From Sphingobium sp. HWE2-09 (GTDB lineage: Bacteria > Pseudomonadota > Alphaproteobacteria > Sphingomonadales > Sphingomonadaceae), in the NCBI RefSeq assembly GCF_035989265.1, contig NZ_JAYKZX010000001.1:885001-949000 (forward strand): 64,000 bases of DNA, written 5' to 3'. The translations under genes and the position numbers were made by a program. Of the stretch, positions 1 through 64,000 are shown one piece after another. The stretch's first letter is position 1; each line of letters opens with the position of its first letter. A model generated the notes under the pieces. That model was not told where the DNA came from and did not search any database. It worked only from the letters and a program-made list of their open reading frames with translations.

Positions 1-161
1 ATGCCGTGGCGACATGGGGTTGGTTTTTGGTGCTTGCCGCAAGGCAGGTGACAAAGGCTGATCTGATGATCGTTCACACAAGATTATCTGGCTGAGTTTA
101 ATAACCACACGAAAGCTAACGGCGAATGCTACCCAGTATTGTCGTTGGTGGTGTGGACTCT
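1..161 (+). other. 3' part of the 16S-23S rRNA internal spacer
   Basis: This stretch precedes 23S rRNA and contains no protein gene. Its last 20 or so bases (from about 140) are complementary to bases 2950-2978 just after 23S. The two therefore form the long stem that RNase III normally cuts to release pre-23S rRNA. The upstream tRNA-Ile and tRNA-Ala genes usual in this spacer lie outside the window, so only the tail of the spacer is seen. Confidence 0.75.
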
Positions 162-2959
<2,798 letters not shown>

Positions 2960-3047
2960 AGTCCCACCATCAACGACAGCACTGGTTATCAGCGCATGTC
3001 AGCGACGGTCGGTTGTTAAGCCAGCCCAGATATAGCTTACAAACATA

Positions 3048-3103
3048 CAAACCCGCCTGTTGGCAGGTTTGAACCCAACAAACCCGCCTGTTGGCGAGGT
3101 TTG
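3048..3103 (+). repeat. Two tandem hairpins in the 23S-5S spacer
   Basis: Two nearly identical units lie at 3048-3071 and 3079-3103. Each begins CAAACCCGCCTG and ends AGGTTTG, so each can fold into a small hairpin. The copies differ by one inserted G. They lie in the transcribed spacer between 23S and 5S rRNA and may be processing signals or a local duplication. No gene is present in the 2960-3158 spacer. Confidence 0.7.
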
Positions 3104-3158
3104 CACCCAATATGTGCACGGCATCGATTATAACCCCCTTATATGCGCCCGCTTCATT

Positions 3159-3274
3159 GCTTGGTGACCATAGCGTCTGTGACCCACCCGATCCCATCCC
3201 GAACTCGGCCGTGAAACCAGTCTGCGCCGATGGTACTATTGCTCAAGCACTGGAAGAGTAGGGCGTCGCCAGGC
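3159..3274 (+). rRNA. 5S ribosomal RNA
   Basis: This is the 116-nt 5S rRNA, showing the conserved CCCATCCCGAACTCGG core near 3193-3208. Its ends are complementary: GCTTGGTGAC at the start pairs with GTCGCCAGGC at the end. The complementarity runs on into the flanks (GCTTCA before, TGAAGC after), which would give the precursor stem. It sits about 200 nt after 23S and 75 nt before the initiator tRNA, the standard sphingomonad order. Confidence 0.96.
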
Positions 3275-3349
3275 ATTGAAGCGCGCGCATATATCGGACA
3301 CACAAAACCCATTCACTTTGTCGTTAGCGACCTCTGGTCGCGCCTCTGG

Positions 3350-3426
<77 letters not shown>

Positions 3427-3468
3427 ACGTAAAGACTTAGCGAACGCAGTGAGCTTAGGCTTTGCGTT

Positions 3469-3526
3469 GTCCCGGCGAACGCCGGGACCCACAACACCAC
3501 ACCCCGCCCACAAAGCGGGGTTTTTT
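3469..3526 (+). terminator. Terminator of the rRNA operon
   Basis: Two hairpins follow the tRNA. The first, 3469-3488, has the stem GTCCCGGC/GCCGGGAC with a four-base loop. The second, 3502-3520, has the stem CCCCGC/GCGGGG and is followed directly by TTTTTT (3521-3526), a classical rho-independent terminator. Together they should end transcription of the rRNA-tRNA operon. Confidence 0.85.
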
Positions 3527-3571
3527 AATGCCCCCAACCCGCGCGATCATCAGGCAAAGAGGCGACCATCC

Positions 3572-4356
3572 TGATCTGCCCCCACCGAGTGGACCGATTG
3601 GGGTGTTAGTAGATTAATCCCATCACCACCATATCCGGCCTTCGGTTCCGCTTCACTCCACCTCCGTCCGGATATGGCGGTGTCGCCGTTTCTGGTGCCG
3701 GTAGTCGGTATCCTAGGCTGCTATGCGGTGTAATGCTTCGATCAGCACCCTGGCCTCTGTGAGGCTGTAGAAGATCTCGCCATTGAGCAGTTCGTCGCGA
3801 AGCGACCTGTTAGCTTTCGTTATAGCCATTCTCCCATGATGATCCTGGCGCGATGTAGAGCGTATTTGGACGGCGGTCGCGATAAATTCGCTGCCATTAT
3901 CGGAGCGTATATGTGCCGGAGGGCCGCGCGAGATGAACAGGTCGGCCAAGGCCGCCAGAACATCCTCGTGCTTGAGCTGCCGTGCCACGATGGGAGCCAG
4001 ACATTAGTTGCGCTGGCCTTCGGCTCCCTTTGCCGCCTCCTTCAGGATCAGCTTGTCCAGCGTCAGGTCCCAGATCGCTCGGCGCAGCCGCTGATTTTCA
4101 TTCTCCAGATCCTTCATCCGCCGTGCCTAGTCGGTCTTCAGCCCGCCATATTCCTTGCGCCAGCGATAATAGGTCTGCTCGCTGATCCCGATCCGACGGC
4201 ATGCTTCGGCGGTCGAAGCCCCTGCGCCAGCACAATCTCAGCTTCACGCAGCTTGCCGATGATCTCTTCCGACTCGTGCTTCTTAAATAGCATCTGTCGT
4301 CCCTTTCGCGGTCCAAACTATCATAGTCTCTGGGACACTCAGCGGGGGGCAGATCA
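3572..4356 (-). mobile_element. Decayed IS3-family insertion sequence
   Basis: The two ends are imperfect inverted repeats: TGATCTGCCCCCACCGAGTG at 3572 and, on the other strand, TGATCTGCCCCCCGCTGAGTG ending at 4356. Between them is a broken IS3-type orfA/orfB pair. At about 785 bp the element is far shorter than the usual 1.2-1.3 kb of this family, so it has lost internal sequence. No clear target-site duplication is visible. It lies just downstream of the rRNA operon terminator. Confidence 0.75.
3713..4293 (-). pseudogene. IS3-family transposase orfA/orfB remnants
   Basis: OrfA starts at 4293 and shows the IS3 helix-turn-helix (residues like TAEACRRIGISEQTYYRWRKEYG). It is broken by a one-base frameshift near 4220 and an in-frame TAG at 4127-4129, and ends about 4004. 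The orfB part (3713-3988) keeps only a piece of the DDE domain, with the DNGSEF motif and the later part around SLRDELLNGEIFY. The N-terminal half and the first catalytic Asp are missing, and part of the sequence after DNGSEF is deleted. It cannot encode a working transposase. Confidence 0.8.
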
Positions 4357-5340
4357 GACGATCGCGATCTGATTGTCGAACATGGTGTCTCCGAACAGTT
4401 CAAGGGTCTAAGAAATAGGCATCGCCATCGCACGAGCCTCGCTGGCGCAATTGTAAAAATCGACGGTGACGGGATTGGCGCTTATCCATGTGATATCGCC
4501 ATCCTATCGAAGGACATGACAGATCTGCGTGGTAAGCAACGGAAGCTCGGCGTGCATGGCTGAAAGCTCCCGGCGCAACTGATACGAAGAGAGGGCCGCA
4601 TTTATTGTCATGGGCGTGTTCATCTCCGCCGGGTACGTCTTAAACACCGATGGTCTCAGATAGGGTCCGAGAGGGTGACGAAGATTGCCAATATCTGCTT
4701 TTTATTTTTCGTTGCTCGAGGGGCGCCGAGCGAAAAGGCATCTATGGCTCAATTCCTAGTGCGCACCCTCATAATGACGGAGCTTTTGAATTTCCGCTTC
4801 ATTGACTGGCGCCAATGCCAGCAGGTAATCACTCTTCAAATAACCGCCACGTTCATGCGGTGGGAGAACACAGCCCGCCTGTCCTGAAAAGGGCTTCGTT
4901 CTGAAGATGAAGCATTCGCAGTGCGGGGACTTAAAGCACCGCCAATTCACTTATATTGCCGCTATTGATTCCCCGTCGTTCGGGTTGTGATTTTCGCCAC
5001 CAGCTGCACATTAGCATATCGGATCATCAGGGGTGGCTGAAAACCAGAATTTCCGCAGTTGGGGACTGCAAATCGAAGATTTACGACCATGTTGGTTCGA
5101 TATCGTTGGGCGCTAGCTGAGACAAAGCATCGTTTTGGGCAAGGCCGTGAAACCTCAGCTTTTGGAGGAACTTCAATCAGTCTCCAACTTATTATTATCA
5201 TCGTCCCGCGGCCTATTACCATGCGCAGAGCTGTACCATTTCTTTCGGTAAGTTGTTTTCCATCGTTCTGGTCATCTTCAATCTGCCAACATAACGCCCA
5301 GAGATATATGTTGTCGACGGAACTTCTGGCTTCAAAGAAC
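4357..5340. other. About 1 kb without a recognisable gene
   Basis: Only short overlapping reading frames with no recognisable motif occur here. On the minus strand at about 4370-4610 the translation has a few segments that read like an eroded protein, such as DGDITWISANPVTVDFYN, but several stops interrupt it and no family could be assigned. The region looks like decayed sequence next to the dead insertion sequence. Confidence 0.5.
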
Positions 5341-6849
5341 CTACGTTCGGAAAAGACGTCGCCAGCCGACGACTACTCCACTGAGAGAAACGAGAATACC
5401 GGCCACAGACAGCATCCAGACCAAAATGTGCCGCAGTGGCGGCCAGATCAATAGCCATGGAAAGTCCAGACTATGCAGCGCGCTAAACAGCCAGCGATAG
5501 CTACGTCCACCTGATCCAACCTGACCGAGTAACGCACCGGTCATTGGATCGATGTGTATCCATGTCTGCGCAGGATCGTCGAATTTGAGCCGCAGCACGG
5601 GCAGCGGTCGGCTGTCGTCCCGCACGTTTCCAGTAGAATACCAATAGCGATCGGGACGTTTCAGCCGATCCACGCCGGTCAGCGTCGAGCCGGGCATGGC
5701 GGCCTGCGCAGTGATGATGATCCGGCCCTCATCCATCGACATTTGCTGCCCCGTAAGACCGTCCAGCAGCCGGGGCTTTCCCTCGCCCCATAAGGTGATA
5801 ACTGGCCGACCGCCAACATAGGTGAAGCGAGCCTCGCGTGCACCTGTGGCTGCCCGCGTTAGCATCGCCACATTAGTAGCAGGAAAACCGGGGCGCGCTG
5901 TGCCATAGAGCCTTGCCACATCGCCACCCGCCTTGTCGCGCAATCCACCCCATGGGCTCATGGATAGCCAGCCGCTGAACACCCAGGTGATGACGAATAA
6001 CCCGCCTACTAGCCCTGCGACATGGTGCCATTTCATCCAGCCGCGATAGGGGCTGACCGACCCTGATTTGTATCGTTTGTTCAACCGGACCCGCAACAGG
6101 CCGATCCAGACGCCCGCAATCGCCCCCAGCAGGCCGATGCCTGACGTCCACAGGACTGTCTGGCGCCATGGTTCCTGAAACACCCGCAACACCTCGAAAT
6201 AGATCCAGTGCGGGATTGCGCCCAACCAGTTCCAGAATTGCTCATGTGCGGTCGTGTTCTGCACGACCTCACCGGTTTTTTGGCTGATGTAGACGTCGGT
6301 CGCTGCGGCATCGGCAAGCCTTACCCGCCAGAACGGAGCCATCGCCATGTAGGCGCGCGTGACAACCCATTGGTCATGGTCAACCGTAGTAATAGAGGCT
6401 GTCGGTGCGCCGGTAAGGGTGGAGGCAATCGCCTCCGCACGCGACGCATCGATCTGTGTGATTTCATCGCCCGTTTGCGCCGACACGGCGCGCCGCCCGT
6501 TGGGTGTGACGAACCGATAGACCGGTTCGCCACCCGTCATGCCAAGCCGCATTTCGGTTGGGAATGCAGCCAAATTCAGTTTCGCCAGTGCCCAATCTGG
6601 GCCAACATGCACCTGTTGCCATTCGATCGGCGCTGCCGTCGCAACCCGTTCCTCAGCGCGGAAGGAGGGGAAGGACACGTAGAGCATGACCAGTCCGGAG
6701 AAGAACCAGATAGCAAACAACAGGCATAAGGCGATGCCCGCCCAGCGATGGAAGACATAAAGCCAACGCTTCCCAGTCTTGGTCCAGGCGGTCAGCGAGA
6801 GTGGCGACTGCCTTGGCCGGGTCATGATTGCTATTTTAGAAAGCGACAT
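5341..6849 (-). CDS. PepSY-associated TM-helix membrane protein
   Basis: This 502-residue inner-membrane protein belongs to the PepSY_TM family, often encoded next to TonB-dependent siderophore receptors. Members are thought to help reduce or release the imported metal. Four hydrophobic segments are visible: an N-terminal helix after the WLYVFHRWAG motif, a helix near TVLWTSGIGLLGAIAG, one after MKWHHVAGLVGG and a last one near HILVWMLSVAGILVSL. Conserved histidines occur at the helix edges. Start 6849 is preferred because GGAGG lies nine bases upstream; 6825 is the alternative. It overlaps the end of the TonB receptor gene by 14 bases, so the two are co-transcribed and probably translationally coupled. 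The exact substrate is unknown. Confidence 0.85.
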   Translation of the reverse strand: MSLSKIAIMTRPRQSPLSLTAWTKTGKRWLYVFHRWAGIALCLLFAIWFFSGLVMLYVSFPSFRAEERVATAAPIEWQQVHVGPDWALAKLNLAAFPTEMRLGMTGGEPVYRFVTPNGRRAVSAQTGDEITQIDASRAEAIASTLTGAPTASITTVDHDQWVVTRAYMAMAPFWRVRLADAAATDVYISQKTGEVVQNTTAHEQFWNWLGAIPHWIYFEVLRVFQEPWRQTVLWTSGIGLLGAIAGVWIGLLRVRLNKRYKSGSVSPYRGWMKWHHVAGLVGGLFVITWVFSGWLSMSPWGGLRDKAGGDVARLYGTARPGFPATNVAMLTRAATGAREARFTYVGGRPVITLWGEGKPRLLDGLTGQQMSMDEGRIIITAQAAMPGSTLTGVDRLKRPDRYWYSTGNVRDDSRPLPVLRLKFDDPAQTWIHIDPMTGALLGQVGSGGRSYRWLFSALHSLDFPWLLIWPPLRHILVWMLSVAGILVSLSGVVVGWRRLFRT

Positions 6850-8962
6850 GAAGGGTCGCCTCCACCGTGCGAGGATCGCCCAGCACCCATTGCGACGCTC
6901 CATAGGTCGCGCGCGCATAGATTTCGTTGAAGATGTTGCGCACCCGTACCGCCGCACTCGCACCTTCGACGAACTTCCAGCGGATACCGGCATCAGTTAA
7001 AGTGTAAGCAGGGACGACACGGCTGTTGGCCGCATCCTGATAGCGTTTGCCGACATAGCTGACACCGCCATCGACCACCCAGTCGTCGGCGAACGACCAA
7101 CTGACGAACGCGTTGGCGCTTTTCGTGGCGACATTGCTGGGGCGGTTGCCTGCGCGCTGGAACAGAACCCCGCCCACCGATTCCGCAAAATCGTCGTAGC
7201 GCGCCCGCAGCAGCGCACCGTTGAGGGTAAGGCTCAAGCGATCGATCGGCTCAAGGAACAGCGACGCTTCGACACCGCGAGAAGATTGTTGGCCGACCTG
7301 TACCTGGATCGTGGGAATCAACGGATCGGATGTCAGCAGCTTGCGCTTGATGATGTCATACACCGCCAATGTCCACTGGCCCCGCGCGCCCCAGAAAATA
7401 TGCTTGATGCCCGCTTCATATTGCCGACCGGTGGACAGGTCGAAATCACTCTGCGCCACACTGGTGGAGACGAGTGCTCCAACAGGATCGGCTGCGGTCG
7501 CATATTGGCCGTAGAGCGCGAGCGTCGGCACGGGATTATAGACGGCCCCGACCCGCCACGTGACGGCGTCCGGCGTCGACGTGAAATTGTTTGCCGCGTT
7601 CACATAGTCTGTCTTTGTAATTTCGGGCCGGTCGTAGCGCAGGCCGCCTACCAGAGAGAATTTCTCGCTGAACTGCAGCCGATCTTCGGCAAAGATTGAA
7701 TATTGCCGGATCCTGTTGGTGTAACGGGGCTTGGTAGGCGCGCTGGCCTGATGGAGGAAAAGCGTGGAAGCCGGATCGTTCACATCGACCAGGCGGGTTG
7801 CGTTATTGCCGCTGTTGCTGACATTCTTGTAGCTGATACGGTTGATGTCGAAGCCGACAACCATCTGGTTCTCCAGTCCGCCCAGGCTATGGGTGAGATT
7901 GGCGGTCGTCCGGTTCCCGGTCTGCTTCTGGATATGATACAGTTCCAGGAAGCTGGATTGCCGGATTTTCGCGGCGCTGGTCGCCGTAGCAGGCACATAA
8001 GTTACGTTCTCTGCATTCTTCCAATATTTGTTGGCCCACAGATGATAGAAGGTACTGCCTATGGTCAGCGCATCGGATGCTGCCCATTCGATTTTCGCCT
8101 GGCTCCAATTGTCGCGGAAGCGCAGCCGGGCATCGTCGACATTATAGTTGTTCCGGCGTAGCGATCGATCCAGCTTTCCGTTGACCAGCGGGACGCCGAA
8201 CCACGTCCGCGGATTTTGGTTACTATAGTCGTGGGACAGGGTGATGGAGAGCGTGTCCGTCGGCTTCAGGCGAATGGCCCCCGACAAGGCGAGCGCGTCG
8301 GAGTCGCCGCGGTCCATCCAGCCTTCCGACCGGCGATAACTTGCATCGGCCCGGAAGCCGACTGCGTCCGTAATCGGGCCGCCAGCGCCCGCCGCGACAC
8401 TCAGACTGTCGAAGGATGCAATGCCGATGCGGCCGCTGACCTCCATCTGTTCGGACGGCTGCTTGCGTACGACGTTCACCGCGCCGCCGATGGCGCCCTC
8501 GCCATATAGAACGGAGGCTGGTCCACGCAGAATCTCCACGCTTTGCGCCATCCACGGGTCAGCCGGAAAGGTCAGCGTATTGTTGTACATCCGCATCCCG
8601 TCGTAGAGCGTCATCACCGAATTTTGTCCGGTGAAGCCGCGGGCGGACAGGCCATAGCCGAAGACCCCGGATGTGTTGACGATGCCCGTAGCGCGCGCGG
8701 CCGCATCCTGGATGGTCAGATCGCCCCGCAACCGGATGGCGTCGCCATCGAGCGTTTCTACGCTGGCGGGCATTTCGAGCGGTGTAAGCCCAAGGCGACT
8801 GGCTCCTTCGGTCTTCAGATTGAGCCGAAGCGGATCGACCACACCCGTCACGATGATGGCGTCAGGCGCGGCGTTGATATCTTCCGCCGGTGTCTGGGCA
8901 TAACCAGCGGTCGGCAAAGACAGACCAACCGCAGCGAGCATGACGTTCTTGAAATACTGCAT
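6836..8962 (-). CDS. TonB-dependent receptor, siderophore-type, under a B12 riboswitch
   Basis: This 708-residue outer-membrane receptor starts with a signal peptide (about 1-22, ending GYAQ) and a TonB-box-like DAIIVTG. Next come a plug domain (LRGPASVLYGEGAIGGAVNVV) and a 22-strand barrel ending in aromatic Phe (LHVAF). The plug and barrel most resemble the ferric-siderophore receptor subfamily. The 5' leader, however, carries a cobalamin riboswitch (9188-9409), so expression should fall when B12 is plentiful. It may import a corrinoid despite its siderophore-like sequence, or be tied to B12 status for another reason. Start 8962 has a G-rich Shine-Dalgarno (SD) sequence just upstream. The PepSY protein follows in the same operon. 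Confidence 0.88.
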   Translation of the reverse strand: MQYFKNVMLAAVGLSLPTAGYAQTPAEDINAAPDAIIVTGVVDPLRLNLKTEGASRLGLTPLEMPASVETLDGDAIRLRGDLTIQDAAARATGIVNTSGVFGYGLSARGFTGQNSVMTLYDGMRMYNNTLTFPADPWMAQSVEILRGPASVLYGEGAIGGAVNVVRKQPSEQMEVSGRIGIASFDSLSVAAGAGGPITDAVGFRADASYRRSEGWMDRGDSDALALSGAIRLKPTDTLSITLSHDYSNQNPRTWFGVPLVNGKLDRSLRRNNYNVDDARLRFRDNWSQAKIEWAASDALTIGSTFYHLWANKYWKNAENVTYVPATATSAAKIRQSSFLELYHIQKQTGNRTTANLTHSLGGLENQMVVGFDINRISYKNVSNSGNNATRLVDVNDPASTLFLHQASAPTKPRYTNRIRQYSIFAEDRLQFSEKFSLVGGLRYDRPEITKTDYVNAANNFTSTPDAVTWRVGAVYNPVPTLALYGQYATAADPVGALVSTSVAQSDFDLSTGRQYEAGIKHIFWGARGQWTLAVYDIIKRKLLTSDPLIPTIQVQVGQQSSRGVEASLFLEPIDRLSLTLNGALLRARYDDFAESVGGVLFQRAGNRPSNVATKSANAFVSWSFADDWVVDGGVSYVGKRYQDAANSRVVPAYTLTDAGIRWKFVEGASAAVRVRNIFNEIYARATYGASQWVLGDPRTVEATLHVAF

Positions 8963-8970
8963 ATAAACCC

Positions 8971-9027
8971 CCGTTCGTATCGCAGCGCACCTGTTGGGAG
9001 GGGCGCCAAGTGACAAGTTACGAACGG
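8971..9027 (-). promoter_or_regulatory. SD-proximal hairpin, possible riboswitch expression platform
   Basis: CCGTTCGTA (8971-8979) and TACGAACGG (9019-9027) are perfectly complementary over nine bases. In the minus-strand mRNA the 3' arm ends directly at the G-run that serves as SD sequence for the TonB receptor at 8962. Such a stem could hide the ribosome binding site when cobalamin is bound. The pairing is seen directly; the regulatory role is inferred. Confidence 0.5.
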
Positions 9028-9187
9028 TTGGAGATGCGATGGCGCGAAGAAGGAGCGGTTGCCGCAACGTCGGGAACGCGCACGCAACCGCCTGGATTCC
9101 CGCACCTGCAGGACCAGCCGTTCGTTCGTCGCTCAGACGGAGTTCACCGTGCCGCGGCCATCCCCTGGACCAAGGCAAGAGCGACCA

Positions 9188-9409
9188 GACGTCGGCAGGT
9201 CTCCTGGCTCATGGGTCATCGCTTGATATACGGCCTTCCCAGGCCTCGCAGGATTTAGCGTCCGGCCCAGTGGCTGGCGGTTGGGGCACAATGCCGTCCG
9301 CACATGTATATCGCGCTCGCCACTTACAGTTGCAGGGACAGCTGCGGCATTGAATTCTCGAAAGAACCCGCACCGCATTCCCTTTTAATCCCCGTTTCCG
9401 GGGAACCGA
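9188..9409 (-). ncRNA. Cobalamin (B12) riboswitch
   Basis: Read on the minus strand, this leader contains the conserved cobalamin-riboswitch blocks in order. They are GGTTCCCCGGAAACGGGGAT with AAAAGGGAATGCGGTG, then TCCCTGCAACTGTAAGTGG, GCCACTGGGCC, CTGGGAAGGCC, and the 3' box GAGCCAGGAGACCTGCCGAC. All core elements expected of Rfam class Cobalamin are present, so the aptamer looks intact. It lies about 225 bases upstream of the TonB receptor start on the same strand and is the only candidate regulator of that two-gene operon visible here. Confidence 0.93.
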
Positions 9410-9769
9410 CGCGATCTTTGTCTGCATCCTGCCGAAGCTGGAGAGACCGACACGCTTTATGCGGCTGACTATCGTTTCGCAAGCAGTAGTCGCTGCTCAT
9501 CGAACAGACCGACAATGATTAGCCCCGGACACAGCAGCCTCAAGTAGCAGACGGGAAGGCGGTTTTTCGGGGCGATGTCATCTAAAGCCAGCGTGCCACT
9601 CTCATACCAGCTGAAGCTGGCATCTCAGGGCGATGGTGCAATACGGTCGAACGTGGCCCTTCTCTTAAGCTTACCCCCCACTGCCCGAGACCATATCTTA
9701 CGCGGGAGTGAAGTATGGGTTAGCGCTTTCTGGCGACATCGTACGCCAGAAGGGCTCAATTTTTATGCC
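9410..9769. other. Leader/promoter region between the B12 riboswitch and pirin gene
   Basis: No gene is supported here. The part next to 9410 must hold the promoter of the riboswitch-controlled operon, reading leftward, but no convincing -35/-10 pair could be fixed by eye. Reading frames crossing this stretch on the plus strand continue as antisense of the pirin gene and are rejected. Confidence 0.5.
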
Positions 9770-9799
9770 GAAAACGTCGGGAGGGCGATCACCCCTCCC
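9770..9799 (-). terminator. Terminator after the pirin gene
   Basis: GGGAGGG (9779-9785) pairs with CCCTCCC (9793-9799) around a seven-base loop. On the minus strand the stem is followed by GACGTTTT. It begins about ten bases after the pirin stop codon. The T-run is short, so this is a probable but not ideal rho-independent terminator. Confidence 0.6.
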
Positions 9800-9808
9800 G
9801 TAATTTCC

Positions 9809-10507
9809 TTAGGCAGCATCAACCATGACGATCTCGCTATCTTCCATCGCGGTTACACGGATCACATCGACATCGTGGATGGCGGCACCGTCCCGGGCGT
9901 TGACCTGAACATTGTCGATTTTGATTACTCCAGTAGCGGGCACCAAATAGGCTTTGCGGTCCTTGCCAATGGGATATTCGGCGCTTTCGCCAGCCTTCAA
10001 CGTAGCGGCAACGATGCGGGCGTCCGTGCGGATAGGCAGCGCGTCATTGTCATTCTCATAGCCAGACGCCAGCGTGACGAAATGGCCAGTCCGATCCCCT
10101 TTCGGAAAAGGACGAGCGCCCCAGCTCGGAGCATCGCCATTCTTCGTGGGCACGATCCAGATCTGGAAGATCTTCGTCGTGATATCCTCCAGATTATATT
10201 CGGAGTGACGCACGCCGGATCCAGCGCTCATGACCTGAACGTCGCCAGCTTCAGTCCGGCCCTTGTTGCCTAGACTATCCTCGTGCGTGATGGCTCCTTC
10301 GCGGACATAGGTGATGATTTCCATGTCGCGATGCGGGTGTGGCGGGAAGCCGGTCTTTGGCGCGATTGTGTCGTCGTTCCAGACACGGAGGTTGCCCCAA
10401 CTCATACGCGCCGGATCGTGATAGCCGCCGAACGAGAAGTGATGCTTGGCGTCAAGCCAGCCGTGGTTGGCGCCACCGAGGTCTGCGAATGGGCGAACTT
10501 CGATCAT
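9809..10507 (-). CDS. Pirin family protein
   Basis: This 232-residue bicupin belongs to the pirin family (YhaK type). The N-terminal cupin shows the metal-binding motif PPHPHRDMEI (about residues 55-64) and the second part GSGVRHSEYN (about 96-105), giving the usual three His and one Glu ligands. Bacterial pirins include quercetin 2,3-dioxygenases and redox-sensing proteins; the substrate here cannot be told. The start at 10507 follows AGGAGA. The gene is transcribed away from a LysR regulator 111 bases off, a very common pairing in which the regulator is thought to control the pirin gene under electrophile or redox stress. Confidence 0.9.
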   Translation of the reverse strand: MIEVRPFADLGGANHGWLDAKHHFSFGGYHDPARMSWGNLRVWNDDTIAPKTGFPPHPHRDMEIITYVREGAITHEDSLGNKGRTEAGDVQVMSAGSGVRHSEYNLEDITTKIFQIWIVPTKNGDAPSWGARPFPKGDRTGHFVTLASGYENDNDALPIRTDARIVAATLKAGESAEYPIGKDRKAYLVPATGVIKIDNVQVNARDGAAIHDVDVIRVTAMEDSEIVMVDAA

Positions 10508-10579
10508 GTAATGTCTCCTTTCGAACAGCGTCGGGCTGTCGTTGGATGTGTTTTACAACTTGCGATAACTTCGAAGCAG

Positions 10580-10598
10580 ATACATAAATCTGGTGTAT
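10580..10598. promoter_or_regulatory. Candidate LysR operator between pirin and lysR
   Basis: ATACA-N9-TGTAT is an interrupted palindrome fitting the T-N11-A rule for LysR-type sites. It lies in the 111-bp divergent promoter region, 21 bases before the LysR start. The palindrome is observed; binding is inferred. Confidence 0.45.
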
Positions 10599-10618
10599 TC
10601 GTTCGAGAAAGTAGAACA

Positions 10619-11548
10619 ATGAAATCCCCCGGAACTCCGACATTCGACCAGCTTCGCATCTTCCTCACCATCGTCGATCTCGGCAGCTTCGCGGCCGCGG
10701 CGCGGAAGCTCAATCGCGCCGTCTCCGTGATCAGCTATGGCATCGCCAATCTGGAAGCGCAGCTCGGGCTGACGCTGTTCGACCGGGAGGGCACACGTAA
10801 GCCCCAGTTGACCGTCGAGGGACGCGCCCTGCTCGCGGAGGCGCGCAGCATATCGCATGGCTTCGATGGACTACGGGCAAAGGTTAAGGGCTTGCTCGAA
10901 GGTCTTGAGGCAGAGGTCGACCTGGCAGTCGACGTCATGGTGCCCTCCGAGCGGCTAGGGAAAGTCCTGCGCAATTTCGCAACCGAGTTTCCAACGGTCC
11001 AGCTTCGCCTGCATGTCGAAGCGCTGGGCGCGATTACCGCCATGGTGCTGGACCGGGGCGCGGCCATCGGCATTTCAGGGCCGTTGGCGGCGGGCGTGGA
11101 GGGGGTTGAGTGCATCGCTGCCGGTTCGGTGCCGATGGTGCCGGTCGCAGCGCCCGATCATCCGCTGGGCCGCATGGAACGCATCCCACCTGGCGCGGGG
11201 CGCGAGCATACCCAGCTAGTGCTGACCGACCGCTCGCGATTTACCGAGGGGCAGGATTATTCGGTAATGAGTCCCAAGACTTGGCGCTTGGCCGATTTGG
11301 GTGCCAAGCATGCGCTGCTGCGCGAGGGGATAGGGTGGGGCAACATGCCGCTGCCGATGATCGAACCCGACTTGGTCGATGGCACGCTGGTTCGTCTCGT
11401 CATGCCGGATCATACGGGCGGAACCTACCGCTTTGCCGGTGTCTGGCGGCGAGACGCGCCACCAGGGCCTGCCGCCTCCTGGCTGCTGGATCAGTTTGTC
11501 GCTCTGGGTGCGGACGACAGGGAACTGGAAGGCATGGGCGATGTCTGA
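10619..11548 (+). CDS. LysR-type transcriptional regulator
   Basis: This 309-residue regulator has an N-terminal winged helix-turn-helix (about residues 8-66, with GSFAAAARKLNRAVSVISYGI and LGLTLFDRE). A periplasmic-binding-protein-like effector domain fills the rest. The ATG at 10619 is chosen because the family always starts a few residues before the FDQLRIFLTIVDLGSF helix; longer in-frame upstream sequence is antisense to the pirin gene. It is divergent from pirin and overlaps the following TMEM175-like gene by eight bases, so those two form an operon. Confidence 0.92.
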   Translation: MKSPGTPTFDQLRIFLTIVDLGSFAAAARKLNRAVSVISYGIANLEAQLGLTLFDREGTRKPQLTVEGRALLAEARSISHGFDGLRAKVKGLLEGLEAEVDLAVDVMVPSERLGKVLRNFATEFPTVQLRLHVEALGAITAMVLDRGAAIGISGPLAAGVEGVECIAAGSVPMVPVAAPDHPLGRMERIPPGAGREHTQLVLTDRSRFTEGQDYSVMSPKTWRLADLGAKHALLREGIGWGNMPLPMIEPDLVDGTLVRLVMPDHTGGTYRFAGVWRRDAPPGPAASWLLDQFVALGADDRELEGMGDV

Positions 11549-12152
11549 TCAGGCCGAGAGCAGACCTAAGCGCGGCATGCGGTCGGGCCGACTTGAAGCC
11601 TTCACCGATGGCGTGGTGGCGATCATCATCACGATCATGGTGCTCGAGCTGAAAGTGCCGCAGGATGGAACGCTAGGTGCGCTGTCGGACAGCATGCCGA
11701 TCCTGCTCGCTTATGTCCTGTCTTTCATCAATGTCGGGCTCTATTGGAACAATCATCACCATCTGATGCAGGCGACCCAGCGGATCGACGGTCGCGTGCT
11801 GTGGGCGAACCTCTTCCTGCTGTTCTGGCTCTCGCTCGTACCCTTCGTCATCCGGTGGCTCGATGCCAGCGGCTTCTCGGCCATGGCGACAGCGTCCTAT
11901 GGCGTCGTGCTGGGGATGGCAGCGATCGGTTATGAGCTTACCGAGCGGTCGATCATCGCCTGCAATGGCCGTCAGTCTGCCATAGGGAGGGCCATCGGGC
12001 GCGATTGGAAAGGCAAGATCAGTCTTGCCCTTTACGCTGTCGCCGTGCCCGCCGCCTTCTTCGCCCGGCCGATGGCGATCATTCTTTATGTCGCGGTGCT
12101 GCTGTTTTGGCTCGCACCCGACCGCCGGATCGAGCGCGAATTGGAGGATTAG
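11541..12152 (+). CDS. TMEM175/DUF1211 family membrane protein
   Basis: This 203-residue protein has about six hydrophobic helices. It carries the family signature near the N terminus: RLEAFTDGVVAIIITIMVLE, the FSDGVxAI-like selectivity motif of TMEM175 potassium channels. Bacterial relatives form tetrameric potassium-permeable channels. The ATG overlaps the stop of the LysR gene (ATGTCTGA), so translation is probably coupled. Its 3' end overlaps the convergent DUF1275 gene by four bases. Confidence 0.85.
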   Translation: MSDQAESRPKRGMRSGRLEAFTDGVVAIIITIMVLELKVPQDGTLGALSDSMPILLAYVLSFINVGLYWNNHHHLMQATQRIDGRVLWANLFLLFWLSLVPFVIRWLDASGFSAMATASYGVVLGMAAIGYELTERSIIACNGRQSAIGRAIGRDWKGKISLALYAVAVPAAFFARPMAIILYVAVLLFWLAPDRRIERELED

Positions 12153-12844
12153 AGAGGCTTATTGGCGGCTGGGTGCAGCATGCAGGCTAGCGTTCCTGCG
12201 AAGATCAGCCCCCCGGCAAGGATGAGTGGAGCGACCAGCCCACCATGAGTGACGAGATAGGCACCGATGGCCGCACCAAGGAAGATGGCGGCCACACTAC
12301 CGATGCGGCGTGCCCAGTTCGGGTTGGATCCGCCAGCGACGCTTGAATTGGCGGCGAGGCCCGTAATCGTGAGCGTAAGGACCGTCGTGGTGAGGTCCGG
12401 CACTTTCAACTGGCGGATGGTTGCGTTGCGGAAGCCCATAGCGAGGCCGGTCAGCGTGATGATGATATAGACGCTTGCACCAGGCATCTGCATGGCCACA
12501 TCGAACCCAATGGCGACACCAGCTGCGATCCAGAGTAGACTGGCTTCGACCGAAGCGGCGATGAGCAGCCAGCGGCGAAGGGGCGAGCCCGCATGGCGCT
12601 TGCCGACGCGTCCGGCGATCAGCGCACCGACCATGAACGACGCAATGGCGAACATATAAGGCGCGATCCGGAATCCTGGTGCGCCGCTAGCGGCGAAACC
12701 GAGGAAGACGACATTGCCGGTCATATTCGCCGTGAACACCTTGCCAAGGCCCAGCACCGAGATGGCGTCGACCAGCCCGGTTGTGACCGAAAGAAGCAGG
12801 AGGAGCCAGGGGAGCAGCGATGTAACAGGCTTGTCGGCGGTCAT
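12149..12844 (-). CDS. DUF1275 (YoaK-like) membrane protein
   Basis: This 231-residue, six-helix membrane protein shows the DUF1275 hallmarks: TGLVDAISVLGLGKVFTANM near the start and GFRNATIRQLKVPDLTTTVLT in the middle. No biochemical function is established for the family. It is convergent with the TMEM175-like gene and lies about 100 bases after the end of the AlgE-like porin gene on the same strand. Membership of the large operon upstream is possible but not shown. Confidence 0.85.
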   Translation of the reverse strand: MTADKPVTSLLPWLLLLLSVTTGLVDAISVLGLGKVFTANMTGNVVFLGFAASGAPGFRIAPYMFAIASFMVGALIAGRVGKRHAGSPLRRWLLIAASVEASLLWIAAGVAIGFDVAMQMPGASVYIIITLTGLAMGFRNATIRQLKVPDLTTTVLTLTITGLAANSSVAGGSNPNWARRIGSVAAIFLGAAIGAYLVTHGGLVAPLILAGGLIFAGTLACMLHPAANKPL

Positions 12845-12948
12845 GACGGTCTCCGTGAATGTCTATGCCATATGGCCTAGCCGCAACCTCGACATGGGAG
12901 CAGTCGAATAACGTCGTCCTTGTCGTTCGATAAATTGGAAAGATTGGA

Positions 12949-14310
12949 TCAAAAGCGGAAGTTGCTTTCCAGGCCCAGCATCGTGATCGTTTTTGCAGGA
13001 CCGGTTTCCTGGATGAAGCCGCCCGGCGCAAAAGCGGACAATGACGCCGACAATTCCCACTCGGGCGTCGCCTGCCAAGCGATCGTCGCTTCGGCCTCCT
13101 TGCCGATAAAGCGTGCTTTGCTGCCTGTTGCTTCGCGGATCAGATTGGCGGGAATGTCGTAGACGCCGTCCGCTATGCTGTACCGCCAATAGGCCATTGC
13201 GGCGAGACTGAACGAAACACCCCCACCCAACGCACCGCTGACGCGCGGATTGACGCTGACGATGTTGGTCGGTCCGACAGGAGACAATTCGCCGAAATAT
13301 TTGCCCTTAGGGAAGAGCGCATTGAACGTGCCGAGTTTGCCGTCGCCCGCTTTGCTGTCGCCGCTGACGACATTGACCCGCAGGGTCGCGTCCGGAGCAA
13401 AGGGGAGCGTGGGAAAGCTGTGGCCGACCTCCGTGCCCAGCGTCCATGCCGAAATCCTCTGTCCTTCGAAATGGCCGAATTGCGCCACCCCCTCGACATT
13501 CCAGTGCCAGTCGCCACGCGCCCCGTGGAAGCGCAGGCCGATACTATGCCGCACTTCGCGCCCGGGCTGTCCGGCAAAGTGCGCAAGCCGATTGCGGTAG
13601 CCTAGATAGTAAATGTCCAGCTCCGGTAGCGTCGTATAGGCGCCCCACAGCGCTTTGGCGTCGGAGGTCGCGTCGTCGAAAATGCCGGGCCCCGGCTGGA
13701 CGGGCCGCATATTCAGCAAACTGATTTTAGCCTGGCCAATCGTGACGTCCGCCCGCGCGCCATCGAACGCGAGCGGAACGTTGGGGCCATAGCGCGTTCC
13801 GACCAGACGTTCGGTGCCGAGCGAGAGCATCTGGCGGCCGGCGCGCACCGTCACTGGACCAAGGTCGACCTCGCCGAACGCCTGAAGCAAGTCGAATCGC
13901 GTCTGATCTATGGGACTGGCGGACGGGGATACGCCGATCGCATAGGCCAAGACCGGCTGCACAAAAGCCCGAACCTTGCCAACATGCAGATCGGCATAGG
14001 GTAGAGCGCGCAGCCACAGATAGCTGTCGTCCGGTGCGTCGGACCCGCCCCAGAGATTGTTCTGATAATTCTCGTTGCGGACGCGCAGTTCGATGCCTGT
14101 GCTCAACCAACTGCCGTTCCCGAGCGAGATATGTTTGAGCGGGCCCGTCCAATGATGCGCGCGTTTTTCCGCATCGGCGAGATCGGACCAGTCCTCGTCA
14201 TAGCGCGTGATGCTGAGCGTGGGAGCCTGCCATGCCTCGCGCTGCTGGGCGCTGGCAGGTGCAGGGACGGCTCCCGCTAGCAGCCCGGCGGTGAGGAGAC
14301 TCCTAAGCAC
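12949..14310 (-). CDS. AlgE-like outer-membrane porin (alginate export family)
   Basis: This 453-residue protein has an Ala-rich signal peptide (about 1-21, ending ASAQ) and alternating strands typical of the alginate_exp barrel family, ending in the aromatic residue Phe (LESNFRF). In Pseudomonas AlgE exports alginate, but many members outside alginate operons are general substrate porins; no alginate genes are seen here. The start is GTG and overlaps the stop of the DoxX gene by eight bases, making it the last gene of a seven-gene operon. It may admit the substrate of the hydrolases encoded upstream. Confidence 0.82.
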   Translation of the reverse strand: MLRSLLTAGLLAGAVPAPASAQQREAWQAPTLSITRYDEDWSDLADAEKRAHHWTGPLKHISLGNGSWLSTGIELRVRNENYQNNLWGGSDAPDDSYLWLRALPYADLHVGKVRAFVQPVLAYAIGVSPSASPIDQTRFDLLQAFGEVDLGPVTVRAGRQMLSLGTERLVGTRYGPNVPLAFDGARADVTIGQAKISLLNMRPVQPGPGIFDDATSDAKALWGAYTTLPELDIYYLGYRNRLAHFAGQPGREVRHSIGLRFHGARGDWHWNVEGVAQFGHFEGQRISAWTLGTEVGHSFPTLPFAPDATLRVNVVSGDSKAGDGKLGTFNALFPKGKYFGELSPVGPTNIVSVNPRVSGALGGGVSFSLAAMAYWRYSIADGVYDIPANLIREATGSKARFIGKEAEATIAWQATPEWELSASLSAFAPGGFIQETGPAKTITMLGLESNFRF

Positions 14311-14731
14311 GTCGCCGTTCCCGCGCGGACACGAGCGCCACCAGTACGAAGCCGCCGATCAGCCCGATATGCTCGAAGAAAGCATTGGTCGCCATGAAGC
14401 GTTCCTGCCCGGTCGACATCGCCCAGAAGGCGTTGGCGGTGAAGGCGGCCAGCAGCGTGAAGACGCCCAGCATGCCTGCACCCAGCCAGACGAAGCGGCC
14501 GGTCAGGATCAGGATCGGCCCGACCACCTCCACGCCGATGGTCAGCGCCGCCCAGACAGCGGGCGGGCTCATGCCGAAATGGGCCTGTTCGGCGACCGCC
14601 GCTGGCCAGTCAGTCGCTTTGACGATGCCACCCAGCAAATAGGCGCTGACTAGCGCGAGACGTGCCAGGAACCATGTGAAGCGCCAGTTAAGGATCGCGT
14701 CGACGAAGCGGGGTTCATCCGCGTCGGTCAC
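14303..14731 (-). CDS. DoxX family membrane protein
   Basis: This 142-residue protein has four hydrophobic helices and the DoxX-like features LARLALVSAYLLGGIVKATDW and FMATNAFFEHIGLIGGF. DoxX proteins are small quinone-linked or chaperone-like membrane proteins with poorly known roles. The GTG start overlaps the stop of the upstream VOC gene (GTGA), so it is translated from the same message. Confidence 0.8.
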   Translation of the reverse strand: MTDADEPRFVDAILNWRFTWFLARLALVSAYLLGGIVKATDWPAAVAEQAHFGMSPPAVWAALTIGVEVVGPILILTGRFVWLGAGMLGVFTLLAAFTANAFWAMSTGQERFMATNAFFEHIGLIGGFVLVALVSARERRRA

Positions 14732-15636
14732 GGCTTCACCGGCGCATGAAGTTCGGCGATGTAGCCGCCGGGGAAGCGGACGATCGCGGCCTGGCGATCG
14801 CCCTCCGAATGCGCGGGCACGATCGTCTCCACGCCTGCTGCCGTCGCCCTGGCGAGGGTCACGGGCAGATCGCCGACCTCATATCCGGTCATGTCGCGAC
14901 CATAGGGCCAGGGAAGCTGACCGTCGGACACGATGACGCTCATCTTGCCATAGCCCGACGTCATGCGGATGCGACGGTAGCTTTTGCCCGGCTGGCCGAT
15001 TTCCGCGCCCGGCGCCGCCTTGTCGTCGGAGGTGACCGTCGCATGGGCAAAGCCGCGCCATTGCTTCACGAACTGTTCGGCGGCATCGGTAGTCAGGTAA
15101 ATGCGGTTCTCCGGCACCGTACCGAGCGCGGAATAATTGGGCTTCGTTTTGTGCCAATAGAGCTGCATGTTCACGCCACCTGCCCATTGCACCACCACGT
15201 CGCGGCCGATGGGATCGGGAAAGCTGGTGATGAGGCGCGTTGCGCCATGCCGCATCGCGGACGCGACCGCCGCGTCGAGGTCGGTCACAAGATAGCCCGT
15301 GCGTTCGGCACCGAACGGGACGGGGATCGGGGTGAGGAAGCCAAAGACGGAAACAGTGCCGACGGGGGTCAGCGCGAGCTGCGACTTCGTCTTGCTGTCC
15401 GTCGGCGTGACCTGGAACACGCCCTGCTTGCTCGCGCTGCCGCCAAAGGTGGCTGTGAAGCTCGCAACGAAGCGGTCGAAATCTTCCGGCGCGACATAGA
15501 CATGGGTGGTGTCATATTGCGGGCCGACAGAAAAATCACTGGCCGGATTTTGCGCGGGTGCCCTGGCCTCCGCAGGCGCGTCGACAGGGCTGATGGCGAC
15601 CAGAGCGGTCGCCATCAGGAGGGCAATGCAGTTCAT
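14728..15636 (-). CDS. Exported VOC/glyoxalase-fold protein
   Basis: This 302-residue protein begins with a signal peptide (about 1-24) and then shows two glyoxalase/VOC-like repeats. The first opens DTTHVYVAPEDFDRFVASF near 43; the second ends with IVRFPGGYIAELHAP, the usual strand carrying the last metal ligand (Glu). VOC enzymes bind a divalent metal and act as lyases, isomerases or dioxygenases; an exported one is less usual. The gene lies 159 bases after the amidohydrolase gene and overlaps DoxX. Specific activity is unknown. Confidence 0.78.
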   Translation of the reverse strand: MNCIALLMATALVAISPVDAPAEARAPAQNPASDFSVGPQYDTTHVYVAPEDFDRFVASFTATFGGSASKQGVFQVTPTDSKTKSQLALTPVGTVSVFGFLTPIPVPFGAERTGYLVTDLDAAVASAMRHGATRLITSFPDPIGRDVVVQWAGGVNMQLYWHKTKPNYSALGTVPENRIYLTTDAAEQFVKQWRGFAHATVTSDDKAAPGAEIGQPGKSYRRIRMTSGYGKMSVIVSDGQLPWPYGRDMTGYEVGDLPVTLARATAAGVETIVPAHSEGDRQAAIVRFPGGYIAELHAPVKP

Positions 15637-15795
15637 GTCAGTATCTCCGTAGAATGTTGCTCGGCTTCCGATGAGGTCGCAAGCCTGTTCTACGCAGTCA
15701 CGCCCATAGGAACGATCCGAATAAAATCAGAGGGCGCGTTCCAGATTGTCGAACACAAGTCGAGCGCCCCTCTTGCTGGAGGGTATCTCTTCGGA

Positions 15796-17724
15796 TCAAA
15801 CAGCCCAGCAGCCGCAGCCCATGACGCCCCAGAAACTCTGGACGTCGGCAGCGGGTACGTTGGCGCCAAGCGCCGCTGCATGGTCATGGCCATGGACATT
15901 GCAGGAGGAGACGCAGCCGCACGCCGATGCCATCTTCTTGGCCGTTTCGTGCCCACGCCAATGACCGCCGAAAGTAGCGACCGGCGACCAGTCTGGCATC
16001 GCCTTGGGTGCCTCGGGCGCGAGCGGACCGAAGCTGCCCTCGCCATAGACGATCTTGCCGCCCAATATGGTCAGCACCGATCGAAGATGCGCGATCTCGC
16101 TTTCCGCCACGCTGAAATAATCATCCGACAGCAGCGCCAGGTCCGCCAGTTGCCCGGCCTTGATCTGTCCCTTCTTACCGACCTCATTCGAGAACCATGT
16201 GTTCTTCTCAGTCCACAGCCGCAGTGCGGTTTCTCGGTCTAGCCTGTTCCGCACCGGATAGAGCGTCAGACCACCCACGGTCTTCGACGTCACGAGCCAA
16301 CTGAGCGACACCCAGGGATTGTAGCTGGCGACGCGGGTGGCGTCAGTGCCGGCGCCGACGGGAATGCCCGCCGCCATCATCTTGCTTATCGGCGGGGTCG
16401 CTTCGGCGGCCTTCGCGCCATAGCGCTCGACGAAATATTCGCCCTGGAAGGCCATGCGATGCTGGACCGCAATGCCGCCGCCCAAGGCCGCGATCCGGTC
16501 GATATTGCGATCGCTGATCGTCTCGGCATGGTCGAAGAACCAGTTGAGGCCCTTGAGCGGAATATCCTTATTCACCTTCTCGAACACGTCGAGCGCGCGG
16601 CTGATCGTCTGATCATAGGTCGCGTGCAGGCGCCAGGGCCAGCGGCGTTCTGCGAGCAGACGGATGACCGGTTCCAAGTCGCCTTCCATCTCCGGCACCA
16701 TGTCAGGGCGCGCGACGCGGAAATCCTCGAAATCTGCAGCCGAATAGACCAGCATCTCGCCCGCACCATTGTGACGATAGCTGTCATCGCCGTCGCCCGG
16801 CTTGATCTGCGTCGACCAGCTGGCGAAATCCTTTAGCTCTTCCTTCGGTTTCTGGGTGAAGAGGTTGTAAGCGATGCGCAGCGTCAGCTCGCCATCCTTG
16901 TGCAGCTTGTCGATGACCTCATAATCGTCAGGATAGTTTTGCGAGCCGCCGCCAGCATCGATCACGCTGGTGACGCCTAGCGAGTTCAGTTCACGCATGA
17001 AGTGCCTGGTGGAGTTGAGCTGATAGTCCTGCGGCAGCTTCGGTCCCTTGGCGAGCGTCGAATAGAGTATCGTTGCGTTCGGTTGGGCCAGTAGCAGGCC
17101 CGTGGGATTGCCCTGCGCATCGCGGACGATCTCACCGCCCGGCGGGTTCGGCGTATCTTTCGTATAGCCTACCGCCCTCAGTGCGGCTGCGTTGAGAAGG
17201 GCGCGGTCGTAAAGGTGGAGGATGAAGACGGGCGTGTCGGGGGCGGCGGCGTTGATCTCGGCGATGGTGGGCAGGCGCTTCTCGGCGAACTGATGCTCGG
17301 TGAAGCCGCCGACGACGCGCACCCATTGTGGCGGCGGGGTATTCTCGGCCTGCTTCTTCAGCATGGCCATGGCATCGGCCAGTGTCGGAACGCCCTCCCA
17401 ACGCAGCTCCATATTATAGTTGAGGCCGCCGCGAATGACATGGATGTGGCTGTCGATCAGGCCGGGGATCAGGCGGCGGCCGCCAGCATCCACGACACGG
17501 GCGTTCGGCGCGGCGGCGGCGCGCACTTCCTGCTCGGTGCCGACGGCGAGGAACTTGCCGTTACGGATCGCCACTGCCTGTGCCTGCGGGTTTTCCCGGT
17601 CCAGCGTCGTGACCTTGGCATTGGTGAGGATGAGATCGGTCTGGGTCATGGCGAAACTTTCCATAGGTGCAGTCAGGGCGGTTGTGGCGGCGGCGCTGCC
17701 GAGCAGCTGGCGGCGGGTCATCAT
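15796..17724 (-). CDS. Tat-exported amidohydrolase, YtcJ-like
   Basis: This 642-residue metal-dependent hydrolase starts with a twin-arginine signal (MTRRQLLGSAAATTAL). It continues as an amidohydrolase of the YtcJ/AepA group with the metal motif GLIDSHIHVIRGG near residue 90, a late GAGTDATR metal Asp, and QLADLALLSDDYF in the closing beta-sandwich. The C-terminal 45 residues form a Cys/His-rich tail (CGCVSSC, HGHDH, and CGC near the end) that could bind metal. XapX is encoded immediately upstream with a four-base overlap. The substrate is unknown; the family hydrolyses amides and formamides. Confidence 0.88.
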   Translation of the reverse strand: MMTRRQLLGSAAATTALTAPMESFAMTQTDLILTNAKVTTLDRENPQAQAVAIRNGKFLAVGTEQEVRAAAAPNARVVDAGGRRLIPGLIDSHIHVIRGGLNYNMELRWEGVPTLADAMAMLKKQAENTPPPQWVRVVGGFTEHQFAEKRLPTIAEINAAAPDTPVFILHLYDRALLNAAALRAVGYTKDTPNPPGGEIVRDAQGNPTGLLLAQPNATILYSTLAKGPKLPQDYQLNSTRHFMRELNSLGVTSVIDAGGGSQNYPDDYEVIDKLHKDGELTLRIAYNLFTQKPKEELKDFASWSTQIKPGDGDDSYRHNGAGEMLVYSAADFEDFRVARPDMVPEMEGDLEPVIRLLAERRWPWRLHATYDQTISRALDVFEKVNKDIPLKGLNWFFDHAETISDRNIDRIAALGGGIAVQHRMAFQGEYFVERYGAKAAEATPPISKMMAAGIPVGAGTDATRVASYNPWVSLSWLVTSKTVGGLTLYPVRNRLDRETALRLWTEKNTWFSNEVGKKGQIKAGQLADLALLSDDYFSVAESEIAHLRSVLTILGGKIVYGEGSFGPLAPEAPKAMPDWSPVATFGGHWRGHETAKKMASACGCVSSCNVHGHDHAAALGANVPAADVQSFWGVMGCGCWAV

Positions 17725-17969
17725 GTGTCGCGCTTTCCATGGGTCGGCAGCTCGCCCAGCACATGATGGACGCAGTCCTGGCGGACGAAGCGGGCCAGTT
17801 CCGGCAGACTGGCGACCCGCTTGACGACCGGGATCAACTGTTCTCCGAGCAGTATACCCGCCAGCCCGACAAGGGCTATTACCGGCGGCGCAGGAGAACG
17901 GACGCCCATCAGGCTGTAGACGATGCCGACGATCAGGCCGGCGCCGAGGGAGAGAATGTAGGCTTTCAT
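17721..17969 (-). CDS. XapX domain small membrane protein
   Basis: This 82-residue protein has two hydrophobic helices and the XapX (DUF1427) pattern: LSLGAGLIVGIVYSLMGVRSPAPP, then a second helix ending GEQLIP. The extra C-terminal 30 residues are basic. The function of the family is unknown. Its stop overlaps the start of the amidohydrolase gene, and it lies 25 bases after the alpha/beta hydrolase gene. Confidence 0.82.
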   Translation of the reverse strand: MKAYILSLGAGLIVGIVYSLMGVRSPAPPVIALVGLAGILLGEQLIPVVKRVASLPELARFVRQDCVHHVLGELPTHGKRDT

Positions 17970-17994
17970 GTCCGTTCTCCGGCGTGATGTGGGT

Positions 17995-18834
17995 TCAGGA
18001 CTGGATGAAGGCGAGAATGTCGGCGTTCAGCACGTCGGCGTTTACGGTCAGCATACCGTGCGAATAGCCCTCGTAGATCTTGGACGTCGCGTTCGGCAAC
18101 AGTTGCGCCTGCATTACTGCGGCATTCTTATAAGGCACGACCTGATCGTCATCGCCCTGCAGAACCAGCGTGGGCACGGTGATGGCCTTGAGGTCCTCGG
18201 TCTGGTCGGTTTCCGAAAAGGCCTTGATCCCCTCATAATGGGCAAGCGCGCTGCCCATCATGCCCTGGCGCCACCAATTGTTGATCACGCCGGGCAGAGC
18301 CGTCGCGCCGGGGCGGTTGAAGCCGTAGAAGGGACCGGTGGGGAAATCGCGGAACATCTGCGCACGGTTTGCCGCCAGTGCCGCGCGGATACCGTCGAAC
18401 ACCTCCATCGGCAGCCCGTGGGGATTGGCATCTGTCTGCGCCATCAGAGGCGGCACCGAACTGACGAGCACCGCCTTGGCGACGCGGCCCTGAGGCTGGC
18501 CAAATCGAGCGACATAGCGCGCCACTTCGCCGCCGCCGGTGGAGTGACCGATATGAATGGCGTTCTTAAGGTCGAGATGCGCGACGACGGCAGCGGCGTC
18601 AGCGGCATAATGATCCATGTCGTGGCCGAAATCGACCTGGGCGGAGCGGCCATGGCCGCGACGGTCATGGGCGACGACGCGATAGCCCTTCGACAGGAAG
18701 AACAGCATTTGCGCATCCCAGTCGTCCGATGAGAGCGGCCATCCATGGTGGAACATGATGGGCTGGGCGTCCTTGGCTCCCCAGTCCTTGTAGAAGATGT
18801 CGACGCCGTCCGTGGTGGTGATGAAGTTGCTCAT
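17995..18834 (-). CDS. Alpha/beta hydrolase, non-heme chloroperoxidase type
   Basis: This 279-residue alpha/beta-fold hydrolase is of the cofactor-free haloperoxidase/esterase group. The nucleophile elbow is GHSTGG with Ser98, the acid lies in GDDDQVVP near 228-230, and His259 is in GYSHGM. The HHGWPLSSDDWD motif near residue 29 forms the oxyanion region. Such enzymes are usually esterases or perhydrolases; true halogenation is a side activity. It is the second gene of the operon, with 60 bases between it and the isochorismatase-like gene. Confidence 0.9.
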   Translation of the reverse strand: MSNFITTTDGVDIFYKDWGAKDAQPIMFHHGWPLSSDDWDAQMLFFLSKGYRVVAHDRRGHGRSAQVDFGHDMDHYAADAAAVVAHLDLKNAIHIGHSTGGGEVARYVARFGQPQGRVAKAVLVSSVPPLMAQTDANPHGLPMEVFDGIRAALAANRAQMFRDFPTGPFYGFNRPGATALPGVINNWWRQGMMGSALAHYEGIKAFSETDQTEDLKAITVPTLVLQGDDDQVVPYKNAAVMQAQLLPNATSKIYEGYSHGMLTVNADVLNADILAFIQS

Positions 18835-18894
18835 GGGGAAATCCTTGGCACGATGGGGAGAAGCGGCCGGGGGATGCCCGGCCGCTGGGCTGGA

Positions 18895-19551
18895 TCAATG
18901 CGCCTCGGAGGCGTTGAACATCGTCTTGGCGTAGGTTATGCCGAGGCCATAGGCACCGCCCCACTTCTTCGCGAAGCCGGTGGTCATGTCGTAGGTTTCG
19001 GTCCGCGCCCAGTCGCGCTGCAGTTCGAGCAGATACTGGAGCGAGGTCATCGGCTTGGCGCCCAGCTGGATCATCCGCTCGACGGCGCGCTCATGGGCTT
19101 CTTCGGAGATGTCGCCGCAGGCGTCTGAGATGAAATAGACGTCGAACCCCTGGTCGATCGCGGAGGCGACGGGGCCGACGATGCAGACCGAGGTCCACAG
19201 CCCCGCGAAAATGATGCGCTCCTTGCCAATGCGGTTGACCTCGTCGATGACGGCAGCGTCTTCCCAAGTATTCATCGATGTGCGGTCGAGCAGCGGCTGA
19301 TGCGGGAAGGCGTCGGTGATCTCGGTGAACATCGGCCCGGAGAAGCTGTCGACGGCGACCGTGGTCAGGATGGTGGAGACGTTGAAACCGGCGGCGGCGT
19401 TGGCGACCAGAGCAGCATTATTGCGCAAAAGCTCGGTCGAAATCGACTTGGTGGCGAAGGCCATCTGCGACTGGAAGTCGATCATTACGAGGGTGTGATC
19501 GGTCGGCGTGATCAGGGATTTGCCGGGGGTCGGGGTCGCTTTGATGGTCAT
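18895..19551 (-). CDS. Isochorismatase-like (YcaC-type) cysteine hydrolase
   Basis: This 218-residue protein has the isochorismatase fold: LVMIDFQSQM carries the catalytic Asp25 and LWTSVCIVG the nucleophile Cys123. It resembles the YcaC group of hydrolases, whose natural substrates are unknown. The start at 19551 has GGAGA upstream; a slightly longer version from 19578 is less likely. It is the first gene of the minus-strand operon that runs down to about 12949. Confidence 0.88.
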   Translation of the reverse strand: MTIKATPTPGKSLITPTDHTLVMIDFQSQMAFATKSISTELLRNNAALVANAAAGFNVSTILTTVAVDSFSGPMFTEITDAFPHQPLLDRTSMNTWEDAAVIDEVNRIGKERIIFAGLWTSVCIVGPVASAIDQGFDVYFISDACGDISEEAHERAVERMIQLGAKPMTSLQYLLELQRDWARTETYDMTTGFAKKWGGAYGLGITYAKTMFNASEAH

Positions 19552-19654
19552 GTCGGTCTCCAATCGAATTTCGTACACTCGGATCGTCCCGGTGTGATTG
19601 AAGATCTAGCGGGATAGAGTTTTGCTGCGCAGTCTGATAAAGCTTAGCCCATTG

Positions 19655-19669
19655 TTCGATTAAATCGAA
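19655..19669. promoter_or_regulatory. 15-bp perfect palindrome upstream of the hydrolase operon
   Basis: TTCGATTAAATCGAA is a perfect palindrome about 105 bases upstream of the isochorismatase-like gene, and it has the T-N11-A shape of LysR-type sites. It is a plausible operator for the seven-gene operon. The LysR gene at 10619 is the nearest candidate regulator, but the link is only inferred. Confidence 0.45.
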
Positions 19670-20165
19670 TGATGGACGTGGACGAAAGCCCGGTTCTCCC
19701 GTTTGCTGGATCTTTGAGCCGAGCTGTGGACTGTGTAGCTTGCAGATCCCTACTGAACCAAATCCCATTCGCCGCTGGCGCTTCGGTGCCGAAGCCCGGG
19801 CAGTTGAAAAGGCCAGTTTCACCACCGCGATTTTTGCTGCGTCGAGATGTTCGGCAGTGTGATTATTTCAATGGGGTTCGCGAGGTCTGAGCAATCTGGA
19901 ACGACGGCTCCTATCAATTGCAGACGTAGCCGACCCTGCCGACGAATGACCGGGTGTGGTCGGCTACCGCCGAAGCCGAACGCCGCGTCGTGGGACCTAG
20001 CTGCCGTTCTAGAGGCCAGCTTATAATGGCGGATTTCAGCCAAACACCGGACGTCCTAATGGACAGCAAATAGCGGCGAGGAGCGGGGAGGACGGGCCGG
20101 GTGCAGACGTGCGGGTTTTGGAGCCGAGCAGCGACTTGCGGGCACTAGTTAGGATACTGTCCCCG
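19670..20165. other. Intergenic stretch without a recognised gene
   Basis: The 500 bases between the hydrolase operon and the IS5 fragment contain only short unconvincing frames. This marks the left border of a more A+T-rich accessory segment full of mobile-element debris. Confidence 0.45.
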
Positions 20166-20291
20166 GAATTTGGCTGGATGATCCGATGGCACGGATTGGT
20201 CCAGGACTATGAGAAGCGGATAGACGTCTCGTGCGCCATTATCCTCGTAGCCATGGCCGGCAATCTCATACGCGGAAATGCTCATTCCTGA
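20166..20291 (+). pseudogene. IS5-family transposase C-terminal fragment
   Basis: The translation FGWMIRWHGLVQDYEKRIDV followed by SCAIILVAMAGNLIRGNAHS matches, by eye, the conserved C-terminal end of IS5-type transposases (usual form FGWMIRWRRLVRDYEKRIDVS). Only about 40 residues remain and nothing of the DDE core is present, so it is a relic. It lies at the left edge of the accessory segment. Confidence 0.65.
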
Positions 20292-20404
20292 TTTAACAAA
20301 CGGACTTTTAGATGCCATTAGTTTTTCTTGCATTGTCATTGAGAATGCGCACTGATTATGCAGATTGGCAGGAGCCAGTTCGAATATAATAGGGGTGCTT
20401 TTCC

Positions 20405-21274
20405 ATGGTATCCATGCAAAAGATGTTGATTGCTGCCGTCTGCGCATCTGCATTCAGCAGCGCGGCTTATGCAGACGATTGTTCATTCAGATACTCGACC
20501 CAAATCGCAAACCGCGCCGCAAAGATTGGCGCCAGCGTGTCAGCCCAAGCTTTACGAGCGATAAGCAGTGACCTCGCAAGCGCGATCGGCGAAAACAAAC
20601 CATCCGCCGAAATTGGTTATGAATATTCGCTTTCTGCGGCCGGCGGAGCGGCTCGAGAGGCCTATTCGGAGACAATCGTCAATGGGTATTTATGTTCTCT
20701 AAGAGAGAAATTCAAAACCGATCCAGCCAAGATCCAGGCGATCGACGACGCAGAAATCGCGCTAACCCAAGCGCTTGATGACTATTATATGTACGATGTC
20801 TGGATGGGCCCAGAATCCGGCGCCAAGCGTGACGCTATCAAAGCACAAATAAAGAATTCCCCAGCTGCAACTGGACCTTTCTCGCTGGCTGACGCCGAGG
20901 CAGGCATGCCAAAGAAAGACTTTGATACCGTCACGCTCCGTAATAGGATATTGAATGTAACTGTACCTGGCATCACAACGGTAGATGGTTGCTACGGCGT
21001 CGTTGAGAGTTCCATCAGAAAAGTTGAACCTTCAACGCTCTCCAGCCTCGGCCTCATTCGTCCAATGCTGATTAAGTACATGTCTGGCAATCAAAAGCTT
21101 GCAATCAACCAGATTTGGATGTTCGTCAGCGGCTCAATGAACCAGCAGATGATGACTGCTAATCAAAAGACATCGGTGCCTGCGACACCCGAAACATTGG
21201 CCTGCGTCAACAACGCGAAGGCAGCCGCGGAGGCTCAAGAGCAAACAATCGTTGCCAAAGATCCTCCCGCATGA
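20405..21274 (+). CDS. Exported protein of unknown function
   Basis: This 289-residue protein was not recognised. It has a typical signal peptide (MLIAAVCASAFSSAAYADD; cleavage near residue 23-25) and a mature part rich in Ala and Ser. Four Cys residues are spread through the mature chain (near DDCSF, YLCSL, DGCYG, LACVN), possibly as disulfides in the periplasm. The start may be 20405 or 20414. It overlaps the next gene, an OmpA-like lipoprotein, by four bases (ATGA), so the two are co-translated and probably act together at the envelope. Its base composition is more A+T-rich than the neighbouring operons. Confidence 0.75.
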   Translation: MVSMQKMLIAAVCASAFSSAAYADDCSFRYSTQIANRAAKIGASVSAQALRAISSDLASAIGENKPSAEIGYEYSLSAAGGAAREAYSETIVNGYLCSLREKFKTDPAKIQAIDDAEIALTQALDDYYMYDVWMGPESGAKRDAIKAQIKNSPAATGPFSLADAEAGMPKKDFDTVTLRNRILNVTVPGITTVDGCYGVVESSIRKVEPSTLSSLGLIRPMLIKYMSGNQKLAINQIWMFVSGSMNQQMMTANQKTSVPATPETLACVNNAKAAAEAQEQTIVAKDPPA

Positions 21275-22185
21275 GGCGATCCGCTATCGCTTCACTCGCT
21301 GCTTTCATCTTGCTTTCTGGCTGCCTCTTTGACAGCAAGCGAGGTCTGCACGGTGTCCCAAATTATCGCATGGCCGAAGCAAAAAGTCGGCGCGACGAGT
21401 GCGACGCGATGGCAGCGACGATTAGGCCCAGTAAGGACAAATCTGGAGGAATCCAGATTCTCGGATATGGAGGCCAGTTTCAAGACGCAACATTCAACAA
21501 CAACAGCGTCAAAGATCAATACCTTACTGCGGCTATGCAATACATCGCCACTTGCCGCGAATGGCAGAGGTTCGAGGCGAGCGACGAAGAATATGAGGGC
21601 GCGATCATGGTTATGGCTAATACCTCAACGAGAGCCATGGACGCCCAAAGTCAGGATGTGACGTTGGCTGGCTGGAAGTCCGCCATGGATGAAGCCCGCC
21701 GGACCAACGCAGAAACGATGTCACAGCTTGTACAACAGATTCGAACAGACATAGCGAGCCGACCAGCTCTCTTACTTAGCAATGCTTCAACGGAGTCGAG
21801 GCTTAAGGCCATCGAAGACTGGATGAAAGCGAACCCGCCTTACGCTGGACCAGATCTACCCAGTTCGACAACCTGGACCGTTCGTTTTTCTCTCGCAGGG
21901 CGGGATCCGAATGCTTCAGACCTTGCCTCAGCCCGATCCTCGCTGACTTCCACACTGGCGAAGTGCAAGGCGCCGGTCGTCAACGTAGTGGGGTTTGCCG
22001 ATCTCAGCGGCTCTGAAGCCGCGAACTTGCGCCTTTCCAAGCAACGGGCTGAAGCCGTCCATAGCGCGCTTGAGGTCCAATACGGTGCGCAATATCTCGT
22101 AAGTGGCGGGGGTGAAGTCTCGCGCTTTGGCACCGATCCATCGAGCAATCGTATCGCGGTGGTCTCCGTCGCATGTATCCGGTAG
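21271..22185 (+). CDS. OmpA-like peptidoglycan-associated lipoprotein
   Basis: This 304-residue lipoprotein has lipobox LLSGC with the lipidated Cys at residue 18. A mostly helical middle region of about 170 residues has no recognised family. The C-terminal OmpA-like domain (about 200-304) contains VVGFADLSGSEAANLRLSKQ RAEAV, with the Asp and Arg that bind diaminopimelate of peptidoglycan. It should sit in the outer membrane facing the cell wall. It is translationally coupled to the exported protein before it. The pair is intact although it lies among decayed mobile genes, which suggests a retained function. Confidence 0.82.
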   Translation: MRRSAIASLAAFILLSGCLFDSKRGLHGVPNYRMAEAKSRRDECDAMAATIRPSKDKSGGIQILGYGGQFQDATFNNNSVKDQYLTAAMQYIATCREWQRFEASDEEYEGAIMVMANTSTRAMDAQSQDVTLAGWKSAMDEARRTNAETMSQLVQQIRTDIASRPALLLSNASTESRLKAIEDWMKANPPYAGPDLPSSTTWTVRFSLAGRDPNASDLASARSSLTSTLAKCKAPVVNVVGFADLSGSEAANLRLSKQRAEAVHSALEVQYGAQYLVSGGGEVSRFGTDPSSNRIAVVSVACIR

Positions 22186-22442
22186 CACCGCGAGGCCGCC
22201 TTGCGAGCTGCTGCTATCGCGGATCACTTAGCCAAACTGGAATGTCAGCTTTGGAAGCGTTGTTGCGAGAGGGTTCCCCGCTGAGCGAATGGCCGGTTTA
22301 ACGGAAGCTGCCGTTTAAAGTTCGGCCGGCGAACGACGCACTCTGGTCGAGGGCTGCTGACAGCTGTCGGTCCCCCCATGCGACATTAGCATCGACTTCT
22401 GAATGGCAACGATGGATCAGGACGCGACCAGCCGACGTCATC

Positions 22443-23269
22443 GTGATAGCGGACGGGAAGGGCAAGGCTGCGCGTATCCTCGAGATTATCCTCTTTGGAT
22501 CGCACGCACGCGGCGACTGGGTAGATGAACCGCACACGTCAAAGGGCTACGTGTCGGACTATGATCTTTTGATCATCGTGAACCAGCAGGACCTTGCTGA
22601 TCTCGATCTCTGGCACAATGCCGAGGAACGGTTAATCCGAGAGAGTCAGGTCACGAAGGTCTTGCGGACGCCGACCAACTTCATGGTTCACACGCTCAAG
22701 GAAGTGAACGATGGCCTGGCGCAAGGGCGTTTCGTTTTCGAAGACATAGCCCGCGATGGAATTGCGCTATATCAGTCCAGTGACACTGAGCTGCATCAGC
22801 CCAAGCCAAAGGCGCCAGACGATGCGTTGGAAATGGCGCAGGAATATTTTGAAACATGGCTGGCATCGGCTCACGGCAGGATGAAACTATCGCGGTTTGC
22901 GATGACTGAGGGGATGCTGAAGGAAGCAGCCTCTGAAATGCATCAAAGTGTAGAGTTTCTCTACCACTGCGTATTGCTTGTGATGACGTTCTATACCCAC
23001 ATCGCCACAATATTGGGTTTCTTAGGTCTCTTGCCGAAAAATTGGACCAGCGATTGATCGCCGTCTGGCCACGTGATGATCGCAAGGATCGAGCCATGTT
23101 CACGAAATTGCGCGATGCCTACGTTAAAGCGCGCTATTCCAAGCACTATGCGATCAGCGCAGAGGAACTGGAATGGCTCGCTGCGCGCGTGGAGGATCTG
23201 GGCAGCCTAGTTTACGACATCTGCTCCCAGAGGATCGCGGAACTCAAGAGGACCGCTGGCGTCCTCTGA
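22443..23269 (+). pseudogene. MNT-HEPN fusion protein, frameshifted
   Basis: The N-terminal part shows the minimal nucleotidyltransferase motif LFGSHARGDW and SDYDLLIIV. The second part is a HEPN domain beginning near LEMAQEYFETWLASAH. The frame breaks near 22996 (one base seems missing in CTATACCCAC), and the HEPN domain continues in another frame as HRHNIGFLRSLAEKLDQRL up to the stop at 23269. Corrected, it would be a MNT-HEPN protein like those in type VII toxin-antitoxin and defence loci. The N terminus also looks short, with only a GTG start at 22443. It is probably a dead gene unless the shift is a sequencing error. Confidence 0.75.
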
Positions 23270-23334
23270 CGAATCATGACAAAGGCTGAATATCTCCCTA
23301 TTCAGCCCTTTCTTTAGGATGAATAGGGAACTCA

Positions 23335-23804
23335 CTGGCCGAGAACGATCAAAGCAACGATCTGCTGGTCACCCTGACTGCCAATATTGTCGCTGCCCAT
23401 GTCAGCAACAACAGCGTCGCCGTGGGAGATATCGCCGTGCTGATCGCGAGCGTACACCATGCCTTACACCAGACAAGCGCGCCGGTCGTCTGGTGTAAGG
23501 CTCAGCCCGAGCCGGCTGTTTCAATCCGAGCCTCGATCAAGCCCGGTTTCATCGTCTGCCTTGAGGACGGCAAGAAGCTTAAGATGCTGAAGCGCCATCT
23601 TATGACCCGCCATGGTTTGTCTCCTGACGACTATCGTACAAAGTGGGGATTGCCGTCAGACTACCCTATGGTCGCGCCCAACTACGCCGCTCAGCGTGAG
23701 GACTGGCGAAGAAGATCGGGCTAGGACGTAAGCCAGGTCAAGCCGGGAAGGCTGCCGGGTCCAAGCCGGCCTCGAAAAAGCTGACAATCGCTTCGAAGAA
23801 GTGA
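23335..23804 (+). pseudogene. MucR/Ros-type zinc-finger regulator, damaged
   Basis: The frame encodes the MucR signature: an N-terminal NDLLVTLTANIVAAHVSNNS helix, then the Ros zinc-finger core CLEDGKKLKMLKRHLMTRHG and LSPDDYRTKWGLPSDYPMVAPNYA. Two defects are seen. No ATG precedes the family N terminus; the codon in that place is CTG (23335) with AGGGA just before it. Near 23700 a one-base shift moves the usual basic tail (LAKKIGLGRKPG...) into another frame, ending at 23804. As written, translation would stop at 23724 and could start internally at GTG 23422. MucR genes often travel with conjugative elements of sphingomonads. Confidence 0.75.
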
Positions 23805-24951
23805 GGGAAAGCACGCTTAGCTCGCTACCCGTCTTAACGTCGCCTGTAGTTTCCTCGCTTGCCCCTGCCAGGTCACTGGCGTTTCGAGATCTGCCTCTAA
23901 TTCCCGCCAATGGCGGTCCCATCCGGAGCCGCGTTGGCTGACAGGAACTTGGAGTTCAACCAGCTTCACTGAACTTCCCGAGATTGAGCGCAGTCGTTCG
24001 AGGATTGCGCGCAATTGACCATCGTTCGATGTGACAGGCGGCGCGGGAGCTTCGCCTGGGGGATCGCTTCCACCGCTTATGGACTCAGGTGCCGGCCTTT
24101 GGGGTGATCCAGACGTCGACCGGCGCGACAAATTTGCCCGGCGCAGGCTTTCCGACATTGACCCGGTCAGCAGTCACACGCTCGCCCGTCTTGAGATTGA
24201 AGTGGCCCAAGGCTTGGACATCCGGCCAAACGTCATCTTCTGAATGGGCCGGTCGGTTGTCGAATTCATGATGGTCGCAATGATGCTCATTGCGTCTCGA
24301 TAGCAACCGGCCTCGGGCCTTCCAGTGAGGAGGTTGGGTCCTGCAGATTTATAACTTTGCCCCTGAAGAGCCGGCATACTTGATCGGCACCGACCAGAGA
24401 AAGTCCGAAAATCGGACTAAATCTTCTGCCCCGTGTAGCCAAACTGTTGGAGGAGGGGGAATGCCACTATAGGCTTTGACGGGACGCCGTGGAAGCCTGT
24501 CGGCCAGTAGCGCAGGAAGGTACAGATGACTGAACCCGTCGATGATCAAGCAGAAACGGCTGTCGCCACCGTCGCATTGCAAACCGGCTTTCGAGAATGG
24601 GCTTGGACTCCGCTCTATGCGAACATTGGTGGGGTATCGCGGGGATGTTCTGGGTGCTCTCTTTCCTGTCCTGGTGCGCAAAGCCGCTCGGTTAGATGCA
24701 TGAGACTGCTGTGATGGGGTATTTTATCATCGCCTGCTGCCCGCCGATCATGCTGATGATCCTTGGCTTCGGAACTCTCGAACGATGGTGGCATGGATTT
24801 CGTCGAGATGGTTCGGAGCCAGCCGAATCAGGTGAACTTCTGCACTTAGACGTAGGCCCGTCCGGCATTCATTGGAGCATCGATCCCTTGGGCCCACGAT
24901 CAGGATGTAATTGGATTGGGAGCACCCTAAATCCTTTGAATGGTGGTTACA
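23805..24951. other. Accessory stretch with only unrecognised short frames
   Basis: A minus-strand frame at 23817-24158 (113 codons) and plus-strand frames at 24526-24714 and 24696-24968 with hydrophobic stretches are the best candidates. None has a recognisable family, a good ribosome binding site or a neighbour that supports it. Given the traG and traD fragments next door, these are probably eroded pieces of a conjugative element. Confidence 0.4.
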
Positions 24952-25930
24952 TCAGTCGCGGGTCTTAAACTTGCTATCGCCATCGGCAGGCCTATTGCCT
25001 AAATCAAGACGGTGCCTTCCTTTCGACAAAAGCGACGATTGCTCCAAAGATGTCACTGGGGCGTTCAAATCGAAGGTGCCCCGGCCGCTGTCTGCATCTT
25101 TCAAGTAGCGATTTCGCAGGCCGTCATGTCCAAGAACCTGTTCCGATAGCTCCACAGCAAATGTTCTATGGGGCGATCCTGAACGTGCTGCCGACAGTTC
25201 GGCATTTGCAATCGCCTGACGAACGTCGAAATTTACAATGTCGAGGTGGGAAATCGCGGTCTCGCTCATGCTTCCAACCTCTGCACTCGCGACAGAGATC
25301 GAACCGCTAGCTGGACATCCGCAAAAACCTCAGATTTCTTGAACTTTAGAACGCCAAGCAGTTGAAATTGTTAAATGAGATTTTGCTGGATCAGGGTTTT
25401 TGCGGGTGTCCAGCTCCTCCGGTCGTTCGGCTTTTAAAAGCGCCGCTCGCGCTTTCCGAGCCTCCAGATATCTGCCCATTGATACCTGTAGTGATGCTAT
25501 TTTGATCCTGGGCAGTTCGGTTGATCGATCTCTGCCATCCCGTCTGAGCCATGATGGCCCGCACATCGCGTTGGAGCGTGTCTGCCACCTGGGGCCTGAG
25601 GCGCCACTGGCCTTTGCGGTCCATTTCAAAGCCGCCACGCAGCCAGTTGGTCAGGGCGGCTTTGCCTTCCGTGCCGCCGCTCATGAAATGCTCGATCGTG
25701 TCGGGGTCGGCCTGCTTGCCTGCCTCGAACCTTGTACTCGTGTCGTTACGGGCGGATTTTTCGAAGTCAGCGCTGCTGGAGACGAGCAGGTCATTGTGTG
25801 CGAGGTTGAAGCGCGCATGGCCGCCATTGGCAACTGCGCCCAATTGGCTTTCGTTGAGAAGGCCGGCCTTCCACATCTGGGCCGCGGTCTGCGGCGTCAG
25901 GTTGAGGCTGAAGTCGCCATTCTGGTCCAT
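24952..25930 (-). pseudogene. TraG-like conjugation protein, C-terminal fragment
   Basis: The minus-strand translation from 25930 (MDQNGDFSLNLTPQTAAQMW, later RFEAGKQADPDTIEHFMSGG and TNWLRGGFEMDRKGQWRLRP) resembles the C-terminal region of F-type TraG mating-pair stabilisation proteins. After a 107-bp inverted-repeat insertion (25309-25415) the same protein appears to resume in another frame: ISVASAEVGSMSETAISHLD, then VLGHDGLRNRYLKDADSGRG. The N-terminal membrane part is absent. The assignment is from pattern memory and should be tested by a profile search. Confidence 0.6.
25309..25415. mobile_element. MITE-like inverted-repeat insertion in the traG fragment
   Basis: AGCTGGACATCCGCAAAAACC at 25309 is matched by the reverse complement of TTTTTGCGGGTGTCCAGCT ending at 25415. 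This gives near-perfect terminal inverted repeats of about 24 bases around a 58-base A+T-rich core with no gene. It interrupts the traG-like frame. No target duplication is clear. It fits a miniature non-autonomous element, but a simple duplicated hairpin cannot be excluded. Confidence 0.5.
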
Positions 25931-26640
25931 GGCAATCTACCGTTTCTTGAGCTCGATGCCGTTGGCGCGTATTCGCGCCGAGCTGGCCTCGGTCATGCGG
26001 AGCTTCTCCTATCTCGACGACACCCGCGACGGCTTCTCGATTCGGGACTGGGTAGCGGACGAGGAAGATGACAGCTGGCTCTTCATCACCGTGAAAGCCG
26101 ATCAGCTGCCCTCGCTTCCTCCTCGGATCACGGTCTGGTATAAGCGCCATCATGAGCATGGAGCCCGACCGGGCCCGCCGACTCTATTGCGTGATCGATG
26201 AACTGCCCACGCTCCAGAAGCTGCCCTCACTTTCGGATCCTAGCTCGGGCACGGAAATATGGCGGATGCGGGATTCTGGGCTTTCAGAGCTACCCTCAAC
26301 TGGAGGCGACCTACGGAATCCAGGATGCCGCGGCGATCACCGGATACTGTTCGACCTGGGTGGCGCTGCGCGCAAATGACACGTCGACTGCCAAACATGT
26401 CTCCGAAAATTTTGGTCAGGTCGAACAGGTCGAAGCCAATGAAGGTATGTCCTATGGGGTGAACGACATGCGCGATGGCGTGAACCTCTCGCGCATGCAG
26501 GTCACCCGACCTCTCGTCATGCATACCGAGGTCACCAACCTTCCCAATTTCGCGGGCTTTTTGCGCTTCGGAAGGGACCTTCCAGTTGCCCAATTCACAG
26601 ACAGCTATAATCGAGCCCCGACCTGCTTGCCGGGGTTCGA
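25931..26640 (+). pseudogene. TraD-like type IV coupling protein, frameshifted fragment
   Basis: Three consecutive frames together read as a VirD4/TraD coupling protein. They are RIRAELASVMRSFSYLDDTR with RDWVADEEDDSWLFITVKAD (25950-26145), then ISAIMSMEPDRARRLYCVID with ELPTLQKLPSL (26139-26235), then RKYGGCGILGFQSYPQLEAT through EVTNLPNFAGFLRFGRDLP (26250-26580). The Walker B-like VIDELP is present; the N-terminal Walker A part is missing. Shifts fall near 26137 and 26238. It starts head-to-head with the traG fragment at about 25931, an arrangement not found in working transfer operons, so a rearrangement joined them. Confidence 0.7.
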
Positions 26641-27599
26641 TGAGCGGACGTCCCCGGCGATACGCATGTCAGTCGGCGCAGCTGCGCCAGCTTCAGCTTC
26701 GCCAGCAAGGGATACCAGCAAGCGAGCAAGAGCGCCGAAGAAGGGCGCCGACCCGCCTGAACTTCCCCTCGCACAGGCCAATGCCGAACCACCTGCGGAC
26801 GCAATCGCGTCAGGTCGTGGCGACGCGACCCCAGTTCCAGACCTGAAGGCAACTCGCGGGGCACCTGCACTTCTGGGCCGCTCATCCGGTTTCGGGCTTG
26901 CCCAGCATGGTCGCAGAGGCGGCGCGCGTAGCGCATCGAGGCCGACATGATGCATCCCAGGCGTCCGTTCGCGCAATTCGCCTGAAGCTGCGCGGGCGTC
27001 AAGGCCGCGCGGTCGACCCAAGAAGCATCCCAAGCTTTAGGGTTATCCCGCCTTTTCCCGATGTCAGTTTCATGGCGCGTGGTTGTCGGTTTTCGAGATC
27101 GGACCCCGCGTGCCGAAGCTGAGCCTGGCATTCCTGCCCTGATGAACAGGGAAGGGAGGCTGGAAATGGTTTTATATTATTGAAATAGAAAGAAAAATAG
27201 TTCCTAGTGCCTGCATGAATGAGAAGTGTTTCCGGGATTATAGGCGCAGAATCCTGCATCAAATGCGTTTGTTTTCAGTCACTAAATCAAATAATTCGGT
27301 TGCTGCCGGGGGACTCGAAACAACTAGATTGCAGATCGTTTTTACCATCCAGCACACAAAGTCGCTTACGTTGCGACCCTAGGACGCCCTTTTGCTCGAC
27401 GCTTCACCGAAATGATACATCGCTTAAGGCGGTCGTTTGCTCCGTTCCCACAGCACTTCTCATCTGAATGCAAGGCCATCGGAGTTTTCTCACCATTGTC
27501 TGAGAAAATGTAGTTTGAGAACAAAGCGCTCTCCTGCACCCAAACAGATCATATCAAACCGTTCCGGATCATCCCGGAACGATTTTTTCATGCTCTTTT
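26641..27599. other. Non-coding or decayed stretch after the traD fragment
   Basis: The first 300 bases may still be an eroded Ala/Pro-rich tail of the coupling protein in the 26198-26950 frame. Beyond 27130 the sequence becomes clearly A+T-rich, with no frame that can be supported. An inverted repeat CCGTTCCGGATCATCCCGGAACG at about 27559-27581 can form a hairpin followed by ATTTTTTC and could act as a terminator. Confidence 0.4.
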
Positions 27600-27777
27600 T
27601 TGGCAGATTTGCCCCGTTTGCCCGAGACGAGCCAAGTCGGCAGCCTTCGCGCCAGCCTCCAGCTCCTTCAGTACGCCGATGATCTGTTCTTTGGTAAGCC
27701 TTGCTCGCTTCATTCGTCCGTCCTTCCATCAGGTCAGGCTCTAATCAAGCTTGGAGGAAAATCCGGGGGTCAGGTCA
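27600..27777 (-). pseudogene. IS3-family orfA stub with one inverted-repeat end
   Basis: On the minus strand an ATG at 27713 opens MKRARLTKEQIIGVLKELEA and continues with GAKAADLARLG, the N terminus of an IS3-family orfA. It then runs out of family sequence after about 28 codons. Upstream, TGACCTGACCCCCGGATTTT (ending at 27777) is a typical IS3 end. The rest of the element is gone. It marks the right border of the mobile-DNA segment. Confidence 0.65.
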
Positions 27778-27907
27778 CGCTACCGATAAAGATGAGGAAA
27801 CGCGCAGGATACTATCCAGGCCATATTTTCGGCCATTAGCCTTTTCATTTAAATAGATGCTGCAGGATATGCCCACTGCGGAACGACAGCCTGCCTGTTA
27901 TTCAACC

Positions 27908-28246
27908 TCAAATTTGAATAAGCGTTTGCGGATCGTGGTAGCAGCTGGACGACACTATGACGGGTGCCCCCGTCACCACAGTTCCGAAAAAACCGGCAAC
28001 GCTGCAAGCTACGGCCAATCTCCGCTCGAATCCTGGCGACATGGTGCCTGTCCAATAGATGATAACGATGCCACCACATCCTAAAATGAGCCATGTGAGG
28101 CCCAACACCCAGCGGAACAGCGTCCCGCCCATTAGCGGCATGCCGCTCCAGCCATGAACGCATCCTAGCCCATGCAGCGCGTAGAGCAGCGAAAAGCCTA
28201 ACGCCCACAGGATCATCCCCGCACTTGCGCGTGCCAGCAGCGTCAT
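27908..28246 (-). CDS. Small membrane protein of the oxidase operon
   Basis: This 112-residue protein has about three hydrophobic helices (SAGMILWALGFSLLYALHGL, LFRWVLGLTWLILGCGGIVI, LAVACSVAGFFGTVVTGAPV). No family was recognised, though short membrane proteins of this kind often end cytochrome oxidase operons. The ATG overlaps the stop of the oxidase subunit I-III gene (ATGA), which supports translation from 28246 and a role in the oxidase complex. Confidence 0.65.
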   Translation of the reverse strand: MTLLARASAGMILWALGFSLLYALHGLGCVHGWSGMPLMGGTLFRWVLGLTWLILGCGGIVIIYWTGTMSPGFERRLAVACSVAGFFGTVVTGAPVIVSSSCYHDPQTLIQI

Positions 28247-30735
28247 AGCACGATGCCCGGCCCGAACAGGCACAGCAACAGGATCAGAACCACCATCGCC
28301 GCATAATCGCTAAACAACCGGGCGACGGCGAATTCCTGACACCGCGCTACCGAAACATAGCCAGCGCCGATACGTACCCGCAAAAATGCGGTGCACAGCA
28401 GGGCGATAAGTGCATGAAGCACGCCATAAGCCAGCAATATCCACGCGACAGCGGCATAGGCATGGCTATCGGGCGCGGGCACGGAGCTGAATCCGATCAC
28501 CAGCAGGCCGACGATCACCGCGGCTTGAGCGCAAACTGCTGCTATAGCCAGGCGTGCAGCGATAACCAGCGACCCTGTACGCCCCGCCGACTCTGACCGC
28601 CGCGCCAGGAGCATCGCTGCAACTCCCGCCAGCGCGGTCACGATGCCGATCCCGAAACCGCCATCGATCGTCTGGGGCGGCGGCCAGTTCGGCGCCACGA
28701 CCCACAAGAACGCGTAGCCGAACAGCAGCGACGCCAGCAGCACGGCATCCGCCACCAGCAGGAACATACTCCCCCACCATGCCGGCGCGCCTGCCACTTC
28801 GCGATGGATCGGCGCGGTCCGCCCCTTGCCGATCGCGACCAGCCCGACATCCGCCCGCGATCCCAGCACCCATGCCCATCGCCACCCGAGCGCAATGACG
28901 CCGACGACCGGCACCATCGCCAACCAGTAATAGCCCAGCAGCACCGACAGGAAAAAGCAGCCCGTCACCGCTGCCGTCACGATCGGCAGGCGGCTGTTGC
29001 CCGGCAGGATGACGACATGGTCGATCGCCCCACTGCTGCTATCCACAGCCATCGTTTCGCGCCAACCATGCCGTGCCTGCGCCAGATAGCCTTCGCCGCG
29101 CGCCAGTTTCAGCGCCAGCGCTGGGTCGTTGCTCAGCGGCTCGCGATCCGCCACCTCCGGTTGGCTGGCGAAATTATAGGATGGTGCGGGAATCGGCATC
29201 GCCCATTCCAGCGTGCCAGCTCTCCACGGATTGCGGGGGCTACGCCGCGCCAGAAAGATTTGAAGCCCTACGTCCAGCGCGAACAGCGCAAAGCCGAACG
29301 CCATGACGAAGCTGCCCACCGACGACAGCAGGTTGAGCCAGGTCCAGCCCATATCGTCGGTATAGCTATAGATGCGGCGCGGCATGCCAAGCAGGCCGGT
29401 CAGGTGCATCAGGAAGAAGGTCAGGTTGAAACCGATCAGGATCATCCAGAACGCCGCCTCTCCCAGCCGGGGCACCCGCGCCCGGCCGCTGAAATGGGGC
29501 AGCCAATAATAAGCGCCCGCCAGCATTGGAAAGATGAACCCGCCGACCAGCACATAATGGAGATGGGCGACCACGAAATAGCTATCATGCGCCTGCCCGT
29601 CGAACGGCACCATCGCCAGCATCACACCGGTCAGCCCGCCCAGCACGAACACGAGAAAGAACCCGAGCAGATACAGCATCGGCAGCTTCAATTCCGGGCG
29701 ACCGTTCCACAGCGTCCCGATCCACGCGAAGATCTGTAGCGCCGTCGGCACCGCGACCAGCGCGGAGGCGGCGGAAAAGAAGCCCAGCGCCATATGTGGG
29801 ATGCCGGTCGTGAACATATGATGCACCCACAGCCCAAAGCTGAGGAACGCGAGCGCGATCAACGCAGCGACGATCGCGCCATAGCCAAGGATCGGCGTGC
29901 GGGCCATCACCGGCAGCGCGGTGGAGACTACCCCTGCGGCGGGCAGGAAGATGATATAGACCTCCGGGTGCCCGAACAGCCAGAACAGATGCTGCCACAA
30001 TAGCGGACTGCCGCCATGTGCCGGATCGAAGAAGGGCCAGCCGAACACTCGCTCCAACTCCAGCAGGATCGACCCCAGGATCAGAGGCGGAAAGGCGACG
30101 ATCATCATGATCGCGGTGATCAGCAGATACCAGGCGAAAAGTGGCATTCGGTCCAGCCGCATGCCCGGCGCGCGCAGTTTCAGCACCGACACGCAAATCT
30201 CGATCGAGGCCGCCATCGCCGAAATCTCGACAAAGGTAATGCCCAGTAGCCAGACGTCGGCATTGATGCCCGGCGTATAGGCTTTTGACGACAGCGGCGT
30301 GTACATGAACCAGCCGCCGTCAGGCGCAATGCCGAGCACTAGCGCTGCGATCAGGATTGATCCGCCGAACAGATAGCACCACCAGCCATAGGCCGACAGG
30401 CGCGGGAAGGCCATGTCCCGGCTGCCTAGCATCTTAGGCAGCAGGTACAGCGCCAGCCCTTCGAACATGGGAATAGCGAACAGGAACATCATGATGCTGC
30501 CATGCATCGTGAACAACTGATTATAGATAGCCGGGCCGACAAAGGCGCTGTCGGGCGTCGCCAACTGCGCCCGGATCAGCATCGCCAGCACCCCGCCGAT
30601 CGCGAAGAAGGCAAAGGCCGCCAATATGAAGCGCTTGCCGATGTCGGAATGATTGACCGAAACCAGCGTGCCGCGCCATCCGCGTGGGCTGCCCCAGATC
30701 GCGGTGAGCGCCCGGTGGTGGTGCAGCGCGCTCAT
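28243..30735 (-). CDS. Cytochrome c oxidase subunit I-III fusion
   Basis: This 830-residue protein joins subunit I (about 1-560) to a subunit III-like domain (about 600-830). Heme and copper ligands are all visible: His78 (low-spin heme) in TMHGSIMM, His256 and Tyr260 of the cross-linked pair in GHPEVY, His305/His306 (CuB), and His391/His393 in VVAHLHYVL. Glu258 in the GHPEVY motif points to an A1-type heme-copper oxidase. The fusion is known from caa3-like oxidases of Proteobacteria. It reduces O2 to water at the inner membrane and pumps protons. Its start overlaps the subunit II stop by four bases. Confidence 0.93.
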   Translation of the reverse strand: MSALHHHRALTAIWGSPRGWRGTLVSVNHSDIGKRFILAAFAFFAIGGVLAMLIRAQLATPDSAFVGPAIYNQLFTMHGSIMMFLFAIPMFEGLALYLLPKMLGSRDMAFPRLSAYGWWCYLFGGSILIAALVLGIAPDGGWFMYTPLSSKAYTPGINADVWLLGITFVEISAMAASIEICVSVLKLRAPGMRLDRMPLFAWYLLITAIMMIVAFPPLILGSILLELERVFGWPFFDPAHGGSPLLWQHLFWLFGHPEVYIIFLPAAGVVSTALPVMARTPILGYGAIVAALIALAFLSFGLWVHHMFTTGIPHMALGFFSAASALVAVPTALQIFAWIGTLWNGRPELKLPMLYLLGFFLVFVLGGLTGVMLAMVPFDGQAHDSYFVVAHLHYVLVGGFIFPMLAGAYYWLPHFSGRARVPRLGEAAFWMILIGFNLTFFLMHLTGLLGMPRRIYSYTDDMGWTWLNLLSSVGSFVMAFGFALFALDVGLQIFLARRSPRNPWRAGTLEWAMPIPAPSYNFASQPEVADREPLSNDPALALKLARGEGYLAQARHGWRETMAVDSSSGAIDHVVILPGNSRLPIVTAAVTGCFFLSVLLGYYWLAMVPVVGVIALGWRWAWVLGSRADVGLVAIGKGRTAPIHREVAGAPAWWGSMFLLVADAVLLASLLFGYAFLWVVAPNWPPPQTIDGGFGIGIVTALAGVAAMLLARRSESAGRTGSLVIAARLAIAAVCAQAAVIVGLLVIGFSSVPAPDSHAYAAVAWILLAYGVLHALIALLCTAFLRVRIGAGYVSVARCQEFAVARLFSDYAAMVVLILLLCLFGPGIVL

Positions 30736-31403
30736 CGTCCGCCCCCCGACTGGAACCGCGCCCAGCCGTCTGCATCATGGGCCACGACGCGAAAGCGGTT
30801 GGCGGCATGGTTCAGCCCGCAAAATTCCGCGCATTGCCCTTCGAACACACCCGGCTTATCGGCCTTGATCCGCAAAATATTGATCTGGCCGGGGATGGCG
30901 TCCATCTTGCCGCCCAGACGCGGCACCCAGAAACTGTGGATCACATCCACCGACCCGACCTGCACATCGACCGGTCGGCCTACCGGAATGTGCAGCACGC
31001 CGCGCGTTTCGATCGCGCCGTTCGATCCGGGTTGCCGGAACGTCCAATACCATTGATGGCCGGTCGCCGCGACCACCATCCGTCCAGGCGCGGGATGGGC
31101 GATCGATCCTTCCCCCAGCATCAACGCATAGCCCAGTAATAGCGCCAGCACTGCACTCGGCATCGCCACGCCCAGCCAGCAAATCCATAATCGTGCGCTG
31201 CCTTTGGCCGGGCGAAGCCGCGGTAGAAACGCCAACAGCAATAGCGCCAGGACGAGCAATGTCAGCACGGCCGCGCCCGCCAGCATCACCCACCATAATG
31301 TCGCGACATTGCCCGCCGCCGGTCCCGCCGTATCGAGCGTGGAGAGCGGCCCGGCGCATGCCCCCACGAACATGACTGGCATTATTCGGCCAAAGCGGTG
31401 CAT
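30732..31403 (-). CDS. Cytochrome c oxidase subunit II with altered CuA site
   Basis: This 223-residue lipoprotein-like subunit II has a lipobox-like VGAC (Cys16), two transmembrane helices (about 35-60 and 72-96) and a cupredoxin domain holding the CuA site. His156 lies in VIHSFWVP. The motif CAEFCGLNHAAN supplies Cys191, Glu193, Cys195 and His199, but residue 202, where Met is the usual axial ligand, is Asn. There is no fused cytochrome c domain. The gene is followed directly by the subunit I-III fusion gene. It should receive electrons from a cytochrome c in the periplasm. Confidence 0.9.
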   Translation of the reverse strand: MHRFGRIMPVMFVGACAGPLSTLDTAGPAAGNVATLWWVMLAGAAVLTLLVLALLLLAFLPRLRPAKGSARLWICWLGVAMPSAVLALLLGYALMLGEGSIAHPAPGRMVVAATGHQWYWTFRQPGSNGAIETRGVLHIPVGRPVDVQVGSVDVIHSFWVPRLGGKMDAIPGQINILRIKADKPGVFEGQCAEFCGLNHAANRFRVVAHDADGWARFQSGGGR

Positions 31404-31412
31404 GATGGGCCG

Positions 31413-31940
31413 ATGGCATTGGACGAACACAAAACGCAAGCCGGGGACGCATTGGTCGACCCGGTTTCGGCGCAACCCCATTTTCACCGCACGGAATCCA
31501 AAATCGCGGTGGCCGGGCACCCGGTTCACGCGATGCTGGTCGCCTTCCCGGTCGCGCTCGCCATGTGTACGCTGGGCGCAGACGCCTTCTACTGGTGGAC
31601 CGGGGACATATTCTGGGCGCGGGCGGCGCTGTGGGCCAGCGGCATGGCCTTCCTGCTGGGCGTGCTGGCGGGCATATCCGGTACGGTCGAGCTGCTGCTG
31701 GTCGCTGGCATCCGGGCGCGCGCGGCAAGCTGGACCCATTTCATCATCGCGGTGATGCTGCTGTCGATCCTGGGCGCGAACTGGGGCTATCGGCTGACCT
31801 CCGGCTATGAACAGGCGGTGTTGCCTTGGGGTTTGCTGCTGTCCGCTTTCGCTGCGGCCTTCACGGCGGTCACGGGCTGGCACGGGGGGAAGCTGGTGTT
31901 CGACTATCAAATCGGCACCTCGTCCACTGGCAATGGCTGA
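31413..31940 (+). CDS. DUF2231 family membrane protein
   Basis: This protein of about 175 residues has four hydrophobic helices and a conserved GHPVHAMLVAFPVALAMCTL motif, typical of DUF2231 (predicted membrane proteins with possible heme-binding His). Start 31413 is chosen because it avoids overlap with the subunit II gene; GTG 31398 is possible. It is divergent from the oxidase subunit II gene by about ten bases, and its end overlaps the CopD-like gene on the other strand by 34 bases. Homologues often lie near oxidase genes. Confidence 0.75.
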   Translation: MALDEHKTQAGDALVDPVSAQPHFHRTESKIAVAGHPVHAMLVAFPVALAMCTLGADAFYWWTGDIFWARAALWASGMAFLLGVLAGISGTVELLLVAGIRARAASWTHFIIAVMLLSILGANWGYRLTSGYEQAVLPWGLLLSAFAAAFTAVTGWHGGKLVFDYQIGTSSTGNG

Positions 31941-32404
31941 TCCTGCGGTCGCAGGATCCAGTCGGGCGCTAACCGGTCGCCCAGCACCGGCTTGCCCAGC
32001 ACCAGCAACAGGATCGCGACGATCGCACCGGTTGCGATGGCGACGGTCATCACCGGCCAACCACGCGGCGGATCGTAACTCCCCTGCCGTTCGCCCACGA
32101 TCAGCGTGACATGCCCGATCCACGCGTGCAGCAACACCAGCACGCCGACCCCGACCAGCTTGGCGAACATCCACGGCACAAACAGCCCGCGCAGGAAGAC
32201 CAGCGCCGTGCCCATCGCGATCGCGATCACGGCGGCGGGCGTGACGATGCCGGTATAGGCCCGATGTGTCAGCACGCGCAGCCGGGAATATTCGCTCTGG
32301 TCGTCGCTGACCTGATGCCGCGCCAGCACCAGCGGCAAGCCTATCAGCCCAGCGCACCATAGGCAGAGCGCAGCGATATGCAGGAATTTGATCGCCACGA
32401 TCAT
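31907..32404 (-). CDS. CopD-like membrane protein
   Basis: This 165-residue, four-helix membrane protein starts IVAIKFLHIAALCLWCAGLIGLP, the His-containing first helix seen in CopD/DUF2269-type proteins linked to copper or heme handling. It overlaps CtaG by four bases and so is made with that copper chaperone. A role in copper delivery to the oxidase is a fair inference. The start at 32404 is set by this overlap. Confidence 0.7.
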   Translation of the reverse strand: MIVAIKFLHIAALCLWCAGLIGLPLVLARHQVSDDQSEYSRLRVLTHRAYTGIVTPAAVIAIAMGTALVFLRGLFVPWMFAKLVGVGVLVLLHAWIGHVTLIVGERQGSYDPPRGWPVMTVAIATGAIVAILLLVLGKPVLGDRLAPDWILRPQDQPLPVDEVPI

Positions 32405-33096
32405 GCCGTCACCGCCGCCCGCGCCCAACCCCGCCGCGCGATCAGCGCCAGCGCGATGGCATAGGGGATGATGCCCGGCACCCACATGATAAGGCCCGCC
32501 AGTTGCTGATCGACTAGCTGCGGCAGACCCCAGGCCATGGTCTTCCCGGCATGGGCGGCGTAGAGCGGGGCAGGGGCGAAGGTCAGCAGCGCCCCCAGCA
32601 TACCCATTTGCGCCATCGCGGCGATCGCCCCCAAGGCAGCAGGCATCACCGGCGCGGCAAACAGGCTACGCCAAAACCAGATGGCCGATCCCAGCAGGCT
32701 TGCCTGCATCAGCCAATAGATGCGCGCATCCGCCAGCGCCGCATCATAGAGCGAGGGGATATGCCATGCCCATAACAAGCCGGTCGCCGCGACGAAGGCC
32801 GGGCCGATCATAGCGGTCCTGCGACTGGGAAAGGCCAGCGCAAATAGCGGCGCGGCAATCGCGACGATCAGGATATGATGCACCGCCCGCGCCATGAACA
32901 AGGCCGCGCTGATCGCGCACAGCGGCGACACGAATGCCACCGCCAGAACTGCGACGCCTGCCAGCGCAAGTCGCGGGCTGGCCGAACGCAGCGCAAATAG
33001 GGCGGAAATCGTCAGTCCCACCAGCAATATCGGGTCGAAATTCCACGCCGCCATCGCCGCATCGGGCAGGGGCGGCGGCCCGCAATAGCTCGTCAT
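32401..33096 (-). CDS. Cytochrome c oxidase assembly protein, CtaG_caa3 family
   Basis: This 231-residue, seven-helix membrane protein is of the caa3-type CtaG family (PF09678), needed for CuB insertion in some oxidases. Family features are ARAVHHILIVAIAAPLFAL, the LLWAWHIPSLYDAAL segment, and the late helix with DQQLAGLIMWVPGII. Start 33096 has GGAGGGGGG just upstream, which rules out the longer frame. It lies 25 bases after the FNT gene and before the oxidase genes on the same strand. Confidence 0.88.
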   Translation of the reverse strand: MTSYCGPPPLPDAAMAAWNFDPILLVGLTISALFALRSASPRLALAGVAVLAVAFVSPLCAISAALFMARAVHHILIVAIAAPLFALAFPSRRTAMIGPAFVAATGLLWAWHIPSLYDAALADARIYWLMQASLLGSAIWFWRSLFAAPVMPAALGAIAAMAQMGMLGALLTFAPAPLYAAHAGKTMAWGLPQLVDQQLAGLIMWVPGIIPYAIALALIARRGWARAAVTA

Positions 33097-33121
33097 GCTC
33101 CCCCCTCCATCATGCCAGCGA

Positions 33122-33955
33122 TCACTCCGCCTTTCGCCAGGCGTCATGGCCGTAAGCGATGCCCAGCGCCACGACCGCGCCGCCGACGATATTGCCCGCC
33201 GTGCTGCAGAAGAGGTTGGTCAACCCACGCGCCAGATCGGGCGCATGCCCCGTCTGCGCCAGCCAGCCGAGCGGCAGGATCGACATATTGGCGATCGAAT
33301 GTTCCAGCCCTGCGCTTACGAAGATCGTGACCGGCCCGACGATCGTCAGCACTTTGGCCGGGATCGTCCGCGCGCCCATCGCCATCCACACCGCCAGACA
33401 CACCAGCATGTTCGCCAAAATGGCTGAACTGAATGTCGCTAGCGCCGATTTGCCCAGCTTGGCATCGCCCAGTGCTCTTGCCGCTTCACCGACGCCGTCC
33501 GACAATCCGCCCGCCGCATGGAACAATAATGCAATCGCGACACTACCGATCAGATTGCCGGTCCACACGACCGCCCAGGCACCAGCCATCCGCCCTGCGT
33601 CCAGATCGCCAGTCAACGTTGGGAGGATCATCATGGTATTGCCCGTAAACAGTTCCGCGCCCACGATGATCACCATCATCAGTCCGACGGAGAAAGCGCC
33701 GCCCGACAGGATACGCACTGCGCCGCCATCACTCATATTCGCTTGCGCGACGAGAGAAGCGATCGATCCGAAAGCAATGAAGGCGCCCGCCAATATCGCG
33801 AGCACGACCATGCGCGCCACCGGCTGCTGCGCCTTGGTCGCGAGAGCGGCAGGCGCGGCCCTGGCAATCGCGTCACCGACCGGGTCGTCACAGGACTGGG
33901 AAACCGCGCTCAACCGCGCGTCTTGGTCTGCACGATACCGCGCACGGACCTCCAT
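33122..33955 (-). CDS. Formate/nitrite transporter (FNT) family channel
   Basis: This 277-residue protein has about six helices and the FNT signature regions GAELFTGNTMMI and AVWTGNLIGS-like VVWTGNLIG. Further on, FVSAGLEHSIANM and NLFCSTAGNIVGGAVVALG match the second broken helix. FNT proteins pass formate, nitrite or hydrosulfide. The start is uncertain: ATG 33955 has no good SD sequence, whereas a strong SD lies before an out-of-frame ATG at 34002. It is followed by CtaG on the same strand. Confidence 0.85.
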   Translation of the reverse strand: MEVRARYRADQDARLSAVSQSCDDPVGDAIARAAPAALATKAQQPVARMVVLAILAGAFIAFGSIASLVAQANMSDGGAVRILSGGAFSVGLMMVIIVGAELFTGNTMMILPTLTGDLDAGRMAGAWAVVWTGNLIGSVAIALLFHAAGGLSDGVGEAARALGDAKLGKSALATFSSAILANMLVCLAVWMAMGARTIPAKVLTIVGPVTIFVSAGLEHSIANMSILPLGWLAQTGHAPDLARGLTNLFCSTAGNIVGGAVVALGIAYGHDAWRKAE

Positions 33956-34002
33956 CCGCTAGACAATCCGTTACAGTCGATGGGTTCGGCTTCGTCCGCC
34001 AT
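33910..34002 (-). CDS. Possible 30-codon upstream ORF of the FNT gene
   Basis: An ATG at 34002 preceded by AAGGAGG opens a 30-codon frame (MADEAEPIDCNGLSSGWRSV then RGIVQTKTRG) that overlaps the FNT start out of frame and stops at 33910. It may be a leader peptide for coupled translation. Alternatively it is the true FNT N terminus separated by a frameshift. The strong SD is the only support. Confidence 0.35.
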   Translation of the reverse strand: MADEAEPIDCNGLSSGWRSVRGIVQTKTRG

Positions 34003-34162
34003 CGGGCCTCCTTCCAGAATATCCTATGGATAAGCACCCGCGGAGGGGACGGTTCCCGTTTCACAAGATGTCGCAGCGTAGAAAAATTATGGAACTATAT
34101 CTGACATTCTTTGCGTGGTACTTTTTTTAACGCGTATTGACGGACAGTATATTCACCCGACA

Positions 34163-37100
34163 TCACTGCCTGCCATCATCGAAGAACCACCCGATTTCGG
34201 CTTTGGTCCTTTGCGGCCAGATTTCGTCCAACGTCGCCGGGTCATAAAGACGACCATTCTTCATGACAGCGCCGATCTTCATGGCGTTGGCGATGTCAGC
34301 CATCGGGTCCGCATCCAGGATAAGGAGATCGGCGAACTTGCCCGGCTCCAGACTGCCGACATCGTCGCTATGGCCGATGACCTCGGCCGAACCGATCGTC
34401 GCGGCCTTGAGCGTTTCCATCGGCGTCGCGCCGCCAGCGGCAAAGGCCTGCATTTCCCATTGATAGCCCAGCCCCTGCATTTCGCCATGGCTGCCAATCC
34501 CCACCAGCCCGCCCGCGCGCTGGATCGCGACGGCATCTGCGGCGATCATCTTCCAGCTTTGTGCTTCGGGTGGCATCCAGTGGCGGTTGCGGAGTTTCTC
34601 CGCGACGATGCCGGGCGGCACGAAATGGCGGAATTTGGGATCGTCCTGCGGCCGTTTGTTGATGATGAAATCGAACAAAGCAGGCGTAGTGCCATAGGCG
34701 ACCGAGATGGTGGGCGTGTAGCTGGTGCGGCTCTGCGCGAATAGGCGGATGATGTCCTGATGCAGCGGCGATACGGGGATGGCATGTTCGTTGCCGGAGA
34801 ACCCGTCGATCGCATGCGTGAGGTTCAACACCATATCGCTTGCGCCTTCGGTCGTGGGCATCATGCCCAAATCCTTTGCCGCCTCGACCATATATTGCCG
34901 TTGGGCACGATCGCCGATCATGTAGCTTTTGATATTGCGGGTGCGATAATGGTCGCGGTATCGAGTGAGGACGTCGATCGCATCCTGCTTGCTGTGGATT
35001 TCCGCGTTGACGAACACGCCCGGCCCGGTCGACCAAGCGCTCGGGCCGCGCATCATGCCTGTATCGATCATGTCCTGATAGGCGAAGACATCGGTGGTGA
35101 AGGGCTGAACGTCGAGCGCCGAGGTGACGCCATAGGCCAGATTGGCGGCGAAGTCCCAATGCCCCCTGTCGTGAATGGCACGGCGGATTTCGAACCAGTG
35201 GGCATGGGTATCGACGAAGCCGGGGACGATATATTTGCCGCTGACATCGCGCACGGTTGCGCCGCCGGGAATGGCGAGCGAGCCTGACGGCCCGACAGCG
35301 ACGATGCGGTTGTCAGTGATCACGATATCGGCGTTGGCGATGACATCCTGCGCGCCCGCCATCGGCAGCACGGTCGCGCCGCGCAGGACGATGCTTCCCC
35401 GTGGCACATCGCGCGGCAGATCCACCGGCATGGCGAAGTTTTGCGCCAGTGCTTCGGCGCCCTGCGCGGGGGCGGACAGCGCTTGTTCGATCGGCAGGCG
35501 CCGGAACGTCGCCCCAACCGACCAAGTGATGCTCGCGCCCCTGTCCGCCCAGTCGGTGAAGTCGGCGCCGATGCGAGTTAATTTGTGGCGAGCGACGCTG
35601 GCGGCGTTGAGGTCTATCGTCGGCGGTTCCGCGCCATTGGCGGGCGGCACGTCGATCAGATAGATTTGCGCGAAGGATTTAACGAGTGCGCGCCTGCCAT
35701 CAGGGCTGAGCCGCACTTCGTCCACCGGCGCGGGTCCGGGGAAATATTGGCCCAGCCCCGGTGCCAGCACACGCAGTACGACCTGCGGATCGCCACCCGA
35801 CAGCGGCACCGTACTGACACCCGCCGGGCTGTAGAAGAACAGTTGCCCGTCATCGCCGAAATGCGGCAGGCGAGCGCCCACGGCGTGCGTGACTAAGGTC
35901 GCGGGGCCGCCTCGTACGTCCATACGGATGATGTCGGTGGGACGTGACGGGTCGATCTCCGATACCGTGTGCAGGCGATCATAGTGGTTGGCGCGCAGGG
36001 CCACGACGGTCTTGCCGTCGGGCGTGAAGACGGGTTGGGTATAGAAAGCCGGGAACTGGGTCAGTCGGCGGGGCTTGCCGCCGCTGGCTGGCACGGTCCA
36101 GATATGGCCGCCTTGCGTTGCCGTCCAAGTGACATAGACGATGCTTTTGCCGTCCGGCGACCAGCCGGGCTGGAAGGCGTCGTCGGGCACGATCCGTCTG
36201 GGCGTAGCGCCGGGGACGAGGCTTTGCACATAGAGGCCGCCTAGCGCGGTGAAGGCGACGCTTCTGCCGTCGGGCGACTGACGGGGTGCTTGCACCACGC
36301 GGACGCGGACCGGGCCGTCCTCTTCCTTTTGCCGTACGCGCGTGAGCGGGCCGAGGCCGAGGTTCACCGGCGCGGTAAAGGGAATATCCGTCCGTGCGCC
36401 GCTGGCAATATCGAGCCGCGCCAGCTTGCCGCCCACGCTCATCAGCAATGCCTTGTCGCCCGGCATGAAGGTGAAGCGCGGCAGCAGGTCGGCATAATAG
36501 CCGCCATCCTGCCCATCGCGATCGATCGGGAAGGCGATCCATTTGTCTTCGCCGGTTTCCAGATTGCGCAGGCGCAGGCCGTCCTGCTGTCCTCCATTCG
36601 CCGTCGTGCGGCTGGCATAGGCGAGCAGACTGCCGTCATGCGACAGCGCCGGGCGCATCGCGCCGCCCGCCGACTGGATGATCGTTTCGTCCTGCCCGGT
36701 CTTGAGGTCGTGGCGCGCGATCGACCAGTTGGGCAGGTCGTTTTCGGTCCAGGTATGGCCGCGCTTGGTGGCGTAATAGAGGGTGCGGCCATCGGGCGCA
36801 GCGACCGCGCCCATCGCGTTCATCCGGGCGTCCCAATTGTCAGGCGATCCTGCCTTGGTGATCTGGATGCCGCTGCCGCCATCCTTGTCATACATGAACA
36901 GTTCGAACGCCAGGATCGCGTGGACGGTGCGCGACACGGTGACGAAGCGGCCGTCGGGCGACCAGGCGGGAGAACTGTAGATGGCGACGGACATGTCGTG
37001 GGACAGTTGCTTGAGGCCGGTGCCATCAGCGTTGGCGATCCATAGATTGGTAACGCCCGACCGGTCGGAGATGAAGGCGAACTGTTTGCCATCGGGCGAA

Positions 37101-37366
37101 AAGACGGGGTTGCGCTCGAACGCCATGCCGCTGAGCAGCGGGCGGGCGGTGCCACCGGCCGCGTCGAGGGCGTAGATGTCGCCGAGCAGGTCGAACAGGA
37201 TCGTCCCGCCGTCGGGCGATATGTCCGGCTGCATCCAGGTGCCTTCATGCGCGTCATAGGCGAGCGTGCGGGTCGGCTGGAGGCTGAGACCGCCCTGGTC
37301 CTGCGCATGAAGGGCGGGCGCGGCGAGAAGGGCAGCGCCAAGCAGGAGGGAAGCGGCAAAACGCAT
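34163..37366 (-). CDS. Exported TolB-propeller amidohydrolase
   Basis: This 1067-residue protein has a signal peptide (about 1-21, ending LHAQ). A long beta-propeller of TolB/WD40-like PD40 repeats follows, with many copies of a pattern like SPDGKxFAFxSDRSG. A C-terminal amidohydrolase domain (from about 690) has the metal motif GFVDTHAHWFE and the final KFADLLILDADPM. Such two-part exported enzymes are common in sphingomonads and usually cleave cyclic amides or peptides. The start at 37366 is fixed by the signal peptide. It lies 79 bases after the TonB receptor gene and closes that operon. Confidence 0.88.
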   Translation of the reverse strand: MRFAASLLLGAALLAAPALHAQDQGGLSLQPTRTLAYDAHEGTWMQPDISPDGGTILFDLLGDIYALDAAGGTARPLLSGMAFERNPVFSPDGKQFAFISDRSGVTNLWIANADGTGLKQLSHDMSVAIYSSPAWSPDGRFVTVSRTVHAILAFELFMYDKDGGSGIQITKAGSPDNWDARMNAMGAVAAPDGRTLYYATKRGHTWTENDLPNWSIARHDLKTGQDETIIQSAGGAMRPALSHDGSLLAYASRTTANGGQQDGLRLRNLETGEDKWIAFPIDRDGQDGGYYADLLPRFTFMPGDKALLMSVGGKLARLDIASGARTDIPFTAPVNLGLGPLTRVRQKEEDGPVRVRVVQAPRQSPDGRSVAFTALGGLYVQSLVPGATPRRIVPDDAFQPGWSPDGKSIVYVTWTATQGGHIWTVPASGGKPRRLTQFPAFYTQPVFTPDGKTVVALRANHYDRLHTVSEIDPSRPTDIIRMDVRGGPATLVTHAVGARLPHFGDDGQLFFYSPAGVSTVPLSGGDPQVVLRVLAPGLGQYFPGPAPVDEVRLSPDGRRALVKSFAQIYLIDVPPANGAEPPTIDLNAASVARHKLTRIGADFTDWADRGASITWSVGATFRRLPIEQALSAPAQGAEALAQNFAMPVDLPRDVPRGSIVLRGATVLPMAGAQDVIANADIVITDNRIVAVGPSGSLAIPGGATVRDVSGKYIVPGFVDTHAHWFEIRRAIHDRGHWDFAANLAYGVTSALDVQPFTTDVFAYQDMIDTGMMRGPSAWSTGPGVFVNAEIHSKQDAIDVLTRYRDHYRTRNIKSYMIGDRAQRQYMVEAAKDLGMMPTTEGASDMVLNLTHAIDGFSGNEHAIPVSPLHQDIIRLFAQSRTSYTPTISVAYGTTPALFDFIINKRPQDDPKFRHFVPPGIVAEKLRNRHWMPPEAQSWKMIAADAVAIQRAGGLVGIGSHGEMQGLGYQWEMQAFAAGGATPMETLKAATIGSAEVIGHSDDVGSLEPGKFADLLILDADPMADIANAMKIGAVMKNGRLYDPATLDEIWPQRTKAEIGWFFDDGRQ

Positions 37367-37445
37367 GGCGGCCTTTCTGGCAGGTATGGCGCGAGAAGAA
37401 AATGGGACCGCCCGCCGGGTGCGGGCGGGCGGCCCCTTATGGCCC

Positions 37446-39689
37446 TTACAGGCTCCAGTCGGCGCGCAGGCCGATGGTGCGGGGGCGGATGATCGACCCC
37501 TGGGGCGTGAAGGCATCGTTGGCGAATGGGGCGTTCAGCACGCCATATTTGTCGAACACATTGTTCGCGAACGCCATCAGCCGCACCTTTTCGCCCAGGC
37601 CAATCGATGCGCGCAGGTCGAAGACGTTGAAGTCGCCGCGCCGCGACACATCGTCGAAGCTGGTCGGCGCCGAGGACAGATAGCGATGGGCGATGTCGAA
37701 GGTCGGCGCGCCGGACACATCCGCAAAGGTCAGGGTCAGGTTGTTTGCTATCGACCATTTGGACGATCCGGGCAGCGTCGTGCCCTTGGGATAGCCGCCC
37801 AGCCCGGCCGCATCGAAGGGATAGGGCAGGAATTCGGTGATCTTGGCGTCCTGATACGTCACGTTGGTGGTGAAGTGGACCATCTGGTTCAGGTTGATCG
37901 TGCCGGAAAATTCGACGCCCTTGATCCGCGCGCCGCCGGCGTTGACGACATAGGAGAAGTAGGACGGCGCCGGTCCGAACAGGCGGGCCTGGATATTATC
38001 CCAGTCGATCTGGAAACCGGTCAAGTCGATGGCGAAGCGGCCGTCGGGGGTCTGCGCCTTGATGCCCGCTTCGTAATTCTTGACCTTGTCGCTTTCATAA
38101 GATGCCGGGATGGTCGGCAGCAGACCGGCATTGGGATTGATGCCGCCGACCCGGAACCCTTCGGAATAGGTGGCATAGGCCATCAGATTCCTGGACGGGC
38201 GGAAGGCGACCGTGACTTTGGGCGTAAAGCCGTCTTCCTTCTGGTTGACGCTGCCGCTGCTGTCGGCGGGCGTGAAGCCGCCCGGATAGCCGCCGAGCGC
38301 GCCCGCCTGATTGAGCACGTCGGCCCTGGCCGTGGTGTCGAAATAACGGCCGCCCACGGTGATTTCGAACTGCTCGATCGGCTTGAAGGAAAGTTCGCCG
38401 AAGACGCCGAAATCCTCGTTCGTGCTGTTGGTATAATAGCCGTAGAGGCGGTCGCCCGGCGTCAGTTGCGCGCCGCTATAGCCGCCGAACAGGGCGGGAT
38501 TGGCGTTGATGAAATCGGCTGCGCCCGCCTGGATGATCTGGTCGTAGCTGGTCTTCTTCGCCTGCATATAGCTGACGCCGACCAGCCATTTGAACGGGCC
38601 TTCGCCCGCCGAGGCAAGGCGCGCCTCGATTGTCTTGATCAGCGCATCGGCATCGCCCAGCGAATAGGCCGCGCCGTCGCCGGTCGTGACGCCCGTCACA
38701 TAGGGGGACGGATAGGAGAAGACGGTCGTGTTGTTCTTCTTGGTGATCGATCCCAGCACGGTGAGGTTGGCGATGTCGCCCACTTCCTGATCGAGGCGCA
38801 GGCTGCTCATCCAGAAATCGGTCTTCTGCGTTTCCGCGCGGGGCAGGTTGCGGACATAGGGATTGTCGAGATCCAGATAGGTCTGGTCGTCCAGCTTGCT
38901 GTCCTGATAGCTGGACAGGAAAGTGACCTTGGTCGTTTCACCCAGATGTGCGACGATCGACCCGCGCAGGCCACGGCTGCGGAAATCGTTGGAGCCGTTC
39001 ACGCCGATGCCCGGATTGTCGAGGTAACCCGCGTCCGAGCGCTGCATGGCGACCAGGCGCAGCGCGAGTTGGTCTTGCACCAGGGGAATGTTGATCATCG
39101 CCTTGGCGGCATAGTTGAGTTCGCCGCTGGCGTTCTTGGTCGTGCCGATCAGGCCGGAAGCAGCGGCGTCGATCTTGGAAGCATCCGCGACATTGGCGAT
39201 ATAGTTGACGAGGCCGCCCAGCGTGGACGAGCCGAACAGCGTGCCCTGCGGCCCGCGCAGCACTTCGACGCGTTGCAGGTCGAACGTGTCGACGTCAGGA
39301 ATGCCGATCGGGAAGCCGGGTTCGACGATCGGCACTTCGTTAAGATAATAGCCGACCGTGGTCTGACCCTGCTCATGATAGGTGGTGGCCGCGACGCCGC
39401 GGATCACGACTTCGGAAATGCCGGGCTGATAATCGTTGAAGACGACGCCGGGCAGGCGCGTGATATAGTCGGACAGGCTGTTGGCGTTCATCGCCTTGAG
39501 CTGATCGCCGGTCACCGCGCTGATCGGCATGGCGACCTGACGGATATCCTCGTCGCGCTTGCCTGCGGTAACGATGATGGCGCCGTCTTCCGCACCGGCG
39601 GGCGTCTGGGCGATGGCGGGCGCGGCCAACAGGCTGGCTATCGCCAGCGCGGCAAGGCTGACCGACTTCACAGGCGTAATCGTCTTCAT
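37446..39689 (-). CDS. TonB-dependent receptor
   Basis: This 747-residue outer-membrane receptor has a signal peptide (about 1-28, ending AIAQ), a TonB box like GAIIVTAGKR, a plug domain with LRGPQGTLFGSSTLGGLVNY, and a barrel ending RADWSL. The plug type is the one common in sphingomonad receptors for organic nutrients rather than siderophores. It lies between two amidohydrolase genes on the same strand, so it probably imports their substrate or products. No riboswitch or Fur-like site is evident. Confidence 0.92.
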   Translation of the reverse strand: MKTITPVKSVSLAALAIASLLAAPAIAQTPAGAEDGAIIVTAGKRDEDIRQVAMPISAVTGDQLKAMNANSLSDYITRLPGVVFNDYQPGISEVVIRGVAATTYHEQGQTTVGYYLNEVPIVEPGFPIGIPDVDTFDLQRVEVLRGPQGTLFGSSTLGGLVNYIANVADASKIDAAASGLIGTTKNASGELNYAAKAMINIPLVQDQLALRLVAMQRSDAGYLDNPGIGVNGSNDFRSRGLRGSIVAHLGETTKVTFLSSYQDSKLDDQTYLDLDNPYVRNLPRAETQKTDFWMSSLRLDQEVGDIANLTVLGSITKKNNTTVFSYPSPYVTGVTTGDGAAYSLGDADALIKTIEARLASAGEGPFKWLVGVSYMQAKKTSYDQIIQAGAADFINANPALFGGYSGAQLTPGDRLYGYYTNSTNEDFGVFGELSFKPIEQFEITVGGRYFDTTARADVLNQAGALGGYPGGFTPADSSGSVNQKEDGFTPKVTVAFRPSRNLMAYATYSEGFRVGGINPNAGLLPTIPASYESDKVKNYEAGIKAQTPDGRFAIDLTGFQIDWDNIQARLFGPAPSYFSYVVNAGGARIKGVEFSGTINLNQMVHFTTNVTYQDAKITEFLPYPFDAAGLGGYPKGTTLPGSSKWSIANNLTLTFADVSGAPTFDIAHRYLSSAPTSFDDVSRRGDFNVFDLRASIGLGEKVRLMAFANNVFDKYGVLNAPFANDAFTPQGSIIRPRTIGLRADWSL

Positions 39690-39752
39690 GTCATTCCCCT
39701 TTTGCTGGACAGGGACGCCGTGTTCGGTCGCCCCCAGTCCGTGATGAAATCT

Positions 39753-41423
39753 TCAGGCGCTGAACCGCTCAGTGCCGTTCACGATGGTCTTGAGTATCTT
39801 TGTCGCGCCGGTTCTGGCCGGGTCGATTGCGAACAGATTGGCGTCCATGACGACGAAGTCCGCCAGCATCCCCGGTGCGATCCGGCCCAGCCGATCATCC
39901 TGGAAACCGGCAAAGGCGTTGGTCGCGGTATAGGCGTGCAGCGCCTGCGCCATGGTCAGCTTCTGATCGGGCAGCCAGCCGCCCGGATTGGCCCCGTCGA
40001 TCGTCTGGCGCAGGACGGCGGCAGCGACGCCGGTCAGCGGATCGAGCGGCGCGACGGGCCAGTCGGACCCGAACGCCACTTTCGCCCCGGCGTCGAGCAG
40101 CGACTTGAAGGCATAGGTGCCCTTCAAGCGTTCCGCGCCGACGCGCTGGATCGCCCAGCGGCCGTCATCGATGGCGTGATAGGGCTGCATCGACGCGATG
40201 ACCTGCTGTCTGGCGAAGCGCGGTATGGCGGCGGGCGAAAGATGCTGGGCATGTTCGATGCGGAAGCGGCGGTCGCGCGGGCCGTTCTTCGCGGCGGCGG
40301 CGGCGAAGATGTCGAGCGCCTCGTCGTTCGCCCGGTCGCCGATGGCGTGGATGGTGATCTGGAAACCGGCGGCGTCGGCGTCGTTGGTCCATTGCTGGAC
40401 ATCGGCCTGGCGGTGGAGCGGCATCCCGCGATTGCCGGGCGCATCGTCATAGGGCTGGTAGAACATCGCCGTGCGCGATCCGAGTGAGCCGTCATATTGC
40501 AGCTTCAGCCCGCCCCAGCGCACCCAGTCGTCGCCGCGCCCTTCGGCATCGACCAGCGCCTTGACCTTCGCCCAATCCTGTAACGGCAGGAAGGAATAGA
40601 AGCGCATGTCCGTTTCGCCCTTGGCGCGCAGGCGGCGCAGTGCGTCATGGGTCATCCAGTCCAGTTCGGTGGTATGAACCTGGGTCACGCCCTTCGACAG
40701 GCCATGGGCGATGCCCTTGCGCACGGACGCTTCCCGGTCGGCGTCGGTCGGCGCGGGGATGGCGCGTTTGGCGAGATCCATCGCCGCGTCTTTCAGGATG
40801 CCGGTAGGGTTGCCAGCCTTGTCGCGCACGATGACGCCGCCCGGCACGTCGCGCGTGTTGCGGTCGATCCCGGCGGCTTTCAGCGCCGCGCTGTTGAGCG
40901 CGAGCATGTGGAGGTCGAGCCGCTGTACCGCGACCGGCGTGTCGGGCGTGACCGGGTCCATCCAGCTGCGGTCGGGCAGTTCCCCGCCCCACAATTCCGC
41001 ATCCCAGCTGCCACCCTGGACCCATTGGCCGGGCTTTATGGCGCGTGCGGCTTCGCCGACGATACGGGCGAATTCCTGCGGACTTTTCGCCTCGCGCAAA
41101 TTGGGTTGGGTGAGGAGGTCGGAGCCGATCAGGAAATGGGTATGGCAATCGATCAGGCCGGGCATGACGAACGCGCCGCCGAGATCGATGACACGTGTCG
41201 CCTTGGTCGTATGCGCCTTGACCGCTGCGCTGCCCAGCGCCGCGATCCGGCCGCCCGCAATGCCGATGGCGGACAGGGCGGGTGCGCCCTGCCCGGTCCA
41301 GACCATTGCATTCATATAAGCGGTGTCGAGCGCCTGCCCCTTCGCCCAGCCGCGTGCCGACATCAAAGCCATAGCGACGCTGCCCGCGCCCCCGGCCAGC
41401 AGATTGCGACGGCTGATGCTCAT
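39753..41423 (-). CDS. Tat-exported amidohydrolase, YtcJ-like
   Basis: This 556-residue enzyme starts with a twin-arginine signal (SISRRNLLAGGAGSVAMAL). It belongs to the YtcJ/AepA amidohydrolase group: GLIDCHTHFLIGSD supplies the first two His ligands near 90-95, IHAIGDRANDEALD and FRIEHAQHL the later His ligands, and FGSDWPVAPLDP the metal Asp. It should act in the periplasm on an N-acyl or cyclic amide. It overlaps the PaiB-like gene by four bases and precedes the TonB receptor by 63. Confidence 0.9.
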   Translation of the reverse strand: MSISRRNLLAGGAGSVAMALMSARGWAKGQALDTAYMNAMVWTGQGAPALSAIGIAGGRIAALGSAAVKAHTTKATRVIDLGGAFVMPGLIDCHTHFLIGSDLLTQPNLREAKSPQEFARIVGEAARAIKPGQWVQGGSWDAELWGGELPDRSWMDPVTPDTPVAVQRLDLHMLALNSAALKAAGIDRNTRDVPGGVIVRDKAGNPTGILKDAAMDLAKRAIPAPTDADREASVRKGIAHGLSKGVTQVHTTELDWMTHDALRRLRAKGETDMRFYSFLPLQDWAKVKALVDAEGRGDDWVRWGGLKLQYDGSLGSRTAMFYQPYDDAPGNRGMPLHRQADVQQWTNDADAAGFQITIHAIGDRANDEALDIFAAAAAKNGPRDRRFRIEHAQHLSPAAIPRFARQQVIASMQPYHAIDDGRWAIQRVGAERLKGTYAFKSLLDAGAKVAFGSDWPVAPLDPLTGVAAAVLRQTIDGANPGGWLPDQKLTMAQALHAYTATNAFAGFQDDRLGRIAPGMLADFVVMDANLFAIDPARTGATKILKTIVNGTERFSA

Positions 41424-42034
41424 GCCTGTGTCTCCTCTTCAAGCCGGTCTTCATTGTAGAGTCGCATCCAGTCGCGCAGCGGGCCGTGCACCATGCGGCC
41501 GACGATCTGGTTGATGCCCGCGCGCGATTCATCGCGGCCCAGCTTGAAGCGGCCGTCGATCGCGCGGACATGGGCGCGGAAGGCGATGATGTGCGGCAGC
41601 ATGCCAGGCAACCGCTCTTCGGCATCGCTGACCTTCCAGGGTGCGGCGCGGCCTTCTTCCATGCGGTCGGTCAGTTGCTCGATGGACTTGCGCGTTTCGT
41701 CCGGCACAAATGAGACAGCGACTTGGACAGTTGCAGCGGCATAATTCCAGGTGGGCACCCAACCGGGATTATCCTGCAATTCCGGGGACATATAGGCTTG
41801 CGGACCATTGACCAACACCAGCGCGGACGGCTGCGCGCGCAGCAGCGCGACCAAGGGGTTGGTGACCGACATATGGCCGAACAGCGCGACCAGCGCGCCA
41901 TCGGCATCGCATTCGGCCAGCAACGGCAGGGGGCTGGCGCCGAACCCGGCCTCACCCATCGATACCAGCCAGCACAGCGGGTTCTGGTCGATCAGAGTGA
42001 CGACATCGTTGGGAGCCAGCGGCGGATAGTTCAT
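41420..42034 (-). CDS. PaiB-like FMN-binding protein
   Basis: This 204-residue protein of the PaiB/FMN-binding split-barrel family shows NPLCWLVSMG, an FGHMSVTNPL segment, and PTWNYAAATVQV with the family's conserved Trp-Asn-Tyr. Members are called negative transcriptional regulators after B. subtilis PaiB, but they may be flavin enzymes. Start 42034 fits the family N terminus (NYPPLAPND). It lies 74 bases after a MocR regulator gene and is coupled to the amidohydrolase gene. Confidence 0.82.
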   Translation of the reverse strand: MNYPPLAPNDVVTLIDQNPLCWLVSMGEAGFGASPLPLLAECDADGALVALFGHMSVTNPLVALLRAQPSALVLVNGPQAYMSPELQDNPGWVPTWNYAAATVQVAVSFVPDETRKSIEQLTDRMEEGRAAPWKVSDAEERLPGMLPHIIAFRAHVRAIDGRFKLGRDESRAGINQIVGRMVHGPLRDWMRLYNEDRLEEETQA

Positions 42035-42108
42035 GCGGGTGATACTGAGTCGCAATGGACCCGCCAGAAACATCCAATTCTATAAAGTGAAGGGGTCCAA
42101 GTGGATTT

Positions 42109-43623
42109 TCACGATCTGGTGCAATCGCGCAACGCCGTCAGCACCGCGCGCGCTTCCGCTTCGTCCAGGCTGGCAAAGCCCAGGCGCAGCCCGCGATCGG
42201 CGCTGTCATCGGCGGCATAGCTATGCGACGAGGCGAAGCTGAGGCCCAGTGCGGGCGCCCGCGCTTCGATCCGGTCGAGCGCGGTGAGATCACGGAAGCG
42301 TAGCCAGAAGGCCAAGCCGCCATCGGGGACGCGATAGTCGATCACATCGCCCAGAGTGTCGTCGAGACTACGCGCGAAGGAGTCGCGACGGGCGGCGTAA
42401 ATCTGGGCGGTCTTGCGGATGTGGCGGCGCACTTCGCCGCTTTCGAGCAGATGGGCGGAGACCAGTTCGGTGATAGTGTTGCCCATGCCGTCGATCAGCG
42501 AGATCTGGTAGGCGAGCGCGTCGATCACCTGCGGCGCGGCGGCGATGTAGCCGATGCGCAGGGCAGGCACGAGCAGCTTCGACATCGATCCGGCATAGAT
42601 GACCCGCGCGGGCGCATAGCTCGCCATGGGCAGCAGCGGTTGCGCGCTGAAATGAAATTCATGGTCATAATCATCCTCGATGATCGCGAAGGCGAATTGC
42701 CGCGCCAGTTCCAGAAGGCGCAGGCGGCGGTCGGGCCGCATCGAGACGGTCGTCGGGAATTGATGATGGGGCGTGACGAAAATCGCGCGCACGCGATGCT
42801 GGCGACAGGCGCGTTCGACATCGGCGACGTCGACGCCGTCCTCATCCAATCCAACGGTCACGATCTTCGCGCCGCAAGCGCGGAAGGCGGCGACGGCGGG
42901 TTCGTAGGTAAGCCGTTCGACCAGCACGGCGTCGCCGGGCCGGATCAGGATGCGGGCGGTCAGGAACACGCCCATCTGGCTGCCGCGGGTGATGCAGATA
43001 TGGTCGGGCCTGACCATCAACCCGCGCTGACGCCGCAGCATATCGGCGATCTCGCGGCGCAGATCGGGCGATCCGCGCGGATCGCGATAGGACAGGCTGT
43101 TGGTGCGGGCGGCATCCTCCGCCGCCTTGCGATAGGCGCGGGCCAGCAGGTCGGCGGGTAGCAATCGCCCGTCCGGCACGCCTTCGTCCAGTTTGCGCCA
43201 ATGGCCGACCGGTATGGCGATCGGCCGGTCCGGTGCGGCAAGGAACGGATATTCGGTGTCATCCGGAGCGATGGCTGCTGCGGTGGGCAGATGCGGCACG
43301 GCGGCCGCCTCGCCGCGTGGCAGCGACGTCGATACGCGCGTGCCACGCGTACCGGCGCTCGCCAGCCAGCCTTGGGCGATCAATTCTTCATAGGCGGTGA
43401 CGATCGTCTTGCGATTGACGTCCAGCGCGTCGGCCAGGTCGCGGCTGCTGGGCAGATAGTCGCCCGGCCGCAGTCGGCCGCGCTCAATCTCATGCACCAA
43501 TCCATGGGCGATCTGCATATAGCGCGGGCTGTCCGGCGCGATCTTGACGCGTTCCTTCAGCAACAGGGTCCAGGGACGAAGCATCGTTTCAGCATGGCGA
43601 TCACGGCTGGTGAAATCCAGCAT
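42109..43623 (-). CDS. MocR-type GntR/aminotransferase regulator
   Basis: This 504-residue protein combines a GntR winged helix-turn-helix (about residues 20-90, with LPSSRDLADALDVNRKTIVT) with an aminotransferase-like domain that binds PLP at the Lys of SMSKLLVPALRIGY. MocR proteins sense amino compounds or vitamin B6 (PdxR, GabR, EhuR). Start 43623 gives the expected N-terminal length. It is encoded just upstream of the paiB-amidohydrolase-TonB operon on the same strand and is the likely regulator of it. Confidence 0.88.
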   Translation of the reverse strand: MLDFTSRDRHAETMLRPWTLLLKERVKIAPDSPRYMQIAHGLVHEIERGRLRPGDYLPSSRDLADALDVNRKTIVTAYEELIAQGWLASAGTRGTRVSTSLPRGEAAAVPHLPTAAAIAPDDTEYPFLAAPDRPIAIPVGHWRKLDEGVPDGRLLPADLLARAYRKAAEDAARTNSLSYRDPRGSPDLRREIADMLRRQRGLMVRPDHICITRGSQMGVFLTARILIRPGDAVLVERLTYEPAVAAFRACGAKIVTVGLDEDGVDVADVERACRQHRVRAIFVTPHHQFPTTVSMRPDRRLRLLELARQFAFAIIEDDYDHEFHFSAQPLLPMASYAPARVIYAGSMSKLLVPALRIGYIAAAPQVIDALAYQISLIDGMGNTITELVSAHLLESGEVRRHIRKTAQIYAARRDSFARSLDDTLGDVIDYRVPDGGLAFWLRFRDLTALDRIEARAPALGLSFASSHSYAADDSADRGLRLGFASLDEAEARAVLTALRDCTRS

Positions 43624-43814
43624 CGGTTCGGCATTAATCGCGCTGACGGTGGGCGGCCTGAATGGCAACACATAAAAATCTGTCGCTCGTGCGGCTTGGC
43701 AATCACGCGTTCGACGCCCGTTCGCACGGCCTGCATCGCCGCACTGGACATGGCAGGCCACCAAAACATTCTAAAAGCAGTCCAGCAGTCGATGTCTGCT
43801 ATAAGCAGATGGTG

Positions 43815-44429
43815 TCAATCGATGCCGTTGAGGAATATATTCGTCACCAGTTCGGCATGCCGCAGCATCTGCGTCTCCGTCATCGGTGGTTCGCCAAAGA
43901 GAAGGCGTCGCTGCCATTCACCAAAGGCCATTGTCACGAACTGGGTCGCCAACTCGCGGGATCGGTCTTTAGCGACGCCGTGGCTTTCCAATATGCTCGC
44001 AACCGGGGCGATCTGATACCGTTCGAACTGGATACGCGCGATCTGGCGCAACTCTTCGAAGGTGCCGCCTTCGCGATAGATCAGGGCGCTGATGCGCAGC
44101 GCCTGCGGCACGAATAACTGCCGTTGCATCGCGTTGGCGTAATTTACCAAGCCTTCGCGAAGTCCCATCTCATGAGATGGCGGCACGGGTTGAATCTGGC
44201 GGCCGGAAAATTCGAGACAGGCTTCGAACAAGGCGAGCTTGTCGGGATAGTAATTATAGAGTGTGCGGCTGGAAACCTGGGCCTTCTCCGCAATGTCCCG
44301 CAGCGACGCGCCATGAAAGCCGGTGCGCGCAAATTCTTCCAGGGCCGTGACGATCAGCCCCCATCTTTTTTGTTCGGCTTCCTGCGCGCTGGGTCGGCCT
44401 GCGCGACGCTTGGGCGCTGCTATGCTCAT
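43815..44429 (-). CDS. TetR family transcriptional regulator
   Basis: This 204-residue regulator has the TetR helix-turn-helix near residues 20-66 (ALEEFARTGFHGASLRDIAE, then KAQVSSRTLYNYYPDKLALF). An unspecific all-helical ligand domain follows. The start at 44429 agrees with the basic N-terminal tail. It is divergent from the BVMO gene across 120 bases containing a strong promoter and a palindromic operator, so it should repress that gene and probably itself until a ligand binds. Confidence 0.9.
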   Translation of the reverse strand: MSIAAPKRRAGRPSAQEAEQKRWGLIVTALEEFARTGFHGASLRDIAEKAQVSSRTLYNYYPDKLALFEACLEFSGRQIQPVPPSHEMGLREGLVNYANAMQRQLFVPQALRISALIYREGGTFEELRQIARIQFERYQIAPVASILESHGVAKDRSRELATQFVTMAFGEWQRRLLFGEPPMTETQMLRHAELVTNIFLNGID

Positions 44430-44474
44430 TTCGGACCCTTTTGCAGATAGATTGGATGACGGCAAGCGGGGCGG

Positions 44475-44503
44475 TTGACCTATTACACGTACGACTGTAA
44501 TTA
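44475..44503 (+). promoter_or_regulatory. Promoter with palindromic TetR-type operator
   Basis: TTGACC (44475-44480), a 17-base spacer and TAATTA (44498-44503) form a good sigma-70-like promoter reading toward the BVMO. A perfect inverted repeat, ATTACA (44482-44487) and TGTAAT (44496-44501) with eight bases between, covers the spacer and the -10 box. That is the expected place for a TetR repressor site. Confidence 0.7.
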
Positions 44504-44549
44504 ACGTATGAAGATTCGGCGACAGTCCGAATGAATATGGAGACAGAGG

Positions 44550-46544
44550 ATGCAGGATATGAACTCCGCCCGTCCCAACGCCGACGACGGCGCGCTTGAT
44601 GCGGCCATTGATGGTCTGGATCCCGTCCTGGCGCTGATGGCGTTGGTGCAGATCACGGGCGATCGCACGTTGATCAATCGCTACTGGAACGACATCGACG
44701 GTCGGCAGGAAGGGGTTGTCGAAGCATTCCAGGACATAAACGCTCATGAGGCGCGCGAACCGATCAATCCGGCGATCGCGAGCGAAATCCGCGAAAGTCT
44801 GCGCGCGGCCGTCAGCGCTGGCAAGGCGCCGGTCATGCCGCAAATCGACATGCCGATGTTCCGCAAGATGTCGCGCCTGCTGCTGGGCAAGGACTTTCCT
44901 GAAATGTCGGTCGATGTCGCCTTCCAGCATGGCGGTTTCACTCGCGATACGCGGGTACGCGCGGCAAAGGACGTGCCGCCCGCCGATTTTAAGGTGATTG
45001 TCGTTGGTGCCGGCATGATGGGCATCAATGCCGCGATCAAGCTGCAGCAGGCGGGTTTCGACTATACGATCCTGGAAGCAATGGACCAGGTCGGCGGGAA
45101 CTGGCTGACCAACACCTACCCGGGCGCAGCCGTCGATACGCCGAGCCGGGTCTATTCCTTCTCGTTCGAGCCGAATGCATCCTGGACCCAGTTTTTCCCC
45201 CGTGGTCCTGAATTCCTCTCCTATCTCGATCGCGTGACCGACAAATATAACCTGCGGGATCGGATCAACTTCGGGACGCGCGTCGAGGGCGCCGAGTGGG
45301 ACGAGGCGCGCAAGCTGTGGACCGTGAAATCCGTGCGTGACGGCAAGGCTGAAACGCAGGAATGCAATATCCTGATCATGGCGGTGGGGCCGAACAACAA
45401 CCCCAATTATCCGGATGTCAAAAATCTGAGCGCGTTCAAAGGTCCGGTGATCCATTCAGCGGCATGGGACAGTGCGGTCGACCTGACGGGCAAGAAGGTC
45501 GTATTGGTTGGGACTGGTTGCTCCGGCGTGCAGGTATCGACCGCGATCGCCGACAAGGTCGGCGAGTTGGTCATCGTTCAGCGCCAGAATGAATATATCA
45601 TCCCCAACCCCCAGGCCCATGCCCCGATCGACGAACTGGAGCGGACCGCGATGGAGCGCATTCCGTTCGTCGTGAACTGGAAGCGGTTGCAGAGCCTTGA
45701 GAGCCAGATGGGCGACATGCACGGCATGGTCATGAAGGATGAGGACTATGCCGCGAAGACCGGCGGGTTCGGGCCGATCAACGATGGCATGAAAATGTAC
45801 GCCAATGCCTATCTCAAGAGCCATTTCCCCGACGATCCGGGCATGGTGGCGATGCTGACGCCCGACTTCCCGGTGTTCGCCAAGCGTCCTATCCTCGATT
45901 GCGGCTTCTACGACACGCTCAAGAAGCCCAACGTTTCGATCGTTCGGGGGCAGCTTGCCGAGGCGGATGAAAAGGCGGTGATCCTGGCTGACGGGACGCG
46001 GATCGAATGTGATGTGCTGCTACTATCGACCGGCTATAATCTGCACTTCGGGCGCCAGTTCGACATTCGCGGGACCGGCGGCCAGACGCTGAAGGAAGCC
46101 TTCGAACCGCATCCGTTCAGCTATGAAGGCATGTTGATCACGGGCTTTCCCAACTTCGTGTTCATGGGTGCGCCCTACAGCTATCTTGTGGCCAATCATG
46201 CGGTGGTGAGCGAGCAGCAGACCCATTATATTATCGAATTGCTGCAATGGATGGTGGACGACCATCTTGCTTCGTTCGACGTGACGCCAGAGGCCACCAA
46301 AGCCTTTGTCGATGACGTGGATGCCGAACTGCAGAAAACCGCATGGGTCCAGCATGGCAGCGCTGGCGGTTATTATCGCGACAAAGGCGGCGACGGCAAG
46401 AAGAAGGTCATTCTGGCGATACCGCGCCACAATTCCCGAATCTGGCACGATCTGCGCTCTCCACGGGAGGAGGATTTCAACATCATAGTGCGTGAAGACG
46501 CCGCCGCCCCCGCTGTTCGCCAGATGGAAATGCTGACGATCTGA
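44550..46544 (+). CDS. Baeyer-Villiger monooxygenase, HAPMO-like
   Basis: This 664-residue flavoprotein has an N-terminal extension of about 140 residues, as in 4-hydroxyacetophenone monooxygenases. The FAD Rossmann motif VVGAGMMGINAA follows, then the BVMO fingerprint in the form FKGPVIHSAAW and the NADPH motif VLVGTGCSGVQ. It would insert one oxygen from O2 next to a ketone using NADPH. The last His-to-Trp part of the fingerprint lacks the usual following Pro or Asp, as it does in several HAPMO-type enzymes. It is the first gene under the TetR-controlled promoter. Confidence 0.9.
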   Translation: MQDMNSARPNADDGALDAAIDGLDPVLALMALVQITGDRTLINRYWNDIDGRQEGVVEAFQDINAHEAREPINPAIASEIRESLRAAVSAGKAPVMPQIDMPMFRKMSRLLLGKDFPEMSVDVAFQHGGFTRDTRVRAAKDVPPADFKVIVVGAGMMGINAAIKLQQAGFDYTILEAMDQVGGNWLTNTYPGAAVDTPSRVYSFSFEPNASWTQFFPRGPEFLSYLDRVTDKYNLRDRINFGTRVEGAEWDEARKLWTVKSVRDGKAETQECNILIMAVGPNNNPNYPDVKNLSAFKGPVIHSAAWDSAVDLTGKKVVLVGTGCSGVQVSTAIADKVGELVIVQRQNEYIIPNPQAHAPIDELERTAMERIPFVVNWKRLQSLESQMGDMHGMVMKDEDYAAKTGGFGPINDGMKMYANAYLKSHFPDDPGMVAMLTPDFPVFAKRPILDCGFYDTLKKPNVSIVRGQLAEADEKAVILADGTRIECDVLLLSTGYNLHFGRQFDIRGTGGQTLKEAFEPHPFSYEGMLITGFPNFVFMGAPYSYLVANHAVVSEQQTHYIIELLQWMVDDHLASFDVTPEATKAFVDDVDAELQKTAWVQHGSAGGYYRDKGGDGKKKVILAIPRHNSRIWHDLRSPREEDFNIIVREDAAAPAVRQMEMLTI

Positions 46545-46567
46545 CGCGCTTTTCATTCAACTAATAT

Positions 46568-46597
46568 GCCGCGCACGCGCATCCCGCGCTGCGCGGC
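46568..46597 (+). other. Strong hairpin between BVMO and the next gene
   Basis: GCCGCGCA (46568-46575) pairs perfectly with TGCGCGGC (46590-46597). There is no T-run after it, so it is not a classical terminator. It may set the level of downstream transcript or protect an mRNA end. Confidence 0.45.
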
Positions 46598-46623
46598 GGC
46601 CAGGAACCATGGGAGGTTCGATC

Positions 46624-47691
46624 ATGTTACGTGAACTCGCCGAGAATTTCCGCCCCGTTGGTCAACCGCAACTGATCGAGAATGCGTATAGCAGCGACCA
46701 GCATGCCCGGCTGCTGAAGGTGGTCCGTGACAATGGACCATGGCCGCTCATCATGGCCGAAAATTTCAGCACGCCCGAAGAGGTGATCGCCACCACGTCG
46801 GCGGCTGGCAAGCAGTTGCCCGAAGGCGTGAAGCTGACATGGGACATGATCGGACTGAACCCGGTATTTCGCGGATATCTGGCGCGTGGGGGCACATGCT
46901 TCTACCCCGAGCTGGAAGATTGCTATTATAATTCGCATTTCCTCGAACTCGTTCGCAACTATTATGATTGCCAATATGCGGAACCGGAAACCTTCCTGTT
47001 CAACATTCAGGGACCAACGCCGATAGGCGGGCCGCCGCATCTCGACGGCACGGTCTTTCGCGGCATGACGATGGACGACACGCCGCTCTGGCTGTTGCTG
47101 ACCATGGCTAAGTCCTGCTTGTTCAACCACTGGCGGTCGAAGAAGGGCCAGGTCATCGCCTGGTATTATAACGGGAAAATCGGCGGCGGATTCAATTGCT
47201 GGCCCAATGGGCCGAGCGCCGAGCCGATGCAGATCAATGCGCCGATGTGGGGCCGTGCCGTCGTCGTGGAAAACGAGATGATGTTCCATCACGGTCAGGC
47301 AACCGGGCCGGTCGCGCTGCGCAAACCGCAAGGGATGGACATCACCACCACCTTCGGCGCGGACCCGGACGATGCGACGGGCTGGCAGTTGGAGACGTTC
47401 GGCAAGGTCATCCAGAAAGTGCCGGAGCCGGAGATGCGCTTCCTGGTGCATTGGGGCGCGCGGCTGTTCAAGGACATGGCCGATTTCAAGCGGACCTATG
47501 AGCATAGCGACGATATCAACGCGGACATGGCGATCAACATGCTGATCGACGACATGAAAAAGCGCGGCATCCAGTTCGAGGTGCCGACCGATCCGCTGCA
47601 CGACAACGCCTTCGTGGGCCTGTTGGCGGGCGTCTATGATATTGGCGGCCCGGCCAATATCCCGGCGGACGCGCTGGACGAGGCCGCCTGA
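46624..47691 (+). CDS. Unrecognised protein, possible Fe(II)-dependent oxygenase
   Basis: This 355-residue cytoplasmic protein matched no family I could name. It contains PPHLDGTVFRG with His139-x-Asp141, a later His pair in MFHHGQATGP (222-223), and Arg233. That order and spacing is like the 2-His-1-carboxylate facial triad and the Arg of Fe(II)/2-oxoglutarate oxygenases such as the phytanoyl-CoA group. Trp/Tyr-rich segments such as GQVIAWYYNGKIGGGFNCW surround it. The start at 46624 is chosen because GGGAGG lies just before it; an earlier ATG at 46609 overlaps that site. It follows the BVMO by 80 bases, so it probably works in the same pathway. Confidence 0.8.
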   Translation: MLRELAENFRPVGQPQLIENAYSSDQHARLLKVVRDNGPWPLIMAENFSTPEEVIATTSAAGKQLPEGVKLTWDMIGLNPVFRGYLARGGTCFYPELEDCYYNSHFLELVRNYYDCQYAEPETFLFNIQGPTPIGGPPHLDGTVFRGMTMDDTPLWLLLTMAKSCLFNHWRSKKGQVIAWYYNGKIGGGFNCWPNGPSAEPMQINAPMWGRAVVVENEMMFHHGQATGPVALRKPQGMDITTTFGADPDDATGWQLETFGKVIQKVPEPEMRFLVHWGARLFKDMADFKRTYEHSDDINADMAINMLIDDMKKRGIQFEVPTDPLHDNAFVGLLAGVYDIGGPANIPADALDEAA

Positions 47692-47814
47692 GCGCGCCTT
47701 GGCGCCCAACAGATAGTCTTTGGCAGACAAGCGCATCGCGGCCGTGCGCGAACCGATGGAATCCAGGCGAGATCCTGATTGCCCGAGCAAGTATCGCCCA
47801 GGGGGAGGTATGAC

Positions 47815-48173
47815 ATGATCCAGAGCCCCGATCTTTCGGGCAAGGTCGCGCTCGTTACCGGCAGCAGTCGAAGCATCGGGCGTGATCGCCCAGTGGCTGG
47901 CCACGGCAAGGGCCACCGTCGTGGTGACGGCGCGGTCGCTCCATACGCCTGCTTCGGCTGCGCGCGCAGGCGCGTCGGTGACGGTATCGGATCGGCGTGA
48001 CGCCCGAGCAGGCGGGCCAAACCATTTTGGATGGCATCGCGGCCGGTGATTTCTGGATATCGACGCATCCCGAAACGACCGCGCAGATCGCAAAGGGACG
48101 ATCGGAATATCTGGCGACCCTGGCACGACCGATGCTCGCCGAGCAGGCGCGGGCTTTGGTCGAAGATATTTGA
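47815..48173 (+). pseudogene. Short-chain dehydrogenase (SDR), internally deleted
   Basis: A good SD sequence (GGGGGAGG) precedes ATG 47815, which opens a normal SDR N terminus (LSGKVALVTGSSRSIGR). A one-base shift near 47880 moves the frame. The N-terminal part goes on as IAQWLATARATVVVTARSL to about 47995, then jumps to an SDR C terminus (VTPEQAGQTILDGIAAGDFW and LARPMLAEQARALVEDI) ending at 48173. About 150-200 codons with the Ser-Tyr-Lys active site are missing. It marks a lost dehydrogenase step in the BVMO cluster. Confidence 0.75.
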
Positions 48174-48217
48174 AGCAGGCATCACGCGCCGACGGACTGC
48201 AAAACAGGAGACTATCC

Positions 48218-48640
48218 ATGGCAACCCAGATACCTCACGCAAAAACGCTGGATACCGACTTCATGTTCACCAAACTTCAGGTCAAGGATCTGGAGAAGGC
48301 GGCGACTTTCTACAGTTCGGTCCTTGGTCTTGTCGAAATGCATCGCGTCGAGGCGGAGATTACGGGACGTCCGGTCAGCGAAGTCATATTCATGCCGACC
48401 TACGAAGGTGGCCCGATGTTCATCCTGGCCCGGTTCCAGGATATTCAGGCGCCCGCGGCCAACGAATTGATCCTGGGTTTTGCCACCAAGGATATTGCAG
48501 GACTCCTGTCACGGGCGGAACAGGCAGGCGGAAAGGTCCTGGAAGCCGCGCGCGAGGTTCCGGGGATGGGGGGCATGCAGGTCGCCTTCATTGCCGACCC
48601 GGAAGGCCATGTGTTGCAGCTGAGCCAGCCCGGCGGCTGA
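48218..48640 (+). CDS. VOC family protein (glyoxalase/dioxygenase fold)
   Basis: This 140-residue protein has one VOC module: FTKLQVKDLEKAATFYSSVL at the start and FIADPEGHVLQLSQP at the end, where the last Glu ligand of many glyoxalases is Gln in this copy. VOC proteins bind a metal and act on C-C or C-S bonds, or bind ligands. Start 48218 follows GGAG. It lies 45 bases after the deleted SDR gene. Confidence 0.85.
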   Translation: MATQIPHAKTLDTDFMFTKLQVKDLEKAATFYSSVLGLVEMHRVEAEITGRPVSEVIFMPTYEGGPMFILARFQDIQAPAANELILGFATKDIAGLLSRAEQAGGKVLEAAREVPGMGGMQVAFIADPEGHVLQLSQPGG

Positions 48641-48770
48641 TGGCTGTTCAGAGAAAGCGTGTGCGGCTTTCAGTCATTTACAGGCGCGCGTCGGGTGGGC
48701 CGTCCCGACGGATCGGGGCGAGCATGCTTTGCCCACCGCTATTTGTCATCTGTCATAAGGAGATTTGGTT

Positions 48771-49160
48771 ATGACCGTTACCGCTTTTGCCTACGCAAAG
48801 ACCGTCGTTTCAGATAGCGATGCGCTTACGTCTTTCTATACCGGCGCGCTTGGGTTCACCGCCGCCATCCGTATCGAGGAAGGGGAAGGCGACGACAGGT
48901 TCGTCGAAAATTTCCTGTCGACAGGGGCGGGGGCGGCCCCGCAGCTTGTGCTGATAAGCTATGCCAACCGCACGGCGCCTGCCGTCGGGGAATCGATCGT
49001 CGCGATAATGGTCGATGATGTTGACGAGACGCTGGCGGCGATCGAACGGGCCGGGGGGCGGACGACGGTCCCGGCCTTCGATGTGCCTGAACACCAGATG
49101 CGTATGGCCTATGCTGCAGATCCCGAAGGCCACAGCATCGAATTGATGAAAATCGGCTAG
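48771..49160 (+). CDS. VOC family protein (glyoxalase fold)
   Basis: This 129-residue, single VOC module runs from AYAKTVVSDSDALTSFYTGA to AYAADPEGHSIELMKIG, the latter with the metal-ligand Glu in place. It differs from the preceding VOC protein enough to suggest a different substrate. Start 48771 has AAGGAG at the right distance. It is followed 110 bases later by the APH-fold gene. Confidence 0.85.
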   Translation: MTVTAFAYAKTVVSDSDALTSFYTGALGFTAAIRIEEGEGDDRFVENFLSTGAGAAPQLVLISYANRTAPAVGESIVAIMVDDVDETLAAIERAGGRTTVPAFDVPEHQMRMAYAADPEGHSIELMKIG

Positions 49161-49269
49161 CGCAGGATGCCCCGGCCAGATGGTGCGGGCTACGGTAAAA
49201 GTGGCGAAATCCACGGCCCTGCACATGTTTATTCTGCGCGTAGCCCGTTCTTTTAGGGAAAGAAGGTTG

Positions 49270-50832
49270 ATGATGACGGAGCTTTCAGGACGTCCCGCGA
49301 CGCGATGTCAGGTTATCGCCGATCATGGCGCAGCCGTGACGTCCGGAACCACGGCGGGTGGCTCGGTCCTTCATCACCTGCCAAAAGGTACGCTGGTGGT
49401 TTGCGCGGAACGGTCAAGCAGCGAGACGGGCGGTGACCGGATGCGCATTGCCAGCCCTGGCGGATGGGTCGATGCCGCTGCGCTGCAACCGGCCGCTGCC
49501 GTCACCACCGCGCTGCTGGATTATGAAATATTTCTGGAGCGGCACCGCTGCGTTTCGCCCGGCGATCAGTATGGGCTGCCATTTCCGATAGATCTTGATG
49601 GCCTTCGCGAGGCTGGGCCGGATTTCCTGACGGCGGCGTTTCGCGCGTCCGGCGTCATGTCGGCGGACAATCATGTCACGGATATCGTGGCGCTCGACAA
49701 ACTGGACATTCGCGGCGCATCGGAAAACGGCTTGTTGACCCTGGCCTATGCGCGCGACGAGCCGGATTTGCACACCGATTTGTTCGTAAAGTTTCCACCG
49801 ACGGACGTTCATCACAAATATGGGCTGCTGCGTTTGTCCGATGGTGAGATCACGATAGGCCGCCTGTCGCGCGAGCGGCAGCTTCCGGTAACGGTCAGCC
49901 AATATTATTTCGGCGATTACAGTGCCCATACCGGCAATTATATATTGATAACCGGGCGGGTGCCGTTTGGCGTCGACCCTGTAGAGCCAGCCTATCGCAA
50001 GGGATATGATCATGATGTCCCGCATATCGAGGAGCATTATGAAGTCCTCACGCGCAATCTGGCTCGCCTGGTAGGGGCGCATAAGCGCGGTGACCTGGGA
50101 CTGGATATTGAGGAGATTTTTCCGTTCGCCAAGGCGGCCCGCGATTTCGATCCTATTTTGGATGTGGAGCAGCGACTGGACAAATTGATCGATTTTATCG
50201 GTCGCATAGCGCCAAGACTTTTCAAGCCTGAAGTAACGACGCCGTCGTTCCTGAAACAATGGCGGGAGGATGTGCTGTTCGGTCTGGACCATAAGGATCA
50301 GGTGCTGGCCTATCTTCTGTCCGATGCCGATTATACCGGACTGTGCCATATCAACCTGAACGTGGACAATGCCTGGTTCTGGCGCGATGGTTCAGGTCAA
50401 CTCCAGGCGGGGCTGCTGGACTGGGGCGGTGTCGGCCAGGCGAGCCTGGCGCAGGCGATCAGCGGCATGATGATGATGCCCCAACCCGAAAAGCATATCG
50501 CCTTGGTCGATCGGGTGATCGATGTGTTCCTGGAGGAATGCGCGGCGCAGGGTTGCCCGGCGATCGACAGGGCGGAGCTTTATTTTCAATATAAGGCGTC
50601 GATCTATTCGACCGCCATCTGCACATTCGTCACCATTCTTTCGGACGTCGTGCAGATGTTTCCCGAAGATTATTTCGCGTCCATGGACAATCGGATGGAC
50701 GCCCGTCTGCTGGAAACGGGGTTTTACAGCGCGGTGGTGTGGATCGACAACATGCTGCGCGAATGGCTGGACGATCTGACGCCCGGCGATGCATGTCGTC
50801 AGATCGTTGCACGCGCCGTATCGACAGGCTAG
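49270..50832 (+). CDS. APH-fold phosphotransferase-like protein, atypical active site
   Basis: This 520-residue protein has a C-terminal half like aminoglycoside phosphotransferase/choline kinase enzymes. The catalytic-loop region reads CHINLNVDNAWFWRDGSG and the metal region GLLDWGGVGQ. In the usual HxDxxxxN motif the Asp is Asn here (HIN), while the second Asn and the later Asp are kept. That is unusual and could mean loss of kinase activity or a binding role. The first 120 residues have no clear homology. Start 49270 follows AGAAGG. Its end overlaps the convergent AraC gene by four bases. Confidence 0.7.
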   Translation: MMTELSGRPATRCQVIADHGAAVTSGTTAGGSVLHHLPKGTLVVCAERSSSETGGDRMRIASPGGWVDAAALQPAAAVTTALLDYEIFLERHRCVSPGDQYGLPFPIDLDGLREAGPDFLTAAFRASGVMSADNHVTDIVALDKLDIRGASENGLLTLAYARDEPDLHTDLFVKFPPTDVHHKYGLLRLSDGEITIGRLSRERQLPVTVSQYYFGDYSAHTGNYILITGRVPFGVDPVEPAYRKGYDHDVPHIEEHYEVLTRNLARLVGAHKRGDLGLDIEEIFPFAKAARDFDPILDVEQRLDKLIDFIGRIAPRLFKPEVTTPSFLKQWREDVLFGLDHKDQVLAYLLSDADYTGLCHINLNVDNAWFWRDGSGQLQAGLLDWGGVGQASLAQAISGMMMMPQPEKHIALVDRVIDVFLEECAAQGCPAIDRAELYFQYKASIYSTAICTFVTILSDVVQMFPEDYFASMDNRMDARLLETGFYSAVVWIDNMLREWLDDLTPGDACRQIVARAVSTG

Positions 50833-51923
50833 CTTCGATCCGGATCGGCGCGGGGCGGATGACCCCCGCGCCAGACCGAGGGGGAAAGCCCCGTTGCGGC
50901 GCGAAAGGCCCGCGACAGTGCGGTATAGTCCGCATAATTGGTCAGCCGGGCGACTTCGCTGATGGAAATACGTGGATCGGCCAAAAGACGCTGCGCCCTA
51001 TCGATCCGGGCGCGCTGCTTTATGGCGCGCAGCGTCGTGCCCTCGTCGGCCAGCCGCCGATTGAGCGTACCGACGCTGATCGCAAAGCGCGCGGCAAGCA
51101 TCTTTGCCGACGGCAGGCGGGCGCCACGCTCAAGCGCGGATTGGAACACGCCCTCGACCAATTCGACATGCCGCACGCCGAACGACTGCGGCTCGATCGG
51201 GTCGTACGGAAAATGATCGAGCCACGCCTCCAGGTCGGCCGCATTGCGTCGTACCGGACGCTCCAGCAGCGTTGCCGGGAAACGCAGGGCGTTTCTGCCC
51301 GCCTGATGCCGGATCGGGTAGGGCATTAGATGGACGAGCATCTGCCCGATGCCGCGCGGGGAATAATCCATGTCCACCTCGATCACTGCGAGTTTTTCGC
51401 CGATCAGCCAGCCGAACAGGCGACTAAAAGACGACAATCCGGTCAGGTCGGTAAGATAGGCCGCCGCATTTCTGCTGTCGCGAAGCGGGTCCATCACGAA
51501 AATGGCCGATTGCCCGTCAATCTCCAGCCGATGTTGGCCCAGTCGGGGATGCAGCATGGCGACGAAGTCGAGCAGCCGCGCAATGGCTGCGCCCAGGCTG
51601 GTGCAGGTAATGACGCAGTGGCAGAGCATGTCGAACTCGGCCTTCCTGAACGGCAAGCGTCCTTCCCGTCGGCTGGCTTCGCGGTCCAGCGCAGAGACGC
51701 ACAGGGCGTAAAATCGGGCGAAGTCGCCATGCGGAATTGGATGATTCCAGCCGTCCTTCAGGATGGTTTCCGTTGGCCAGGGCAGGCCCGCCTCGTCCAG
51801 CAACGGCTGCGCGCATAAGCCATGATCCGCCAACAGGCCCAGCAGTTCCTTCAGGACGGATGCGGAGACGGCCGGATAGGCGGTACGCGTCAGATGCTTG
51901 GCGCTGGTGATTCTTTTTGTCAT
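50829..51923 (-). CDS. AraC-type regulator (OruR/Arabinose_bd group)
   Basis: This 364-residue regulator has an N-terminal effector domain of the Arabinose_bd/OruR type and a C-terminal AraC double helix-turn-helix (about 265-355). In the latter, LAARFAISVGTLNRRLADEG and ISISEVARLTNYADYTALSR are the two recognition units, and FRAATGLSPSVWR closes the domain. It is divergent from the second BVMO across 201 bases and is the likely activator of it. The protein resembles the AraC fragment at the right end of the window. Confidence 0.88.
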   Translation of the reverse strand: MTKRITSAKHLTRTAYPAVSASVLKELLGLLADHGLCAQPLLDEAGLPWPTETILKDGWNHPIPHGDFARFYALCVSALDREASRREGRLPFRKAEFDMLCHCVITCTSLGAAIARLLDFVAMLHPRLGQHRLEIDGQSAIFVMDPLRDSRNAAAYLTDLTGLSSFSRLFGWLIGEKLAVIEVDMDYSPRGIGQMLVHLMPYPIRHQAGRNALRFPATLLERPVRRNAADLEAWLDHFPYDPIEPQSFGVRHVELVEGVFQSALERGARLPSAKMLAARFAISVGTLNRRLADEGTTLRAIKQRARIDRAQRLLADPRISISEVARLTNYADYTALSRAFRAATGLSPSVWRGGHPPRADPDRS

Positions 51924-52124
51924 GACTTTTGATTCAATCCGACATTTTCACCATGGTTGGCAATCGCATAAAGATGGACCGTCGGATCGGCGATGCATTG
52001 CAACGGCAGTGATTGTCGATGGCGAACAGACCCAGGCATCTGGCAGGTCTGCGCACGCCTACTGGCGTAAGATATAATGGCCGCGACATGGCGACCAGTA
52101 AAATAGGTTTTGGAGGGATGGTTC

Positions 52125-53732
52125 TTGTCCACGTCTGACACGGAAACAGTCGATATCGTCATCATCGGCGCTGGGTTTTCAGGACTTTATGCGCTGCACC
52201 GGATGCGCGGGTACAACGTCCTGTGTTTCGAGGCGGGCGACGGTGTCGGCGGCACATGGTATTGGAACCGCTATCCTGGCGCCCGGGTCGATATCCAGAG
52301 CGTGGAATATTCCTACAGTTTCGACAAGGAACTGGAGCAGGAATGGAGTTGGCCGGAATATTTCTCCGGCCAGGCCGAACTGGAACGCTATGCCAATCAC
52401 GTCGCGGATCGCCATGGCTTGCGCGACCGGATCAGGCTGTCGACCCGCGTCATGTCGATGCGGTTCGATGAACCAACCAATCGTTGGCATGTCCGCACCG
52501 ACAAGGGCGACCATGTGATATGCCGATATGTCGTCGCGGCGACCGGAAGCCTGTCTGCGCCCAATACGCCGCCATGGCCGGACCGCGACCTATTCAAGGG
52601 CGAAATCTATCATACGACGCAATGGCCGCGCGATGGCGTCGATCTGGCCGGCAAGCGCGTCGGTCAGATCGGCACGGGATCGACCGGCATACAGCTTGCG
52701 CCGATGCTGGCCGAGCAGGCGGAGCATCTGACGGTCTTTCAGCGCACGCCCGCCTTTGCGATGCCATCGGGCAACCGACCGATGGATGCGGCTTACGAGC
52801 AGGAATGGAAGGCCAATTATCCCGAACGTCGTCAGCAGATGCTGGAAACATATGGCGTGTCGATGGTGCTCAAGGCGCCCGACTTTTGCGCCTATGAATG
52901 CACGCCTGAACAGCAGCAGGATATTTTGGAGAAGGCCTGGACTTCCCAGAGCGCATTTCAGTTGCTTGTGGCTTTCAAGGATATCGCCACTGACGAGCGG
53001 GCCAACGCGCTGGTCGCGGAGTTCGCGCGCGGGAAGATCCGGGATATCGTGAAGGATCCGGCGACAGCCGAACTATTGTGCCCGACGACCTACCCCATCG
53101 GCAGCAAACGACTGTGCATCGAAAACGGCTATTTCGAGATGTTCAACCGGGATAATGTCACGCTCGTCGATGTGCACGCTGACCCGATCGTCGGTTTCAC
53201 CGAGACTGGCCTGCGGACTGCAAATGGTCGCTATGACCTGGACGTTATCGTGACGGCCACTGGCTTCGACGCGATTACCGGTGCGATGGCGCGGATCGAC
53301 ATTGAAGGCGTAGATGGCATGTCGCTTGCGGAAAAGTGGGCGGACGGTCCGACGGTCTGGCTGGGTGCGATGGTCGCGGGGTTCCCCAACCTGCTCATGA
53401 TCCATGGGCCGATGACCCCCGGCGCGCAGGCGCAGATGTTGATGTCGGGCGAATGGCAGGTCGATTTCGTCGCCGACATCATCGAGGAGATGGATCGTGA
53501 TGGTTTATCCCGCATCGATGTGACGACCGAGGCGGAAGGGTGGTGGGCGCAGGAGGTCGACAATTGCTCTCAACTCACGCTCCATCGACTTGCGGACTCC
53601 TGGTACAACGGCAAGAATATCGAGGGCAAACGGGGTGGCTTCATGATCTATGTCGGCGGTTTCCCCCGCTATGTCCAACTGTGCCGGGATGCGGTGCAGA
53701 ACGGGTATAAGGGGTTCGTCCGCTCTGCCTAA
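52125..53732 (+). CDS. Baeyer-Villiger monooxygenase, CHMO-like
   Basis: This 535-residue flavoprotein starts at TTG 52125, seven bases after GGAGGG. The FAD motif VIIGAGFSGLYALHRM is near residue 12. The full BVMO fingerprint FKGEIYHTTQWPRD is near 165, and the second Rossmann motif QIGTGSTGIQLAP near 185. It has no N-terminal extension and so belongs to the cyclohexanone/cyclopentadecanone group, distinct from the HAPMO-like enzyme at 44550. The AraC regulator is encoded divergently. It ends 28 bases before lutC, which runs the opposite way. Confidence 0.9.
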   Translation: MSTSDTETVDIVIIGAGFSGLYALHRMRGYNVLCFEAGDGVGGTWYWNRYPGARVDIQSVEYSYSFDKELEQEWSWPEYFSGQAELERYANHVADRHGLRDRIRLSTRVMSMRFDEPTNRWHVRTDKGDHVICRYVVAATGSLSAPNTPPWPDRDLFKGEIYHTTQWPRDGVDLAGKRVGQIGTGSTGIQLAPMLAEQAEHLTVFQRTPAFAMPSGNRPMDAAYEQEWKANYPERRQQMLETYGVSMVLKAPDFCAYECTPEQQQDILEKAWTSQSAFQLLVAFKDIATDERANALVAEFARGKIRDIVKDPATAELLCPTTYPIGSKRLCIENGYFEMFNRDNVTLVDVHADPIVGFTETGLRTANGRYDLDVIVTATGFDAITGAMARIDIEGVDGMSLAEKWADGPTVWLGAMVAGFPNLLMIHGPMTPGAQAQMLMSGEWQVDFVADIIEEMDRDGLSRIDVTTEAEGWWAQEVDNCSQLTLHRLADSWYNGKNIEGKRGGFMIYVGGFPRYVQLCRDAVQNGYKGFVRSA

Positions 53733-53760
53733 TTAGCAGCCAGCGGATGAACGATATTCA

Positions 53761-54384
53761 CTATAGTCGCGACCCGCGTAGCAGGATCACATGCAGGAAT
53801 TGGGGGCCGTGTGCGCCGCGGACATAGGTGCCCTCGATATCAGTGGTGCCCGATACGCCCGTGACCCAATAATGGGCGCGCGGTTGCAAGCCGATCAATG
53901 GGGCATCCTCCAAATAAGGTACGATGTCCTTCGTAGCCAGCAGCACGATATGATGGAGCGCCAGGAAATTAGGGAGCATCGGTGCGTGCGCTGCCGTTTC
54001 GAATATCAACGATCCGGTTTCCGCTATGCCTTTGCGGGCGACGGCGATGGCGGCGTTCTCATCGGGCGCCGCGTCCGCATGCAGAGTAAATCCGGACCAA
54101 TCGCATCGGGTGAGGTGCTGATCGGGGGACATACAAAGCGTCGGCGGTTGGCCTTGTTCGTCCAAATAACGCGCAACGGCTACCGGGAGATCGTCAATCC
54201 GGGTTATGACGTCATGGCTGGCGCTGACGGACGGCAGGGCCAACCGGGCCAGAAATTCGGCCTCCAACGCGCCTTCATCGACCAATGGTCGTTCAGGCTT
54301 GCCGATCAGGGCATCGGCCTGCGCCTGGATGTCGCCGGGGACATCCCTTTTCAGGCTGGATAGGATCGCATCGCGGGCGCTCAT
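53761..54384 (-). CDS. lutC: L-lactate utilisation protein LutC
   Basis: This 207-residue DUF162/LUD-domain protein corresponds to LutC (YkgG). Conserved segments are AVARKGIAETGSLIFETAAH near 115-134 and the C-terminal GVSGTTDIEGTYVRGAHGPQ. LutABC together form an iron-sulfur L-lactate dehydrogenase that passes electrons to the respiratory chain. The start overlaps the LutB stop by four bases. It is the last gene of the leftward rhamnose operon. Confidence 0.9.
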   Translation of the reverse strand: MSARDAILSSLKRDVPGDIQAQADALIGKPERPLVDEGALEAEFLARLALPSVSASHDVITRIDDLPVAVARYLDEQGQPPTLCMSPDQHLTRCDWSGFTLHADAAPDENAAIAVARKGIAETGSLIFETAAHAPMLPNFLALHHIVLLATKDIVPYLEDAPLIGLQPRAHYWVTGVSGTTDIEGTYVRGAHGPQFLHVILLRGSRL

Positions 54385-55790
54385 GGGCGGTGGTCCTTCT
54401 TATATTGCGCCATGAAGCTATGGCGTGCGGGCTTGGGCAGGTCGCGATATCTGGTCCATCCACCAGCGAGCGGGAGCTGATTGATCCAGCCGCCTTTACC
54501 CATCCATTGCATGGCCCATAGGGCGATCCCGGTGCCAAGGCGATAAAGGGCCGGGCGGCGCGCAACCCATGCCCATATGCCAAGGCCCCAACGCATGGAT
54601 GTAGGTTCCAACCCCTCACGCCAGCTTTTCTCGCGCCAGCCGCGCAGCAGCGTGGGCAGCGGGATGCGGACCGGGCATACTTCCTGGCATTTGCCGTTCA
54701 GCGTACACGCATTGGGCAGGTCGCGGCTCTGCTTCAGCCCGTCGATCGCGGGGGTCAGCACCGATCCCATCGGGCCGGGATAGGTGCCGCCATAGGCGTG
54801 GCCGCCGATCTGCCGGAACACGACGCAATGATTCATGCACGCGCCGCACCGGATGCAGCGCAACATTTCGGCGAGGCCTTCCTCGCGCATCTTCGTGCGT
54901 CCGTTATCGACCAATATGATGTGCATCTGTTCCGGCCCATCCCGGTCGTCGGGACGCTTGGGACCGGTGTAGAAGGTCGTATATTGGGTGAGCGCCGCTC
55001 CGGTAGCCGATCGCGCCAGCATCCGCAGCATGTGGATGGCATGGGGCATGGACGGCACGATCTTTTCGATGCCTGCCGTCACGATATGGATGCGCGGCGG
55101 CACCAGCGATAATTCGGCATTGCCTTCGTTAGTGACGGTGCAGACTGCGCCTGTGTCCGCGATCAGGAAATTGGCGCCCGATATTCCGACATCCGCGCCC
55201 AGCATTTGCGTCCGCAATTCCCGCCGGGCGCTTTCCGCCATGGCCGCGATCGTCTCCTCTTCATGGGGACTGCGATGCTTGGCTTTGAACAGTGCCGACA
55301 CCTGCTCACGCGTCTTGTGCATGGCAGGCCAGATGATGTGGGAGGGGCGTTCATCGGCAAGCTGAATGATATGTTCGGCCAGATCCGTCTCGATCCGGCT
55401 GATCCCGGCCTCCGCCAATGCGTGGGGCAGGCCGATCTCTTCGCCCAGCATCGACTTGGACCGCGCAACGCTCTTTGCCCCGGACGTCTGGCAGATGTCG
55501 ACGACGATCTTGCAGGCCTCGCTTGCGGTGCTTGCCCAATGGACTTTGGCCCCGGCGGCGATCGCGTTGGCCTCGAACTCTTCCAGATAATAGCCCAGAT
55601 GCGCGATCACATGATCCTTGATCGCGGCGGCGCGTGTCCGGGCAGCCTCGAAATCTGGGAAGGCGGCGACGGCGACACCGCGTTTGGCTTCGGCAGTGCC
55701 CGCGGTGCGCTCGACCGCTATCTTCAGGGTCGGGTCGGCCAATGCCGCATCGACGCGTGCGTGGAAGTTATCGGCAGAGGCAGCGTTCAT
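54381..55790 (-). CDS. lutB: L-lactate utilisation iron-sulfur protein LutB
   Basis: This 469-residue protein has the LUD domain (about 70-300, with GISGANFLIADTGAVCTVTN). A ferredoxin-type segment follows with CIRCGACMNHC (312-322) and CTLNGKCQEVCP (362-373) for two [4Fe-4S] clusters. It corresponds to LutB (YkgF). Start 55790 overlaps the lutA stop (ATGA). Its location downstream of L-rhamnose dehydrogenase fits removal of the L-lactate made from rhamnose. Confidence 0.92.
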   Translation of the reverse strand: MNAASADNFHARVDAALADPTLKIAVERTAGTAEAKRGVAVAAFPDFEAARTRAAAIKDHVIAHLGYYLEEFEANAIAAGAKVHWASTASEACKIVVDICQTSGAKSVARSKSMLGEEIGLPHALAEAGISRIETDLAEHIIQLADERPSHIIWPAMHKTREQVSALFKAKHRSPHEEETIAAMAESARRELRTQMLGADVGISGANFLIADTGAVCTVTNEGNAELSLVPPRIHIVTAGIEKIVPSMPHAIHMLRMLARSATGAALTQYTTFYTGPKRPDDRDGPEQMHIILVDNGRTKMREEGLAEMLRCIRCGACMNHCVVFRQIGGHAYGGTYPGPMGSVLTPAIDGLKQSRDLPNACTLNGKCQEVCPVRIPLPTLLRGWREKSWREGLEPTSMRWGLGIWAWVARRPALYRLGTGIALWAMQWMGKGGWINQLPLAGGWTRYRDLPKPARHSFMAQYKKDHRP

Positions 55791-56545
55791 GCCTCTTCCC
55801 CGATCGCGGGACCATCGCCCATGTCGGCGATCAGTTCGATCGCGTGATAGGCGCGCACCTTGCTGCCTTTGCGATGGAGCTTCCCCGCCATGTTCATCAG
55901 GCAGCCCAGGTCGCCGGCCAATAGCAGGTCGGCGCCGCTCGCATCGATCGCGTCCGCCTTTTCGCCGACGATCGCGTTGGAGATAGCGGGATATTTGACG
56001 CAGAAGGTGCCGCCGAAGCCGCAACATGTCTCCTCGTCCGCCAGTGGCGCGAAGGTGAGGCCATCAATGTTCTTCAACAAGCGTCGGGGTTGCGCCTTGA
56101 TCCCCAGTTCGCGCAACCCGGAGCAGCTGTCGTGATAGGTGGCCTTCGCGTCGAGCGTCACCCCCTCGGGGCGCCAGCCGCATATCTCGTCCAGATAGGC
56201 CATGATCTCGAAAGTCTTGTCCGCCACGGCCTGCGCACGCGGCAGCCATTGCGGGTCGTGCTGGAATATTTCGGGATAATGGCAGCGTATCGTTCCGGCG
56301 CAGGAACCCGATGGCACGACCACCGCCGCATAGGGTTCCAGCGCTGCGATCGTCTGCTTCGCCAGTTCCACGGCATGTTGCCGGTCGCCGCTGTTGAGCG
56401 CAGGTTGGCCGCAACAGGTCTGCCCCTCCGGCACGACCACGCTGCAGCCTGCCGCCTCCAGCGCCCGGATGGCGGCAAAGCCGATGCGGGGGCGCATCAG
56501 GTCGACCAGGCAGGTGACGAATAGGGCGACCGGCTTCGTCGTCAT
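55787..56545 (-). CDS. lutA: L-lactate utilisation protein LutA
   Basis: This 252-residue Fe-S oxidoreductase subunit has two CCG (DUF224) motifs: VVPEGQTCCGQPALNSGDRQ near 35-55 and LADEETCCGFGGTFCVKYP near 168-186. Such motifs bind a [4Fe-4S] cluster in LutA (YkgE) and heterodisulfide reductase subunits. It overlaps both neighbours by four bases. Together with LutB and LutC it would oxidise L-lactate to pyruvate. Confidence 0.92.
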   Translation of the reverse strand: MTTKPVALFVTCLVDLMRPRIGFAAIRALEAAGCSVVVPEGQTCCGQPALNSGDRQHAVELAKQTIAALEPYAAVVVPSGSCAGTIRCHYPEIFQHDPQWLPRAQAVADKTFEIMAYLDEICGWRPEGVTLDAKATYHDSCSGLRELGIKAQPRRLLKNIDGLTFAPLADEETCCGFGGTFCVKYPAISNAIVGEKADAIDASGADLLLAGDLGCLMNMAGKLHRKGSKVRAYHAIELIADMGDGPAIGEEA

Positions 56546-57306
56546 TGCAGATTCACATACATCCCGCCATCGACCAGCAGCGCCGCGCCGGTGACATAGG
56601 CGGCCATGTCCGATGCCAGGAATATGATCGGCCCGGCGAGATCTTCGGGCTGGCCAAGGCGGCCGAGCGGGGTGCGGGCTTCCATATATTGGCGCTTCTC
56701 GACGTCGGCCAGATCATCCTTGTTGATCTCGGTCAGGATGGTGCCGGGCAGCACGCTGTTGCAACGGATGCCATATTTGCCCAGTGCGATCGCGGTCGAT
56801 TGCATCAGCGAATGCACGCCAGCCTTCGTCGGGGTGTAATGCGTCTGGAACTCCCCGCCGACCAGCGCGGAGATGGAGGAGACGGCGACGATCGATCCGC
56901 CATGCCCCTGTTTCACCATCTGCTGGGCAGCCGCCTGCACCATGAAATAGGCGCCGTGCAGGTTCACCTTGAATGTCCGCTCGACCACATCGACCGGCAT
57001 GTCGAGGAAGCCGTGGAAGGGGCAGATGCCGGCGTTGCTCACCATCACATCGACCTTGCCGAACGCATCGACCGCGCGCGCCACGAAATCCTGCGCGGTC
57101 TGCGGGTCGGCGACGTCGCCCTTCACCGCGATGGCCCGCTGACCCAGTGCCTCGATCTCGGCCACGCAGCTTGCGGCGGGACCATCGCTGTTCGCATAGT
57201 TGATGACGACATCGGCGCCATGCTGCGCCGCGCCGATGGCGGCGGCGCGGCCGATGCCGGTCGATGCGCCGGTGACGAGGACGGTCTTGCCTTCAAGCAG
57301 CTTCAT
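56542..57306 (-). CDS. L-rhamnose 1-dehydrogenase (SDR family)
   Basis: This 254-residue SDR has TGASTGIGRAAA (cofactor motif, about 10-21), NAGICPFHGFLDMP near 90, the catalytic Ser in VSSISALVGG, and YTPTK (Tyr and Lys). It closely resembles the LRA1 L-rhamnose dehydrogenase of Sphingomonas sp. SKA58 as I recall it, including the NAGICPFH and QTHYTPTKAG segments. It would convert L-rhamnose to L-rhamnono-1,4-lactone with NAD(P)+. It lies between the IclR gene (19-base gap) and lutA (four-base overlap). Confidence 0.85.
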   Translation of the reverse strand: MKLLEGKTVLVTGASTGIGRAAAIGAAQHGADVVINYANSDGPAASCVAEIEALGQRAIAVKGDVADPQTAQDFVARAVDAFGKVDVMVSNAGICPFHGFLDMPVDVVERTFKVNLHGAYFMVQAAAQQMVKQGHGGSIVAVSSISALVGGEFQTHYTPTKAGVHSLMQSTAIALGKYGIRCNSVLPGTILTEINKDDLADVEKRQYMEARTPLGRLGQPEDLAGPIIFLASDMAAYVTGAALLVDGGMYVNLQ

Positions 57307-57325
57307 GGGTGAATTTCCTTGATCA

Positions 57326-58183
57326 TTAGTGCCGCACGGGGCGGCGGGGTGGTTTGACGCCGGGGGTCCAGCCCAGATCGGCGCTGATTTTGTGCGCGGT
57401 GGCGCGGACATCGTCGCTCAACGCGGCCATGCGATCATCGTCCATATATTGGGCGGCGCTCGACAGGCTGATAGCAGCGACGATCGCGCCCGATGCATCG
57501 CGGATCGGCGCGGCGACGCAGCGAATCTGATCCTCATTTTCTTCCAGATCGAATGCACGTCCGGCCGCGACATAGCCGCGCATCCGCGCCAGCCATCCGT
57601 CGGGATCGGCGTCATGCGTGCCGTTGGCCCGCTCGCTTTCCAGCATACGGGTCCAGTGCGATTCGGGATCATCGATCAGCAACGCCTTGCCCAGGCCGGT
57701 GGACGTCAGCGGCTGGCGATCGCCTATGCGGCTGCTGATCTCCACGCGGCGGCGGCCGGGGATCTTGTCCAGATACAGCGCCTGATCGCCATCCAGCCGA
57801 CCCAGATGCACCACATCTTCGCTGGCGGCCGCCAGCGTCTCCAGATACGGTCGGGCGATCTGCACCACGTCGGTCTGGCTTTGCGCCAGGAAGCCCAGCT
57901 GCAATAATTTCGGCCCCAGCTGATAGCCCTCGCGCGGCAGGAATGTCAGGAAACCACGCTCCACCATGGCGTTGGCCAGCCTGTGTGTGGTCGATCGGGT
58001 CAGCTTCATCCGTTCCGACAGGTCGGCCAGCTTGATCGGCCCGTCGATCACCTGGTCCAGCAAATCCAGGCCACGTTGAAGCGTTTGCGAGCCGGAAGCC
58101 TTGGATGGTTCCGCCTTTGCCTTTGCCTCCGGCGCCAAAATTTCCGGCACGTCCGATTCTGGGTTTGACGTTTTCTGTCTCAT
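57326..58183 (-). CDS. IclR family transcriptional regulator
   Basis: This 285-residue protein has a winged helix-turn-helix (about 30-95; TLQRGLDLLDQVIDGPIKLA and LTRSTTHRLANAMVERGFL) and an IclR effector domain (about 105-275; EDVVHLGRLDGDQALYLDKI, RIGDRQPLTSTGLGKALL). IclR proteins often sense the acid intermediates of sugar pathways. It is the first gene of the leftward operon and faces the rightward dehydratase operon across 179 bases, so it is the likely regulator of both halves of the rhamnose block. Confidence 0.9.
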   Translation of the reverse strand: MRQKTSNPESDVPEILAPEAKAKAEPSKASGSQTLQRGLDLLDQVIDGPIKLADLSERMKLTRSTTHRLANAMVERGFLTFLPREGYQLGPKLLQLGFLAQSQTDVVQIARPYLETLAAASEDVVHLGRLDGDQALYLDKIPGRRRVEISSRIGDRQPLTSTGLGKALLIDDPESHWTRMLESERANGTHDADPDGWLARMRGYVAAGRAFDLEENEDQIRCVAAPIRDASGAIVAAISLSSAAQYMDDDRMAALSDDVRATAHKISADLGWTPGVKPPRRPVRH

Positions 58184-58299
58184 CTAATAATACTCTATCC
58201 CACAAAATGAGAAAAACAAGGGTGAAGGTGAGGTTGTCTTGATTCTTCCAATCATGACGCCGCCCGCACAGCCCGGCTTTATCGGCATTTTGACCATAT

Positions 58300-58314
58300 G
58301 TTGCATATATCAAC
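58300..58314. promoter_or_regulatory. Possible IclR operator in the divergent rhamnose promoter
   Basis: GTTGCATATATCAAC is a partial palindrome (GTTG/CAAC arms around an A+T-rich centre), 49 bases before the dehydratase start and inside the 179-base divergent promoter region. Only the symmetry is seen; binding by the IclR protein is inferred. Confidence 0.3.
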
Positions 58315-58362
58315 CGGCGGCTCCCACATATTGGGCAGCGGCATGGTTTAGGGAGTGATTGC

Positions 58363-59556
58363 GTGCCGACCGTGACCTTGCCGAAGATCAAACATGTTCG
58401 CGCTTTCACCGTACGCGGTGGTGGTGCCGACTATCACGACCAGGGCGAAGGCCACTGGATCGACGATCATATCGCGACGCCGATGTCGAAATATCCCGAA
58501 TATCGCCAGTCGCGACAGAGCTTCGGCATCAATGTGCTCGGCACGTTGGTGGTTGAGATCGAAGCCGAGGACGGCACCGTCGGCTTCGCGGTCACCACAG
58601 GGGGCGAACCGGCGGCCTACATCGTGGAAAAGCATCTCGCCCGCTTCCTGGAGGGTCGCGCGCCGACCGATTACGAGAAAATCTGGGACCAGATGTATTT
58701 CTCGACCCAATATTATGGGCGCAAGGGGCTGGTCGTGAATGCGATTTCCGGCGTCGATCTGGCGCTGTGGGACTTGCTGGGCAAGTTGCGGCAGGAGCCG
58801 GTCTATCATCTGCTGGGCGGCGCGGTGCGCGACGAACTGCAATTCTACGCCACCGGCGCGCGCCCCGACAAGGCGAAGGAATTCGGTTTTATCGGCGGCA
58901 AGATGGCGCTGCACCACGGCCCGGCCGAAGGGATTGAAGGCCTCAAGAAGAACATCGCCGAACTGGCGGATATGCGGTCCAAGGTCGGCGACGATTTCTG
59001 GCTGATGTGGGACTGCTGGATGGCGCTCGACGTCGACTATGCGACCCGCCTTGCCATTGCGGCCCATGATCTGGGCCTCAAATGGATCGAGGAAGCGATC
59101 AGCCCGGACGATTATTGGGGCTATCAACAGCTCAAGCGCAATGTGCCCAAGGGCATGCTGGTCACCACCGGCGAGCATGAGGCGACCCGCTGGGGCTTCC
59201 GCATGCTGCTGGAAATGGATTGCTGCGACATCATCCAGCCCGATGTCGGCTGGTGCGGCGGCGTCACCGAACTGCTCAAGATCAGCGCGCTGGCCGACGC
59301 CCATGGCAAGATGGTCGTGCCGCACGGCTCGTCGGTCTACAGCTATCATTTCGTCATCACCCGCCACAATTCGCCCTTCGCCGAATTTCTGATGATGCAT
59401 CCGGGACCGACGGAAGTGGTGCCGATGTTCCATCCCCAGTTGCTGGCCGAACCGGTGCCGGAAAATGGCCGCATGAAGGTGACCGCGCTCGACAAGCCCG
59501 GCTTCGGCGTCGACCTGAACCCCGACATCGCGATGCACCGCCCCTATACCCACTGA
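58363..59556 (+). CDS. rhmD: L-rhamnonate dehydratase
   Basis: This 397-residue enolase-superfamily enzyme starts at GTG with AGGGAG seven bases before it. Mg2+ ligands appear as Asp in [12 protein letters not shown], Glu in [15 protein letters not shown] and Glu in [12 protein letters not shown]. The catalytic-base His is in [12 protein letters not shown]. These match L-rhamnonate dehydratases (LRA3/RhmD), which turn L-rhamnonate into 2-keto-3-deoxy-L-rhamnonate. It is the first gene of the rightward operon. Fuconate dehydratase is a less likely alternative, given RhaT downstream. Confidence 0.9.
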
Positions 59557-59580
59557 TTGCCGTAAAGAGAGACTGATCCC

Positions 59581-60438
59581 ATGAAATTCGTTCGTTTCGG
59601 CCAGCCCGGCCAGGAAAAGCCCGGTGTCATCGACAGCGATGGCAAGATTCGCGACCTGTCGGGCGTCGTGCCCGAATTGACCGTCGCTACGCTGGCCGCC
59701 GCCAAGGCCGCCGACATCGCATCGCTGCCCATCGTCGAAGGCGAACCGCGCTATGGCGTGCCGGTCAAGGGCATCGGCAAGATCGTCGCCATCGGCCTCA
59801 ATTATGAGGATCATGCGATCGAATCGAACCTGCCGATCCCGACTGAACCGGTCATGTTCATGAAAGCGCTGTCGTCGCTGAACGGCCCGAACGACGAAGT
59901 CGTGCTGCCCAAGAACAGCAGTCATGGCGACTGGGAAGTCGAACTGGGCGTCATCATCGGCGAAACCTGCCGCTATGTCAGCGAAGAAGACGCCTTGTCG
60001 AAGGTCGCGGGCTATACGCTGGTCAACGACGTGTCGGAACGCTTCAACCAGAAGCAGCGCGGCACCCAGTGGAGCAAGGGCAAGGGGCATGACACCTTCT
60101 GTCCCGTCGGTCCATGGCTGGTGACGCCGGACGAAGTGGGCGATTGCCAAGACCTCGACATGTATCTCGACGTCAATGGCCAGCGGATGCAGACCGGCAA
60201 CACGAAGACGATGATCTTCACTGTCGCCCAATTGATTGCCTATGTCAGCGAATATGTCACCCTCTATCCCGGCGACCTGATGATCACCGGTACGCCGCCG
60301 GGCGTGGGCGAGGGCAAGAAGCCTGACGCCATCTACCTAAAGGCCGGGGACGTCATGGAACTGGGCATCGCCAAGCTCGGCGTTCAGAAGCAGAATGTCT
60401 CGGAATGGCGTAATCTTGGCGACGTGGTGCTCGGATGA
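59581..60438 (+). CDS. 2,4-diketo-3-deoxy-L-rhamnonate hydrolase (FAH family)
   Basis: This 285-residue protein of the fumarylacetoacetate hydrolase family has KIVAIGLNYEDHAIES near 62-77, the metal-binding WEVELGVIIGE near 118-128, VNDVSERFNQ near 147-156, and GDLMITGTPPGVGEG near 238-252. In the SKA58 route this family member (LRA6) cleaves 2,4-diketo-3-deoxy-L-rhamnonate to pyruvate and L-lactate. It lies 24 bases after the dehydratase and overlaps the next SDR gene by four bases, which supports that role over general acylpyruvate hydrolysis. Confidence 0.88.
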   Translation: MKFVRFGQPGQEKPGVIDSDGKIRDLSGVVPELTVATLAAAKAADIASLPIVEGEPRYGVPVKGIGKIVAIGLNYEDHAIESNLPIPTEPVMFMKALSSLNGPNDEVVLPKNSSHGDWEVELGVIIGETCRYVSEEDALSKVAGYTLVNDVSERFNQKQRGTQWSKGKGHDTFCPVGPWLVTPDEVGDCQDLDMYLDVNGQRMQTGNTKTMIFTVAQLIAYVSEYVTLYPGDLMITGTPPGVGEGKKPDAIYLKAGDVMELGIAKLGVQKQNVSEWRNLGDVVLG

Positions 60439-61184
60439 GCGTCTATGCCGGCCGTTTCGCGGGCCGCAACGCGATCATCACCGGCGGCGCGTCCGGCCTG
60501 GGCAAGCAGGTCGCCGCCCGCATCATCGCCGAAGGCGGCAAGGTGGCGCTGTGGGACCTCAATCCCGACGCGCTCGTCGCCACGAGTGATGAAATCGACG
60601 CGACCCATGTGGTCGCGCTGGACGTGTCCGACCATGCCGCCGTCGCGGCCGCCGCCAAGGACAGCGCGGCAGCCTTGGGCAAGGTGGACATCCTGATCTG
60701 TTCGGCCGGGATCACCGGGGCGACCGTACCTGTCTGGGAATTTCCGGTCGAAAGTTTCCAGCGGGTGATCGACATCAACCTCAACGGCCTGTTCTACTGC
60801 AACCGCGAAGTCGTGCCCTTCCTGCTCGAAAACGGCTATGGCCGGATCGTCAACTTGGCGTCGGTCGCGGGCAAGGAAGGCAATCCCAACGCCAGCGCCT
60901 ATTCGGCGAGCAAGGCGGGCGTCATCGGCTTCACCAAGTCGCTCGGCAAGGAGCTGGCGGGCAAAGGCGTGATTGCCAATGCGCTGACCCCCGCTACGTT
61001 CGAAAGCCCGATCCTGGAACAGCTGCCCCAGAGCCAAGTCGATTATATGCGCTCGAAAATCCCCATGGGTCGCCTGGGTCTGGTCGAGGAATTGGCCGCC
61101 ATGGTCTGCTTCATGGCCAGCGAGGAGTGCAGCTTCACTACGGCATCGACATTCGACACGTCGGGCGGCCGTACCACCTTCTGA
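60435..61184 (+). CDS. 2-keto-3-deoxy-L-rhamnonate 4-dehydrogenase (SDR family)
   Basis: This 249-residue SDR has TGGASGLGKQVA (about 15-26), CSAGITGA near 90, and YSASK with the catalytic Tyr and Lys near 156-160. In SKA58 the LRA5 enzyme of this type oxidises carbon 4 of 2-keto-3-deoxy-L-rhamnonate, giving the diketo acid that the neighbouring hydrolase splits. No aldolase gene is seen, which fits the dehydrogenase-hydrolase route. A 2-keto-3-deoxy-L-fuconate dehydrogenase is the closest alternative. Confidence 0.85.
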   Translation: MSVYAGRFAGRNAIITGGASGLGKQVAARIIAEGGKVALWDLNPDALVATSDEIDATHVVALDVSDHAAVAAAAKDSAAALGKVDILICSAGITGATVPVWEFPVESFQRVIDINLNGLFYCNREVVPFLLENGYGRIVNLASVAGKEGNPNASAYSASKAGVIGFTKSLGKELAGKGVIANALTPATFESPILEQLPQSQVDYMRSKIPMGRLGLVEELAAMVCFMASEECSFTTASTFDTSGGRTTF

Positions 61185-61258
61185 CCCAAAGTCGGGGCGC
61201 GACTGGCCGAAAAGAGCCGGAGCGCCAAGACCAACGATATTCTGACTTCCGTTCGCCC

Positions 61259-61311
61259 TGAGCCTGTCGAAGGTCGCCTTCTCTTTAAATAGAAGGGTTT
61301 CGACAGGCTCA
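61259..61311. repeat. Sphingomonad-type inverted repeat inside the rhamnose operon
   Basis: TGAGCCTGTCGAA (61259-61271) and TTCGACAGGCTCA (61299-61311) are perfectly complementary, with a second inner pairing CCTTCT/AGAAGG. The unit resembles a dispersed repeat (core CTGAGCCTGTCGAAG) that I recall from many sphingomonad genomes. It lies between the KDR dehydrogenase and the lactonase and may stabilise the upstream mRNA or reduce downstream expression. Confidence 0.75.
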
Positions 61312-61344
61312 GCTCGGACGAGGGTCATGTTAGCGGAGAGGTTA

Positions 61345-62247
61345 ATGATCCCCTTTGTCGATGCCCATATCCATCTATGGGATCTCAGCCACATCCGTTA
61401 CGACTGGCTCAGCGCACCTTTCTCTGACGACGGCCCGAACGGCAGCGTCGAAGCGATCGCCCGAAATTATGGTGTCGCCCAATATCGCGCCGACCTCGAC
61501 CGCTGGAACGTCGTGGGTGCCGTCCATGTCGATGCAGGTGCGGCGGCGGATAGCGCGTTGCGCGAAACTCAATGGCTCGATGGCTTGGCGCAGATCGAGG
61601 GCTTGCCCACCGGCTTCGTCGCCTTCGCCGCCTTGAACGATCCCGACGTCGACGCCCTGCTAACCGCTCAGGCCGCGCATCCTCGCGTCAAAGGCATTCG
61701 CCATATCGTCAACTGGCATTCCGACCCGAAACGGACCTACGGTCCCGTCGATCTGACCGTCGATCCGCAATGGCAGGCGGGCTATGGCTTGCTGGCGAAA
61801 CATGGGCTGTCCTTTGACCTGCAATGCTATCCAGGGCAGATGCCGGGCCTCGCCCCGCTGATCGAACGTCATCCCGACATCCCCGTCATCATCAACCATA
61901 TGGGCATGCCGGTCCTTACCGACCCGCAGGGTTTGGAGGATTGGCGCAAGGGCATGACGGCGCTTGCCGCGCTACCTCATGTTGCGGTCAAGCTGTCGGG
62001 CATGGGTTTCATCCGGCGCGACTGGACGCAGGCATTGATCGCACCGCTGATCCGCGAAACCATCGACCTGTTCGGGATCGACCGTTGCGCTTTTGCCAGC
62101 GACACGCCCACCGACAAGCTGTTCGGTCCGATCGACCGCTATATGGAAGCCTATCACGCCATCGTCGCGGATTTCGCACAAAGCGACCGCCGCGCCCTGT
62201 TCGGCGGCAACGCCAATCGCCTCTATCGTCTGGGACTTGACCTATGA
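61345..62247 (+). CDS. L-rhamnono-1,4-lactonase (amidohydrolase 2 family)
   Basis: This 300-residue metal-dependent hydrolase has the motif FVDAHIHLWDLS at the N terminus (HxH ligands), KGIRHIVNWHSDP near 120, VIINHMGMP near 190 and FASDTPTDKLFGP near 255 with the metal Asp. It belongs to the same family as the LRA2 lactonase, which opens L-rhamnono-1,4-lactone to L-rhamnonate. Start 61345 has GGAGAGG before it; 61327 is possible. It is coupled to RhaT through an ATGA overlap. Confidence 0.85.
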   Translation: MIPFVDAHIHLWDLSHIRYDWLSAPFSDDGPNGSVEAIARNYGVAQYRADLDRWNVVGAVHVDAGAAADSALRETQWLDGLAQIEGLPTGFVAFAALNDPDVDALLTAQAAHPRVKGIRHIVNWHSDPKRTYGPVDLTVDPQWQAGYGLLAKHGLSFDLQCYPGQMPGLAPLIERHPDIPVIINHMGMPVLTDPQGLEDWRKGMTALAALPHVAVKLSGMGFIRRDWTQALIAPLIRETIDLFGIDRCAFASDTPTDKLFGPIDRYMEAYHAIVADFAQSDRRALFGGNANRLYRLGLDL

Positions 62248-63308
62248 TCGGAAATCCACTGCTCGGCGTCCTCTTCCACTGGTTGGGCGGCCTCGCTTCA
62301 GCCAGCTTCTACGTGCCTTATCGCGGCGTGAAGCGTTGGAACTGGGAAATCTTCTGGCTGACCGGGGGCATTTTTTCCTGGGTGATCGCGCCCTGGTTTT
62401 TCGCCTCGATCCAGACCCGCGACCTGATGGGTGTGATGGCCCAGGTGCCTTCATCCGTGGTTGGCTGGTGTGTGTTCTTTGGCTTTCTCTGGGGCTTTGG
62501 CGGCCTCACTTACGGCCTTACCATGCGTTATCTCGGCCTGTCGCTCGGCATGGCGGTGGTGCTGGGCCTGTGCACAGTGTTCGGCACATTGATCCCGCCG
62601 ATCGTCGATGGCACGTTCATGACGGAAATTGTTGGCACGCTACACGGTCAGATCGTGCTGCTCGGCCTTGCCGTCACGATATTGGGCATCATCGTCGTCG
62701 CCATGGCTGGCGCGCGCAAGGATGCGGCGTTGTCGGCCGATCAGAAGGCTGCGGCCGTCGCAGAGTTCGATTTCAAGAAGGGCATCGCGGTCGCCATCTT
62801 TTCCGGCATCATGTCCAGTTGCTTTGCCTTCGGCCTCGCCGCCGGGCAGCCGGTGAATGAACTCAGCCGTGCGGCGGGCACCGGACCGCTGTGGGTCGGC
62901 CTGCCGACGCTCTGCATCGTCATGTTCGGCGGCCTGATCACCAATGCGCTCTGGTGCGCCTGGCTGATCGTGAAGAACAAGTCGGCAGGCCAATGGGTCG
63001 GCGCGGCGGATGCGTCGGGTCAACGCCCGGCATTGCTTCCCAACTTCCTTCTGTGCGCGCTTGCGGGCACGGCCTGGTATTTCCAGTTCTTCTTCTACAC
63101 TATGGGCGAAAGCCAGATGGGTCGCTTCGGCTTTTCCAGCTGGACGCTCCACATGGCCTCGATCATCATCTTCGGCACGTGCTGGGGCTTTGCATTCAAG
63201 GAATGGAAGGACGCCGCGCCAGCGGTCCGCCGGATGGTGTGGAGTGGGGTTGCGCTGCTGATATTGGCGACCCTGATCATCGGCTATGGCAACCGCCTAG
63301 CCGTTTGA
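62244..63308 (+). CDS. rhaT: L-rhamnose/proton symporter RhaT
   Basis: This 354-residue protein has about ten hydrophobic helices and matches the RhaT family through YVPYRGVKRWNWEIFWLTGG near the start, GLCTVFGTLIPPI near 110, and GTAWYFQFFFYTMGESQMGR near 275. It would import L-rhamnose with a proton. Its start overlaps the lactonase stop. It is the last gene of the rightward operon, and its presence is the best evidence that the pathway works on rhamnose rather than fucose. Confidence 0.92.
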   Translation: MIGNPLLGVLFHWLGGLASASFYVPYRGVKRWNWEIFWLTGGIFSWVIAPWFFASIQTRDLMGVMAQVPSSVVGWCVFFGFLWGFGGLTYGLTMRYLGLSLGMAVVLGLCTVFGTLIPPIVDGTFMTEIVGTLHGQIVLLGLAVTILGIIVVAMAGARKDAALSADQKAAAVAEFDFKKGIAVAIFSGIMSSCFAFGLAAGQPVNELSRAAGTGPLWVGLPTLCIVMFGGLITNALWCAWLIVKNKSAGQWVGAADASGQRPALLPNFLLCALAGTAWYFQFFFYTMGESQMGRFGFSSWTLHMASIIIFGTCWGFAFKEWKDAAPAVRRMVWSGVALLILATLIIGYGNRLAV

Positions 63309-63338
63309 GCCATAGGGCGCACATCATTGGCTTCCGCG

Positions 63339-64000
63339 TTACTGCATATGCTGTTCCCGCCAGGCGGAAGGGGTCTGACCCGTCCATTGATGGAAGGCGC
63401 GCCGAAACGCGCCCGTATCGCTGTAACGGGTCCGTCGGCCGACCTCCGTAATTGTCAGCCGCGGGTCGGTGAGCAGCTGACAGGCGAGGGTAAGCCGTGC
63501 CTGCGCCTTGATCTGCGCAAGCGTCGTATTTTCCGCCGTCAGCCGGCGCTTGAGCGTCGCGACGCTGATGCCGAACTGGCTGGCCAGTCGCGCCGCCGAT
63601 GCAGGCGTTTCTCCGCTGGCCAATGTCGCGCTGAACAAATGGGCGATGCGCTCCGACAGGGGGGCATCCTTCGATTGTGCAAGGGCCAGGTCGAACGGGA
63701 ATCGTTCGAGCAGATGGTCAAGTTCAAAGGCGCTGCGGACGATCGGCTGGTCCAGATATGATGCGGCAAAGCCTATGCTGTTTTCCGGCGCGCCGTGCCG
63801 AACCGGGCAGGGCAGCAGATAGGACACAGTGCGCTCATGCAGCAGCGGCGGGTAGCGCATGGCGGCACCCAGTAACGCGATGTCTTCGCCGATCAGCCAC
63901 CCGAACAATCGATGATAGGTCGATAGGCCGGTGAGGTCCGATAGATAGGCGCAGGCGTTCCGCACCCGCCGGACCGTGGGCATGGTAAGTTTGGCGACGC
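63339..64000 (-). CDS. AraC-type regulator, C-terminal part (cut by window edge)
   Basis: About 220 residues are visible. Part of an Arabinose_bd/OruR-type effector domain (ACAYLSDLTGLSTYHRLFGW, SYLLPCPVRHGAPENSIGF) is followed by an AraC helix-turn-helix pair (LASQFGISVATLKRRLTAEN, LTITEVGRRTRYSDTGAFRR), ending at 63339. The frame is open to the right edge, so the N terminus lies outside. It resembles the AraC protein at 50829. It is convergent with RhaT by 30 bases, so a role in rhamnose control is uncertain. Confidence 0.85.
   Translation of the reverse strand, partial: VAKLTMPTVRRVRNACAYLSDLTGLSTYHRLFGWLIGEDIALLGAAMRYPPLLHERTVSYLLPCPVRHGAPENSIGFAASYLDQPIVRSAFELDHLLERFPFDLALAQSKDAPLSERIAHLFSATLASGETPASAARLASQFGISVATLKRRLTAENTTLAQIKAQARLTLACQLLTDPRLTITEVGRRTRYSDTGAFRRAFHQWTGQTPSAWREQHMQ

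Follow-up and report, generated by a model that had tools for sequence, protein, structure and literature searches.

The pdc cluster of Caenibius tardaugens comprises the type I Baeyer-Villiger monooxygenase (BVMO) EGO55_13845, a luciferase-like monooxygenase and regulators of the TetR and LuxR families, and orthologues of this BVMO with 71-79% identity are given for two other sphingomonads (PMC12239570). A cluster homologous to the mycobacterial C-19+ steroid cluster is carried by M. neoaurum ATCC 25795, according to the relevant passage of PMC5962712. For Sphingomonadaceae, a 2021 review described the enzymes that degrade the side chain of bile acids as unknown and named their elucidation a key aspect (PMC8399759).

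In this study, a 64,000-nucleotide stretch of Sphingobium sp. HWE2-09 (the window) was analysed and positions 43815-53732 were compared with these systems, focusing on a BVMO gene and the adjoining gene of an unnamed HxD protein. Family surveys covered 298 Sphingomonadaceae genomes drawn from a larger group. For the HxD protein, the best 80 of 267 related stretches were analysed, corresponding to 78 loci, and 7 of the 22 plasmid records listed were retrieved. Genes in unannotated loci were called by a script that ranked open frames by codon G+C, so that frames beyond the named genes may be wrong. The plasmid record of KACC 22771 carries no annotation.

Gene content of the locus

All of the named genes between 43815 and 53732 are present with intact reading frames, the SDR excepted (Table 1). 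The gene inventory of an earlier sequence-only reading was thus real, its view of the region as a catabolic cluster is supported, and no ester hydrolase was detected among the ten cluster proteins scanned, as it had stated. The GC content is 59-60% over 44-54 kb vs 63-67% at 40-44 and 54-58 kb, a weak sign because the GC content drops further elsewhere in the window (to as little as 53%).

Table 1. Features of the region in window coordinates
Feature	Position	Strand	Remarks
TetR-family regulator	43815..44429	-	divergent from BVMO1; TetR_N PF00440, 52.9 bits
Palindrome ATTACA-N8-TGTAAT	44482..44501	.	putative TetR operator; behind TTGACC box 44475-44480
BVMO1, type I BVMO	44550..46544	+	664 aa; N-terminal extension of ~145 aa; FMO-like, 51.7 bits
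HxD protein	46609..47691	+	360 aa; candidate Fe(II)-dependent oxygenase, unnamed family
Remnant, 5' part of SDR1	47802..47938	+	76% DNA identity to OAS761 locus L036 13356-13494
Remnant, 3' part of SDR2	47990..48173	+	within 74% DNA match to L036 14967-15639; 75% over 60 aa
VOC1, glyoxalase/VOC fold	48218..48640	+	PF00903, 40.5 bits; 81% to OAS761 VOC1
VOC2	48771..49160	+	PF00903, 45.7 bits; 83% to OAS761 VOC2
APH-fold protein	49273..50832	+	519-550 aa; fold putative; start uncertain, frame open from 49180
AraC-type regulator	50829..51923	-	Arabinose_bd 62.1 bits and HTH_18 61.2 bits
BVMO2, type I BVMO	52110..53732	+	phenylacetone/steroid-monooxygenase-like; start uncertain (TTG)

In both BVMOs the [A/G]GxWxxxx[F/Y]P[G/M]xxxD fingerprint is present, as are two Rossmann motifs, and the FxGxxxHxxxW[P/D] fingerprint occurs as FKGPVIHSAAWD at 296 in BVMO1 and as FKGEIYHTTQWP at 156 in BVMO2. 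The two differ in type, as had been proposed: the best solved relative of BVMO1 is steroid monooxygenase (225 bits), and BVMO2 scored 546 bits with phenylacetone monooxygenase (1w4x), 539 with steroid monooxygenase (4ap3) and at most 451 with CHMOs, so that its earlier description as CHMO-like has to be replaced. To judge from its position, the AraC-type protein presumably controls BVMO2.

The HxD protein, which had been called unrecognised, is indeed without a match in Pfam or NCBIfam and without a credible one in the PDB (best E 0.042, an unrelated chain), and the HxD profile likewise found none in the PDB; the idea that it belongs to a family already named in Pfam, NCBIfam or the PDB was therefore rejected. 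The H144-x-D146...H227 triad, with 81 residues from D146 to H227, is invariant in all 61 HxD rows as far as the motif itself is concerned. PhyH was absent among HMM matches up to E 5 in all 61 members. Single comparisons of HxD and PhyH profiles gave E 0.0005-0.015 (15 master rows), a weak result, as 2 of 100 column-shuffled profiles scored equally high after 12 of 27 extracted PhyH frames had been removed as doubtful. In one profile alignment, from a wider frame set (200-500 aa), both parts of the motif were in register, and the usual position of the 2OG-binding Arg is not invariant in the HxD family. These profile comparisons weakly suggest that HxD may be related to PhyH. No paper was found that joins phytanoyl-CoA dioxygenase with steroid degradation.

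The putative APH-fold protein had no Pfam hit; its profile reached E 0.0019 against PF01636 members, other pairs compared alongside giving 0.014 (HxD-PhyH) to 0.65. Asn replaces the catalytic Asp of HxDxxxxN (HxNLNxDN) in all seven homologues inspected. An ecdysteroid-kinase-like assignment was rejected, for a profile of 5 such proteins gave E 0.098, no better than unrelated pairs.

The SDR had been described as deleted; it is indeed not intact, but the remnants belong to two SDRs, the 5' end of SDR1 being followed by the 3' end of SDR2. The co-occurrence of the gene set was tested in other genomes, and TetR, BVMO1, HxD, SDRs, VOC1, VOC2, BVMO2 and APH were found all together in Sphingobium sp. 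OAS761. Longer versions of the module also hold E1α, E1β and lipoyl genes (a TPP-dependent dehydrogenase), two SDRs and VOC proteins, and the E1α/E1β/lipoyl genes of the OAS761 layout are missing from the window. The HxD protein is 89% identical to that of OAS761, inside a DNA block of 77% identity. The region is best read as a shortened, remodelled copy of a longer conserved module.

BVMO1 and HxD form a conserved gene pair

BVMO1 and HxD lie on the same strand, and a full-length BVMO1 homologue is located 28-2156 bp upstream in 15 of 16 loci whose HxD is about 70% or more identical; in 12 of these 16 loci a TetR homologue (39-79% identical) adjoins BVMO1. The 11 BVMO1-linked rows of the 61-row HxD tree all fall within one 12-row set (96/86). 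BVMO1 and HxD thus make up a conserved pair of genes, in most cases preceded by the palindrome and a divergently oriented TetR gene. Strain Chol11 has the pair as well. BVMO1 homologues of at least 48% identity were found in 7 of the 298 family genomes, all within the 9 genomes that carry HxD. They adjoin HxD only in four (our own and three at 80-81%), and in the remaining three BVMO1 lies about 13 kb from HxD in one and elsewhere in two. Of the 30 mycobacterial loci from the best 80 of 267 stretches, only 9 have a BVMO1-type gene at most 10 kb from HxD. For comparison, 14 less random stretches, taken around BVMO2 or our own steroid region, contained BVMO1-type matches in 3 cases and SDR2 matches in 2.

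The motif WTTACA-N8-TGTAAW has a single site in the 4.44-Mb genome, in the BVMO1 promoter, and none in 400 kb of control DNA. Its core recurs before BVMO1 in 15 relatives, exactly in 10, with one mismatch in 3, and with two and three mismatches in one each. Its placement and conservation indicate that the palindrome is probably the TetR operator, and the inducer, hence the substrate class, is open to a simple reporter test.

BVMO2 has a looser association with the pair. Relatives of at least 69% identity occur in 8 of 298 family genomes, our own included. Eight other genomes or records hold both HxD and BVMO2 (at least 63%), and the two genes are no more than 35 kb apart in three of them (about 11 kb in OAS761, about 20 kb in TomTYG64 and about 34 kb in a MAG); in the other five, including all four sampled family genomes with both, they are separated by 415 kb or more or lie on separate contigs. 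With linkage in only 3 of 8, one obligate two-BVMO pathway was rejected.

Steroid-degradation setting

The contig also carries KstD-, KshA-, HsaC- and HsaF-like genes, at 25-136 kb downstream. KshA (PF19298, 201.5 and 177.8 bits) and HsaF (564.5 bits) of our own genome are above the cut-off, and KstD (499 of 788 bits) and HsaC (291 of 450 bits) are below the NCBIfam cut-offs. A strong KshA is found in 38 of the 298 Sphingomonadaceae genomes, and these include all 9 that are HxD-positive (p 3.6e-9, nominal in view of the relatedness of genomes and loci and of thresholds chosen after the lists had been seen); the other 29 of the 38 are without HxD. In TomTYG64, BVMO1-HxD and BVMO2 share about 30 kb with an extradiol dioxygenase, hydroxysteroid dehydrogenases and a gene annotated as 3-ketosteroid-9α-monooxygenase. 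On N. aromaticivorans pNL2, a homologue (74%) of the second HxD of our own genome lies close to a homologue of HsaF (91%).

Of the 30 mycobacterial loci from the best 80 of 267 stretches, 27 have a KstD match and 28 a KshA match no more than about 10 kb from HxD, vs 1 and 0, respectively, of 20 control stretches, which were sphingomonad and not mycobacterial; for non-mycobacterial HxD loci from the same stretches the figures are only 4 and 3 of 48. Steroid-degradation markers thus accompany both BVMO1-HxD and BVMO2 at the genome level, which runs against the cyclic or aryl ketone suggested earlier. From this gene context the substrate is likely a polycyclic steroid or sapogenin ketone, and the module probably contributes to the degradation of a steroid of plant or animal origin.

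Explanations and comparison with described systems

The best explanation, to which we give a probability of about 0.55, is that a steroid-type catabolic module is present here in reduced and remodelled form and that BVMO2 serves a separate step of the same repertoire. In the mechanism proposed, TetR would be released by a polycyclic ketone (steroid side chain or D ring, or sapogenin), the HxD protein, as a putative PhyH-type non-haem Fe(II) oxygenase, would hydroxylate the substrate, and BVMO1 would insert oxygen next to the ketone, yielding a lactone or an ester; a hydrolase encoded elsewhere may then open the ester, and the product would enter the 9,10-seco pathway. Since the SDRs and E1/E2 of the module are missing in this strain, other dehydrogenases would stand in or the route would be partial. 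BVMO2, beside AraC, would provide a separate Baeyer-Villiger step of the steroid repertoire and not an obligate second one.

A bolder proposal, which we put forward tentatively and regard as rather doubtful, is that HxD represents a new non-haem iron oxygenase family of steroid catabolism common to sphingomonads, Halieaceae and mycobacteria, which together with BVMO1-type enzymes, SDRs and, where the longer layout is present, a TPP-dependent acyl-transferring dehydrogenase would perform an undescribed oxidative cleavage of the side chain or D ring of a steroid or sapogenin. If true, the HxD-BVMO1 route could fill missing steps of sphingomonad side-chain degradation. An unnamed HxD family near steroid genes in two phyla, with a conserved BVMO partner and a promoter site of its own, offers a direct genetic handle on the bile-acid side-chain question.

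It is unlikely that BVMO1 or BVMO2 acts like the C. tardaugens pdc BVMO, converting a progesterone-type C20 ketone into the 17-acetate ester. The best solved relatives of the two enzymes, the TetR-BVMO pairing as reported for pdc (PMC12239570) and an HxD paralogue 3 kb from Saro_3708, the presumed pdc BVMO homologue, would fit such a role; but identity to SARO_RS19410 (pNL2), which from gene order and distance appears to be Saro_3708, is only 31% for BVMO1 and 28% for BVMO2, and orthology was rejected on these values. No luciferase-like monooxygenase domain was found among the ten cluster proteins scanned, and the four genes given in the account of the pdc cluster (PMC12239570) include no HxD, E1 or SDR partner.

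Decay is a decidedly unlikely account: the region would be a scavenged island that has lost its SDRs and E1/E2 and whose remaining genes are unused or serve co-metabolic detoxification only. The SDR1 and SDR2 remnants, the missing E1α/E1β/E2 genes and a GC content below that of the immediate flanks point that way; against it, all other frames are intact, the promoter palindrome is kept exactly and HxD retains its high protein identity to OAS761 within a more diverged DNA block. As sequence evidence, these features would point to selection in the past rather than to use after the deletion. It is very improbable that the two BVMOs, HxD, VOC and APH proteins take consecutive steps of one cyclic or aryl ketone pathway, as the sequence-only reading proposed: the gene set of OAS761, the three linked cases and the regulator adjoining each BVMO leave it some ground, but the five unlinked cases, a TetR palindrome at BVMO1 only and the steroid-type genes around make its successive steps a weak claim.

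The reduced steroid-type module can be compared with four known systems. It resembles the pdc cluster in that a sphingomonad TetR gene adjoins a type I BVMO near steroid clusters and a ketone-to-ester step is expected, and differs in its additional HxD, VOC and APH genes and, in relatives, E1/E2 and SDR genes. With the PhyH superfamily the HxD protein shares the HxD...H pattern; it differs in having no HMM match and a variable position for the 2OG-binding Arg. BVMO2 aligned nearly full length with steroid monooxygenase (4aos/4ap3) and phenylacetone monooxygenase (1w4x) at 537-546 bits, and differs in that its gene adjoins that of an AraC-type regulator. As for the C-19+ cluster, the M. neoaurum ATCC 25795 locus L080, presumably that cluster itself, has an HxD-family gene about 10 kb or less from two KstD-like genes, whereas the mycobacterial HxD members are about 45% identical to the HxD protein of the window and 65-72% identical to the second HxD of our own genome.

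Linkage of BVMO1 and the HxD gene

Relatives of the HxD protein (360 aa, without a Pfam or NCBIfam match, a candidate Fe(II)-dependent oxygenase) were sought in plasmids (22 records), in 298 Sphingomonadaceae genomes (nine positive, its own genome counted) and in genome contigs, where the best 80 of 267 related stretches were kept, giving 78 loci. A total of 82 named loci (78 genomic and four plasmid) were examined, among which 16 encode an HxD protein at least about 70% identical to that of the window. A homologue of BVMO1, the 664-aa type I BVMO beside the TetR gene, lies 28-2156 bp upstream of HxD in 15 of these 16 (63-83% identity, 649-664 aa aligned), the sixteenth (L040) having a BVMO1 fragment only, and VOC1-like and APH-like genes stand between or 3' of the two in many of the 16. 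In the HxD tree (61 rows), the 11 BVMO1-linked rows, the window counted, and L040 form a single 12-row set (96/86); with L047 of Chol11, whose HxD protein is 65% identical and has no BVMO1 nearby, it becomes a 13-row set (100/100). BVMO1 at 48% identity or more was found in seven of the 298 genomes, all seven HxD-positive; it adjoins HxD in the window's genome and in G273, G139 and G189 (80-81%), lies about 13 kb away in G071 (71%) and is located elsewhere in G061 and G230 (50-57%).

Two further arrangements were recorded. A MAG titled Klebsiella pneumoniae, probably mislabelled or mis-binned, carries BVMO1 (68%), HxD (70%) and, about 34 kb off, BVMO2 (69%) (L046, contig CAMAXE010000025.1). 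The same families are paired in parallel in L073 and L011, from Chol11 and RC1, a tomatine degrader: two VOC2-like genes and a BVMO2-like gene (35-37%) come after an HxD paralogue.

Gene content, parent layout and candidate operator

All genes listed by the sequence-only reading for the stretch of about 10 kb are present, in the order TetR (-), BVMO1 (+), HxD (+), SDR ruin, VOC1, VOC2, APH-fold, AraC (-) and BVMO2 (+). Both BVMOs carry both type I fingerprints. The closest solved relative of BVMO1 is steroid monooxygenase (225 bits); its earlier label 'HAPMO-like' is based only on the N-terminal extension, judged against the length of HAPMO. 'CHMO-like' is not the nearest label for BVMO2, because its best solved relatives are phenylacetone monooxygenase (546 bits) and steroid monooxygenase (539 bits).

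The long layout of strain OAS761 (L036, L152) reads TetR, BVMO1, HxD, E1α, E1β, lipoyl protein, SDR1, SDR2, VOC1, SDR3, TetR, BVMO1b, SDR4, VOC2, zinc-type oxidoreductase, BVMO2 and APH, and several kilobases further on come GH78-type and GH3 genes. It is the longer parent layout of the window cluster, in which the BVMO2/APH order is swapped and AraC is extra. The run from HxD through E1α, E1β and lipoyl protein to SDR1 and SDR2 also occurs in S. quisquiliarum (L044) and Novosphingobium sp. KACC 22771 (L009). In the window, the DNA between HxD and VOC1 aligns first with the 5' part of SDR1 and next with the 3' part of SDR2; a deletion has therefore fused two SDR genes. The E1/E2 genes were likely lost in the window lineage with no remnant left.

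The TetR-BVMO1 interval holds ATTACA-N8-TGTAAT directly behind TTGACC. WTTACA-N8-TGTAAW has this single site in the 4.44-Mb genome and ten sites in the 82 named loci (1.59 Mb), all ten before BVMO1, with none in 400 kb of control DNA; the remaining five BVMO1 loci show one mismatch (three loci), two (L046) or three (L042). Position and conservation suggest a TetR operator. The palindrome is also present at BVMO1 in TomTYG64, where no adjacent TetR homologue was detected.

H144, D146 and H227 are invariant in all 61 HxD rows. Against a profile of PhyH proteins from relatives, HxD aligned on HxD and distal His on distal His (E 0.0027; APH, BVMO and KshA profiles gave 0.097, 0.21 and 0.56). A wider alignment gave E 0.0005-0.015 over 15 master rows, with 2 of 100 column-shuffled profiles as high and the one alignment inspected spanning the HxD part only, and the PhyH HMM matched none of the 61 HxD members. 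These comparisons are suggestive of a relationship to PhyH, not proof. The APH-protein profile aligns with PF01636 members around the HxDxxxxN and LDW motifs, and the catalytic Asp is replaced by Asn in all seven proteins inspected; a non-catalytic ligand binder would be a guess.

Steroid-gene setting

Coordinates of the cluster and related features
Sequence	Position	Strand	Feature
C1 (window contig)	928815-938732		window cluster
Window	50829-51923	-	AraC regulator
Window	53764-57411	-	LUD-domain gene (PF02589), LutB/LutA-like frames (by eye); SDR, 466 bits as L-rhamnose 1-dehydrogenase (cut-off 400)
Window	63342-63998	-	incomplete frame resembling the AraC regulator (by eye)
C1	963768		KstD-like, below NCBIfam cut-off
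C1	983422; 1074708		KshA matches
C1	1035935		HsaC-like, below NCBIfam cut-off
C1	1041529		HsaF, above NCBIfam cut-off
C1	1057061-1063003		second HxD gene, then a 775-aa frame and a GH3 gene (60% to the one close to the OAS761 cluster)
L165 (N. aromaticivorans pNL2)	42165-43280		SARO_RS19335, 'hypothetical protein', 74% to the second HxD
L010 (pNL2)	11983-17535		HxD paralogue (57%) and, about 3 kb off, a BVMO/TetR pair

CoA-transferase-like genes and an IpdF-like SDR also lie on the contig, and the steroid region includes a third BVMO (33.5% to BVMO1) besides the second HxD (41%). All nine HxD-positive genomes belong to the 38 (of 298) whose KshA match reaches E <= 1e-45; this threshold was set after the list was seen (E <= 0.001 gives 73). 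Close BVMO2 (at least 69%) occurs in eight genomes, the window's own counted, all within the 38 and five of them HxD-positive; in these five apart from the window's own genome, BVMO2 and HxD are 415 kb or more apart or on different contigs. Among the 16 named genomes or records, four have close BVMO2 (at least 63%): beside the module in OAS761, and about 20 kb (TomTYG64), 34 kb (L046) and 570 kb (TomTYG65) from HxD.

Within about 10 kb of HxD, the 30 mycobacterial loci, which are close relatives of one another, showed KstD in 27, KshA in 28, SDR2 in 29, BVMO1-type in 9 and SDR1 in 8, and the 48 other loci BVMO1-type in 29, SDR2 in 12, SDR1 in 8, KstD in 4 and KshA in 3. The 20 control stretches, all taken from four sphingomonad genomes with HxD, gave KstD in one and KshA, SDR2, BVMO1-type and SDR1 in none; 14 less random stretches (round BVMO2 or in the window genome's steroid region) gave BVMO1-type in three, SDR2 in two and SDR1 in none.

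Proposed pathway and known systems

In the best reading, which we infer, a substrate would release TetR, HxD hydroxylation and BVMO1 oxygen insertion would act on a polycyclic ketone, the ester would be opened by an enzyme encoded elsewhere, and the product would enter the 9,10-seco pathway. An Abhydrolase_3 gene directly 5' of HxD in M. neoaurum and an annotated alpha/beta hydrolase about 6 kb from BVMO2 in TomTYG64 mark possible esterase positions in related clusters. The LUD-domain gene, the LutB/LutA-like frames and the SDR gene possibly form an L-rhamnose operon adjoining the cluster; the GH78-type rhamnosidase near the OAS761 copy would fit a rhamnose-bearing saponin substrate.

Literature background was drawn from parts of PMC12239570, PMC10653915, PMC8399759, PMC8540908, PMC12175502, PMC12882949, PMC12724174, PMC6895838, PMC5962712 and PMC9836352. 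The paper on tomato Sphingobium reports glycosidases, 3β-HSDs and a Δ4-dehydrogenase, and its main text has no occurrence of 'Baeyer', 'monooxygenase' or 'oxygenase'. No description of the HxD family was met in the portions of the literature searched; the family is nameless, so one may be in print.

On pNL2, a few genes separate SARO_RS19335 from an HsaF homologue (91%); the neighbourhood also has annotated acetaldehyde dehydrogenase, fumarylacetoacetate hydrolase family and alpha/beta hydrolase genes. The BVMO/TetR pair of the same plasmid appears to be Saro_3708/3709, a homologue of pdc, the progesterone cluster of Caenibius tardaugens (BVMO and luciferase-like monooxygenase, with TetR and LuxR).
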